From positions 186,001-250,000 of the forward strand of contig NW_001799388.1 in the NCBI RefSeq assembly GCF_000165425.1: DNA of 64,000 nucleotides. The letters are read 5' to 3'. Source of the stretch: Paramecium tetraurelia (lineage: Eukaryota > Ciliophora > Oligohymenophorea > Peniculida > Parameciidae). The notes below the pieces were generated by a model, which was given only the letters and a program-made list of their open reading frames with translations, did no database searches and was not told where the DNA came from. A program made the position numbers and the translations under genes. Positions 1 to 64,000 of the stretch are shown here, piece by piece; the first letter of the stretch is position 1; each line of letters begins with the position of its first letter.

Positions 1-940
1 AATTTCTGGAGCAACATAACCTGGAGTCCCACATCTAGTGTAAATATACTTTCCATCGACCCTATAGAATTCTGCCAACCCAAAATCTGCTATGACTATT
101 GATAATGTGTTTTTGGCTCTTAAGAGAAGGTTGGATGGCTTCAAGTCTCTGTGTAAGATTCCTTTAGAGTGAATATAAAGGAGCGCTTATAACACTTATT
201 TTATTATTAATAAGGATTCTTCTTCCGAAAGATGCTTTTCCTTTATAAAAGTGTATAATTCCCCTTACTCCACCATTTCATATATTAAAATAATCTGTTC
301 ATCACTTTCATATGTTTCAAAAAATTTGGTAATTCCTGGATGGCTTAGACTTCTGATTATTTGAAGTTCCTTTGTTATCAATAAGTAATCTTGATAGTTA
401 ATAATTGTCTTCTTGTCAAATACTTTGGCAGCAAAGTCTCTTTGGGTAATTCTTGATTTTATTTTGAACACCTAAGATTTTTTAAATATTTTAATACTTT
501 ACTAAATGTACCTTTTCCCAGTAACCTATGGATACTATACTTGTTAGCGAAATCTTGTTGAATGCAATAAAATCTTAATTATTCAAGCCAGGCTATCGTC
601 ATACCATATAATTCAATAACCTGACCTGCCTTAGTAATTCTGATTCCAGCACCGTAATTAGGTTGTTCAATTTCACAAATTGTTGCATTGAGAATATCTG
701 CGATTTGATATTACCCCTGAGAATAGGATGAAATATTATTACATTCTTTTTTCTTTTAAAAATGAAATGATTTTACAAATACAATGTCTTAACCTTATAG
801 CTATTGTGTTTGCAAGAGTAAATGTAAAAATTTTCTTAAATTGACTCATTTATATTGCGGGAAGCCGTTGTATTCTGCCATAAAGAGCCTTTTGATATGT
901 CAAAGAATGAAGTTGAGCTCACTTACTTCTTTATGTTCAT
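1..940 (-). CDS. Protein kinase with PH-like N-terminal domain (3' end outside window)
   Basis: Serine/threonine protein kinase, running off the left edge so the C-lobe end is missing. The start ATG (complement of 938-940) begins MNIKKQVSSTSFFD. Residues about 20-110 form a PH-like domain ending in a Trp/Leu-rich helix. The kinase domain follows with the glycine loop GKGTFSKV, which is interrupted by a 26-nt intron, then FAAKVF (catalytic Lys), HRDLKPSN, DFG, and a GTPGYVAPE activation segment at the window edge. A second 26-nt intron lies near 705-730. TAA/TAG are read as Gln throughout. It is clearly paralogous to the next gene, with the same domain order and intron style, so the pair looks like a local duplication. 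Substrate unknown; the kinase call is secure, the PH call rests on fold-like pattern only. Confidence 0.9.
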
Positions 941-1194
941 AATTTTAATCAAAATACCCTAATCAAAATTCTAAATTTATATTATAAGTTATTATAATAT
1001 CTTAGAAGTTAATTATACTTAATAAAATTTTTGTCCATATGGATATATATTTTATTTTTACCAATTTATTACAAATAGGCTTTGTAATTATATTTATAAT
1101 GCAAATAGGATATAAACAAAAAAAGTGTAAAATTAGATAACTTGATGACCACAATATTTTATATTGGTATTTATAACTCGATATTATTATTAAT

Positions 1195-2631
1195 TCAAAT
1201 TTGTATAGGTATTCTTTGTAAATTTTGGGGCTTCCCAAATGGACCTTATAAAGGAGAGAAATTAGCGGCGTTAATTCTAGAGGGTGATTACAAAGGGGAG
1301 ACACATGATTATACAAATCTACTCTTTTGATCTTGAGGTGATTTAAGCTCTAATTTTGGACTTTATAAAGGTGAAGTTGTTCGGGAATCCCCTTGAGAAG
1401 GAATGCTGCCCAAACTACTCTAACTTCCGTATTGTTAGAAAACTGTTATATGTTTTCTAAAGAACGAACTTTATTTAATTTGATCTATAGAATATCTCTT
1501 AATAGGGTTTGGATCTAACATTCCTCTTAATAAATCAAGACATTCAATAGTAAATTGAAATTTAGTTAAATCTACCCATCCATTAAAATTGGCCATAACT
1601 GTTTAATCATAATTATTTGAATCGAATGGTCCTTTACCTACTAACAAGTAGTAGAACAGTATTCCACAACTATAGATATCAACTTTATAATCATAAATTT
1701 TATCTTGCAATAATTCCGGTGCAACAAATCCGGGAGTACCGCATCTTGTAAACATGTACTTGCAATCCTTTCTGAAGTAATCAGCCAATCCAAAATCAGC
1801 TAATACCACCTATTCTATCATTCCTTGCTCTCTCAGAATGATGTTTTCGGGCTTTATGTCTCTATGAATAATCCCATGAGAATGTATGTAGTTCAAGGCT
1901 TCTATCACTTATTGAATCACTATGAAAGCTCCATACTCTGAAAAGGTTCGAGTCTTCTTCAATTCTTAATGAAGCTCCCCTCCATTGAACAGCTATTGAA
2001 TCAAAAATATATATTGTTCGTTTTCATAGGTTTCAAGAATTGAAACTACATTTTCATGGTTCATTATTCTCATTAATTCAATTTCCTTAAGCAAAGCTTG
2101 TCGATCTTAGGTTTTGAATGTGGTTTTATCAAATAGCTTCACAGCATAATCTTTTTTATCTCGTAAACTTTAAATTTTATAAACCTAAAATGATCAGTTT
2201 TCTTCATACCTTCCCAAAACTACCCTTTCCAACTAGTTTAATCATGCAGTACTCCTTCTAAAAGTTTGGTTACACACACCATTTTTTCATACTGGAGAAC
2301 CAATGGTCGGCGATTCCATAAAATGTGAAATTTGCTCCGTTTTTCGTTATTGAAATTCCTTTTCCCATTTGAGGATGGTTCACGTATTCAAGCAAGGCAT
2401 TCGTTATATTGTAATACTTTTGAGTTGTTTTCTAAAGAATATAAAAATAGATTCTACATTAGTACTAAATTTGATCAAGTAATTTCGTTGTAGCACTAGA
2501 GTCTTTAGCTTGAACTTCTCATTTTTGAGTACGTAGAATTGATCCTTTAAGGATTTTGAAAATATTTCGATGGGTCTTTTCAACTCAAAGGGTGATGTGA
2601 AATCAAAGAACGATTTTTGATCTTAATTCAT
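1195..2631 (-). CDS. Protein kinase with PH-like N-terminal domain
   Basis: Complete paralogue of the preceding kinase. The start [20 protein letters not shown] reads from the complement of 2629-2631 and the frame closes at TGA (complement of 1195-1197). Residues about 20-110 are PH-like, ending in the helix [10 protein letters not shown]. The kinase domain then shows GKGSFGK, an HRD catalytic loop, a DFG-type [19 protein letters not shown] and the C-lobe [14 protein letters not shown]-like helix. After the domain comes a low-complexity tail of Ser/Pro/Gln with repeated SPLQSP and SPLQGP units, typical of an unstructured phosphorylatable tail. At least one intron of about 34 nt interrupts the N-terminal part near 2437-2470. 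Such PH-kinases are expanded in Paramecium; the membrane-lipid role of the PH domain is inference. Confidence 0.92.
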
Positions 2632-2811
2632 TTCTCGATTAATTATTAATAAATCTTACAATAACAACTTATTCAAAATTTAAAGCAAGCGAATAAACGC
2701 AAAAATCACTACAATACTAAACAATAATAAATGATATTAAATTTGACTTTAATACTATGTCTAATAAAATAAATTATATTAATTATTATCAGGGATTTTA
2801 AAATGAAATTA

Positions 2812-2952
2812 TCATTTTTATTGATATTTTATATAATCATTACCTAATAGTATGGATGAATTAATCTTCATTAGACTTAGATTGTCTTAACTTGGCGGGA
2901 AGGCTTCAGGTTTTTCATAATGTATCATTCCTTTGATGAGACTCTTGAACAT
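2812..2952 (-). CDS. Possible small protein, 46 residues
   Basis: A short frame reads MFKSLIKGMIHYEKPEAFPP and continues to TGA at the complement of 2812-2814, using TAA as Gln. The stretch is richer in G+C than the AT-rich DNA around it, and the composition (charged and aromatic residues, no homopolymers) looks protein-like. It sits in the 970-bp gap between the kinase and the secreted-protein gene. It could equally be a remnant of a larger gene. No family recognised. Confidence 0.35.
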
Positions 2953-3601
2953 TCTTCAAATAAAACTGTATTCAAATTTTGAGTTTTTACTTTTATTTAA
3001 TAAAAATTCATATTCTCACGATTAATATATTGGTATTAGTTGTAAATAAAAATAACTTTTAGTTTATTAATTTTGAAACTCTCTTAAAAGTTAAACTATA
3101 TTATTATATCTTACAGATATTACAAAAGTAGAGGTAATTGAATATGATTTGTATATATTAAAACATAATATTGGCTCTTTAATAATTTAGAGGTAATAAA
3201 TATGAATTATATATTCAAAATATTATATAAATATCTTGATTGAAATTAACAAAGTAAAAAAGAAGTTAGTTGAATATGTGTTTCTATATTAGTTTTAAGT
3301 CATATTTTATTAGAATGTAATAGGAATCATTAGCATTTTAATAAAGAAAGATTTGTATTAAAAGTAATAACGGCTATTTTTTTGACAATTAATATTAGTA
3401 TCACTGCCGAAATATGGATTCAGAGATTGAAGAATTTAGCATTGATAATCATGGGAAAGATTTGCTATTCATAAATTAAAATTATAATTATAAAATGAAT
3501 TAATTGACAATATAAAAAACATGCAGGAATTAAAGAGGCTCTATAATTACACATATATGAAATAATGTATGATGTGAATATATTTGGATATTAATATTTT
3601 T
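2953..3601. other. AT-rich intergenic stretch
   Basis: Mostly A/T-rich DNA without a convincing gene. On the plus strand 3414-3560 there is a 48-residue frame (MDSEIEEFSIDNHGKDLLF at its start) whose first third looks coding but whose remainder does not; I do not call it a gene. Nothing else recognised. Confidence 0.5.
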
Positions 3602-4217
3602 TCATTGGAGGAATGATGATGATGCTTCGTCCAAAGAAGGCATCTCAATATCTGGGTTTTATTGGGGCTCTTCATCGGAGTTCTATACTTCCTCTAATGT
3701 GCCATCTCCTTCGGTGACGACTGGAATATAATAGGATTCATTGACATCATCTTAGGCTACATCTGGGGCTTAGTAGTTTGATTCTGCTTGCATCTCAATG
3801 TTGGGGACGTTGTTGAAGTCTTCAGCTGTTAATAAGGCCTATTGGACTTGTTATTCGGTCATTAATTCGGAAGAAAGCTAAATATATGACAATACTTACA
3901 TCTTCATCTTGATTCATGAGAATGAATTAATCAGTTTCTTGTTGGATTTGAACAAATCCAGTTTGTTGGCTGTGTTGGATGGCTTTTTTTAAGCTGCTGT
4001 CTTATTTTTTCTAGGCTGTCTTGAGTTATTGAGTTCTGGGACTAGTAAATGAATCAACATCATATTCAATTTATGCATGTGATTATTAATATGCCTTGTT
4101 GTCAATGTGAATTAGATTGGGTGTTGCTCTAGATTAGGTATGGTTTATAAAGTACTTTCTCTTCTTTTGAGCAGCCATCACTGAGAGGGCTAATACCGCG
4201 ATAACTAGTATTCTCAT
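3602..4217 (-). CDS. Secreted Gln/Glu-rich protein, unknown function
   Basis: About 197 residues. The start MRILVIAVLALSVMAAQKK (complement of 4215-4217) is a classical signal peptide with a cleavage-like AMA-type site, and the mature chain is hydrophilic, rich in Gln, Glu and Asp, with no membrane segment and no cysteines in the parts read. A 22-nt intron lies at 3878-3899. The C-terminal half is strongly acidic (repeated EE, DE) and ends in a short Ser run. Such small acidic secreted chains in Paramecium may go to secretory granules or the cell surface, but no family is recognised. It is transcribed away from the flippase gene across a gap of only 30 bp. Confidence 0.82.
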
Positions 4218-4247
4218 TATCGTTTTTTAGAATAATATATTAATTAA
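4218..4247. promoter_or_regulatory. 30-bp divergent intergenic region
   Basis: The start codons of the secreted protein (-) and the flippase (+) are separated by only these 30 bases, all A/T-rich. Both 5' UTRs and any core promoters must overlap each other or the neighbouring coding sequence. No TATA-type motif can be singled out. Confidence 0.5.
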
Positions 4248-7200
4248 ATGGATTCTCATTCGTATAACAATGAAAGAACAATTAAAAAATGGGGCTTGAT
4301 AACAGTTAGACCGCCTGCTCATTAAATGAATGGTACAAATCACAATATCATATTTCAGACAGATCAATCGTATCAAACGTCCCTGATATGGCTGTACCTG
4401 ACAACATGATCACAACATCAAAATACTCCTCGATTATTACATTCATCCCATTAAATTTGATAGAGCAATTCTCAAAGTTGGCTAATGTTTACTTTTTGGT
4501 TATTGCTATAATGCAGATGATCTCAGCAATTAGCATAACAAATGGTTAACCTGTGATTATGGGGCCATTATCAATAGTTGTTTGCATTTCAATGATCAAG
4601 GATTTTGTTGAGGATTACTAGAGACGCAAATCAGACAATGCAGAAAACACACGCAAAACCTACTTAATTCGCACAAATGAAGTTCCCAGAGAAGCTCAAT
4701 GGAGTGAATTAAGGATTGGAGATCTAATCAAGGTTTAGAAGGATGAACAAATACCTGCTGACATCTTATTAATGCAAACATCAGATAAGAAAGGGAATGC
4801 CTTTATTGAAACAAAAAATTTAGATGGGGAAACCAATTTGAAATGCAAAAATATTCAAAAAAATCTAAAGTAACTGTAAGAACAAAGTGAGGATGCTCTA
4901 TTGGCATTGAGAATGACCATAAAATATGAACGGCCAAATCCGTATTTGTATCAATTCACTGGATCTGCTGAAATTAATAATTAACAAATTCCTCTTAGTG
5001 AGAAAAATTTCATTTTAAGAGGTTGTGTTTTAAGGAATGTCAATTATATCTATGGAGTTGTTTGTTATAACGGACATGACTCAAAGATTATGCTTAATTC
5101 AATTAAGGCATAGCCTAAGCGCAGTCATTTAGAACGAACAATGAATTGGTTCATTATTGTGATTTTTCTATTATAAGTAAATATCCAGTATGATTAGTTT
5201 CTAGATGTTCATGTGTGGATTAGGAGGCTATTTGAATTCTTCATGGTAGCAGATTCATAATTCATAATTATCATATTTGGATATCTTGATTACAGATCCA
5301 GAGCATAATTTTGTTAAAAATCTATTCGTAAGTACTCACAATTTAATTTTAGATAAAATGGGGTAATTGGATTCTCATTTTCACCAACTTCGTTCCAATC
5401 TCATTGCTTGTCTCATTAGAAATGGTTAAATATTTCTAAGGAATGTTGATAACCCAGGATTAAGGAACATATTCAGCTGAATATGATATAAAAACAGCAG
5501 TCTAATCATCCAATCTGAATGAGGAACTTGGTTAAGTGGATTACATATTTTCTGATAAAACAGGAACATTGACAAAGAACCAAATGGATTTCAAATGTCT
5601 CACAGTCAATAAAAAGTCATATGGAAAAGAAGCAACCTTAACAAATGAAGAAGTGTCCAAATTAGCTTAAGTTTCAAATGTTGATTTCAGAGATAAAGCC
5701 TTCTTTAATGATTTGAATTAAACTCCAGGGAAGGGACCACTTCATGAGTTCTTGCTTTGTCTATCATTATGTCATACTGTTGTTACTGAAAATAAAAATA
5801 GTCAGCTACTTTACTAAGCCTCATCCCCTGATGAATTGGCCTTGGTCAATTTTGCAAGATATTGCGGTTATACCTTTGAGGGATTAGATGCATCAAACAG
5901 CATGGTAGTAAATATTAAGGGGGACATCAAGAATTATCAATTGTTGCATGTACTTGAATTCAATAGTACAAGAAAGAGAGTATCTGTAATCGTTTAGGAT
6001 CAAGCCAATCAAATTATCCTGTATACAAAGGGAGCTGATTCTGTTATTGAACCATTAATGAAACCTGTTGTTCCTTAATTAAAAGAGAAAACTTGGAATG
6101 ATCTATAAGAATTTGCATCGATTGGCTTAAGAACTCTTCTATTAACAAGGAGAATATTGCCTCTGTCCACTTATAAAGAATGGGAAAAAAGCTATCTACA
6201 AGCTTGTTCTGCTATATAAAATCGAGAGAACTTAATGATGGAGTCTCAAGCAAAAATAGAATAAGAATTAGAACTTATAGGGGGAACAGCCATTGAAGAT
6301 AAATTATAAGAAGATGTAGGCCCAACCATTTAATACTTAAAAGATGCAGGTATTAAAGTGTGGGTATTGACTGGAGATAAAATAGAAACTGCTATCAATA
6401 TTGGTTATTCTTGCTAATTATTGAATGATTCCTTATAATAAATCATAGTTGATGGAAATGATGAATAAGTTATTAGAAATGAATTAGAAAAGGCTATCCA
6501 AAAAAGCCAAAATAATAATAAAAATGCATTGGTGATCTCTGGCAACGCTTTAATCATAGCTATGAAACCGGAACTTTCATTAAAAGTAATGTAAATTGCT
6601 GAAAGATGTGAGGCTGTAGTAGCTTGTAGAGTTTCACCAAAATAAAAATAAGAAATCGTCTCCTTAGTTAGATAAAATAAACCTAATGTTACTACTCTTG
6701 CCATTGGAGATGGTGCTAATGATGTCAACATGATTACAGCTGCTCATATTGGAGTTGGAATTAAAGGAGTAGAAGGCTAGCAAGCAGCTAGGGCTTCTGA
6801 TTATGCTGTTGGGGAATTCAGAATACTTAAAAGGTTAACACTTTATCATGGAAGAGAGAGTTATAGGAAAAACTCAACTCTTGTAAATTACAATTTTTAT
6901 AAAAATATGCTTCTAGTCCTACCTCAATATTGGTGGGCTGTAAATAATGGATTTTCGGCTGTTATGTTTTATGACTAGTTACTCTATTAAAGTTACAACC
7001 TATTTTTCACTAGTCTTCCTATTGTATTATATGCTATTTTCGATGAAGAATTTTCTGGTGATGTTCTCACTTCAAGTAAATCTATCTCTCTATTGTAGAC
7101 CCCAGTCTTTATGACATAGGAATTAAACACAAATTATTCAATGTTAAAATATTCTTGTATTGGGTCATTAATGGCACCATCTAAGCTGGCATCTTATCAT

Positions 7201-7765
7201 ACCTAACCTTCCGAAGTTATGAAGCCTCATCTATTTATAATGGCATGACGGCTGGCTTATGGACTACTGGTGCCATTGTGTTAGGATATTCAGTACTGAA
7301 TAGCAATATCAAAGTAATCAATTTCATAAATCAAACTAGATTATTCTATTTAGTAACACCTACTCTATTGGAGTTATTGTCGGGCTTTTCGGATCTGTCT
7401 TCATATATCTCTTGTTATTTATTTTAGTTTCAGAGAAAATGCCAAAATCTGATATGTCAAATAGCCAAAGTGCTAGCTTTTGTCATATGAAATTCTACTT
7501 GACTTCGTTATTAGCTATCGGAGCTACATCCATTTTTGACTTGGCTCTGACTAAATTAGCTCAGTGGTCTTAATATGCCCAGGCAGTAATCTAACACGAT
7601 AAAGTATATATGCTAATTTAATAATAGCACATTGAATTACAAGATGAGCAATAATTGCACCAGCCTTCCCCAAATACACAATTTTAATTGAATAACTCCT
7701 CAGTTCCCAAATCCCCAATCAAACGAGGCTACACAGGTTTTGCATTTTCTTAGGAAGAACATTGA
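4248..7765 (+). CDS. P4-type ATPase (phospholipid flippase)
   Basis: Moves aminophospholipids to the cytosolic leaflet of plasma or secretory membranes using ATP. About 1,150 residues, the usual length of the family. Visible in order: N-terminal [12 protein letters not shown] and M1/M2 segments; actuator motif DGETNLK; phosphorylation site [11 protein letters not shown] (Asp at nt 5554); nucleotide-domain [20 protein letters not shown]; hinge [22 protein letters not shown]; then the hydrophobic M5-M10 block and a short tail ending [13 protein letters not shown]. Introns include 4333-4358 (26 nt) and others near 5176-5203, 5330-5354 and 7078-7100. Family members normally work with a CDC50 subunit, which is not encoded here. 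The start gives [16 protein letters not shown]; all catalytic motifs are intact. Confidence 0.96.
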
Positions 7766-7977
7766 CATTGAAAATAAATGTTGTTATTTTATAAAATTAG
7801 TTATTCTTCAAATAGTATCGTTCTTTTGGGTTGCATTAAGAATTCGATTTTTATAGTTTAATTAGAATTAGAATTAAACAATTGTGTTAAAATTGAATAA
7901 ATATTCTTTATTTAAGGAATTTTTTTTTTTTTATAATTCAATTTATTTAATCCAATTTATTTTCAAAATATCTTTGG

Positions 7978-9670
7978 ATGGAGGTTTTGAACGATGCTTA
8001 TCAAAAGGGTGAAGTTCTTAATGAAGATGAATACAAAATTGTCAGAAAAATTTACAAAAAAAAAAATGAAAAATAATATATTTCTCTAGAGATTAAAAAG
8101 ATGAACCTATCAAGAGAAGAATTTAATAAATTAACTTAATTTAGGTTCCTGAATATTCTCCCTTATAAAAGTTGCAAGTATGATTCTGAGATGCCTTCTA
8201 TAAAATATTAAGATTTTCAGAAGTATTTATTAATGGAAAATCAAATAAATAGTGAAAATGCAAAACTTATTGCCTTATAATTAGGTTTATGTATAATTAA
8301 ATTTATATATATATAGTGAGTGCTGAGTTGTAAGACAGAAATATGCTTTGGTTTTTAAATTCTATTACTTAATTATATTTGAATGAAAACCAATTATATG
8401 TTTCTTTAATCGAATATGACTTTGGCTAATCAAAGGAGGGACAATCCCAACTCTAAATATTATAAAGATTTTTTGAGAAATATTTTTGTGATAAAATTCC
8501 AGGATTGTCTGATGTAATACATTAAAGTCAAACCTTTGATACTATTATAGATTTTCTCTTAAAAATTAATGGTAACTTTGATAGAACTGATAAATTAAAT
8601 ATTCCATATCAAAATTTATTGGGATTTCTTTTTAAAGTTAATGCGTTTAGCACCATATATGATTAAAATAAATCTGTGGTAAAATCATTTGCAAAACCTA
8701 AAAGCTTTCTTTAGGCAAATGAAACAAGTGATATTGAATTAGTTTACAAAACTTAGAGGCTAGACTCAAGTGATGATTAAACAGTAAGAAGAGAGATAGA
8801 AATTTCTTAAGAAATATAAAACTCTTCTTTTCTCATAAAGATATTTGCCTACTTGAAAATTAAAAAGTAAACTTTCATTTTCATGAGAAAATATCAAGGG
8901 ACTCTAGCAAAAAGATTGGAGACATTAAACAATTTAACTCTTCAAGAAAGAAAAAAAACTGTCATTAAACTATCTTTTAGATTTATAAAAGGTATGTATC
9001 TATCAATTATCCTTTTAGCTATAAAGGCTATGTAGGATTTGAAGATTATTCATAGGGATTTAAAACCGGAGAATTTATTCTTAGATAATCTAGATTTATA
9101 ACTTTCTAATATCATAATCGGCGATTTTGATTGTTCTAAAAAGCTCCAAGATCGTGATTGTGATAGAGATATGAGCATAAACCATTAGAGCAATACTTAT
9201 AAGTACGATGCTCCTGAAATAAAATATTCTTTTGAATATGATATTTTCTAATATGCATTGATCGTGTTAACTATTGCAAATAATAATAAATATATTGGAA
9301 AGGAAATTGTGGGTTGCAGAAATTTGAATGAATAAGACCACGAAGAATACTATAGTAAAGAGTCTTTACTTAAAAATTCGAATCTTTCATAATACCCCTC
9401 AGATTTTATCGATATGATTAGTAAGTGTTTAAAAAGAGATCCTCAATAAAGGCCAACAAATAAAGATATCTACGAATATACCTCATCTTTATATTACTTA
9501 GGAACGATAAAAGTGGAAAATACTGTATAATAAATCAGTGAAGTTTAGACAAGACAAAATTAGAATTATCAACCATTACTATCAGAAAATCTAACGTAAT
9601 AGTAATAGTAATAATAATAGTAATAGCAATAATCATAATTGTAATAATAATAGTAATAATAATAACAGTA

Positions 9671-9724
<54 letters not shown>

Positions 9725-9871
9725 GTAGTAATAATAATAATAATAATAACAGTAGTAATAATAATAATAACAGTAGTAATAATAAATAATAATAATAAAT
9801 AATAATAATAATAATAATAACGAGTAGGGGAGTTAATAATAATAATAATAGTAATAATAATACTAATAGTA

Positions 9872-9910
<39 letters not shown>

Positions 9911-10103
9911 GTAGTAATAAGAATAATAATAATAGCAATAATCATAATAGTAATAATAGTAATAGTAATAATTATAATAATAATAACCATAATAGTAATA
10001 GTAATAGTAATAATAATAGTAATAACAGTAATAATTACAATAATAATCATTTTTAGTAAGAGAAAACAAGAAAAATAGAATAAAAATATATGAATAATAA
10101 TGA
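7978..10103 (+). CDS. Divergent protein kinase with long poly-Gln tail
   Basis: About 690 residues. The N-terminal 300 residues are charged and only loosely resemble a kinase N-lobe. The C-lobe is clear: IHRDLKPENLFL (catalytic loop), then GDFDCSKK, in which the usual DFG is DFD, then a DAPE motif and a C-lobe ending KCLKRDPQQRPTN. Introns of about 32 and 27 nt lie near 8284-8315 and 8991-9017. From about nt 9597 the frame enters a TAA/TAG microsatellite that encodes roughly 150 residues, mostly Gln, with short Ile, Asn and EQGS interruptions, and closes in frame at TGA 10101-10103 after a basic peptide. The glycine loop and catalytic Lys were not identified, so activity is doubtful; a pseudokinase is possible. 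Confidence 0.85.
9597..10055 (+). repeat. TAA/TAG trinucleotide microsatellite inside a gene
   Basis: About 460 bp of TAA and TAG triplets with scattered CAA, CAG, TCA and TTA. In the ciliate code this is poly-Gln with a few Leu, Ser and Pro. Between about 9786 and 9821 the repeat phase slips so the same bases read as Ile and Asn runs, then returns to Gln. The host reading frame stays open across the whole tract. Confidence 0.9.
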
Positions 10104-10284
10104 TTCTATATTCTATTTAATTAAATTATCTTAAATTATATATTGTTATTATGTAAGTATAATGATTTTAGTACTGTGCTTGTATATTTTTATAGTAACA
10201 AATTGCAGGGGTTTTTCAAATAGAAAGAAAATAAACATTTATTTTAAAAATATTATTATATTTTTCTAATATTTTATGTCAATA

Positions 10285-13200
10285 TCAATTGATTCTGGAG
10301 TCTAGAGCTGTGTGGTCTCTTTCATCAATCACTTGTCTTTGCTAATTATTTTATATTGGCTTTCTCTTTTTATACTTCCAGACACCATACGCCACAATTC
10401 CCATGATGAAGAGTGCTCCTAAACAAATAATTATAATATAATAAAAAGGTAAACCAGTTTAAACTTCTACTTCATTTGACAATTCAACTTATTTCGTTTC
10501 TATACATTATCCTTAAAGCAATGCGTAATTAGATTCACATATCAAACATATATCATTAGATTAACATTCACTGCAATATTCAGGACAAATAAGTACACAA
10601 TCCATATTATCTGAAAGAGTGTACCCAATTTCGCATTCAATTTCGGAACAAGTTTGATTGAGTGAAACTTCGTATCCTAATGTGCATTCGGTACATTAAT
10701 TTGGAATGGTACATGATACACAATTCAATCCACAATCTATTTAGCAGAAGTTATTTTCAACATAGTATCCAGCTTGGCAATTTTAGCAAACAGAGTTGCT
10801 CAAACAAGATAAACAATTCAGTGGACATATTATTGATGTTTGATTATTTTCTACTGTTGGATTTTGTATAATTAAGCTAGAAATATTGAATAATTGTAGA
10901 TAGAAATTGTCTAATGTATTATTACCAGCAGCTGTCCATGTGATGTAAAATTCATCATCATTTAACACCTAAACACCTGGGTTTTTGGGATAAAGTCCTT
11001 TTCTCGTAACCTAAGTTTAATTTGAGATTTGTAGTCCATCACTATCAAATATCTAAAATACAATATCCTTAGATTTCAGAGACTTATCAACTGTCCTCCA
11101 AACAATAATAAATCCATATCCAAATGATGTAACATAGGGATGCTCTTCCCCATAGGAAGGACTAGCGAATAATTTTGCTTCAGACAAAATCTTATCTAAA
11201 TTCATAATCTGATATGATAGAATATATTAAGGAGGAGATATATTTGTGCTAACAGCTTCAAAGACGAAAACAATATATTTATTCTTCAAATTTGTAGATT
11301 TGAATGCTTTAGCCTCACCAACTTCTTTAGGCTCAGTAACGATATCACCTTAGGTTGTAATTTAAGCCAAGAAAGTAGCACCTTCACTTGAAAAGGTAAT
11401 AGATATCAAACCATCCTCATCACTAGATATCATTGGTACTTTAGATATATCTGCATTATCTAAAATCTACATTTATCCAATGGGTGCTAGACTATTACTA
11501 AATGATTATAAGAACATAGTTGCTGTATTTAGAGATTATTCAGCTTGATTGAAGAACCCAATAACAAAATTATTATTTGCAGTTTTTTTGATAATGCAGG
11601 GAGCAGCAATACCATCTAGATTCTATTTGGGTATTTCAGTAACCTAAATTGATTTGGTTAAGGCTTGACCAGCGACATCAAACTTCTTAAGATTCACCTT
11701 CATGTCTCCAACAATTTAATCCACCCATAAAATAACAAAGTCCTTATCAAATGTGGCAATATCTGAAAACAGTGTTTTTGCTGCCTTACCGGTAGATGCA
11801 GATTATAACAATCTTCTATTTCCTAGTTCATCCATGTTAACCTAGGTTTTGGTTCCTATCTTCTGACCACTCTTTTTATACAATTAGAAATACACACCAG
11901 CATTAGGTCCTTCTTCAGACCATAAAGCAATGTAATCTCCATTGGGGAATGTTGCAATTAAAGGCTCAGATATGCTGATTTCACCAATCACATCTTCGAG
12001 CACAACGCATTCAGTTTTTGTTTTACTCCAATAATAAGAATCATCGCATTGTTTACAAACAGGGGGAGCAGTACAAACCAAGCAATTGGGTCCACAAGTT
12101 CCTATGCATTCAGTCATATCTTATTGACTTTAATAAAAGTTTTTAGGACATTATAAGCAATGTTGGAAAGTATTGCATAATGAGCAGCTTTCTTTGCATA
12201 TATTCTTTTCGCATTGATTATTTGATCTTATTGAATAACCTTCTTTGCAAGATGAGCATATTGTTGGTGAACTGCAAACCAAACAGGTATCAGGACATTA
12301 TGGCTCACATTTATAGGTATTTGGATTCAAAGCATAATTAGTGATACACGTTTAACATGTATATTCATTTGAACAAGTTGCACATTCTGCTAAGCAAATC
12401 AGAGTTGGAGAAGGTAGCAATTAATTTTGATCTGTAATTCTCAAATAATAATATTAATATTTAATTTATAAACTGACTGTTGTATAAGAGGATAGCCATT
12501 GTATAGCTATTTAGTTAGTGTTAATGACTTTTGCATAGTATAATTTAATGTTATTACTTATGGTGTTCAATTATTTGGTTTAAGATATAAATATTCCAGA
12601 TTCTTCATAAAATGAGATACTCAATTATGAATAGGTGATAGAGATGAAGTTATTCCATATTATAGCAAATCTGCCCTGTAAGATAATGATTTGAGGGTTC
12701 TCCAATTTTCCATTTGAATCAGCAACCACTTGGTAATCTGTGATTCTTTGAAGGTCACTATTAAGTAGAGTATAATAGATTTGACTCTTCGAAGTCAGGG
12801 ATTAGGTTGATCCTGTTTTCCAGGTTAATACAAAGTTAGTATTCTTGAGTTTTCTTATGGTAAAGGATTCTATAAAAATGGTGTACTAGAGAGTAAATTA
12901 GTTTTCTGTTATTTTAACATCCTTGAAATCTAGGTTGTAATTGTATAGTCTCATTAAGTAGTTTTAATTAATTTCAATGATAACAATGGAGTCCAAATTG
13001 AAACAAATTTGTCCATATCTTAATTACCTTTTCATTTCCAAAAGTCTATTAGGACTTGTAATTCTTAAGTAATTTTTGGTTATTTTATATTCGAATACTT
13101 CATATTTCATAAAATCTGAGATTCGTGAATAAACAACCTAATATTGGGTATTTTGATAATATAAATATAGAACAAAATCGTTGTATGCATTTTGATAGAC

Positions 13201-16200
13201 AGAATCATAAGGAATAGTGTCAATCTATATTTCTGTATCAACAACTACCAAATCATAACTAATCGTTATTAATTTAATCATTAAGTATTCTTTTTCTATC
13301 ATTTCTACCCAATATACTTGTATTGAATTGTCTTCTCTTACTAAAACATTAGATTGTAAGACTTAAGATTTTAAGGATATTAATTTTATTGAATGTGAGA
13401 AATCATGTTGATTTGTATTTGCAATTAATTGTAGATTGATGTTTAAGAAATAAGAATCCCCTTAAAATGTGACTGTTCCAGAATATATCAATACATCACT
13501 ATCTCCGATTGTTATACTTGATGAAAAACTTGGTAATTCATCAAATGGAGTACTTAAGATAGGATCTTCAGGTAATAGATTAGAAGTGATTGTAGAACAT
13601 AGACCTGATGGATCAAGTTTAAATCCATCTTTGCATAAGTCACAGAAATTAGGTTTTGAACACTTACTGCAATTTGAAGGACATTGAGGTACACAAAATC
13701 CTTCTATTAATTGATATTGATCTGAACATTTAATGCAACTTGTTGATGAAGAACAACTTCTACATTTATTTGAGCACACTGGACTATCTATCAATTCTTT
13801 TAATCCATTGGATCCGAATTTCATCATAAAGATACCTTTATTCTCATCTCCTATTGGTTTCAATCCATCCCAAATAATTAAAAATTTATCATTATTTAGA
13901 ACTGAAATTTATGGATATTCAGGTTGAATTGTTATTACATTAACTTCAAAAGATGGGCCTGAAGGAACTCCATTGATATCAAATATCTATGCTCTTAATT
14001 TTCTCTATCTTGATGTTCCTCTATAGTAATTTTACCAAACAATAACAAAACCATTTGAAGTTGCTGCAATATCTGGATTAATTGCATCGGTATTCAAATA
14101 TTCCACTTCCAAAATTGATCCTAATAAGTTAAGATTAGTGTCAAAAAGTGAGTATTTAATCTTCTCTGATTCTCTCCAACAAAGGACATATTCTTATCTT
14201 GCATTAGATGTGATACTAGGTGAAGCTATCCAAAATATTGGATGAGTTACACTTGCTAACTCTAAACCTTCGAAATCATAAACGGTTGCAGCTAATTGAT
14301 TAGAACGTCTATACACAACAACAAAGTTGAGTCCATTAGAATTAATAACAATTTCATTGTTGAATTAAATATCTGTAATTTGATTTTATCTTCTCAATAC
14401 TCCATCGTTATTAAACAATGATACAAATATAAAATCTTTATAGTCTTTATTATTGACCCATGCAATCACAAATTCATTATTACTCAATCCTTGAACTACT
14501 AATGGTCGATCATAATACTAATAGTAATCGAGAGCCAAATAATCAATAAATGTTGGTGTTCCTATTCTATTAAGTTCTTAATCAAATATCTAGAAATAAA
14601 GTTCAGATTCAAGACTGATATCTCCATCTGCCCAAACTATAATAACATTATTATTAGGTAAAATGGTGACGTCAGGCAAAAATTAGGAGTTCTTTGTATT
14701 AACATTCACTCGAATAATCTAATCGACTGGAACTCCTTCTGGACTAATCAACTATGCATAAACTCCAAAACCACTTCCATCTTATAATTTACTCTACCAA
14801 ACAATAACACAACCACCATTCAAGAAAGAAGCTACTCGAGGTAAATCCTCAGCATAATCGAATGTACTATCTAATTAAGTTTCAATAGGTTATCCAGCTA
14901 AGCTTACACAATTGAAAGAATCATCAATGTAATAATCTGGTAAACAAATATCACATGATAATGGCTATGTACAACTCTTACAATTGGATGAGCATATGGG
15001 TACACATTATTGCTGCGCCAATTAATAATTATCTATACATCCTTAACACTTACTAATAGCAGTACATGATGTGCAAATAGGTAGACATTAAAATTCTTAG
15101 AATTTCAGTCTCTCGCTATTTTAACCAAATCTTGAAATCATTACCTTACCTTTATTAGCATTATTTTCACCTTATTCCAACCAACTAAATAATAAATTGT
15201 TATTCTGTTAAATTATGTAGCTGAATGAACCTTAAATCAAAGATGTAGGAGCTATCAAACCTTAAAACAAATCTACTTTCATCTAGTAATCGTATACGAC
15301 TAATTTATATCTCTTTGAATAGTCAAATTACTAGGAATATATGTAGCATATTTAAGAATAGTCAATTCTAATTATTTTGAAATTTGATTGAAATTTATCA
15401 ATCATTAGGATATCTCCAAATTGTAATAAGTCCAATTAGGTTGATAACCTTATCAAATGATTAAATTCTAGCATAATAAAGATCTCCTTTTAGAATTTAT
15501 TCATTGATCCGTAACTCAAATAAGATGGTATAAAGTCTTTTAGATTTCTTTCATTTTAAATTTACCCTTAGAAATTGTATGTTTAAATCCATGTTTCTAT
15601 AGAATTGTCATCAAAAAGCAACACATAAATATAGTCATCTATTATAATATCACTAATTCTAAATTTAAGGCAACTATTAGATTCATCCAAAAACAAATTT
15701 TATACTTTTTTATCTTTATTTTTAAATATTATTGATGGTACTTACTAGTTGCCTTACAAATCCAAAAGAATTAATTCTTGAGTATTGCAAACAACCAATC
15801 GAGGATTTTGAGCAAATTAATCAATAATTGATTTTCTATCACCAGCTAAAAGTAATATAATACCACCATAATAAGTGTAGAGTTTCATTTTAGATAATTA
15901 TAAGTAAAGATATTCTGACTTTAAGAACTCGTCTAGCTTAATTATAACAGTATTCTATTCAAACTTATCATTAAATTAGAGAATGATTTTTTAATCAGGA
16001 TTTGCTAACAAAACTACAAGTTGATTTGTTTCCTTGTGATATGCCGCTTAAAATGCATCGTAAGTAGGAAATTATAAGTTCATAATGGATTTAGAATCTA
16101 TTATAATACTACCATCAGAAGTGAAAGTCTATACAAATAGCTAACTTGAATTATAATTTAACCATAGATGTATAATTTCACCATAAACATTTTCAATAAT

Positions 16201-19200
16201 CAATGTAGTAGATTGAATATTTTCTTAAAGTACAAATTCATAATTTTGAGTATTATCAATCTCTTTACAACCCAAACCCATTTCATCTAAGTAGTATCTA
16301 TCGTTACAAATATTACAGCGGTCTGACCAATAAGAGCATGAAGAACAATTAGGAATTAAACATATTGGTTGACATTAATTACTACTATTTAACATAAATC
16401 CATCAAAGCATGCATCACAAGATTATTAAATTGTACATCTTTTACATGATTATGGACATAAAATAGAATTGAATGGTTGGATAACCCCATTTCTATTTAA
16501 TTTTTAAGCATAAATTGAATTTTATTCATTCCATGTTACTATAATAGATCCATCTTATAATGGTGTAATGTTAGAATTTTATGGGTATTTGGTTTAAAAA
16601 CTTATAGGTATGAATCCAGATTATTGATTGCCTTGTAAATCAAAATAAACTACTCTGACATCAATATATCTTGAATTAATTTCATTTAATCCACCAAATG
16701 AGATCGCAAAACCATTTGGAATGGCTGCAACATCTGGTTTAAATTCTTTCACGTAATCTAGACCAAAATAGTTGTATTTTATGGATTTAAGATAAGGATC
16801 AATTATGGTATAAACAATTGAATGTCTTTAATAGCTTGGAATTTCTTTGAAATTTGATAATTTTGAATTTGGCTCTAATTTTTAAACCCAAACTAAAACA
16901 ACATTTCCATTTTCTATTTTAGTAATTGATGGCTGCTATCCTAAATATGATTCCAATTCATATGTAGATTAATAAGATAAGCTAGAATCATAAACTTACA
17001 AGACTATTCTGCCAAATTATTAAAATGCGATGAAAATGAAATCTGTAGTTGAAACGATTGAAGGTTCTTTTTTGAGCAAATACTCAAAAAATTAAGGTGT
17101 TTATTCCCAATAACTTAACCACCACCAATAATCTTATTAAAAGAAACCAACATATGAAAACTATAATTCATTCATATTTTAGTCGAATTTCTTAATATAG
17201 ATATCATTGTTTCCAAATAATAAAATTGCTACCTCATCATTATTCAGATATTCAACCGTAGCAAATTTCAAGTTTTTCCATTCTTTCATTTCCTCATATA
17301 CTATAAATTCAGTTCCAACTTTTTACAATGTTTTATCATATTTTTATGCTTTGACTTAGGTACTACCACTTACAAAGTCGACCCAAACAATCAGTATTTC
17401 ATCTAAACTTGAAGTAGAGTAATCAAAATATCCGATATTCACACTTTAAGCTAGGACTATAAGATCACTATTATTCTCACCTCCTGAAGTGTGTAATTAA
17501 CCATGCAACACCATTTAATTTTTCAAAATTTATAGTGTAACAACTAATATTGTTCCATCACTTAAAGCTTTGACTCTTGGTAAGATGTATTCTCTTTCCA
17601 AAGAGGAACCTAGTTACTTTTCCACTATAATATTTGGGTCTGATTGCACACATTCTTAATTATCTTTGATTCGAAATCCAGACTCGCATTGATTGCAAAA
17701 TTATTATTTAGTTCCAGATTTATCACAAGATTGACAATGATCAAATTCACATATTAATTGACATTAATATTAATCATCTATGTAATAATTAGAATCACAA
17801 AGTAGGCATTATTAAATAGAAGTTTTAGAACTAATGCATCTTAAGCAATTTTAACCACAAATTTCTTCCCAAGTTTTTATTTAGTTACATTTATAATCGA
17901 GCCTTTCCAATAGTACAAATAAATTATTATATTACATACCTTAGATATCTAATCTTATTATAGACATCAATAAAATTTTATTATTAAGGTATTTTTTTAT
18001 TATTCCTTATTACATTGCATCCTAATACCACCACCTGTTATTGGATAAAAATTTAACTTCTTTCACTGCTGAGAGTTTTTCCATATTAAAATTAAATGGA
18101 AATAGTTTTAAAGTTTTATAGTTATAATAATATCTGGAAATGTCTGCGTAATATTAAAGAACAAATGACCTATCTAATTGAAGGATTTAAATTAAATTAG
18201 AATTCCAACACGAAAAGCAACAACCTGCACATTCAGAGCTCCATTAAGAGTATAATTAATTTTGAGATATCACTTAATGCTTTATCAATTAAAATTCTTT
18301 ATCAAAGTCAAATTTTATGATTCCAGTCGGAAAATAACTAAATATGATATACTCATCATTATTAGTTTGATATATCTGACTTCTCTATTGACTCCACCAA
18401 TAATAAACAATGTCACTAACTTGCTGATAGGCTAAATTCATATCGATAAACTTAGTTGAAGTTGAATAATCATATTTATCGACTAGAATAACTTAAATTA
18501 TGCTTTATTATGAATCCCACCAATAATATTGTTAATAATTGCTAGTGACTACTAAATGAGTCTCAGTTTCTAGTACAGAAACTTAATTATTATTAAGCGA
18601 CAAGTCCCAATAATAGTCATTATAAACTTTATTTATATTCAAAGGAATATCATTACTTATCTATTAGCCTTTATTATTATATACTCTGAATAATATTTTT
18701 GGACTACTAAATTATTAACCATTATTATCATTCATGTAAGTTACAGCAAATCCTCCGCCTGATAAAGACTTTATTGATAATATATTATTAATATAAGAGG
18801 GCAAATTCCACCAGTAATAATAGTTCCACAATGCAATTGTGACAATATGTTAGCTTTATATTTCCCTACCATTTTAATCATAAATGTGTAACCAAATATT
18901 ATTATTAGAATTCATATTAAAAGATCTGTTTACTATTGCAAAATTACCATTCGACAAAGAAGTAATTCTCATAATTGATTAATCTCCATCTCCACCAGGA
19001 ATGTATTATTCTTCAATTATTACTTCTCCTTAATTATCGATAATCTTAAAATACATTTGTTTACCGTCTTAATAATATATAATGACAATATTTCCATTCT
19101 AAAGAGTTATGAAGTCCTAAATTTAGATATTTTTATCTTCTTGTCCAATTTTATAAAGTACTTGATTTTCGCTAATGATTATTTTATCACATTCGCCTTT

Positions 19201-22200
19201 CTAATTCAAAGTATATCCATTTTAACATTACCTACATACTCCAATCGCCGTCATCCACTCAAAAGGGCATTCTATACAATTTGATGGACATTTAATTTAA
19301 CAAATAGATTTTGTAGAATCAAAATAAAATCCTTCATTGCAGGATTCACACAAATTTTATTTGCTGCATTTATTACAATTAGTTTAACATATAACATTTG
19401 AGATTTTTAATATATTTCCACTTGTATCTAATCTTTTAGCATATAATCCAAAGTCACTGGCATCCCTGTCACTTTTAATATAATAATCTCCCTTTTCAAA
19501 TAAGTTTTGACTCCAAGTTACAACATATTAATAATTTCCAATATATGAAATTTTAATATTTTCAATTTATCCATTATAATCATTTAGTTACTTAATTTAG
19601 CTTGTTGATGAAACCAGATAATTATCAAAATATTAAATTTAAATACTTGAAGTCTCAAAGCGAATATTTCTTTTTGTATACTAAAATCCTAAGACAATAC
19701 CCCCATCAACCTAGCAAAGAGACACTTAATTAACATAAGAATCCGGAGTAATAATAACTTAATCACCAACCTCTTAGAGATTCTAATCAAATCTCTATAT
19801 TGCAACATTATCATAATTTGACCATGCTATAACTAATTAATTTAACTCATTTTTTGTTATGCTATAATAATCATATTATGTATCGAATACTCTTCCATTA
19901 ATTATATCACCTTCTACGCTAAATGTTCTAAGTTCCATCTATCTATTTTAATTCTTCCAAAGTACATAAAGTATGCTATCTATTTAAGTCATTCCAACTT
20001 AGAAATTATAGTTATAGGTTTAACCAATTAATATGGATTTAAACTCCATAAGATTTTCATCAAACAATTTCAATCTAAGATCATAATAATAGTCTTTAAA
20101 TGAACCAAATCCTAAAAGAACAGCTAAATTCTTATTTGATAATTGCAAAATTCGATATTCAACCTATTAATAAATGATATTATTATTAAATAATAAATCG
20201 TTTGTTACTGAATCATATAACACAATTTCATTTCCAATTCTTTCAAAATTAATTGAAAATTTCTACATCAAAACTCTTAAAACATTTGATGGATTACTAT
20301 CTTTCCAAATTACAATGAATTCATTATTTTATAGCGCAGCTACATTTGGATTCTCTTAAGCTCCTATGGCGTCTTTAGTAATTAAAGTTTCTGCTCCTAC
20401 TTTCGAAAATGAAGTGTCAAATAATTGCATATAAATTGAAACACCATTGAAATTTTAATTTTAATCTCTGCTAGTCCATACAACAATAGAATTTTTATTT
20501 GATAAAGTTGCTATATTTTATAATTTTTGATAACCAAATTAATTTGTAGTAATCAATTATTAAGTTAATTCAGGATCTAAGGGTATGCATTCGTGATATT
20601 TATTCAATTAATATCCTTAACTACATATGATTTTATCACCTGTATCACAATAATCTGAATTAACTGGACAAATTTTAATACATTGTTATTAGTTATAAAC
20701 CTAATACCCATCTTAACATTTTAAACAAGAATGATTATTATTACAGTCTTAACAATATTAAGGACAAACAACCTATTATAGTTTCATCTGATTTCCTAGA
20801 TTATCAGTTCTCATCATGAATATTGTTGAATGCCCCCAAGAATTTAATCCAACATCTACAAGAATATAATCCTAATGTTATAGTTATTCAATTTAAAATT
20901 AATAATGTTCATAAGCATAGGATTTCATTTAGGAATAAAAAGACAGACTCCAATGATGATAATCGTCAAATTTATCTACCATTATCTTTTTTTAAGTTTA
21001 ATTAAAATATTATGATGATTTCGAGAAAACAGTAAAAGCAGTAGATTCAGTATTACCAATTAAAATAGGATTTTCTAATTATTCCATAATATAATGTTAT
21101 ATCTTAAAATTATCTGCAATTTTATTTAGATTACTATCAATAAATCCTAACATTATTTGCTTCACATATTCATTATTTTCTAGGATTGATTCACTCCATG
21201 CTAAGACGATATTTCCATTTGTATTTATGACATGAGTTGGAGTATAGATACTATTACCACTGTAATATAATTAAGACTTTTATTCTCCAACATCCTTTTC
21301 TACTCTTAAGGCTTTCAATTTTGTTTCTTCTTATACATATAATATTATGAAAATTTAAGGATTAAAAACTATGATATCCAAATTATTAACAATAGTATTA
21401 TCTTCAATAATTTGTGGATTTTTTATTACTAACGTATCAATTTCATAAATAGTATAGTATCCTTTTGTTTATGAATCTTTATATACAACATATGCAATAA
21501 TTAATCTATTATCTTATCTTCTTAAAACAACTGGCTTTTATTTTTATAAACTTGGTAATTTTACAGTATCTATAGTTATCTCAGTAATTTATTCTTATAA
21601 ATCTTTATTATATATCTAAAGGGCTAATCTACATTAGATATTACAATCTCCCTCAAACCATACTACAGCAAATGAATCATTAGTCAACGTTACAGTTTGT
21701 GCATATTGTCTATCATTTTAGGAAAATATCTATTTTACATCTCCTTGTTTTTACTTATTGCTATCATAAAATTAAAAATGTAAAGTTTAAACTAAATTTA
21801 CTTTATTATTCCATACAACAACAAAACTAGTATCAGAAAAAGCACTTATTGCAACCTTAGTAAGTTTGTAATCTTCTATAGATGCTATGTCATGTTCATC
21901 TACCAAAGTTTAATCCTATTAGCAATTTTATCCATTCAAGTAATATCCAGAATTACAGATATCGCAGGCATCTTTAGACCTACATTAGAAACAACCTTAT
22001 TAACAAATTACTTGGCATTTATTCCCATTCAAATAATAATTTTCAGAACATCTTGAACATTATGTGGTTGTCATGCATGTATCGCAATTGGCCATACATT
22101 TTATAGAATTCAGTGGTATTGGTTTTAAGTGCTTATTATATTAAACTGCATAAATGGTATCTTATGTAGCTTTATCTTACCATGTTATGATGATATTTCC

Positions 22201-25200
22201 ATTTTCTGATAATCCAATTTTAGGATTACTAGGTAGGTTACTAAATGTGGGAATTTACACTGTTTAAATTTGCAATCCTTACTTTGAGAATTATTCTAAA
22301 AATAGGTTACTTTACTTCTTATCTTAATCATATCCAACCCAAATTACGAATATATCATCTTAAACTGAAGCTACATCAATTTGATCAAAACTAATTATTT
22401 ATGATCTTTTAGTGCTATAAATTAAAGAATTATATTAAAAGAATGCTAATTCAAAGCTGTTCTCATATTTTATAATCTGCATTTTAGTTTGAGATGATAC
22501 TATTATATATTAACTATCCTAAGCTACTTCATTGATTCCATCTACATAAAGGTTATATTTTATTTAGGCAAACATGCTGATTGCTGAATTAAATCCATAT
22601 TAATTAATTTAAAATCTTTAATATTGCAAATAAATATAATTTACATCAACTTATATTTTTAGATTTCTTACTCTTTGATCATAAACATGATGTTCATTAA
22701 AAATTTCTTCTTTAATGTCATTGGATTATTAAATAAATATTAATCGTTTCAAATATATCTTGAATACATTAACAGAATCAGTGGTTTCATATACAATAAA
22801 AATATTATAATTGCTATTTATTTCAATGTCATATTCTAATTAATTTCTAAAAGAGTCATAAAAAAGGGAATTCCAAACCACAGTTCTCCACCCCATAACA
22901 AAATTTCCATTTTAATCAAGAATTGCTAATATGATTGAAGTATTTTATCTAGCTGATAAAATGAAATATTCACCAAAAGTCTTGACTTTAGCCAAATCTA
23001 TTTAATCAGAGGAAAATATGTCATTTTTTATTTAAACCCCATGAGAATCAAATACCTTATAAAATGAAATTTATCGATTTCTCGCTGGATCATATTCCAT
23101 CCAAGTTATAATAATATTCCCATTTTTACCAACAGCAATTTATGGTTAGGATTCGCTTTTATTTAAGTTATTTAAGATTTAAAAATAAGAATTTTATTAA
23201 GCTTAAATGCATTGTCTATTATTATTTAGTTAATATCCCTCTTAACAGATCTCACAATAATTTTCTACTTCACAATAAGAACAATTGTCCTAACAGATCA
23301 ATTAACACTTATTTTGACTATCCAACTAGTAGTTATCCTTACATTAAACACAAATCAAGTCATCATCACATGATGAACATGTTTCGTCACATATTTTAAC
23401 AAGCCCAATCAATTAATCATCTTTTATAGAAATTTGTTGAATATATACTTGATTAGTTGCAATATTTGCAGTATTCTTAAATGCTATCATAGAAATGAAT
23501 AAATAATTTAGATTAAAACTTTCTATTTCATAAAATCCAGGTTGAATTGAGTTTTAATTTAATATTTTTTAGGTTTTGATGAGCCCATTTTCTTAGTGTA
23601 AATAATTTAGGGTTTTAAAATTACCATCTAAATGATATTCCACATACAATAATACAAAACTATTAGAATCCAATGCTTTCAATTAAGGATTCCCTTAATT
23701 TTAATTAATCTATGAATAGTACAATACTTCCTCATTCCATCTAAAAACATATATCTTATTATTTAAATCTTATAACGCTATCAGTATTTAGCTTGTTGAT
23801 GGAACAAATGAAATTGATGGATTTTATAGATATCTACAATTCCAATAAGTCTAAAAATTTTAATAATTCTAACTAATTATTTTTCCAAATTAATCTAATA
23901 TAAATAATACTGAATCGCATTCTCTTGACAATAAAACATAAATTAATCCGAAATCATTTACTACAGCATCAAAAATTTTCTTTCTCTTGAAATAATTAAT
24001 ATTTCCAGGATTAGTTTCTCCATAAAAGTTTTAATTTATTAGTTGTCCATTATAATCATAAGTATATGATAAAATTCTTTGATAATAATTATTATTAAAC
24101 CCTCCTTATATAAAAACAGTAAATCCTAGATTTGTACCTAGTACTTTAATGAAACTCTATTCTTGTGTAATTAAGTAGATACTCTCATTTTCATAAAAGA
24201 ATAATTAAGTTGATTTGATTTATTGTAAATCTGATATTTGAAGTTAATCATAGGTTATTCCTATCTTACCTGAAACGTATTTCAACAAGAATAAATGTAG
24301 TACATTTTCTTGATAGAATAAATCAAAATCAATGACATCTACACTATCTAATAATTATTATAAAATTGTTTCACCAATTGTATTCAAAACTTTCAATTAT
24401 AAGAATTACTGACTTTAGTTGTCTTCTTAATAAATTATTACAACTTTTCTATCTGGCAACATAGTGAATTTTACATTTTTTTTAAATGTTGTTTCAGAAA
24501 GACTAACTCTGAATTCACCATTCTGTTAATTGTTATTATTTTAGACACATAAAAATTTATTTGTTAATATGTATCCATCTTGACATATTTCGCATGAAAT
24601 TGAATTTGAGCATTTCTAGCAATCTTAAATACATTAGGGCTAACAGTCATTGTTCACTAAAGAGTAATTCAAGTTACATTATGTACATACATCATTCTAA
24701 CATGTATTACAATTAATTCCACAATCTTCAATATTTAATTATAAGTTTAATTCTGACAAGTATAAATTCTATTTGTATTAAGGTATTAATGTTTCTGGTT
24801 ACCCGTCTATCCATTATACAAAAATAGAATATCTACCTGTTCTTTAGATTGAATATCGATAGATATTTAAGTCTTCATAATTAATAATTCTTTATTAGAT
24901 AAGTTCTAAATTTATATTTTTTAAATGAACTAAATTAAACTAATAATTATATCTGTTAATTCCTACTATAACAAATGAATCCTCCAATGCTTGCAATTCT
25001 ATCAATTCATTCTAAAAATTGAATTAATTTTCCCAAGAAGGTTAACCTGGAATTGTCGTGTAAGAATATGAATAAGAGTCTTAATTGTTATTGAGAATGT
25101 CAGAAAATCTTTGATCATATACATACACAGTTATCCAATTATAAGAGGGTTGAACGACAATAAAATTATTATTAGAAAGGGCTGTAATCTTTGGTTAAAA

Positions 25201-25968
25201 GCTTAGTTCAGAATTATAATTATAATGAAACAATTTAAAAGTTCTTTAAATTTATCCAGTATAATTTAAAATTGTGGCTTAATTATTTGGTGTCCCATCA
25301 ATCTTTTATATTAATACAATAACATCAAGTTAATTTATAGCAATGGATATTTCCTTAGAAAAGATCAAACTGATATCAGTAGTTCTGCTGTTGTCTTAAT
25401 AATCGAATATCAATCCATTCCATATTTTCGATTAATTAGGACCTTTGTACAATACTAATAATTTAGTTTCTTTAATATATTATAGATAATGGAATTCTGA
25501 TACAAAATCCCAATGAACTTCCAAATGAATGTCATTTATCTCTTGTTTTTAAGTTATCGGATCCAAATCAAAATTAATTATTTAAATATATAGTCTTGTA
25601 ATTCCACTTTGCTTTTAAATCCATCCTAGAGCAAATCCAATATTCCCTATTAAAGCCACTTTTGGTCTTATGCATTCTGAATTTGAATCACCAAATTTTA
25701 GTTCTTTTCCAACCTTTTTTTCATCTCTTGTATATTTTTATAAAATAAATGATTTATATTCATTTTCATCCACAAGGGATTACAAAAACAATATTTATTT
25801 GTTGGGTAAAACAATAGTTTGCATGTTTTATTCCACTTAGGTAGAAAATTAGTCAAATTGCCATCTTGTGCTTGACTGACTAGATTCAGCTAAAATCCTC
25901 TGATCCCCTTCTACTAAGCGGCAACCCAATATTAAAAGACAGGCGTAAAATATGAAGCTAACGCGCAT
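10285..25968 (-). CDS. Giant modular cysteine-rich surface protein, about 5,230 residues
   Basis: A single frame of 15,684 nt from ATG (complement of 25966-25968) to TGA (complement of 10285-10287). I split the region into codons from the stop to about 25,440 and saw no in-frame TGA; no intron is needed. It starts with a signal peptide (MRVSFIFYACLLILGCRLVEG-like) and ends with one membrane segment (FYYIIIICLGALFIMGIVAY) followed by a basic stop-transfer and a 30-residue cytoplasmic tail. The ectodomain alternates about 350-400-residue beta-rich units (motifs such as GFVIVWQNYYRG and ALWSEEGPNAGVYF) with CxxC clusters (CRSCSSSTSCIKC, CSKCSKPNFCDLC). Eleven clusters are centred near 24640, 23300, 22020, 20680, 19320, 17760, 16370, 15000, 13680, 12200 and 10700. 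A large cell-surface or coat protein is the natural reading; no function is established. Confidence 0.9.
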
Positions 25969-26536
25969 AATTATTTAAATTAATAAGAACTGAAGATATA
26001 AAATTTGATTAAATTACTATATCCAGCACCCCCATATAAAATAATAAACAAAAAATTTGCTTAATAAATACCGAATGTACAAATTAAGTTATTCAGTATT
26101 AGAGTACAAATAAAATATTCTATTTATGAGAAGATGTCCTTTAGAAAAATGAATTAAAGATTTCAATTCCACACTAATATTCATTAAATTAATTGATGTT
26201 TAAGTTGAAGTCTATGTTGTTTTAAATTAGAAGTATTATTTACATTATTGGTCTTCAATTAATGTTATATGATTAATAAGACTTTTTCATCAATATAGTG
26301 ATATATTTCCTAGCTATTTTTTGTTTACTAATTTTTATTTCTGATAATTAATAATAAAAATAATATTTTAATGAAGTTAATCGAATAATTAAGGATATTT
26401 TCAAAACACATGTAAAATAAATAAAGCAAAGCTTCCATCTCTTTTTTGTTTTATTATTCTTTTTTAACTAAGTTACTATGAAAAATTAAAAAGTTGTTAA
26501 ATAAACCTTAGTTAATAGATATATATATAGAAATAT
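25969..26536. other. AT-rich intergenic stretch
   Basis: About 570 bp upstream of the giant gene and downstream of the calcium channel gene, hence probably the promoter region of the former and the 3' end of the latter. Strongly A/T-rich; no coding frame, RNA gene or repeat recognised. Confidence 0.5.
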
Positions 26537-29500
26537 TCATCCATTAAATGTTTCTGTCATGCTTACAGGTTGATTATTGATAATATCAATAATGTGTTTC
26601 ATTCTATCTTGAATCTTCTCTAAAGAATCATTCATGACTTTCATTTTCATTTCAATGGCCTCCTGAATTTCATTACCTTTCTATTAATCGTCCATATCTT
26701 CTTCAGCGAATCGTGCCCTATAATGATGAATATTGTTGTTACCTTTTAATGGGCATCCAACTTATATCCTTTATATCAATCTTGGATTTGATATAGGATT
26801 CATTTCCATTATAATCATTTTCGTCCTTATGCTTCAAATAAGCATAATAATATATGTAATTCCACATGTAATGCTCTAGTTCTATATGTTCTTGAAAGCC
26901 CATACCGCCTCCTTCATCGTTTTTTTCAAATTTTTCTCTTGTGATGCCACATATGAAGCACTTCATAGTTTAATCTTTGATTCTTTCTTGAAGTTTCTCT
27001 CTCAATGATCCAAATGTGTCTACAATAATACCTTATATCATATTGAGCATAATCATCACCAACACAATGTTGACAGCATTATCAAACACAAAACGACTAA
27101 AATAATTCGAAGTAAATTGATGATCAACTCCATCATATTCATTTTACGAGTATTTGACTCTATCCCAACCATTTACAACCATATCATAATTTTGAGTTAT
27201 CTGAGTAATAGTATCGTAATCCATTATTCCTGAACCTAATGCCCCTGTGAACTTGAATGTCAAATCAAAACTAATAAAAATGCATTGCCACATTGTACTA
27301 CATCCCCTCTCACATATGATATGATCATTGTCTGGTAATATTCTGCAACTTGTCCCATCCACAATCCGATAATCATTAAAAAATATGACGAACCCAAGAA
27401 TTCCAACGTAGTATTCAACTACTGCCAATAATAGAAGGGCTAAGCCTATTTCCTATCTTGGACCCCAAATAGCATCCAAAACTGTTTTTAATTGCTCCAA
27501 CTTTAAGAAATCCATTAAATGAAATGCAAAAAAAAAAGGATGCACTGTCAATCCTACAATTCCAGCAATTATATAGATAAAATAATACAAAATATCTGGG
27601 TCCTATAACAAAATAAATAAACTTTTTATTCCTCTTACACTCACCTCCCAAATCATTTTCATAACTGTTTTTGGTTTTTGATAATCTTCCCAAATATGAT
27701 CCACTTTTAGAGGTGCTCTTTTGACCAAAAAGAAGAACACTATCAAAGAACTAAACACCAACATTGTGATTCCCAATCCTTAAATTAAATGAGGTGTCCA
27801 TATGAAATCTGAATACTCTAATAACCTTGGATCTTGCAATCTTTCATAAATCAAATCACCAGTTTAACCAGATTGACTTTCATTATAAAATGATTACGAG
27901 TAACTTAATAGTACAATAAGATTAATAACTAATGTTGTTACAAATGCACAATTCTCCCATAGTTTTCCAGATGTTGCGAAAAATGCGAAAATTGGATTTT
28001 TAGCAAATACTTAATTCAATTTTTCTTCATATTCCATAACCTTTATTAGAAAATTCGCTCTTTCCATCAAGTATGTTAATTTAGTCTTGCTGCTTGTCCT
28101 ATCCACTTGATCATGAAATTCGAGTCTAGCACTTTTTGGTAAGTTACAAATAGGTAATTTTGGAAAATAAATTGTGTAAAGCTTTTAATCTCTGATCATA
28201 TCTATCGAGCAAGTATTCTATCTGAAAAACTTAATAGCATTTTTTGTTAACTCCTTTTGCTCTAATTTCTCTTACAGCAGCTTTTCCTACCTCAATTCCT
28301 CTTCTGATTTCTAAGCCAATCCCAATTATCCGATTAGATTCCCCCCCATTTTTGCAATATTCCCTAAACCTGAAAATATATTTGCTATTGCATTCTCTTC
28401 CTTCTTATTGTTGTTTTCAGAAAACTCATTTAAAACATCATTCATCTCATTATCCTCATATAACATCTATTTGGCTTTTTAATTACCTAAAAACTATTAC
28501 ATCAACAAAAATATATAGAACCCATTTTCTATTATGAATTCTTAATTTACTGCTGGTTCATCATTTGTGATATCTTTCTCAGCTCTTTTGAACATTTCAT
28601 CTTTGTACACAGCTCCAAATGAGTTCTTGAATATTTTGTACACCCTTGTCAAATTATTTGTTAACACATTCAATGGAATAACTCTTACCAATCTAGCAAT
28701 ATCAGAATTCTAAGGGTCACAACATTCTAATAATGATACCAAACAATTTAAACATTTAAACTTCAATCTTGCCAATTACCCTGGATGAATGGCTAATCTA
28801 TATTGTTTTTCACCATCATATTTGAAATACTCGTTTGATTATTCAAATATCTTCTCATCTTCTGACAATATAAGTACAACATATTCCAAAAGATTGCTTT
28901 TCAATAATGCCTATTAATTTTATTTGCATGGTCCTTGAATGAGTTCTGTCAGGGTTTCGAAACATTACAGAACGCTTTCATAATTTCCCTTAGAAATTAA
29001 AAACGTAGAAAGTAACAATACGATTTAAGAAACTAAATCAAAACTATTCTTTTAGTTACTTTAAGATCTCATGTAATTTTAGAGATCCTAGTTGTGACCT
29101 TCACAAAATAACTATATCAATTTTAAGGCTTTACAAACTAATTTATTTTCTTAATAATTTAACTTATGAGCTCTACTCATTGATAATATTTAGATATCAA
29201 ATACATTTTTGAGTTATTTGAAAAACTTTTCACATTATGTATTTGACAAAAAATATTCATAAGCAGTTTTTTAAACATTTTTATTACCATTTTTTAGTAG
29301 CAAAATCATGAATGACATAATAGTCCCCATATATACTGGTTCTAATTCAGATTCGCATAATAACACTATCAATATTTAAGTTACATTCATTCTGTTAAAT
29401 AATACCTGTCTTTCGTACAATTCATTCTCTGTATCCTTCAATATGGCTGATAAAACTTTGAGAATAAAGATGATATTCTCTCTACTTGCTCCATTTGTTT

Positions 29501-32500
29501 TCCAAAATTCCAAATATGTCAAAATTTTAACAATAATATCTGAGTTTGTCAATAATAGATCCTTCACTTCTTATTTTCTATCATCTTTAAACATATTCTA
29601 TATTGTCCAAATGGAATTTGATAACTTTAAGGATTCCTTTTTAACTAAATCCTTAACAAATTCTTGACCAAAATACTTTTTACGAAATTGACTTATTGCT
29701 GAATTTTCTTGAGTTATTTGATAATTAGTTAACATATCAGCTGTCTTTTCATCCTAAGAGATGTTAGGATCTGCCTAGAAGAATTTAATAGGAATTTGAA
29801 TATTGAAGCTTTAGCCTAAATCTGAGATGGTTTTTAATCTTTATTTATTGTTAGTTAATTCAGCTGGTGCTAAAAAGAACATTTTATCAAGATTTTCCAA
29901 AAAGAATGACACAAATTCACTTATCTAATGTTAATCTTTTTCAGATGACAGTAGAGCATTTTGTAACAGTTCGTTATATCTATTTACAACAGGTAATAAG
30001 GAATCAAACAAGTAATTCAAATTTTAAGGTATAAATTAATCCTTTTGTTTGATTACTTTATGTTCATCTGTGAGTATTTTATTTAAGGTTTCTGAATTAT
30101 AAGGAAACATAAGTTCATCAAGTGATTCAGGCTTATGAAATACCATTGTTTTGATAATGTTCCAATAATCACTCTACAATTGTATATCATCAGGATGAGG
30201 CTTTTCTTTCTATTTTATACACCCCAATATTCTTTAGGTCACTATTAATGTTTGTTCTAAAAGATCTTGTAATTTTAGAAATTCAATTCCTTGACTGATT
30301 AATGAGGCTCTTATCTTTTTTGACAGACATTTTGACACTATATTGATGAAATACAATTAATATTTAGCCTTATTAGGAGTATAGTCGAAAAAGTCAGTCA
30401 TTTTACGAGACTCTTAAAATGGATATAATGGGTTTTCGTATTCTGAATCAGGGGATAAACTCATAGGTTCAGTTAGTTTTTCAATTATAATTTCAAACAT
30501 ATCAACTGACTTTTTGGAATATATTTCTGTTACTTTAATAATTTCTAAATAAAATTACAGAAACTCAGGGTATCTTCCATGTTATTTTATTAATGCAATA
30601 AAATAATCGTATTCCTATTAACCAAGTTAGCCATATAAGGTTGGCTTTTTCTCAAATAATGAACAAATTAAACTTATTTAACCAATATTCTGATTGCTAT
30701 TCTAAATTATTTTCTTGACAACTTTTCTATACACAGTTAAAGCATTCCTTTCATTATCTTTGGCAAAAAAGGCCATAATGTTCATTGTATGTTTCAGTAA
30801 TATAATTAAATCAGGAGGAAAAGACTTTTAATCAATAACAGTTAATGCTTTATTTATCAACTCTATTAATACTTCGTAACCACCTATATGTTCAAATATT
30901 TATTATTTTAATTTTAGAGAAACACTTTCAGTTTACTAAAATATACTATCTATTTTCCATAAACATTGTAGTGTTTAATGCATAATTCTATTGTTCTCTG
31001 TTATCCAAGTCTAACTTCGTTGGACATTATTCTTCAAAATTTAAGTCATTTAAACCCATACATCAAACAATTATTGGGATTCATTGGTATCTAAAATCTA
31101 TATATTCTCAAAATGCTATAAAAATTCTTTCTTTTACCTAGCAAACCTTTAAATCAACTCAACGATTTGGTTCTCCAATTAAGGATTCCTTGAAAAATAC
31201 AAGGAAATTAGCAACACTTCTATAAATGGTCTTCTTAAGACTTCATCAAAAGTTTTTAAAACTGGAGCCGATGTTCTATTTAATCTCCTCTCATTTTCTG
31301 GTTTATCTATCCATTATTCTCCTGACATCAATATTTCTTCTGGAAATAGTTTAATTAACTCTTCCTCTTTAACTTCATCATTTAATTATTTATTTTACTA
31401 TAGAGACTTATAAAACTCAATCGCATTATCTATCCAATAATCCTAAGAGACATCCATTAAATAAGAGAAAATCTAACATATTTGTATCTTTATTAACACT
31501 TAATAGTCTTCTTCCTTGTTTTCTCGTAGGGTAAAGGTTTTATTATTGTATCTTTATAACACTTTTTTAAGATTTTTCATTTTCTTAAATAAAGAATCGT
31601 TAACAACTTCTGTATCTTATTATTTAACCTATCTAAAATTTTGATTAGTTTATAATTGTTCATCCTTTTCCTTGGTTTCTTTTTCAAACACTTGACTAAT
31701 ACCTGATATATTAAATTTCATAAAGCCTTTATCTTTTTCATTTTCTGCTTACCAATTTCTCTTAATTTTTGCATTTGCAAGACACTTAAAATACTAATGA
31801 TCATATTCTAAAATCTTTGCTAAGACAGTAATTAATCTATCAATTTCCTTTAATCCCATTCCATTTTCTGATATTTTATTAAAAAGTGAAGCGCCTCTCT
31901 TATGTGAGTTCTTTTTCTAGATGGGACCTTCAACATCTCTTTTCCAAAACAACTCAAATTTAAGCATTAATTCTAATATCTTAATGATTTCTAATGTCTC
32001 TAAGTTATAAACAGTTTCTTCTCCTAAATTTAAATCTAATTTTTCTGATTAAACTTCCAAATAGATGAGCATCTTAAGTTTCAACTTCTAAATATCAAAC
32101 CCTCCTTTTTCGTGTTTCTGACTAGATACTTCATCAAATAAAAATAAAGTTTTTTAAGTAGTTTTTTCTTCTAAAATCCTGACCAATTCAGGTTTAGGTG
32201 TTGTTGTATAAGGTTCTCTATCAATATATAAGGTTCTTATCATTCTAAAGAAGTATGCTCGAACTTGTTTATTAACAAAGTGATACTCTCCATTAAAACT
32301 ATCTTCTTAATCATTTTTTTATTCAGCATAAGATAATAAAATAGAATAAGTAAATGTTTTAGATATCAGTTCTCTTGCTGCTGTATTTCTATGAAAACAA
32401 ATATTTGAAAAAAAAGCCAGTTATTCAATTAAAAAATTGTATTACACTTCATAAAAATGATCCATATCTTTGAATTATTGATAATCATTTAAAAAGTCAT

Positions 32501-35091
32501 TCAACATTCTTGTTACGTAGGTCTTATTTGAAGTTCTATAAGTAATGTAGAATTCTTTATAATTCCCTTCACTTTCTTGAATTGGTTCTAAATGCATATA
32601 AATTTTCTCTTCTCCTTAATCATTCTTAACCTTTTGATTCAACAATTAAATACTATTTAGCAAATATTCTTAATTATTAAAAACAGGTTCGCCATTGGCC
32701 TCACAAGTTTCTGATAAAAAATGCATTAAATCTGGTAAAAGTTAATCATTTTTAGATAAAACATCCAAAAGTCTGGATAAAATTGTGGTTTGGCTTTTTT
32801 AATTTTTTTAATCTGTAGTGTTTGCATTCGTTGTGAATTTCATATCATAAGCAATTTCCTATTTATTCAACTAACTCAAAATTTGATAATTGTTAGTTAT
32901 ACATTAACAGATAGTTGTACAAATATAATCATGAGTAATTTACTTTTCAAAATGTTTAAAATATTTCATTAATATCTCCTAATTCTATTGATTATTATGA
33001 CATGCAATTTTGATGGTTTGAAATAACTTTAGTTATAATAATCTTTTTCTCTTCCTATGATTTTCTTCCAATTATTCCTTTAACTTTTATACTTTTTTTT
33101 CATATGCTGCATCGTTGGTTTTATCCAATTATTATTAAATCATATTTTAAACTCTCAAAATAATTGAGTGCTCACCGTATAGATCGCTAATTAGATTCTG
33201 CTCTGTTCCTTCTACTTTTTCATCAGGATTAGGGAATGTTGTACATATAAGCCATATTAATAAAGGTAATATGTTTTCTTCCCTGAGAATATCCTATCTA
33301 TTTTATGAAACAAAGGAGAAATCTTATGTTGTTTATATGTTGCTCACTAACTTATTATACATAAATTGATTTAAGATTTCAAGTAAAGAATTCAGCTTTT
33401 CAAAAAGGTAATAAAACTCAATCCTCTCTTAAACTTCACTTTTTTTCATGCAAGCAATACTTGTTAGAGGTTATACTATTTCAAAGTAAGAGATGGCCTC
33501 TTTTAAAATAGGTACTAAAAATACTAAGAATCTCTTTTCCCAGATGTCCTCATAGTCAGTTTTCCTGAACCTAATACAATTGATTAAATCAATATCTTAT
33601 GTAATACACACAGATCCATAAGGAATATCAGGCTCATTTCTTAAATTTAAATAGCTTCCAGTCAAAAAATGTTTAATTAAGAAATATGATTCTTTATCAA
33701 CAAATTTTGAATTTTTTTTAACAGGCACAAACTAGAATAACGTATTCTTTGTCACTTATTCTGTAAGTTTGACCTACCTCATAATATTGACATCCAAATA
33801 TTAGCCAGTTTAAAAATGTCTAATGCGATAACACTTATCCCATTTGACTTCTCCTCCAGTAAAATTATCTGATTCTATCCTCCAATAAGCACTAAAGGGA
33901 ATAGTAATTTTGTCTTATTTGTTACCAACAAAATTGCTAAAAAATAGCTTAAGTTCTGAATACAAGGCCTTATCAATTTCTCTGATGTTTTTTGATGCCT
34001 AAATAACTTGAGATGACCGAGATTACATCGATCTCTACTTCTCATATATATGACTATTTTATGAATCTGATTTATAGTTTCTTGATTCATTCCTTCCGAC
34101 TTCTTCACTCACTTACCTTGAAATGACCGCCTACTATCCTGGAAAGAGAGTCTGTTATTTGGTATAAGTGAGTTTATCTTAAATGATATTACTAATATCA
34201 TCTACAGAATTGCGGTCTAAAATTTCTTTGACTTTTTCTTGGATGTCTTAGGTTTTCTTTGCAGTTAAGTATAACTAGCGATTATAAATTTGTTACATTA
34301 AGTTCTGGTAAATGAAATATGGCCACGTCTCCTACGAATAAGGCTTCATCATTATCTTATTGTGTCTAAAATATTTTGATTCTCCATTAAGTTTAATCTT
34401 CAACTGATGCTATCACCTTTGCTCTGCCAACTTCATCATCATATTTCTGGGGTTCATCTTGCAATTCGTAATAGTTCAATCCCCAATAATCAGTGAAGAG
34501 GTTTGCTGTTCTATTACATACTTGCTTATTTGCAGAGATACAGACAACATCTCCACTATACACCTAATTGGTTCTTAATTTTTGAAAATTTAAACAGGGG
34601 TTGAATTTTAATAATGTATTGTTGTTTGGAAAGTCAATCAATTTAAATTATAATGCTTCCAAGTTTTGATCATCCAACGCTAGAAATTTCAATGAAGAAA
34701 CATGAACTAAGTGAAATATTGACGAACTAAAAACTAAAGGAGTGCCTGCTAATTTCTTTGTAAGTGAAATATTCGAGGTTAGTTCATTCTCTAAATTATG
34801 CAAGATAGTTTAAATTTTATGTTTTCTTTGGCTTTAGTCAAACTTTTCTAATTCGTTAAAACTCGAATCTTTAAATTAGCATAAAAGATCATCTTGTGCC
34901 TTGTAATTTAAAACAGGGAGTATTCTGAAAACACAATTCTAATAATCTTGATCTAAGTCACCTCTTAATTGGTGAAATGATCTCAAGTTAAAATTCTGTG
35001 TGCTGAATCCATTTGAATATAATGATAAGTTTGGAAAGGCACTCATGTTAAGTACAATTAAGGACGAATAAGTAATAGGTTCCGGATTCAT
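26537..35091 (-). CDS. IP3-receptor/ryanodine-receptor-type Ca2+ release channel
   Basis: About 2,800 residues; releases calcium from intracellular stores such as the ER or alveolar sacs. It starts MNPEPITYSSLIVLNMSAF and the N-terminal 350 residues follow the ligand-binding/MIR layout of the family (LFTDYWGLNYYELQDE, LTAKKTQDIQ). A long helical solenoid follows. Near the C-terminus are several membrane segments (27.0-28.5 kb), the pore region with WQC and the filter-like GALGSGIMD, an inner helix LVMIMLNMIQGIIVDTFG, and the diagnostic zinc-binding tail CFICG...GFQEHIELEHYMWNY. A coiled coil closes the chain before TGA. Introns seen at about 34280-34302 (22 nt) and 26717-26741 (25 nt). Paramecium has several such channels (CRC family); which subfamily this is cannot be decided here. 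Confidence 0.93.
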
Positions 35092-35289
35092 AATTTAATT
35101 ATTATATAACTAAAGTTAATTTAATAAAACACTAAAAGTATTTTACCTAATTTCCAATTTCGAATACAAATCATAAAGACTATGATTTTCTCTACCAAAG
35201 AGTAAAATTTGTATATCAAAGTTATAAAAACAGTTCTCATTTGAAATATATATGATAATGATTAGATTTCATTTAATTAAATTATATAT

Positions 35290-36870
35290 ATGATTATATT
35301 CAGGGCTAGTTTTGCATTTGCAAGGAAAGTTAAATAACTAAGAACTTCCTTAATAAATAATTCAAAAAAAACTGATGAGGAAAATATTTCAAGTGAATCA
35401 ATTGAATCTAAGGAGAAGGTGGAGAAAGTGAATGTACCTGAGAATTAAGAAAATTTGGAATAGAAGGAGAAAAAGGTTTTTGAGAAAAAATTCATAAAAT
35501 CTCCAGAATATTTGATGGCATGTAATCATCAACCAGCACTTTCTTTACCAGAAGAGATCTTAAAAAAAGCTAGAAAAGTATTCTCAAAATATCCTCCTGA
35601 TGAATTAAGAGATGCTTCTTATAAATATATGAGAATGTATTAATTATTGCATGCACTTGAGAAACCAGTATCTGTAACAATAAAAAGGAACAATTTATTC
35701 GAGAATCCAGAAAATTTATAAAAATTAACAGAGAAAAAAGTTATCCATTTATATAAAAAAGGAACAAGTGAATAATAAATATTGGATAAGATATTTGAAA
35801 GAAGATAGAAGAAGGATGTAAATGTGGATAGAGTAAATAGTGCTGAAGAAAAACTAGAAGAATTTCATAACTTTGCATCAGCCATAGATTATGATTAAAT
35901 ATTAACAGTATCATACTTCTTAAGAAAAGTTCCTGGATCTTTTGCAGTTGGTTAAAAAATAATGACAGAAATACAAAAGAGAAATCCAAATTTTAATCCA
36001 AAATCCATGCTTGATTATGGAAGTGGAATAGGAACATGGGCATGGAGTTTCAAGAAATTGTATCCTGATGTTAAAAACGTAGTTTGTGTAGAACCAAATG
36101 TATATATGAGAAAACTAGGAAAATTTGTTACTTAAGATTATATAAAGGATGTTAAATTTTATGAAAGTTTGTCACATACATTGGAACTAAGTTATGATTA
36201 TTTTGATTTTATAAGCATCGCATATGTTTTAGAGGAAATTAATCATCCTGAGGCAAGATTATTAGCATTACAATCCTTATGGGCTAAATTATCAGATGAT
36301 GGAGTCATGGTTCTAGTATGTCCAGGATCACCAACAGGATTCCGTTTTGTAAATGACTTCAGAGAATGGATATTGAAATAAAAAGGTGTTATTGTAGCTC
36401 CCTGTTAGCATTAGTAAACATGTCCTATGGCTAAAGAAGGATTTTAATGGTGTCATTTTAAATAGATGTTTACTGCTTGGCCAAAGGATGGTAATTTTAA
36501 TTGTATAACTAAGAGTATTCCCAAAGTACATCTATGAAAATACTGCAGTGACAGAGAAATTCTCATATTTAGCTGTATCCAAGAAGGCTTTGGTTTAGGA
36601 GGGATAAGACTGGCCAAGAATTACGTTTGATCCATTAAAAAGAGGAAAGCATCTTATTCTTGATATGTGTACAGATTAAGGAACATTGGAGAGGTATCAA
36701 TACATATATATATAAATAAAATTAGACGTATAGTTGCCAAATCTCATGGCAAAGAAGGTGGGTATTATGAAGCCAAGCACTTAAACGGAGGAGATCTTTG
36801 GAGATTCCCAAAATTGCCTCCATCAAAGGTGGGAAAAAAGAGAAGAAAGTAACCAGTTAAAATTCTTTGA
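35290..36870 (+). CDS. METTL17/Rsm22-like mitochondrial ribosome assembly factor
   Basis: Member of the Rsm22/METTL17 family, needed for mitochondrial small-subunit assembly. The start MIIFRASFAFARKVKQLRTS is a typical mitochondrial presequence (basic, hydroxylated, amphipathic), followed by a low-complexity acidic/Lys linker. The methyltransferase-like fold shows motif I as MLDYGSGIGTWAW, then VEPN, and FISIAYVLEEI. The Fe-S-type cysteine set APCQHQQTCPMAKEGFQWCHF is present. Introns at 36491-36515 (25 nt) and 36694-36725 (32 nt); after the second the tail is basic and ends KKRRKQPVKIL at TGA. About 505 residues. Convergent with the transporter gene, 67 bp apart. Confidence 0.9.
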
Positions 36871-36937
36871 AGCATTTGTATGTAGATCTGTATAATAATA
36901 TTATTAAACTGTTTATTTCTTTATAATGAATACAAAA

Positions 36938-38352
36938 TCACATCATAGCTCTTAAGGATTCTATTGAACCCAACACCATTGCTAATATGGCTACTATCAA
37001 AACAAACGTATAGGTTGCTTTAGGTTAAGGCTCAGATGTCTTCTTGAAATGAATCATGTGGGCCAATACAGGGAAACAGAACTTATAAATAAATCTATCA
37101 TACTTATAATAGAGATCCAAAAATACTTCCCATGAAATTCAAAAAGTGAGACAAATGTGGGACATAGTAAGCTATTAAATATATGCACATCATAGCTAGA
37201 GTTCTTATCACAATTTGTATTTTGGTATCTGCAAACATTGAATCTTCAGTATTATTTTGAATTTAATTATTTTCAAATTCATTAATTTAAGGTTATAGTG
37301 GAACTTCCTAATATGATTACTTCTCTAAAATCATTCTTTCAATTATTTACACAGCTGGGAACAATTACAAAGGATATGTTAATAATAGACTGATAGAATA
37401 AAACACAACTGAAATGAATTATAGATAAGGATTCTTTATTTATAATGGTAATTACTTCTAAATTAAAAATTAGTATGGGTTTGATGTCTGATTAATATGT
37501 TGGAACAGCAATCAAAGCTATGAAAATGGAGATTCCAAATGCTGTAATCATACTGTTAATTGCAACCATTTTGAAATCTAGTTTGTTGACCATGCTGTCA
37601 CGGATTGGTAGTATGGTTAATATGCCTTCGCAACAGAGAATGGCAACTCCAACGTAATGAAAAGAGCCTTTTCTAATAAAAACTAGCTCACTTACTTCTA
37701 ATATTGATGGCATTCTCAAAACTGTACAATCCTTTTGAGAACCTTATGGAGCAATCATAGAAAACTACTATGAAACCCATAATGGCAGCATAGAATCCGT
37801 ATTTACTTGTTAAATGAAAGAAGTGGATGTTCTTTATATAGGATAAAGGAAAGATAATGAGCAATGTCATACATAATGACTGCCATTTCTCAAATTCAAT
37901 TCCAATCGATAGCAGAGATTGTGTTACAGATTCAGCCAAAAATATTAAATAGGCTATGCATATGCCAACCAATTGTAATACAATTGCTATGTCCAAATAG
38001 AATGCCCACTTTAGACCCAATGTGATACGGATAACATCAGCATATAAAATTTTATCCACTGCCAAATGATCAGCAACTCCAATCAATAAAATACTTGATC
38101 TAAAATTATTAAGATATATTTCACTAAACACAACTAAAGGCAACTGGCAAAAATAAAAATATTGACCAAAACCATCCCACAGAATAAGTTACAAAAGGTA
38201 ATACAATAGCTCCTGCATATGTTGTTTTAAAATCATATACCAATTCCTAAATTAGATTTCACAAAGTTAAAATAAGCTTATATTGGAGTTGATTTATGTC
38301 TATCAGACTTTTTTGAATTAGCACTCAGTTCTTCAAATTCTCTAATCTCCAT
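36938..38352 (-). CDS. Amino acid transporter (AAAP/SLC36-38 type)
   Basis: Multi-span permease of the amino acid/auxin permease superfamily, about 430 residues with roughly eleven hydrophobic segments. The start MEIREFEELSANSKKSDRHK gives a short cytoplasmic N-terminus before the first helix SNLGIGAIVLPFVTYSVGW, which carries the family signature. Further landmarks are the helix with FYLDIAIVLQLVGICIAYLI, a CCEGILTILPI segment matching the central helix of the family, LLLTYPLQLFPAVQIIERM and the terminal IESLRAM. Four or more introns (28, 25, 25 and 22 nt) are needed to keep the frame, including one beginning GTG rather than GTA. Substrate cannot be told from sequence. Confidence 0.88.
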
Positions 38353-38473
38353 TATTCGTTTTTATTTTATTAAAATAATATTACTTTATTTAATTTGTAA
38401 AATAAAAAGTTTTAATATAGTTGCATAAACATAAATATATTACATCTATTTCAACTATTCTATAAAGTAACTG

Positions 38474-39016
38474 ATGTCAAATTAACTTATTACGAATTAT
38501 TTTGCCTTAAGCAAGAGATAAGAAAAACAATCATCTGTTTAATTAAACTAATTGATTTTGCACAAGACTAAATAAGACGCTGCTGATGTTCTTAAGATTG
38601 AACCTCAAAGTTAAGTGTTCAACATGCTTACTTATCCTATGGATTACCATTAGCTAAAGTTCATGTGTGCTTTATTGCTAATTTACAATATAGTTCTTGC
38701 AAATTTGAAATATTTGATAGCAGAATAAGATAATGTTAGCAATTCTAATTACGACCTATAGCAATTACTATTATTAAACTACGGATAGTGTCTAAATTAT
38801 AATTGTATCAATAAGTAAGTAAGAACAAAAATAAGAAATTTTGTATTTGGTTTGTCCATTTCAATTCTCATCAATCACTTATATACATTTGATAAATCAA
38901 TATTTTAATCATTCTTGATGTTAATCCATAGGTCTTCTTTATAATTAAAAGTATAAATTATAGAATAATATATTAAATTAATTTTCAGAATCGTTTGCTA
39001 TTTTGAAATGGTGTGA
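38474..39016 (+). CDS. Small protein with PIP-box/degron-like N-terminus
   Basis: About 180 residues in one open frame, MSNQLITNYFALSKRQEK to TGA at 39014-39016; short in-frame introns cannot be excluded. No family recognised. Residues 3-10 (NQLITNYF) match the hydrophobic part of a PCNA-interacting motif (Ile at +4, Tyr-Phe at +7/+8) although the first position is Asn rather than Gln, and a Lys follows four residues after the Phe. The middle part is helical and hydrophobic (FMCALLLIYNIVLANLKYLI). The last 30 bases overlap the end of the LRR-ankyrin gene on the other strand. It could be a cell-cycle or replication protein, but that rests on one short motif. Confidence 0.6.
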
Positions 39017-41718
39017 TAATGTAAGTAAATTGTTGATATGAAGATATGGATGATTCCGGTTCGATCATATCTTGTTCAATATTATCATAATCTTTTTCTC
39101 TTGGTTTTATTTTCTTTATGAATTTCATCTTCTACAAGCATTCATAATTAATAATGTTTGGAATGTTAGATTTTATTAAGATCTTTTCGTATCTTCCAGA
39201 ACTAGTGTTAATCCAATAATAAATTTAGTCATTCAACTAAAATATTGATTCTGCATAATTAGCAATATCATAAATAAGATTATTGCTCAATCGTTGTCTC
39301 AATTCATTAATGGTTGTTAAATCTTTTGCTAGTAGTTCTTAATGCAGCAAAGGATTCTGACAAACAAGTTGCATTTTTTCAATATGAAATGAAATTTTGG
39401 AGGCCTCATTTTTTGATTGATCTTTAATTAAATTAATTAACTCTTTGATAATTTTGGCTTTAATATGTTTAATTTATACATTTTTAATCTGAAGGAATTC
39501 CTTTAAATTGAAATTCACTTAAATTTAGATTCAGACTATTTCTTAAGTATTATTGCATTTCCACTTTTGAATATTTCATTTTAAACTATATCACTTGTAA
39601 GTAATCTTTATATTTTAATCTTTCGGACAAGGGGAGCATATCACTCAATAAAGCATATTTAAGTTTTTGAAGAGCAATTTCATAGTTATGATTTCTCAAT
39701 AGTTTTTATATTTCAGGCATATGATCTGCAAAGTCTGTTGTATCTAAAGTGGACATATTTTATTTTTCTATCTGCATCCTTGTAATTTCTTTATTGGCCA
39801 ATCTTTAAAATATAGGGGCAGATTCACTTGCGATATCCTTTATCGAGCTTTCACTAGCAATTCTTAAGGAGTTGTCGTCCAGATCGAAATTATCATCATC
39901 ATTTTCAATTAGTTTTTAAGCAATGTTCAGATGTTTCTTATTCATGTTTTTTTCAATTTAATTTTTCATTTGATATACATTTTTTTCTGTCTATGACACT
40001 GAAACGGTTTCATGCAATACATTTCTAATGATCTATCTTTTTTCTAATTTCCTCATGTTCTTTAACATAGTTAGACTTTGTATTGCCAAATGTCTTGGTA
40101 ATCTATTGCATCTACTTACTTAAAATAGGTCTATGTTAATCTTTTATAGATATTCTAAATACCTGACTGAGCAATTCTAAAATATCAATATTACCAACAC
40201 TAGCAGCGACATGACCCAAAGACCATTCGCTTATACCAGATTTTTTCTCGAAATCAAATAATTACTGATGTGATCTTAAATGATATAATCTCTTATTGTA
40301 TTCAATTGCATATTAAATCGCACTAATTTAACCTTTCCTGACAGCCAAATCCAAAGGAGTCCAACCTTCATTGTTTTCACTATTTGGATCAGCATCTAAT
40401 ATTAAGAGGATATTGGCCATTTCTTTGGCATCTGGACTCTTTGAATAATTCATAAACAATTGGTGTAGAGGTGTATTGCCATCAATGTTTCTAAAATTAA
40501 TTAAATTCAAATCAGTATGTTATGTTATCGAATTGTCTTCCTCATTAAGATTTAAGATCATTTTGAAAAAGGCTAAATCTACTCTTTAACAAATAGCATG
40601 AATTGTTTAAGGAGCAAATTTTCCACCCAGACTTCTTAATACTTTGACTGATCTTTATTAAAGTGTATTATTACCTCGTTTTACCTTCAATGTAACAAGC
40701 ACTCAAAGGAGTATTTTGATCAAAATCTAAGCTATTAATATGCTCTGGTATAATTTAAGTTAAACTATGAAGAATACCAATCTCATTAGATGATCCTGCC
40801 TAAAAAAATAGATTTCTGTATCTAAAATATAGTATTTATTATACTTGTAATCGGTTTGAGAGAAGTTAGGCTCGGAAAGACTCAACAATTTAACAAAGCT
40901 TTCGAAATTAAGGCTTGTAGTTTATAAAATAGATATCAACTTATCCTTTATATGCTGGTACTTCTCAAAATTAATCTTCATCGGCAATGCTGGTTTGCAA
41001 TACTTAAACCAATCGAATTCAAAATATTGCATCCCATAAAGTACTTTATGAAATCCCTTGGGTATTAAGGTAAAACAATTCATCTAGATGCATAAATGTT
41101 CCAAGTTAGGAAAATACAGTTACTCTATATAATTATTTGATAAATTTAGATATTTAAGTTCTGGAGGATTGACATTGAAGACCTTGATTAAATTGTCTTG
41201 CATGTCTAAATATTCTAAGAATTTTAAGGTTTGCAAGAATATTGGCAAGACATTAATTTAATTGCTGCTCAAAATCAACTTTTGCAAATTAGTCATGCGC
41301 CTATAAATATTAAGAAATTAATAAAAATTACATTATTTAAGGAGGAACAGTTGTTAATTGGTTTTAGGATAAGTTCAATAACTTTATGTTGACCAAATTT
41401 TATTGCAATTTAGGGATTTATCTGAGTTGTTAACAGGGCAATTCTAATTTCTCTTCAGTGTAGAGTGAATCCTAAATCTATAATATTTTTAGTAAGTACT
41501 GTTTCATATGGTTATTTTTATTTGTGCTGATTATTTTTACCATTAACATTTAAGTTAGTTTCTCCATTTTAATCCTTTGCTTCTTAAAAACTAAAAAATG
41601 GTTTTTCTTTTAATTGATGAATACTAAGATTTCCATCATGTTCATCTTGAATGACATAGGAATCAAAAGAGGAATAACTTAGTACTGATGGTTTCTGTTC
41701 ACATTATCTACGATCCAT
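38985..41718 (-). CDS. LRR and ankyrin-repeat protein
   Basis: About 880 residues, start MDRRQCEQKPSVLSYSSFDS. After a disordered N-terminus, residues about 110-260 carry leucine-rich repeats (NIKLLNLSQNQLTTVPPQ, KLILSSNQINVLP, LEYLDMQDNLI, LKYLNLSNNYIEQL). Residues about 340-520 carry ankyrin repeats (RNIDGNTPLHQLF, NNEGWTPLDLAVRKG, and a final ASVGNIDILELL-like copy). The remainder is helical and charged, ending EPESSISSYQQF and a short tail. Introns of 22 nt and about 31 nt lie near 41490 and 41325. Scaffold protein by architecture; partner unknown. Its 3' end overlaps the convergent small gene by about 30 bp. Confidence 0.85.
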
Positions 41719-41757
41719 TATATTAATTATTCACTAAAAAAATTAAATATCAAAATA

Positions 41758-42516
41758 TCAATCACTATTATCGTTAAATTCCTTATCACTAACATAAGCC
41801 TAGTTATTCATAATTTGGAATTCATTAAAATTTTCTTAATTGTTTTCTTAATCGGACTGTTAATTTTAAACTTCTACATTTTATTCAACATATTGAAAAT
41901 TTTAGACTTAAATCTATTAAATTTCTTTTTATTTCTCTTTATCCTTTTTGATCTTTAAGTTCTATTTTTTATCTTGGATTGGACGATTTGAAATGAAATT
42001 TAGTGGGTCCCTAGCTCCTGCCAAATATTGCTCTATAAATTTAACATATTATTCTGGATCTTCAACCCTATTAGAATTAATTAAATCCAATAGCAAAACA
42101 TTCTCAACATAAAATTGAAACCATTAATTTGTTTGATGACAATGAAAGATATCTCTAAAATCTTGAATAGTGTATTAAGCTGATTTGGAAGTCTACTTTT
42201 TATTAATAAAATTGATCAATTCTTTCTGCATAGGATTCATTAAAAAATACTCTTTGTTCTCTTTTTTTTAATCTTCCATAAACTTTCTAAAGTTATTTCC
42301 AAATGTCTTTGGAATGTTCTTAGTGTTAAACTCTTAATTCATCAAAGTCTAATATCTGTCTACTTAAACTTAAGTGTTTAATTTTGGATTTTGAGTTCGA
42401 AAGTGATTTTATTATGAATATTCCTCTTTTATATACTCACAACTTTCCTCATAATCCAGACCATCCTTATTTTATTCAATATTTTATTCATCCAATTCAA
42501 TATTGAAATTAAACAT
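41758..42516 (-). CDS. Unknown Gln/Lys/Glu-rich protein
   Basis: 252 residues in one open frame without need for introns, MFNFNIELDEQNIEQNKDGL to TGA at the complement of 41758-41760. The middle (about residues 75-165) is less biased and may fold: FGNNFRKFMEDQKKE, YTIQDFRDIFHCHQTNQWFQ, YVENVLLLDLINSNR. The ends are Gln/Asn-rich and probably disordered, with a Lys-rich patch (KIKKDKEKQKE). No family recognised. Lies 40 bp upstream of the LRR-ankyrin gene, same strand. Confidence 0.75.
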
Positions 42517-42790
42517 TTAAAAATTAAAAAATAAAAGAAATAAATTACACTTTGAAATCGCACTTAAATTAATTAAAGGAATCCAATAAGAATTTTTATT
42601 CATTAGTTCAAGTATTTTAAGGAATATGTAAAATGGTTATAAATGTTTTGCAAATAATTATAAAAGAATTGATATTGATTCAAAATTGGGCTATAGAACT
42701 TTTGGACAACACTCTTTCAATAATTTAACTTAGTGAAGTTTGTTTAGTTGACATAGTCAGATTAGTACATTGATTTATCAAGCAAATTTA
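42517..42790. other. Intergenic, no clear gene
   Basis: AT-rich DNA between the unknown gene and the Myb-like remnant. A short plus-strand frame opens with an ATG near 42634 but ends after about 45 codons and shows no recognisable character. Confidence 0.4.
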
Positions 42791-43003
42791 ATGTTTTCAA
42801 CATAAATTTTAAATAACTCAAAATAGAACATTAATAGATTAACAAGAGAAGAAGATAGACTAATTCTTCTCCTTTATAAGAATCTAAATTTACGAGTAGA
42901 TTGATTTTAAAATCAAAATATAAATGAAAAATCATTAAATTCGCTTAAAAAGGCTGTGAAAGAGAAATCAGAAAGGTAGTTGAGGACCAATTTAAAAAAA
43001 TGA
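42791..43003 (+). pseudogene. Possible Myb/SANT-like remnant
   Basis: A plus-strand frame from ATG 42791 reads INRLTREEDRLILLLYKN, which resembles the first helix of a Myb/SANT repeat (T-x-E-E-D...L). An in-frame TGA stands at 42902-42904, where a Trp would be expected in such a domain; beyond it the same frame stays open as EKSLNSLKKAVKEKSERQLR to TGA 43001-43003. This looks like one small broken gene or a single relict domain. The match is short, so both the family and the pseudogene status are tentative. Confidence 0.3.
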
Positions 43004-43032
43004 ATTCGGCTATATAAATATATATCAAAATA

Positions 43033-44117
43033 TCATTATCTAAGTATATTGAGCATCATCTAATATGTTTTTGCACTAATGGGCTTTGATTAATAATTTG
43101 GAGGAGCATTTTTTGGAAGAATGGTTTTGCAAAACTTTCTAAATTTCATTTCTGGAGTAGCCTTAGGTTGCTAATAAAATAAATCAATTAGATTAAAGTC
43201 GCTTTATTAAATCAATTATTATTTTTAAATTTCTAGATCAGGTTACGAAAGATCTGCTTTCACAGGAGTTTTGTAAATGAATTATTTTGATCTCACATTA
43301 GTAAATGAATTCTATGGTTTTGGGGAGTTATCAATTCTTCTATATTTCTTAGGAGTGCTATAAAATGCTCTTTCCCTATCTTTTAAAATTTAAGAGGGAT
43401 GAAACGGTTTAATGACATAATTGAATTCCACAATGGATATTTTATTATCTTCATCCCTGTCAGAAGCATGAAAGAATGCACTGATGTCCTACTTATCATA
43501 TTGAATGTAATTGCTTTTAAAATAATTCTCTAAACTATGAGTAATAAATAAAATCTATAAATACTGTTGGGCAGTAAAATATCCAAGTTAGTAATGATCT
43601 ATCATTTAGAATGCTTATTAGACTGATTCTTTACAGAAATCTTTGATAATTTTGAGATGTTTAAAATTAGACAATTCCTAATGGAGTATTTTGAACAAAC
43701 CCCATTCAACTTCATTTGGTAAGGTTTTATTTGCTAATACAAAGTATGAATCTCTAGCAGCCGCTGTTTCTTTAAGAATAAGATCAGTTTTTGGTAGTAT
43801 CTGTTTAGCAAAGCTTTATGATAAGGAAAAATTTACTCTGTATAGGTTACTCTTCCATCTCTATTGAAGTCCAAATATTATAGTAAATAGGATGCTTCTA
43901 AACTTGTTAGACTGCAGTTATTATCAAGCATAAAGTCAATGATATCTTGATAAGAGATTTCTCCACATCTACTTTTGTCCATTCTTTTGAATGCTCTAAC
44001 TTGATAAGACAATTTACCAGCATAAGGTTCAAATTGGGATAATTAGGAAAGTAATTTTCTGACGGTTTCTGTTCTTCTTTCACATTCACAGATTTCAATA
44101 ATAAGTTCTGTTAACAT
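43033..44117 (-). CDS. EF-hand calcium-binding protein
   Basis: About 350 residues. Three EF-hand loops are visible: DKSRCGEISYQD, DFNRDGRVTYTD and DRDEDNKISIVE, with acidic or Ser ligands at the expected positions. A 23-nt intron splits the second loop region (near 43812-43834). The start MLTELIIEICECERRTETVR leads directly into the first pair; a helical linker with ETAAARDSYFVLANKTLPNE joins the hands. The tail is basic and Gln-rich and ends MMLNILRQ before TGA. The arrangement resembles ciliate EF-hand proteins of cilia or cortex rather than calmodulin. Ends 46 bp from the next gene on the same strand. Confidence 0.88.
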
Positions 44118-44163
44118 TTATTAATAAAATAATATTACTTAATATTAATATTTTATTATTAAA

Positions 44164-45920
44164 TCAACAGTCAGCTGGTCTCTTATAATCTGGAGCTTAA
44201 CTTGGACATCTCTCATTCATATGTTCATATGGATCTATTGTATTGTATCCTTCCAACTCCATTCTATGAGTTCCCATGATTTAACAATAGGGCAAATCGG
44301 GATCATTATCTTTGCATTTTTTAGGAACTACGTAATCTTTATCAAAGAAGTTCATTTAATAAACATCTTTTGGGGTAAATCTGTAAAGATATAATGAATA
44401 ATTACTCTGTTGCTTCAATATGATATTCTCCAAATAAGCCAGCTGCCTTATACAATCCAATAACAAATGAAGAACATACTTAACTTGGTCCATCACTGTA
44501 AATCCATTCATCTTTCTCAACCATAGCATATAATTCGGCCTTAATTTAGAAATAAGAGTATTACAATTTCAATGCCTCTCTTTGCTGCTTCGATTGTGAT
44601 TTCTGGGATTGTCAAACCTTCAGTTCCTAATCTCTTATTTAATGCTTCACCAACCATTTTAGTTGAAATACTAGGAGCAAACTTCTCAATGAATGAAAAT
44701 ATGTAAGTAGCTAATTCAGCACTCAACAAAGTGGGATAATTATCTTTGGGTGTATCAATCCATCCAAATATAAAATTGTGATATCCATATGGTTATCCTT
44801 CCATAAAATTCCAAAATTTAAGAGCCCCTTCTTAATCCCATTGTGCTCTCTTCTCTGGACTTAATGGCAATATGGCAACATTGAATCCTGCATTCTTAGC
44901 ATAAACTTTCCAATCTTCCCATCTGTTCTTTTGAATATTTTTCTTAGGCCAATACCAGGCATCTTATGATTCTACAACCCATTTAACACCATCTATTTCA
45001 AAGATAACAGCACTGTGTCCTGATCTGCTTCCTGTTCCCCATTCGATAATTTAATCTAATCCATCAAATCTAGTAATAGCCAAAAAGTCTCCTTAATGAA
45101 TTTCTGCTTCAGACCATTCAACATCAACATTGGGTCTCTCCTTCCATCTATATCCTGTTGCTCTCTCAATAAATTCTATATTTGATCTAATCATCCAATT
45201 TGGTGGATAACTACCGAATACTGAACCCAAATAAGGATTTGCTGAAAATCCTCCAAAAAATAATTCAATTGTAGTTAACAAATCTCCGATCCAATAATCA
45301 AAATGATCACATGTTCTGAAGATGTAAGCTCCCGCCAATTTAAAAGCCTCCTTTTGCTTTTCATTTCTAAAATGGAAGTACACCTTATGGTCTTATGCTA
45401 TATAAAATTTTTTATAATATATTACCTTTCTTAATTTTGACAATATTGTAATTCAAAGTTGTTCCAATCATATAAAATTCTGAGCATTATTTTCCGTTTT
45501 TGTATTCTCCTGGATGAAAGGTCACTTAAACTTGGTTTTAAGCATTATTATATTCGTAACTAACTTTCATTTAATCGTAGCAGTCATCATCATAATCTTT
45601 AAGTATTATATTCTGTAGCTTATCGTTTAGCCTTCCAACTTTTTGGAATGACATACCGAAAAATTCATGGCCCTCACTCTTTTTACAAGTCAAAAGTTGT
45701 GTTTGGTCTTGATTAATCAAAGCTTACTTAAACTCAACAAGTTGTTCATCATTTATTCATATTTTTCCTTAGGGTCCTCATCCTCATAATAATGAATATT
45801 GTATATTGTTTCATTATGTCCTTCCTCCAAAACTTATGTGCCTTGCAATCTATCAATCACTGTTCTTTATTGGCACAAGCTTACACCAAGAATCAAACCA
45901 ATAATAAAGATTTTATTCAT
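44164..45920 (-). CDS. Secreted permuted papain-fold (NlpC/P60-like) protein
   Basis: About 550 residues with signal peptide MNKIFIIGLILGVSLCQQ. A beta-rich N-terminal domain of about 150 residues carries CEFYMIGTTLNYNIV-like strands. The C-terminal domain looks like a circularly permuted papain fold: a His in GTGSRSGHSAVIFEIDG, followed by WVVESQDAWYWPKK and GQPYGYHNFIFGW, and a later Cys in GPSQVCSSFVIGLYKAAG that could pair with the His for catalysis. Introns of 20, 28, 25 and 25 nt are required (near 45722, 45413, 44550 and 44403). Such enzymes cut amide or ester bonds; the substrate (bacterial wall peptide in food vacuoles, or lipid) is inference. Ends with a Cys-containing tail at TGA. 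Confidence 0.8.
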
Positions 45921-46011
45921 ATTAATATTACGTCATTGACTTCACTGTTAATCTCTACGGGTTTAATTATTCCCCATAACTCAACAATAATTATATATTA
46001 TAAAATAAATT

Positions 46012-49000
46012 ATGGCTTAATAAGACATTTAAAGAAAAGCCAAAGCATACCTAGATAAACATTAAATTGAGGAAATATTGGGAGATCTAGTAACCACTCT
46101 ATCCTATCATCAAATGAAAAATCCGATTATATATATTGTACTACATTAAAATAATTATATCATAGATTAAATATTTGTGCACCGTTCACTGTACACCCAA
46201 AGAATTACAAGAGGCAGGAATACAAATTGACAACAGAGAAAAAGTAGAATAACCAATCCTATGCTTGCCTTTTCCGAATTTGTCCCAACATCAAGGCTCA
46301 ATCAAAAAATTGACAAAAGAGTAATTTTATGCTTGCAAAAATAAAATCACTGATCAAGGAAATAATTTTAGATCGATCTGCAAACTTATTCAAGATAATC
46401 CCAAATCTAAACCTGGCCTTTTTGCTGTTGATCCGAGTTCTTATCTGATCTATAGCGATCTATTTGATCCCATCGTTAAAGAAAAAGGGTACTTAGGTAC
46501 TCCAATTAAAGATATGTCTTACACACTTACATCCTCTATTCTAGAAGATGTTAAACCATTTTTAGAAGAATCTATTTTTGTTCTCAGAAGAAATGTCCCA
46601 AAATAGAGATTTGGTTCCACCCTATAAAACAGACAGGCTTTGACCAAAGAGTTATTTTAAGTTCTATCAAAATAATCAATTATTAACTACTCCTTACATA
46701 ATGATTTATCAGCTATGGCACAAGAAGATGTTAGAAAATTGTAAATCAACGATAAATTGTTTAAGAAAAAAGATCCAAATCAAGCAATCATTAATCAAAT
46801 ATTTAAAGGATTGCGTCATCCAGATTGGCCCGTTGATAGAATGGTACTTTAATCAAGTGATAAATAAAATATTGTTTGGATCAACAGAGAAGATCATCTT
46901 AAATTCAAATTTCTCAATTTAGAAAAAACATCTATTATTGATGCTTTGGATAATTGTTGCAAAATGAATTAATACTTAGATTCTAAAGAATTAGTCAGTT
47001 TTGATGATAAATTTGGATATCACACTGTCAAACCATAATTTAGTGGTCTAGGTCTCACATTTACTTTAAAATTCAAGTTAGATCAACAATCAATTAATAA
47101 AATTAAGTCAAATAATAACAATTTAAGTTCTAAAATATAAAATAAAGTGTTTAATGTTTAAACAAAAGAGAAAGATAAGTACTTTACAATTAAATCAGAA
47201 AGATGCACAGGATTAACAATGAAACAATATGTGGAATAACTATGTTAAATTCTCTCAATACTATTTGAAGGAGTAATCAAGAAGCCAGAAACCTATACAA
47301 TTGAGAAATATTTTAAGAATGAATAACAAATATAATAGTAGTAATAGTAATAATAATAGCAATAATAATAATAATTATTATAATAATAATAGTAATAACA
47401 ACACTAATAACAATAATAACAATAATAGTAATAATAATCACCCCCCCCCCCCTCATCATCATCATAATAATAATAATAATAAACTTAATCAATTTCAAAG
47501 CTATTAGATGAAAATAATACTATGTCTCCATCTAAAGCAGCTTAATCACCCTCGCATGTTGCAATTGATATTATTTAAAATCAACCTGAAGAATAGGAAT
47601 ATGCAACTTTGCACAAAAAAAGATTAGAAACCTTTTTGAAAAAGCTAAAAGAAACCAATAAACCTAGGCTCAACAAAATATGTGAATTGAAAGAACTAGT
47701 AGGTTTGCTCAAAGATGATACTTTATATTTCTAAAATTAGAATAAGAAATTTATTATTGTTAGAAGAAATCTAAAAATTAGAAGAAAAAATGTCGAAGAG
47801 ATTATTGGATTAAAGAATTAATAAGTATCAGACTAAATTTTGAAGGAGTGCAATTTAAATGGTAATTGTGAAAAGGGAATATTTCAGTATAAGTATAAGG
47901 GTTATGAATATTATGTGGCAATTGAACTTGATGATGATTTGACATTTATTTTCCCAATTATTAAGATTTCTATCTCCTAATAACTGCATAAAATACAAAG
48001 AATAGTCGATTAATTCTTGCCTAAAGATTTATCATATGCTTGGGATAATTAATATGGATATTTAACTAATAACAATATTTATTTAGGTAGCGGAATTAGC
48101 ATAACTTGTGATTTTCCATAATTTATTCAACATGAAATTCCAGGAATCCTTAAAGAATTGATTTTAGATGATTCTATATAAAACTCGAATAATTAATTCT
48201 TAACTCTTACTTCTTTAGATGAATACAATCTTTAAATTTACAGAAATGCTGTAAATGAGATACTGCTCTAGTAAAAGTTGTCAGAGAAGAAAATAAGAAA
48301 AGCTTTAGATAATTAAATATGTGAAAGTGATTGTTATTAAAATGATCAACTTTGGGCACCGTCGAAGAAATGTTTCGAAGACTTCGAAGAATTATATACA
48401 CAGTATATTTGGAATATAGGTAAAAATTGGTTTATAACAAAGCAATAGCATATTTTAATGGAAAACAAGTTACTCCTTTCAAAAATTATGATCAAATCAA
48501 ATCCGATTCCTATAAGCTTAACATCCCTTAAAATCCTGGCGTTGTAAATATCAAATGTACATTTTACAGAAATTTTGAATCACTAAAATACCAACATGAA
48601 ATGTCGGTTTAAGAAAAAATAAAAATGAAGGTAAGAGTATATCCTATTAATTTAAAGGCTAAATACAATGATTTCATAAAGAATAATGAGTGGAAATTTG
48701 GAAAAGCTCATCATTTGGAAATTAGTTTTGATAGCAAACCGGAAGAGTTCATCTAGAACTTCTGCCAATTTTGGAATCAATTAATTGAATAAGGCAAAGA
48801 ATTTTAGAAAAATTGCAACATGGGATTCTATGGACCAAATTTAAATCAAAGTTTATTAGAAGGATTCCAATTAGAAATAAAAACAAATAAACCAATAAAT
48901 CCAGATTTGATTAAGAGTTATAATTATAAACCTTGCTATCATAAAAATGGAATTATGAACTAAGAAGATGCAATTACAGCAATTATGAGTAATAGACCTT

Positions 49001-49044
49001 GCGTTCTAGAATTCGAATTAAATTTGATTTAAGAATTATTGTGA
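46012..49044 (+). CDS. Degenerate phosphagen-kinase-like protein with DPY30-type N-terminus
   Basis: About 990 residues. The N-terminus MAQQDIQRKAKAYLDKHQIE resembles a DPY30/RII-docking helix pair found in flagellar proteins (LGDLVTTLSYHQMKNP follows, then a 28-nt intron). Residues about 90-420 match arginine/creatine kinases: DWPVDRMVLQSSDKQNIVW, INREDHLKFLNLE, GYHTVKPQFSGLGL. A linker of Gln, Pro and Ser (47325-47480) leads to a second, weaker copy ending AWDNQYGYLTNNNIYLGSG. At the active-site Cys-Pro-Ser-Asn position the copies have Lys and Asn instead of Cys, so neither should be catalytic. A further intron (about 29 nt) lies near 48419. A structural or regulatory ciliary role is inference. 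Confidence 0.78.
47325..47480 (+). repeat. Gln-Pro-Ser-Gln low-complexity tract with a C12 run
   Basis: TAA/TAG/CAA triplets (poly-Gln), then twelve consecutive C at 47441-47452 (Pro), four TCA (Ser) and further TAA (Gln). The tract joins the two phosphagen-kinase-like domains and is in frame. Confidence 0.9.
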
Positions 49045-49089
49045 ATATTATTTCAAACATTTAAAACAAAACAATAATTTATATTTCTT

Positions 49090-50301
49090 TCATTCTTGAA
49101 ATTACTGAAGTGCTTCATGTTCAATTTCTGGGATATTCAATTAAAGCTGAGATTTGTTTATTTGTAATTATTTTAGTTATTTTGATAAATTCTTTAATTC
49201 ATCTTCCTTAAGGTTTTAAGCCCACACAATATAATCTTAAACATAAATTAAGTTTAAATAATTTCTAGGTTTAGCTTTGGAAAAAAGCCCTTCTACTGCA
49301 ACTAATATTTTGATTATATTTATTTTATTTTCAAGAATCTCAACTAGGAGGTTCTTAGTCTTAACACAAATTTCAAAACTTCGAATCATTGGAAATGTTA
49401 AAGCCCTTTAATAATTATTAATCAAAATATTTTCTAAATTATTATCTATATAAAATGCCTAAAATTAAGAACTTAGTTAATTTATGGTTATGGCAGATTC
49501 CTAATTTAAATCACCTTAAAACAAATTATTCTCATATAAATATGCAAATAAGATATCGATAATTCCAAATAAGCATATTTCTTTATTTTCGATTAAGTAC
49601 TCTCGTTTCCCTAGTTTACTAATTTTATTAATTTCGTCAATAGTAAATTATTTTTGGAATTAGAATTCATAGACTAATACTTCATCTACTTATTCATTTT
49701 CAAATAAATCAAATAAATAGGCATCTTTGTCAAATTATTATTAGACATATTAAAGGGCCATCGATTTTCTATCTTACATAGCAATCTATTTAGGATCTAG
49801 AATGGCAATTTCATATAATTCTTCCTCTAAATCATCAAATACATCTTTATATTGATTATTAAATCCATAACAAAAAGGGTTCACATATCCTTGTAATTGA
49901 TCTTCAGGATTCTAATCAATATTTTAGCCTTCCTCTTTATCATTTGTACTTTCTATGACCTAAATTAGTTTGCCTTAAAATTATTTATTTTTTTTTGATT
50001 TCTTATTCAAAAGCAGTCCAATCATATCAAGTTCAGTAAAATGTTCTCCAGCATTCAATTTTTCTAGATAAACCTTTAGATAATATGTTTCTGGGTCATA
50101 AATTGCTTTTGCTGGTTATTCAGCATCTTTAAGAAATTCATTAAATGTTAATTAGAGTAAGTATGGTTTCAGATAAAAACTAAATTACTTCCCAATCATA
50201 CTGAATTCTGATTTAGTTGGCTTAACATAAGGTAGCCTGAGTTTAATTATGATGTGCTTTTCGTCTTGTTCAATAAAAAATTCAGGAGTAATGAGAGGCA
50301 T
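49090..50301 (-). CDS. SHQ1: SHQ1, H/ACA snoRNP assembly chaperone
   Basis: About 403 residues in one frame. SHQ1 holds free dyskerin/Cbf5 during assembly of H/ACA RNPs. The N-terminal CS-like domain opens MPLITPEFFIEQDEKHIIIK, followed by LRLPYVKPTKSEFSMIGKQF and the YLKPYLLQL strand, matching the start of eukaryotic SHQ1 proteins. The C-terminal helical SHQ1-specific domain shows CYGFNNQY, then an aromatic DKDAYLFDLFEN and a domain with FTIDEINKISKLGKREYLIE and GIIDILFAYLYENN. The end, IEHEALQQFQE, is at TGA complement of 49090-49092. No intron needed. Convergent with the phosphagen-kinase-like gene, 45 bp apart. Confidence 0.88.
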
Positions 50302-50545
50302 TAATTAATTTTTTTAATTATAGTTGATATAATTATAAATTAACTAATATATAAATGATGAAATACTATTTCTGTGCAATTTTTAATATTTCACGCATAA
50401 TTTTCCATCCATCCATTTCCCTGATCTTTCCTTAGTTTATTAGTTTATAGTTTTGTGTTTCTCTAAGATTTTTATAATTAGATAAATTAGCTCGAGAGTA
50501 TTCTTGATTATCCTGATTTTGAGTTTTTAATACTTCTAAGGACAT
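50282..50545 (-). CDS. Small hypothetical protein overlapping the SHQ1 start
   Basis: An 87-residue frame, MSLEVLKTQNQDNQEYSRAN to TGA at the complement of 50282-50284. Residues 1-60 have a protein-like, charged, helical composition (GKIREMDGWKIMREILKIAQ); the last 27 residues are AT-driven and hydrophobic, so an unseen short intron or a nearer true end is likely. The frame overlaps the first codons of SHQ1 on the same strand by 20 bases in another phase. No family recognised. Confidence 0.45.
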
Positions 50546-50998
50546 AGTCTAAACATTAGAATATTAATATTTTACTATCCTCAATAAATTAAGAGTTAAA
50601 AAAATAATTAGTAAATTTTAAAATTCTAAGTGCAAAAAATTTATAAAGTTTAGAAATATAAAGAATCTTGATGATGACAACAAAAAGTATGCTCTAGTCT
50701 AAAAAAAAAGAACGTCGACCTAATTTTGTATTAAGTAATTCCAATAAGCATTTGAGAGTAATATATTGATACGTAAGGATGTAAATTTACAATAAATCAG
50801 TGATATTTAAAAAATAATCAATCACTAATACTGAAATCAATAAAGATAATAATTAACTATAGTAATTTTTTTTCAATTTTTAGAGAGTCTAAATTTAGAA
50901 GTCAAAAGTTTACAACTTGATGATATAAATGTAAACATCATCAAAATTTGATTGTTTATAATACCAAGATTTAATATTAGAAATATATATAAAAACGG
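50546..50998. other. AT-rich intergenic stretch
   Basis: Between the small gene and the decayed transporter. A plus-strand frame near 50671 (MMTTKSMLQSKKKERRPNF) closes after 33 codons and may be a relict exon. Nothing else recognised. Confidence 0.4.
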
Positions 50999-52425
50999 AT
51001 GATTGATCGACTGATTATATGTTTGGCAATAATATTAATTTTTGGAAATAATTATGCATTTGACATTCCTCAGGCGTTAGAGATTCCAATAGAAAAAGAG
51101 TTTCAACTAACCTAAAAATAATTCAATTTATTATAAAGCATATTTTTATAACCTAACATAGGATTATTTATTGGAGGAGGTATCATGTTAGATAGGAGGG
51201 GAGGGAGATGGGGAGTATGAATTCTAAAATAAATTGGTATTTACATTTTCATTAATGCTTGGACTTTCATAATTATTTATAGCATTTGGTGGATGCTATT
51301 ATAAATTTTACATGATGTAAGTAGGGAGGGCAATATTTGGAATAGCAAATGATTAATTACACATAGAAGTGTTTAAAGTGATAGCTAGAAGGACTCTGTA
51401 TTATTTAGGAACAGCAGTGGGGTTGATTTTAACAGTTCCAGAATTGGCAGAAGCTTTTGAATTCATTTTTATCAACATACCTATTTGAAGAAACTCATTA
51501 TTAGGAGTTGCCTTTGCTTTTTGGATTATCATTATGCATTTTGGTATCTAGAATAACTTATCTAATAGTCATTTTTATCTGAATTGCAAATGATATATTT
51601 TAGACACTAAAATATGATGTATGCTTAACAGAAGAACCAGACGAAGAAGTTTCATTATCTAAATGTAATTGAGCGAACTAAGTTAGTTAAGCTTAGTAAA
51701 TTATTTGTAAAGATGAGTCTGATCACTACATTGATATTTGCAGCCTATGTTCTATTTTTAAATAATGCTATTAAATTTTATCACGAGAGAATCGGATTTA
51801 GTACTAGGCATGCTGGCTGAATAGTCACAGTTGGATATATTGTGGCTGGTAATTGAATCTCTAAATTATTCAAAGATCTCTCATTTTCTATAATTGGAAA
51901 AACAAATGACACTTTTTCTCACAAACGGCAGGTTCTCATTTTCATTTCGACTTTAATGTTCTTTTTATCACATTTACAACTCTATTGTATGCCTCATTAT
52001 ACACATCCCAATTATACATCAGTTTTTTCGCGTAATTTATACTATCTATCTATGGGAAGTTTGATAACTTTTTGATTGTGTTATGCTTGTTATTCAAGTA
52101 TTCTGATGCCTGTATTATAATCAACTGTTCCTGAAATTATGTTAGGTATCTTATTTGTGATATTAAGAGCTACTGCATAGGGAATATTGGGAATTATTGA
52201 AAATATATGAATGGCCACAGTTCCTATGCTATCAGGATTGTTATACTTCTTAAAGGGGGCAAAAGGTAGCAAGAGAAATGTCGATATTATTTATTTAGTA
52301 TTACAGGAATTGGAGTTTGCTTATCAATAGGAGCATTACCAAATTAAGGAAAAAACGTAAAGAAATAAAAAGATGTAATTAAACAGTTGCATAAACAACC
52401 TGAAGAACATAACCATTTAATTTGA
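50999..52425 (+). pseudogene. Decayed MFS transporter (MFSD1-like)
   Basis: Reads as a major facilitator permease. It starts MIDRLIICLAIILIFG, shows the MFS loop motif GGGIMLDRRGGRWG, then QVGRAIFGIANDQLH, YIVAG, and a last helix ITGIGVCLSIGAL before TGA 52423-52425. Several canonical introns fit (for example a 25-nt one near 51543 and a 22-nt one near 51664), and two others would remove TGA triplets near 51818 and 51854. In-frame TGA remains at about 51218, 51486, 51580, 52073 and 52208, and the frame changes by one base near 51230 with no intron available. The simplest reading is a recently inactivated host gene. Retained TAA/TAG Gln codons show it followed the normal ciliate code. Confidence 0.65.
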
Positions 52426-52605
52426 ATATACAATAATACATTTATTTCTAATATATTTCTAAAATGGAGCTCTGAATTGCGATCCTTCTTATAATTTTGG
52501 TCCTTTTTGTAAATTTATTATGGCAATAGATTTGAAATAATATAATTTTGTGAAATAGATAGATGATAATTAAAAAAATGATATCTTTTAATACAAATAC
52601 TTAGT

Positions 52606-53072
52606 TCATAGCATTCCTGCAACCTAGAAATTTATGAGTTCAATTTGTTGTTTTAATTTCGAAATGTCTTCTTAAAAGAACCTTATATTTATTGAGATGA
52701 TTTGATACTTAGTTTATTAGGAAAAATATTATTCAATTGATTTAATATTAAATTCTTGAGTGGATTTGATTTATTGTAAATTAGATTTGAAAATCAATGA
52801 ATTTTGAATGACTTATTATTTGATTTCCTGCTATTCCTTTTTTAATAAGGATAATTTTAGTTTAAGCTAGTAGAAAATGATAATAATCGTTTTACTTATT
52901 TAAGAGTAGTCTTGAATTTGATTTCTCTGGGAGTTGGTTTGTTGAGATTCTTTTGCTTAGGAGGAGCCAAGGATTGGCCATGTACAAAAAAAGAAACGGG
53001 AGTTTAAAGTGAAGGCTGACAATATTGATGTCTTCTTAGAATCGCGGCTGATTCATTTCTAATAATAAACAT
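52606..53072 (-). CDS. Small basic coiled-coil protein
   Basis: About 145 residues. ATG at the complement of 53070-53072 gives MFIIRNESAAILRRHQYCQP, then a Pro/Lys-rich segment (SLAPPKQKNLNKPTPREIKF). A 29-nt GTA...TAG intron at 52867-52895 joins it to a Gln-rich coiled coil (LKLKLSLLKKEQQEIKQQ ... EDISKLKQQIELINFQ) ending VAGML at TGA. Splicing is supported because the downstream frame is open for 85 codons only when this intron is removed. Divergent from the AGC kinase gene with 54 bp between start codons. No family recognised. Confidence 0.7.
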
Positions 53073-53126
53073 TTGTCTATGGGAGTAGTTTTTATTTGTT
53101 TGAGTTTTCATTAATAATTAAATAAT

Positions 53127-54627
53127 ATGCATGTCTCATTAAAAGACATAATGCCACCTCAGCATTCTTAACATAATCCACTGTCAAAGATTAAGTTCAA
53201 GATTAGCAAGAAGGTGGAATCTCTTTGTCAATGCAATCAAAAAAGTTGTTTAATCTGTGCTCGAAAAAGATCATCCTCAATGTTGAGTATCAAAAATTCG
53301 CTGGTGGTTGATGAAAGTTCGCCTGTTTCTAAAAGAACAATTGATCAGAAAGCTATTTTAGTGTAATAAGCTGTCGTCTCTAAATAAATATCAAGACAAC
53401 AATCAAATCATGTCATTCATCACAGTTATTATAGTGGCAAATAAATCAATAATACTACTTCAACCACAATGGTTAATAATTCTCGGACCAGAAAGACCTC
53501 TCTTGAATCCTCCCCTCCAAAGGAAAATGGTAAACCTATTTGAATATATCCTAGTAATCGGAAGACATTCTTTCAAATTTCTATATGTAATTGGCAAAGG
53601 TGGTTTTGGAAAGGTTTGGAGAGTCGAAATGAGATCCAACCGATAAGAATATGCTCTAAAGGAAATGCTAAAATCTAAGTATCCTATTTATTTCAATCCT
53701 TAATAGAATCATCTCCAAAAGGTCTGTTAATTCTGTGATGAATGAAAAGTATTTACTCGAACATCTCAAACATCCTTTTCTAGTCAACATGCATTATGCA
53801 TATTAGGACAGAGAAAACTTATACTTGGTATTGGATCTATTAAGAGGAGGAGACCTAAGATATCATATTGGTAGAAACACCAGATTCTCTGAAGAATAAA
53901 CAAGTAATCCATTAATTTATATCCAAAGAGTTTTTTGTCTGTTGTATTTTATTGGCTCTCTAGTATTTACATTAAAATGGTATCATCCACAGAGATGTAA
54001 AGCCTGAAAATCTTGTCTTCGATAAAGATGGATTCTTAAGATTAACTGATTTGGGAGTTGCTAGATTAAATAAAGATTCAACTGCTAGTGATACTTCAGG
54101 AACTCCAGGATATATGGCACCTGAGGTTATGTGCAGACTCGACCATTCATTTCCTGTCGATTATTATGCACTTGGAGTCATTGCCTATGAATTACTCCTT
54201 GGCAAAAGACCATATAATGGCAAGAATAGATAAGAAATTAGAGATTAAATCTTAGCCAAATAAGTCTAAATTAAGGATGAAAGATTCTCTCTTAAAGCAT
54301 AAGACTTTATAAACAGAGTATTCGTTACTTTATCATTCTGTAGTTACTCATTAGAAAGCCTTAATAAAGATTAGGCAACAATGGAATTGAAGAGATCTTT
54401 GAACACTAATGGCTGAAAGGCTATCCTTGGGGCAAGTTGATCAACAGAGAAATCAAATCATAATATGTCCCTGGAGTATAACTTTTATCCTATATTAATA
54501 GAGTATAGATGGAAATTTCGATTTTCAAAGCTAGATCTCCGCTGATAGTGAACCATAGGAAGATGCAGCCTCTCTTATTAGAAGAAAAAGTGTTTAATGC
54601 TTATTTGAGGGATACAAATTTCAATGA
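53127..54627 (+). CDS. AGC-type protein kinase
   Basis: About 460 residues. The N-terminus MHVSLKDIMPPQHSQHNPLS is disordered with a Cys cluster (CQCNQKSCLICARK). The kinase domain has GKGGFGKVW, EYALKEM (catalytic Lys), GIIHRDVKPENLVF, then TDLGVARL, where DFG is DLG, and SGTPGYMAPEVM; the C-lobe has IRKPQQRLG. The tail continues after a 26-nt intron to a hydrophobic-motif-like LFEGYKFQ at the stop, typical of AGC kinases. Other introns of 25, 28 and 25 nt (53531-53555, 53679-53706, about 53905-53929) are needed. The layout resembles PKA/PKG-like or STK32-type kinases of ciliates; subfamily not settled. Confidence 0.88.
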
Positions 54628-55773
54628 AATTTATCTTTTATATTGCAATCAATTCTAATTCCCCTCTCTTTTAAATAGATCAAACATTGTTTAAGTCTAA
54701 TTAATAATAAGTAAAGTCTGAGACTGAGAAACTTTTATTATTTATTTCATCTCATCTTTTCTTATAAATAGGATGATGATATAGAAGCAAATTATAAAAT
54801 AGAAAACTGAAATTAACTAGATTTATTATATTTATGGTTTACAAAAATATTAATCTTAAATTAGATTTTGCATTTTTCTTATGTTTTAAACAAAATGTAA
54901 AATGGAATATTATAAAATTTTCTCTTTTGATTTGAATTATTTTTTAACAATGTATATAAATCAAATTTAATTCAAATAAAACAAAAGTTAAACTATTATA
55001 AGCTAGTAAGAATGAAATAGCCTAATGTTTGTAAAAGAATAATATCTAGGATAATTTTTTATCAATCCATCACTATAATAAGAATTTCTCAATATTGATA
55101 TTATCTCATAAAATAGTAGTATTTTAAGACATGATATCAATTATGCTTTGGAGAAATTTTAAAACTAATTTAATAGTGATCTTTAATATATAAATAATAA
55201 TATTTTCTATTAATAATTATTTATTATTAACCATGATGGTTCAAACATATTAATGTTCTCTATTAGGATTAAGGAATTAAGGTAATTCTAATAGATTTTT
55301 TAATTTTTCTACAAAATCAACACTTATTTTGCTTATTATTGTTATAAAATATTATATGAATAATTCAGTAATTTTATTCTTTCATATTTCAATAATGGTT
55401 AGTCATTTGGATTATGAAGAGTTTTAGAATAATACGAATTTTAGTTGAATGTGAATCATTAAAAAAAGGAAATAATGAAAGTATTTTTCCATTAAATATT
55501 TTAGATTCTTTGAATTGATCTTAATAATGTAATGAATTGAATGGAATATAAAAATTAATGTATTAGTATTTAAAAGTTTCTTTTTCTGAGGAATTCAATT
55601 TATATTCCATAAAGTGAATACGGAAGAAAGATGCTCTTTACAAACAGTATTTTATGTATGTTTCTTGGTAAAGCTGTCATTTTTCTGGAATCTCCTAATT
55701 TTTTCTACGTCATTTGATATAAATTTAGGTTCGAGTGTCATCCCTCATTTTTCATAAATATTTTTATTTAAGA
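54628..55773. other. AT-rich stretch without a recognised gene
   Basis: About 1.15 kb, the longest gene-free stretch in the window. No frame of useful length or character on either strand. An inverted repeat with 12-base arms (ATGGAATATAAA at 55541 and its complement ending 55610) is present. It lies upstream of the Rab GDI gene and downstream of the kinase. Confidence 0.5.
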
Positions 55774-57334
55774 ATGGATACCTAAGAACCAATAAATCCT
55801 AATTATGATGTCGTTGTGTGCGGAACTGGTTTGATTGAGTGCATTCTAAGTGGATTACTAAGTATGGAAGGCAAGAGAGTGTTTCACATGGATCGTAACC
55901 CCTATTATGGAGGAGAGGGAGCATCACTAAATTTAACTAACCTTTGGAAATTGTTTAAGGCCGGATAACAGTTTCCATAACAATTAGGTATGTATCAATT
56001 ATCAATTTGAAAAGGTTAGAATAGAGATTGGAATATCGATTTGATTCCCAAGTTTGTGATGGCAAATGGATAGCTTGTGAAGATTTTGCTTAAGACCAAA
56101 GTGGCTCGTTATTTGGAATGGAAGGCTATTGATGGCACATATGTATTCCAAATGAAGGAGGCCGGTTTGTTTAGCAAGGGAGGTGGCAAGATCGAGAAAG
56201 TAAATATCATAATAAGAAGATTAGGTTCCAGCAACAGCCTCAGAAGCCCTGAAATCTGACTTGATGGGTATGTTTGAAAAGAGAAGATGCTAGAAATTCT
56301 TGGCCTACGTGTCCAATTATGAAGCAAACAACCCCAAGACTCATGATGGTAAAATGTGTTTAATATCATAGGTTTGAATCTGAATCAAATGTCATGTGCT
56401 CAATTGCTTAAAAAATTCGAATTAGAGCCAAATACAATTGATTTCATTGGTCATGCTGTTGCTTTATACTCAAATGATCTATTCTTAGATAAGCCAGCAA
56501 TTTAAACAATTGAAAAGATCAAATTGTATATGGATAGTATTGGAAGATATGGTGATAGTCCATTCATCTATCCAATTTACGGATTGGGAGGTATTCCAGA
56601 AGGATTCTCTAGAATGGCTGCTGTAAATGGTGGTACATTTATGTTGAATGCTGATTTGGATGAAGTGCTCTTTGATGGAGAAGGAAAAGTATAAAAAAAT
56701 ATTTAAATTAGGTATGTGGATTAAAATCAGAGAAAGTCAAGGAATTGATGGGAATAGAATAAATTAATTGCAAGATGATTATTGCTGATCCATCATATGC
56801 ATTAAAAGCAAAATTATCAAATAAAGTTAAATCTATCGGAAAGATTGTCAGATGCATTTGCATTCTCAATCACCCAATTCCAAATACAAAGAATTTACCA
56901 TCAGTTCAAGTTATCATTCCATAAAGATAAACAGGCAGAAAGAATGGTAGATATATTATTTTAATTAGATTAGATATTTATGTTATGATGGTTAGTGATG
57001 TTCATAATGTTTGCAAGAAAGGATTCTTCATTGCCATTTTGAGTACCAATGTGGAAACCAATAATCCAGAAAAGGAATTAGAACCCGCATTTGAAATCGT
57101 CGGACCAGTCTTGGAGAAATTCGTCACTGTAATTTTAATAATTAATATTATAAGGTTTCTGATGTTTATGTTCCAACTGATGATGGATCCAAGGATAACA
57201 TCTACATTTCAAGTTCATTCGATCCATAATCCCATTTTGAAGGTGAAACTTCATAAGTGTTGAATGCTTACAGAAAAATAACATAAAAAGACTTAGATTT
57301 AACCAATTTACCAGTTGATTAGGATGATTAATGA
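55774..57334 (+). CDS. GDI1: Rab GDP-dissociation inhibitor
   Basis: Extracts GDP-bound prenylated Rab GTPases from membranes and recycles them. Starts [20 protein letters not shown], the FAD-like GxGxxE fold of GDI/REP proteins, then [19 protein letters not shown] (conserved Rab-binding region) and [20 protein letters not shown]. Further on are [34 protein letters not shown] and the C-terminal [20 protein letters not shown]. About 450 residues, the normal GDI length. Introns of 27, 25, 23 nt and others lie near 55988, 56201 and 56350. Lacks the long insertion seen in REP proteins, so GDI rather than REP. Confidence 0.95.
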
Positions 57335-57434
57335 TATATAGATAAAAAGTAAAGCAGATATATATATTTATTTATTGATGGGTATCTAAATAATAAGAAT
57401 ATCAGCAAAAACTTAGCTTATTTATATATAAACA

Positions 57435-58694
57435 TCAAATGCTACCATATTTACTTTCCTAATTATCAACTAATCTTCCGATTTTGAATTCAGATTCAAT
57501 ATCTTCATCTTTCTCAGTTGCCTTATAATTAAATTTCTATCTCTAAGTAAATATTCTTCTAATATCACTTAAACTATATGTGTGCACTTCAAAAGTGTAG
57601 AGCATAAATCCTACTACTCCAAAACAGATCAAATAAAATAAAACTGATAGAATTGAACTAACCATTTTAAGAATAATAATTACAATGAACTTTATGTAGA
57701 AACTACACATTGCTTTTAGAACACCATTGTAATATCTTAGAAATATTATAAAGGGATATTTAATTCGATAGTTGTATTTCCATTTTCAACACAATTATAC
57801 TCTACAATTAAAGTTGAAGGCTCATCTGTTACAACTCCACCTTTAAATAAGTCTCCTCTTATTATTGGTTTTGTGATTGTATGATCTGCATCAACATATG
57901 GGGGAGATATATGCACTTCTGGGATTAATTTCAGTATTGCTTCCAAAACTTGAAATTCTTCTTATGTTGTTTCAGTGTCTGATTTCGACTAATCAACTGC
58001 ATTAAAGAAATCTTTGGTTTCCTCTTTATTCAAAATTTTTTCTTCCTCGCTGCTCTTGGTTAGATTCATATAAACGTAAAAGATGGAGTAATTCATATTG
58101 GCTGGTACTGTGAAAACAAAATTATCAAAGTCCTTGTCCCAATAGGCTTTATTTACCAATTCTCCATCCTTAACAACTGTTTAATTATATGATTTAATAA
58201 GTGCATCCACATTTAATCCATGTCGTTTTATCAAAGGACTTCCGCATAATTTTTACCAATAAATCTTTGCAGACCCACATGATGGTATATTAAATAAGAC
58301 TTCATATTGAATTAGTCTGCCGCCATACTATTTACATCTGTAATCAATTTTCAATGAATAGACATTGTTTTAATGATGCTCCATTTTAAGTGTGCTGTTT
58401 GCAAAATAATGATCATCAAATTCCAATTGCACCATATCTTGTGTTAATTGGATCTTATTGTCCATAGAGACATACAAATAGTCCATTTAGACTGAGTTAT
58501 TCACCAATTGAAATGTGTCTATTCTATGATAGAATATTTATACCTGCTTCCAATACCCATTATTTGGCAGGTATACCAGCTTTAATTATATCATCTCTGC
58601 TTTTATCAATGTCAGTCGAAACGTGTAAATATTTGCAAGTCGATTCAAAACAATTGACCAAAGAGATCAGAAACACGTATATTAATAAATTCAT
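57435..58694 (-). CDS. Type I membrane protein, unknown family
   Basis: About 405 residues. Signal peptide MNLLIYVFLISLVNCFES, then a beta-rich luminal domain with several Cys (YRCKQYGGRLIQYEVLF, PSCGSAKIYWQKLCGSP) and N-glycosylation-type NST, NQT and NLT sites, a juxtamembrane strand set (VEYNCVENGNTTIELNIPLQ, MVFQKQC), one membrane segment (SILSVLFYLICFGVVGFML) and a charged cytoplasmic tail ending SKYGSI. Introns of 25 and 26 nt keep the frame. The conserved Cys layout suggests a single extracellular fold, but I do not recognise the family. Starts only 20 bp from the end of the next gene on the same strand. Confidence 0.78.
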
Positions 58695-58713
58695 GATGTT
58701 TTATTATTTTAAA

Positions 58714-61700
58714 TCAAATTCTTCTCTAGGCAACTAATTTATTAATAGTAAAAGCATCATTTTCTTTAAGAATGGCTTCGACTTGCATGAAAGATTCATT
58801 TGACTCGCCTATTACATTATATATAATAATATTACTATCATCATATTGCAAACAGAAACAAACTCTTGATGGATTGATACCTAATTCTGGGACATGGCCA
58901 GAAGCTAATTAAGCCAAATACTCAGAAATAGCGCATAAAATATCTGCAGCATTTTCTTTAGTGACATCAATTGTTGCTTCACATCTAAAAATACATAGGC
59001 AAATATTTAATACTCTTTGACAACTGGAACTTATGGTTCAGAAGGAGGAGCTGGTCCTGGAGCTGGTTTAGGTGAAGGAGCAGGAGCAGCTTCAGGTTCT
59101 GGTTATGGTTCAGGCTCAGGTAATGGTTCTGGTTAAATTTCATCAGGAATAACTGGAGGACTAACAGGTGGTGGGACGAATTCTTATTCTTCCTCTCCCC
59201 AATATGGTTGTTCTTCCTCAGGGGATGCAAATGTTTGAGCAGGAGGAACAAACTCTTCCTCTTCTTCTGGCCAATATGGTTGTTCTTCTTCAGGGAAAAC
59301 ATTTTGGAACTGCATCTGGTGTAACAGGAACAAATTCTTATTCTTCTTCTCCCCAATATGGTTGTTCTTCTTCAGGAGATGCAAAAGTTTCAATTTATGG
59401 AGCTGCACGACTTTCAGGAATTACAGGTTGAGGATTATATCCAAAAGGGATATCATCTGGTGTCAGTACAACATCACGAGCAGCGTCACCAATACAACGA
59501 TTGACTCTCCAATTATAGAATTACCCATTGAAAGCAGGGTATAAACCATCATTACCAATATAAAGTCTCCTCCAAGGAACAAGATAATGGCGGGCATCAT
59601 AAAATTAATTTGCTCCAATCAATTGTTCTTCCATTAAATAAAGTGTAAAATGAGCCATTCTTTAAAGTCTGTTGTATCCAAAGTAAATATGATGCCATTA
59701 ACCCAATGTATTTGTATATTAAACATTATCCCATAAATTAGGATTACCAGATCCTGAATATGTGTAAGTAGAAAATTAAAATACACCTCCAACCAATCCA
59801 CTACCAAGAAAAACAGCCAAATCTCTGTCTCCTAATTTAATCTCGTCCAAATTAGCATCTGCATTTTCAGATAATCTGAAGACAGTGTGCCAAACATCTT
59901 GATCTTCTAAGGTTTCCCATTTCAACCAACCAGAAACAGCGTAACCAGCATCCCAAGTTGAAAACTCAAATATTTCATCAGATGTATCTTCAAATCCATA
60001 GAATTGATAATCTCCTAACTCATCAGTATATAATTCACAAAGTTCTACTTCAGGTGGACTATTGCATGAATCAACAAGTAAATTATATTATCTTTAACTG
60101 TTGAAGTGTAGATTTGATACTGAAGATGCAAAATGTCCATATACTTTTCCTTAGAACGATGGATGAGAATCTTATGGATCCACCAACCTTGAAGTCTAAA
60201 CTAGTGTAAGTTGGATGGGAAGCAGGAGTTGATCTCAATGCTGGTAATTCTTCAAAGAACTTGACTGCACATCCAGTAACTCCTTAACCATGACTGATGA
60301 ATACAAAGCTCCATTCACCTTCAAAGTCACTATTGGATACAGATGTAGATTATTGTGTAGATCCATCAACAGTAACACATTTAACACCTGTATTAGTTAC
60401 AAATACTCCCAAAACTGTATTACCATTATCTTATAAACTTGCTAAATGGAATTCTACACCCTCAGCTAAAGTTGGATATTTTTACAATCTTTTAGAAGTA
60501 TAAACCAAAACCATATTCGCCTGCAATTGTAAGTGTGCTACTAAATCCAGGGTCAACCTAAGTAGCTGTCAACTCTATAATATCTGTAGATTCAGATGAT
60601 TGGCAAATAATTGGATCTTATTCTTCTTGTTCTTCTTCAAAATACGATCTCTTCATGTTCTTCTGAGAATGGAAAACGCAAAGGAGAAATACGTGGATGT
60701 GGTGTTTCTTCAAAACCGAATGATTCTTCTTCTTCTTCTGGGAACACTAAAGGATCATGAGTAACAGGTGGAAGAGGTGTTTCTTCAAAACCGAATGATT
60801 CTTCCTCTTCTTCTGGAAATACTACAGCATCAGGAGTAACAGGTGGAAGGGGGGTTTCTTCAAAACCGAATGATTCTTCTTATTCTTCTGGGAACACTAA
60901 AGGATCTGGAGAAACAGGTGGAAGAGGAGTTTCTTCAAAACCGAATGATTCTTCTTCTTCCTCTGGGAATACTAGAGGTTCAGGTGAGACAGGTGGGTTT
61001 GAAGATTCTTCTTGATCTTCCTCTGGTTAATCAGGTGTAGTTGGTACTGCTTTTGGTTCTTCTGGTTCTTCTCCTGGAATAGTCCATTCTTCTGTTCCCT
61101 CTTCTGCCACTGTTGGTTAATCAGGTGATTCTTCGGTATTTGGATTAACAGGTGGTTCATCAGTTGGACCTTCCTCATCTTAAGGTACTACAGGTTCATC
61201 TGGGGTTGGTTTATCATCTGGAGTAGGTTCATCATCTGGAGTAGGTTCATCATCTGGAGTTGGTTTATCATCAGGAGTTGTTGGAGGAACACCTTCTTCA
61301 ACTGGCTCTTCAGTAAATTCTTCACTTGGAGCTTCTGAGGGGATTTCTGGAGCAGGCTCATCTGGACAAGTTGGTTGACATGCTTATTAGCATCCAGATT
61401 AAATAATCTTGAGATCCTCGATCTTACCTTTGACTTTAATGACTGTAACTGGTGATTATTGGCATTATTAATGAACATTATTCATTTATTTAATAAGATA
61501 AGCACATAATTTTGTTAATGTTTCTGTACACTCTTCTCTTTCATGTCTGTCTATAAGAATGAAATTTTAATTTACCATGAGATTGCAATCCTTATAATTT
61601 GCTTTATAATTCAGAAAGCACAGGAGGTGAAATGAGATCTAAATCTTTAATCTTTTCAACTAGTTGCTCATACTTTTTATGTTTAATTAGATGCTTCATT

Positions 61701-61927
61701 TAAGTTAGAGTCTCAATATGTGATGGGATGCGCTCCTTGTTCTCCAAAACTTACTACCATTGAGTTAAGTTTTCTTCCAAATCTTCGAAATGAGATCGTG
61801 GAGTTTAGCAATTCAATTGTGAAGTGTCTAAAGCGTCTACTTCTGCTAAGGTATGGGACATCAAAGATGCTTCGAAATTCAATGCTGTGGCATACATCAA
61901 CAGCACAAACAAGGCATATATTCTCAT
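58714..61927 (-). CDS. Secreted repeat-rich protein with lectin/LamG-like domain
   Basis: About 1,000 residues. Signal peptide MRIYALFVLLMYATALNF; a helical N-domain; a Cys pair region (SGCQQACQPTCPDEP); an acidic Pro-rich stalk containing PTPDDE units and four 25-residue copies of a FPEEEEESFGFEET-type repeat; a first globular part (GVEFHLASLQDNG, EGEWSFVFISHGQG); and a LamG/concanavalin-like domain (WHHIYFGYNRLQRMAHFTLY). After a second Pro/Glu stalk with three EEEQPYW copies comes a small Cys-containing domain (VCFCLQYDDSN) ending VAQRRI. Introns of 25, 37 and 29 nt fit. Near 60635 the frame changes by one base without a fitting intron, so an unusual intron, an error or a break is possible there. 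Confidence 0.75.
59180..59400 (-). repeat. Three imperfect EEEQPYW-type coding repeats
   Basis: Three copies of a block encoding PEEEQPYWGEEEQEFVP, about 70-80 bp apart, in the C-terminal stalk of the lectin-like protein. Confidence 0.8.
60706..61005 (-). repeat. Four tandem 75-bp coding repeats
   Basis: Exact 75-bp period: units begin at 60706, 60781, 60856 and 60931 and differ by a few bases. Each encodes 25 residues of the acidic Pro-rich stalk of the secreted protein, so the period preserves the frame. Confidence 0.93.
61197..61285 (-). repeat. 21-bp tandem coding repeat (PTPDDE/K)
   Basis: Four near-identical 21-bp units encode alternating EPTPDD and KPTPDD. A multiple of three, so the frame is kept. 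Confidence 0.88.
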
Positions 61928-62619
61928 TTTTATTAAATATAATAGTTAGACCTTTAAAACGGATTTATTACATATATTAAATACTCAATTTATCATACTC
62001 AAATCTCAATAAATTACTAGAATAACCTAATCTGCAAATGATTGGTTGAATATTAATTCTAATTAAATAAGTATCAATCCAAATTTCCATAGAGTGTTAG
62101 GATATATGAGGAACCTTTGCGAAAGTAAAGAATTTCAAGGAAATTAGATACTTTTGTTCATTTATCAAAATAATATTGTTAGAGATGAACCAATTAAGTG
62201 CTATGTATTTAAACAAACCATTGATTTGAATTTAATTGCAATCCTCTAAATTTCAATGCAGATGGCTAGATTAATACTTAAATTAAAATTAGAATTTTTA
62301 GAATTATGTATTTAAATGCTCAAAAGTGATAATTTCAAATTAGCAACATGATAAATCAAATACAATCTAATTTTACAATAGCTTTGATAGAAATCAAGGC
62401 TATCATAATTCTATGAATTAGTAGAGAATTGGTTAGTAATGGTTTAAATTAAATTAATACATGTAATTTAGAATTCTTACAGTCGAGTAATAATTGGTCA
62501 TTGATGATATAGATATGCTATGACAATTGCTCCAAATAATGACTAAAAGACACTATATTAGTTTAGGTAATTAATTAAGAGATAATTGAATATTTTATTG
62601 ATTAAATAATTTTAAAATT
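61928..62619. other. Intergenic stretch with a small hairpin
   Basis: About 690 bp between two divergent genes (secreted protein, -; RAP protein, +). No convincing coding frame. Contains one 11-bp hairpin at 62378-62403. Otherwise AT-rich and featureless. Confidence 0.5.
62378..62403. other. 11-bp hairpin with four-base loop
   Basis: ATAGCTTTGAT, loop AGAA, ATCAAGGCTAT. All eleven positions pair on one strand with a single G-U. It is not next to a gene end, so a terminator role is not indicated. Confidence 0.4.
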
Positions 62620-63822
62620 ATGAGTCGTGCTTTATTTTTTAGTAAAAATTACTTAAGCAAAAAATTCAACGTTAGATAGCCAAATGAACTTTATAAGCAA
62701 CTACTTAATAATATTCATCTATTCAAGGCTGATGAATTACAAAAAATTCCATCCGATGAATTAATACATTATATCATATTTTTTGGAACACATCCTGAAC
62801 GTAGAAATTAAGGAGATAAAGCTAAGAAGATTACTTTAGAATGTCTTAAACAATATAAGAAAAAGATGACTAAAAATTCATATGAAATAAATTCATAAAT
62901 ACTTTTATCGCTGAGCAATGTTTTATTGTATGATGATTAGATGGTCCAAGAATTAGTTCAATAGGTGGATCAAGACAAGGAAACTCTTTCAATCAAAGAT
63001 ATGATTAAATTTTAGCATTGTCTCTACAAACTCAATATCCATAATGAAAAGCTAAGTAATTATGTTCTTGATCAATTTCTTAAACAGAAGGAATAAATAG
63101 ATTATTTAGAATACATTCACGACCTTCATATTAGATCAAATCTTCTCTAGATGGGCTTGATTGATGAAAAAATCGTTCTCACTTTGTTATAAGGATTTTA
63201 GGCAAAATTAAATTCAACTTAAAATTCTTATTATACGTCTAAATCTTGCTTTTAATATTGTTAGCTTATGTATAATTTATATCCAGAGATAATTGAGAAA
63301 CCATTTTTTGAATTACACCCCAAAGAAGATAACATATTTGCTGGATTATTTAAGGATTTGATGTAGGACTATGTGATAAGCAAATAACTTGTCGATCGTA
63401 AAAAGTTTTATTAATCTTTTGAATATTATATAAATTTCTAGAATATGAATGTATTGAAAGCCAAAGAAGATGCTATATTGAGAAGCTTAACCGAACTTGA
63501 ATAAAATGTGTAAGATTTACTTAATGCATTAAATTATAAAAACTCAAGAGCACACAGAGTTTTGATTTATGACATAGATTATTTAGTTAAAGATAACATC
63601 ATTTTAACATGTAATGACCCAGTTCATTTCGTGGAAGATTTCGATGGAAAGATCTTAACCATTAATCCAAATCATATCATGTAGAGCAGGTATTCATTTA
63701 TTAATAAGTAGAGGCATTTGAGTGCCACAAATAAATACAAGGTTTTCGACATAAATTATCACGAGTGGATACATTTGAACGAATAACAAAAGATTGACAA
63801 ATTAAAATCGTTAATAGATTGA
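62620..63822 (+). CDS. RAP-domain protein, probably mitochondrial
   Basis: 400 residues in one frame without introns, MSRALFFSKNYLSKKFNVRQ to TGA 63820-63822. The N-terminus is basic, free of acidic residues for 20 positions and amphipathic, as in a mitochondrial presequence. The body is made of helical repeats (NELYKQLLNNIHLFKADELQ, IKDMIKFQHCLYKLNI). The C-terminus matches the RAP domain found in FASTK-like and apicomplexan/ciliate organelle RNA-binding proteins: RVLIYDIDYLVKDN and KYKVFDINYHEWIHLNEQQ. Such proteins act on mitochondrial mRNA or rRNA. The RAP call is by pattern only. Confidence 0.78.
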
Positions 63823-63866
63823 TATATGAATATTGTAAATCAAATATAATTTCATTTTCACCTAAA

Positions 63867-64000
63867 ATGTTTCAGAAGCATAGCTTAGGGGATAAATTTA
63901 GGAATTCTGTCAAGCTTATTCTATTTTCCAATCAAAATTTATATCCGAAACCACACTCTCCTCTTCAATCTAATTATAGAACAAAGGGATAATTATTAAT
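63867..64000 (+). CDS. Start of a further gene (cut by window edge)
   Basis: A frame opens at ATG 63867 (MFQKHSLGDKFRNSVKLILF) and is still open at the window end, 44 codons on, with a protein-like basic composition. Same strand as the RAP gene, 44 bp after it. Too short to name. Confidence 0.5.

Follow-up and report, generated by a model that had tools for sequence, protein, structure and literature searches.

What kind of protein would a ciliate make from a minus-strand open frame of several thousand codons, is this frame really one gene, and where do its repeated domains come from? These questions are raised by a locus of Paramecium tetraurelia that lies in a stretch of 64,000 nucleotides (contig NW_001799388.1, positions 186001-250000), which is referred to here as the window. 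A preliminary description had taken positions 10285-25968 of the window for an intronless gene built of repeated beta domains and Cys clusters. We examined the reading frame, the fold of the repeated domain, and its relatives in the same genome and in bacteria, and weighed what the product may do.

The reading frame and its ends

Under translation table 6, the minus strand at 10285-26184 is open over 5,299 codons in one frame. TAA and TAG codons, which are read as Gln under this table, occur 363 times in it. The preliminary description had proposed a single frame without TGA at 10285-25968; the in-frame TGA that would speak against it was sought, and none occurs before the final stop in all 5,299 codons. 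That stop codon is itself TGA. Position 25968 corresponds to Met73 of the frame, where a hydrophobic signal-like segment begins, and a product starting there would comprise 5,227 amino acids with a mass of ~598 kDa. Met73 is a putative start codon, because the frame stays open upstream of it, to 26184. The ends of the gene carry the following features.

10285..25968, minus strand: whole gene from Met73 (open frame, table 6)
25909..25968, minus strand: signal-peptide-like hydrophobic N-terminus, residues 73-92 (Kyte-Doolittle peak 1.86)
10378..10446, minus strand: single membrane span (Kyte-Doolittle peak 2.7)
10288..10377, minus strand: basic tail of 30 residues, presumably cytoplasmic (read from the translation)

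Apart from the N-terminal segment, one other stretch of the window protein, near the C-terminus, rises above the hydrophobicity threshold, which agrees with the signal peptide and single C-terminal span described before. Inner hydrophobic segments above the threshold were found neither in the window protein nor in its paralogue C54. The window protein carries 24 N-glycosylation sequons, and its tail ends in ALDSRIN.

Within the giant frame, 24 candidate intron-like stretches (3n, GTR..AG) can be drawn, none of them near the five insertions of at least five residues that are specific to the window protein relative to two paralogues. The gene shows no sign of a hidden intron at the sequence level and looks unspliced, as had been claimed. 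The accompanying claim that nearly all other genes here have introns was tested weakly, using five same-strand ORF pairs: one pair could not be joined by any intron, another had one clean candidate of 25 nt, two had three ambiguous candidates apiece, and the last had 31 of low complexity. The next gene is likewise one open frame, of 7.7 kb. The window is low in G+C, and scans of it for Rfam families (gathering cut-off) and for tRNAs were empty.

Cysteine clusters

Eleven Cys clusters alternate with eleven beta domains of ~370-430 residues. All of these clusters were found within about 35 bases of the centres listed in the preliminary description. Its estimate of about eleven modules also stood, and their size, given there as 430-520 residues, is refined to 429-530 for module plus cluster with the boundaries used here.

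24547..24723, minus strand: Cys cluster 1, 12 Cys by count
23209..23391, minus strand: Cys cluster 2, 12 Cys by count
21922..22098, minus strand: Cys cluster 3, 12 Cys by count
20587..20766, minus strand: Cys cluster 4, 10 Cys by count
19189..19389, minus strand: Cys cluster 5, 12 Cys by count
17650..17889, minus strand: Cys cluster 6, 13 Cys by count
16267..16458, minus strand: Cys cluster 7, 12 Cys by count
14908..15087, minus strand: Cys cluster 8, 12 Cys by count
13597..13776, minus strand: Cys cluster 9, 12 Cys by count
12007..12396, minus strand: Cys cluster 10, double, 24 Cys (24 in C54 and C8, 26 in C103 and C184)
10504..10827, minus strand: Cys cluster 11, double, 20 Cys (doubled in paralogues too)

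Clusters 1-9 hold 10-13 Cys each, and clusters 10 and 11, with 24 and 20, are about double; the same doubling occurs at the last two positions in the relatives C54, C8, C103, and C184. A minor group of four Cys lies inside module 6 (residues 2652-2659), and scattered Cys are also present between clusters. The Pfam VSP model of Giardia (PF03302) matches the chain with E-values of 1.6e-11 and 2.4e-8, passes its cut-off in each half of the protein, and has its best stretches in the Cys clusters.

Paralogues in the same genome

The preliminary description had called a surface protein of this size and regularity unusual even for Paramecium; in its own genome the protein is not singular. In the 69.07-Mb, 231-contig assembly that was searched, where the window is positions 186001-250000 of contig C176, relatives lie on five further contigs (C54, C8, C103, C184, and C132). 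The C54 relative is a stop-to-stop frame of 5,307 codons that aligns with the window protein over nearly its whole length, with an identity of 32.6% by BLAST (5,344 columns) and 34.0% by MAFFT (5,140 aligned columns). For each window module, the best match in C54 lies at the corresponding position (11/11). The window locus is regarded as a single gene because this paralogue matches it end to end, with all eleven modules in order.

The C8 relative, a frame of 5,070 codons, also has eleven Cys clusters. Only three of the eleven window modules (1, 5, and 11) have their best C8 match at the same position, and module 11 alone is strong (237 bits); the closest C8 counterpart of window module 9 is C8 module 5. 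Identity to the window protein is 24%, with 145 shared Cys columns, both figures coming from a forced global alignment. Full colinearity of C8 with the window protein was rejected on the 3/11 count, and the equal number of modules may be ancestral with later divergence, or partly independent. C54 and C8 also begin with a signal-like hydrophobic segment. C8 has the motifs YKKL and YCQV, unlike the window tail. The relatives on C103, C184, and C132 show frame breaks, which may be indels, sequence errors, or short introns, or meet contig ends, and some of these relatives are possibly partial copies of others. A query from the C-terminal part matches C176, C54, C8, C103, and C184 along almost all of its length.

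Fold of the beta domain

AlphaFold2 was applied to module 9 with its cluster, using the eleven window modules as the alignment. The model has a pLDDT of 82.8, a pTM of 0.83, and 26 strands in residues 1-360, and seven strand anchors picked by eye are spaced 45-58 residues apart. In a Foldseek search of the PDB, the top target-normalised TM-scores among the best 50 of 1,314 matches (0.66-0.73, rmsd 4.3-5.5 A) belong to the Photorhabdus lectins PLL, PHL, PLL2, and PLL5, which we take to be seven-bladed propellers. The beta domain is, as modelled, a seven-bladed propeller, and the model for module 9 is a confident one. The beta character given in the preliminary description is correct, and AlphaFold2, Foldseek, and profile comparison refine it to a propeller of this kind with bacterial relatives.

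The fold alone cannot choose binding over catalysis, because the enzyme CylK is first by E-value (2.4e-10) and sialidases rank beside the PLL lectins among the same best 50 of 1,314. According to PMC8916777, CylK fuses an RTX-like domain to another domain, and a five-bladed propeller occurs in a bacterial adhesin (PMC12153261). Among viral models, Foldseek also matched propellers, the best being a Fadolivirus NHL-repeat protein (E 4.4e-13, 15% identity). Sequence methods gave little: phmmer with module 9 against PDB sequences reached only E 0.036, no Pfam model covered the propeller of the window protein above its cut-off (weak fn3, 0.01, and PSA_CBD, 0.25, lie below), and NCBIfam returned no match to the window protein at E up to 1.

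The modules were assessed in two ways. For the first, blade profiles were trained with the tested position held out, and the scores were set against those of 100 shuffles per protein (window, C54, and C8). In addition, module sets from these three proteins were compared as profiles with seven bacterial domains, two from plasmids and five from a set of six loci, with locus L030 dropped; reversed controls of this comparison gave 0.3 or higher. For each position, the list gives the bacterial profile E-value of the module set and the number of blades of the window copy above the best shuffled blade.

24724..25887, minus strand: predicted propeller module 1; 2 blades (held-out profile); bacterial profile E 0.012
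23392..24546, minus strand: predicted propeller module 2; 2 blades, weak in other tests; E 0.15
22099..23208, minus strand: predicted propeller module 3; 2 blades; E 2e-5
20767..21921, minus strand: predicted propeller module 4; 4 blades; E 1e-5
19390..20586, minus strand: predicted propeller module 5; 5 blades; E 2e-24
17890..19188, minus strand: predicted propeller module 6; 3 blades; E 2e-8
16459..17649, minus strand: predicted propeller module 7; 6 blades; E 7e-10
15088..16266, minus strand: module 8, most divergent, presumed propeller by position and paralogue only; 1 blade; E 0.37
13777..14877, minus strand: predicted propeller module 9, nearest the bacterial domain; AlphaFold2; tblastn 5e-22; 5 blades; E 1e-35
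12397..13596, minus strand: predicted propeller module 10; 1 blade; E 1e-3
10828..12006, minus strand: predicted propeller module 11; 5 blades; E 3e-21

The full-length blade score exceeded the best shuffle at ten of the eleven window positions. The exception was position 8, with a full score of -6.1 against 6.5 bits for the best shuffle and one blade at 9.3 against 9.1. C54 passed the same test at nine positions (failing at 2 and 8) and C8 at five (5, 6, 8, 9, and 11); position 8 is clear only in C8, at 36.5 bits. When modules were compared with one another as profiles, module 8 reached a best E of about 0.03 (reversed control ~0.06), module 2 had a weak link of about 4e-4, and the other nine were stronger. 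In a tandem AlphaFold2 model of modules 8-9, pLDDT stayed below 50 over residues 1-393, which are module 8. Module 8 is a presumed propeller only by its position and by paralogue C8.

Bacterial relatives of the propeller

The tblastn queries were run against 72,556 plasmid records. Module 9 matched 32 of them, 19 being Pantoea, and its best E-values were alphaproteobacterial (Roseomonas haemaphysalidis, 5e-22; Salipiger, 2e-19). Module 11 matched three plasmid records (best 8e-4) and module 8 none of the 72,556. Against phages, module 9 had no match. IMG/VR locus L021 (91 residues, 34%), a candidate phage link, was examined for ORFs and set aside as probable chance.

The Roseomonas protein (WP_207419968.1) begins with seven 58-residue repeats, followed by Ig-like and DUF4214 domains, and the Salipiger protein (WP_083191561.1) has seven 55-residue repeats and, near its end, RTX repeats. 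One Pantoea relative adjoins type I secretion genes. The 6,200 residues covered of a giant protein of Shimia sp. R10_1 gave 56 blade hits, corresponding to eight sets of seven (one hit at -4.4 bits), with propeller spacers of 175-207 residues, one of 352, and no Cys in these 6,200 residues. Of 299 genomes sampled from the phylum to which the Methylobacterium locus belongs, 14 (counting the one with that locus) have a match to module 9 at E up to 1e-6; the bacterial spread of the domain is patchy, and this count is a lower bound.

No Pfam model exceeded its cut-off over the propeller part of the bacterial relatives, the nearest being Glyco_hydro_43 (Salipiger, E 4.4e-7, 30.0 vs 32.2 bits; Shimia, 0.0049). 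Because no Pfam or NCBIfam model lies above its curated cut-off for this domain in the proteins scanned, a profile from the window modules would give a name to a domain that is so far unclassified in either kingdom.

Judged by these profile comparisons, the propeller of the best modules (9, 5, and 11) is homologous to the seven-repeat domains of proteobacterial proteins. Modules 1, 2, 8, and 10 are not clearly linked to bacteria directly, because of their weak profile E-values. Such bacteria are both food and guests of ciliates of this kind. A speculative origin, which we consider rather unlikely, is that the propeller came by capture from proteins of proteobacteria, perhaps of alphaproteobacteria, and was amplified to an intronless array of eleven units, and that the addition of CxxC spacers made it a giant receptor. 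This receptor would have arisen convergently with animal LRPs and might recognise those bacteria by their surfaces.

Proposed role and alternatives

The reading that we prefer, at a probability of roughly 55%, is a type I, single-pass giant membrane glycoprotein, in which eleven predicted seven-bladed propellers and disulphide-rich CxxC spacers would form a multivalent lectin-like surface receptor or adhesin. Export would put the chain on display at the plasma membrane or on the lumenal side of a secretory organelle, and the disulphide-stiffened spacers would act as stiff rods. The propeller faces would be ligand-binding sites, most likely for glycans carried by bacteria, other cells, or matrix; eleven weak sites could together give strong multivalent binding, and capture or adhesion would take place away from the membrane. 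The role of the short tail would be to anchor the protein, not to signal. Such a protein would work like an LRP-like receptor of propellers and Cys-rich spacers, with a different propeller. Binding by the propellers is favoured, not proven, since this propeller shape includes both lectins and enzymes.

The same general build, i.e., propellers, Cys-rich spacers, and one C-terminal span at about 600 kDa, also suits an endocytic or sorting receptor like LRP1 or LRP2, which would capture ligands at the surface or cytostome and release them in acid endosomes. We hold this to be unlikely, as a Pfam scan of the window protein, taken to E 1, yielded no match to LDL-receptor A, B, or EGF models, and its tail, read by eye, lacks an NPxY endocytosis motif and any clear YxxPhi or dileucine signal.

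Membrane proteins that have matrix-like domains are reportedly known from the trichocysts of Paramecium. The giant could sit in the membrane of trichocysts or of some other secretory organelle, with lumenal propellers that bind matrix or organise docking, as proteins of alveolate exocytosis do. This process uses large Cys-rich CRMPs (cysteine repeat modular proteins), as described in PMC9670195 and PMC9815656, but the Toxoplasma CRMPs have nine membrane spans (PMC9815656) against one here, and nothing here ties the protein to trichocysts; we consider this role improbable. A protein of mating recognition or ciliary adhesion is more doubtful still. A far-reaching chain suits cell-to-cell contact and the Tetrahymena proteins MTA and MTB carry Cys-rich growth-factor-receptor-like domains, but MTA and MTB have five spans (PMC10901506) and the window protein one. 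Several adjacent genes, or an assembly artefact resembling one ORF, are largely refuted and highly improbable in view of the 5,299 codons without TGA, the colinear copy at another locus (C54, 11/11 modules in order), and the lack of an inner hydrophobic segment above threshold in the window protein or C54.

Comparison with known systems

Like the window protein, which is presumed to lie at the surface, the Paramecium surface antigens are large and Cys-rich. According to PMC12113882, these antigens are GPI-anchored, have masses of 250-300 kDa, and show Cys periodicity throughout, whereas the window protein has a span with a 30-residue basic tail, ~598 kDa, and Cys mostly in eleven clusters. Membership was rejected, as the predicted layout shows a span and tail in place of a GPI anchor and there is no periodicity of Cys over the whole chain. 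By that account the protein is not a classical surface antigen but belongs to another class, as the preliminary description had anticipated from its different build. CRMPs are likewise large alveolate membrane proteins with Cys-rich domains; membership in this family, and among the MTA/MTB mating-type proteins, was rejected on the number of spans (one, against nine in Toxoplasma CRMPs and five in MTA/MTB). The word 'propeller' is absent from PMC9670195.

The window protein shares with Giardia VSPs the CxxC-rich VSP domain matched by PF03302. Giardia VSPs are Cys-rich throughout and have a conserved CRGKA tail, whereas the window tail ends in ALDSRIN without CRGKA and most of the chain is predicted propeller.

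The seven-repeat bacterial domains of Roseomonas and Salipiger resemble the window propeller in having homologous repeats of 55-58 residues, seven per domain. The proteins that carry them differ in that they lack CxxC clusters and contain DUF4214 or RTX domains. RTX nonapeptide repeats were sought in the window protein with the Pfam model HemolysinCabind, which found no match at E up to 1 and matches Salipiger once. Among bacterial RTX or type I proteins, some contain the seven-repeat domain, to which the window propeller is homologous, but it does not define RTX. Shimia sp. R10_1 has a string of propellers like that of the window protein, but with other spacers and no Cys over the 6,200 residues covered. 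The Photorhabdus PLL/PHL lectins share the propeller fold modelled for module 9 (TM-score to target up to 0.73) at 9-12% identity; they are soluble and have a single propeller.

No description of this family was recognised in the literature searched, which was mainly open-access and for most papers covered listings. The comparison connects a giant membrane protein of a ciliate with a propeller domain that bacterial proteins carry and that has no name yet. LRP1 and LRP2 are alike in plan, with many propellers, Cys-rich spacers, one span, and about 600 kDa. Their propellers are of the six-bladed YWTD type and are accompanied by LDL-A and EGF modules; membership of the window protein in this family was rejected, given the missing Ldl_recept_b, LDL-A, and EGF matches and the tail without NPxY. 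The likeness suggests a second route to the receptor plan of many propellers and Cys spacers on one span.

Other frames in the window

Three further frames in the window were noted:
8289-10100 (+), protein kinase frame
26703-34403 (-), IP3-receptor-like calcium channel gene (ITPR2 match, 3e-54)
46136-48625 (+), frame with ATP:guanido phosphotransferase domains (domain matches)

The kinase frame has 146 TAA/TAG codons in 604 residues and is therefore very rich in glutamine. The guanido phosphotransferase frame (830 residues) holds 76 such codons; downstream of its named domains it matches TFIIA weakly, under the cut-off. The gene adjoining the giant gene encodes the IP3-receptor-like calcium channel and is likewise an uninterrupted open frame, of 7.7 kb and 2,566 codons.

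Relatives of the giant gene

Relatives were located elsewhere in the same assembly, on short contigs or at a contig end:
C103, C132 and C184 (loci L012, L013 and L017-L020), giant-gene relatives

In parts, these relatives are about 69-96% alike when compared with one another, and C184 starts with a DPT-repeat. Their frames are broken, which may reflect pseudogenes, introns, or assembly errors. The match of an IMG/VR contig (L021, 3001-3264) to the end of module 9, 91 residues at 34%, is probably due to chance.

The giant of the bacterium Shimia sp. R10_1 lacks cysteine in the fetched stretch, and no Pfam model scored above its cut-off when the opening 3,000 residues of the fetched frame were scanned. 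Its propeller repeats form eight sets of seven in that stretch, with spacers of approximately 180 residues.
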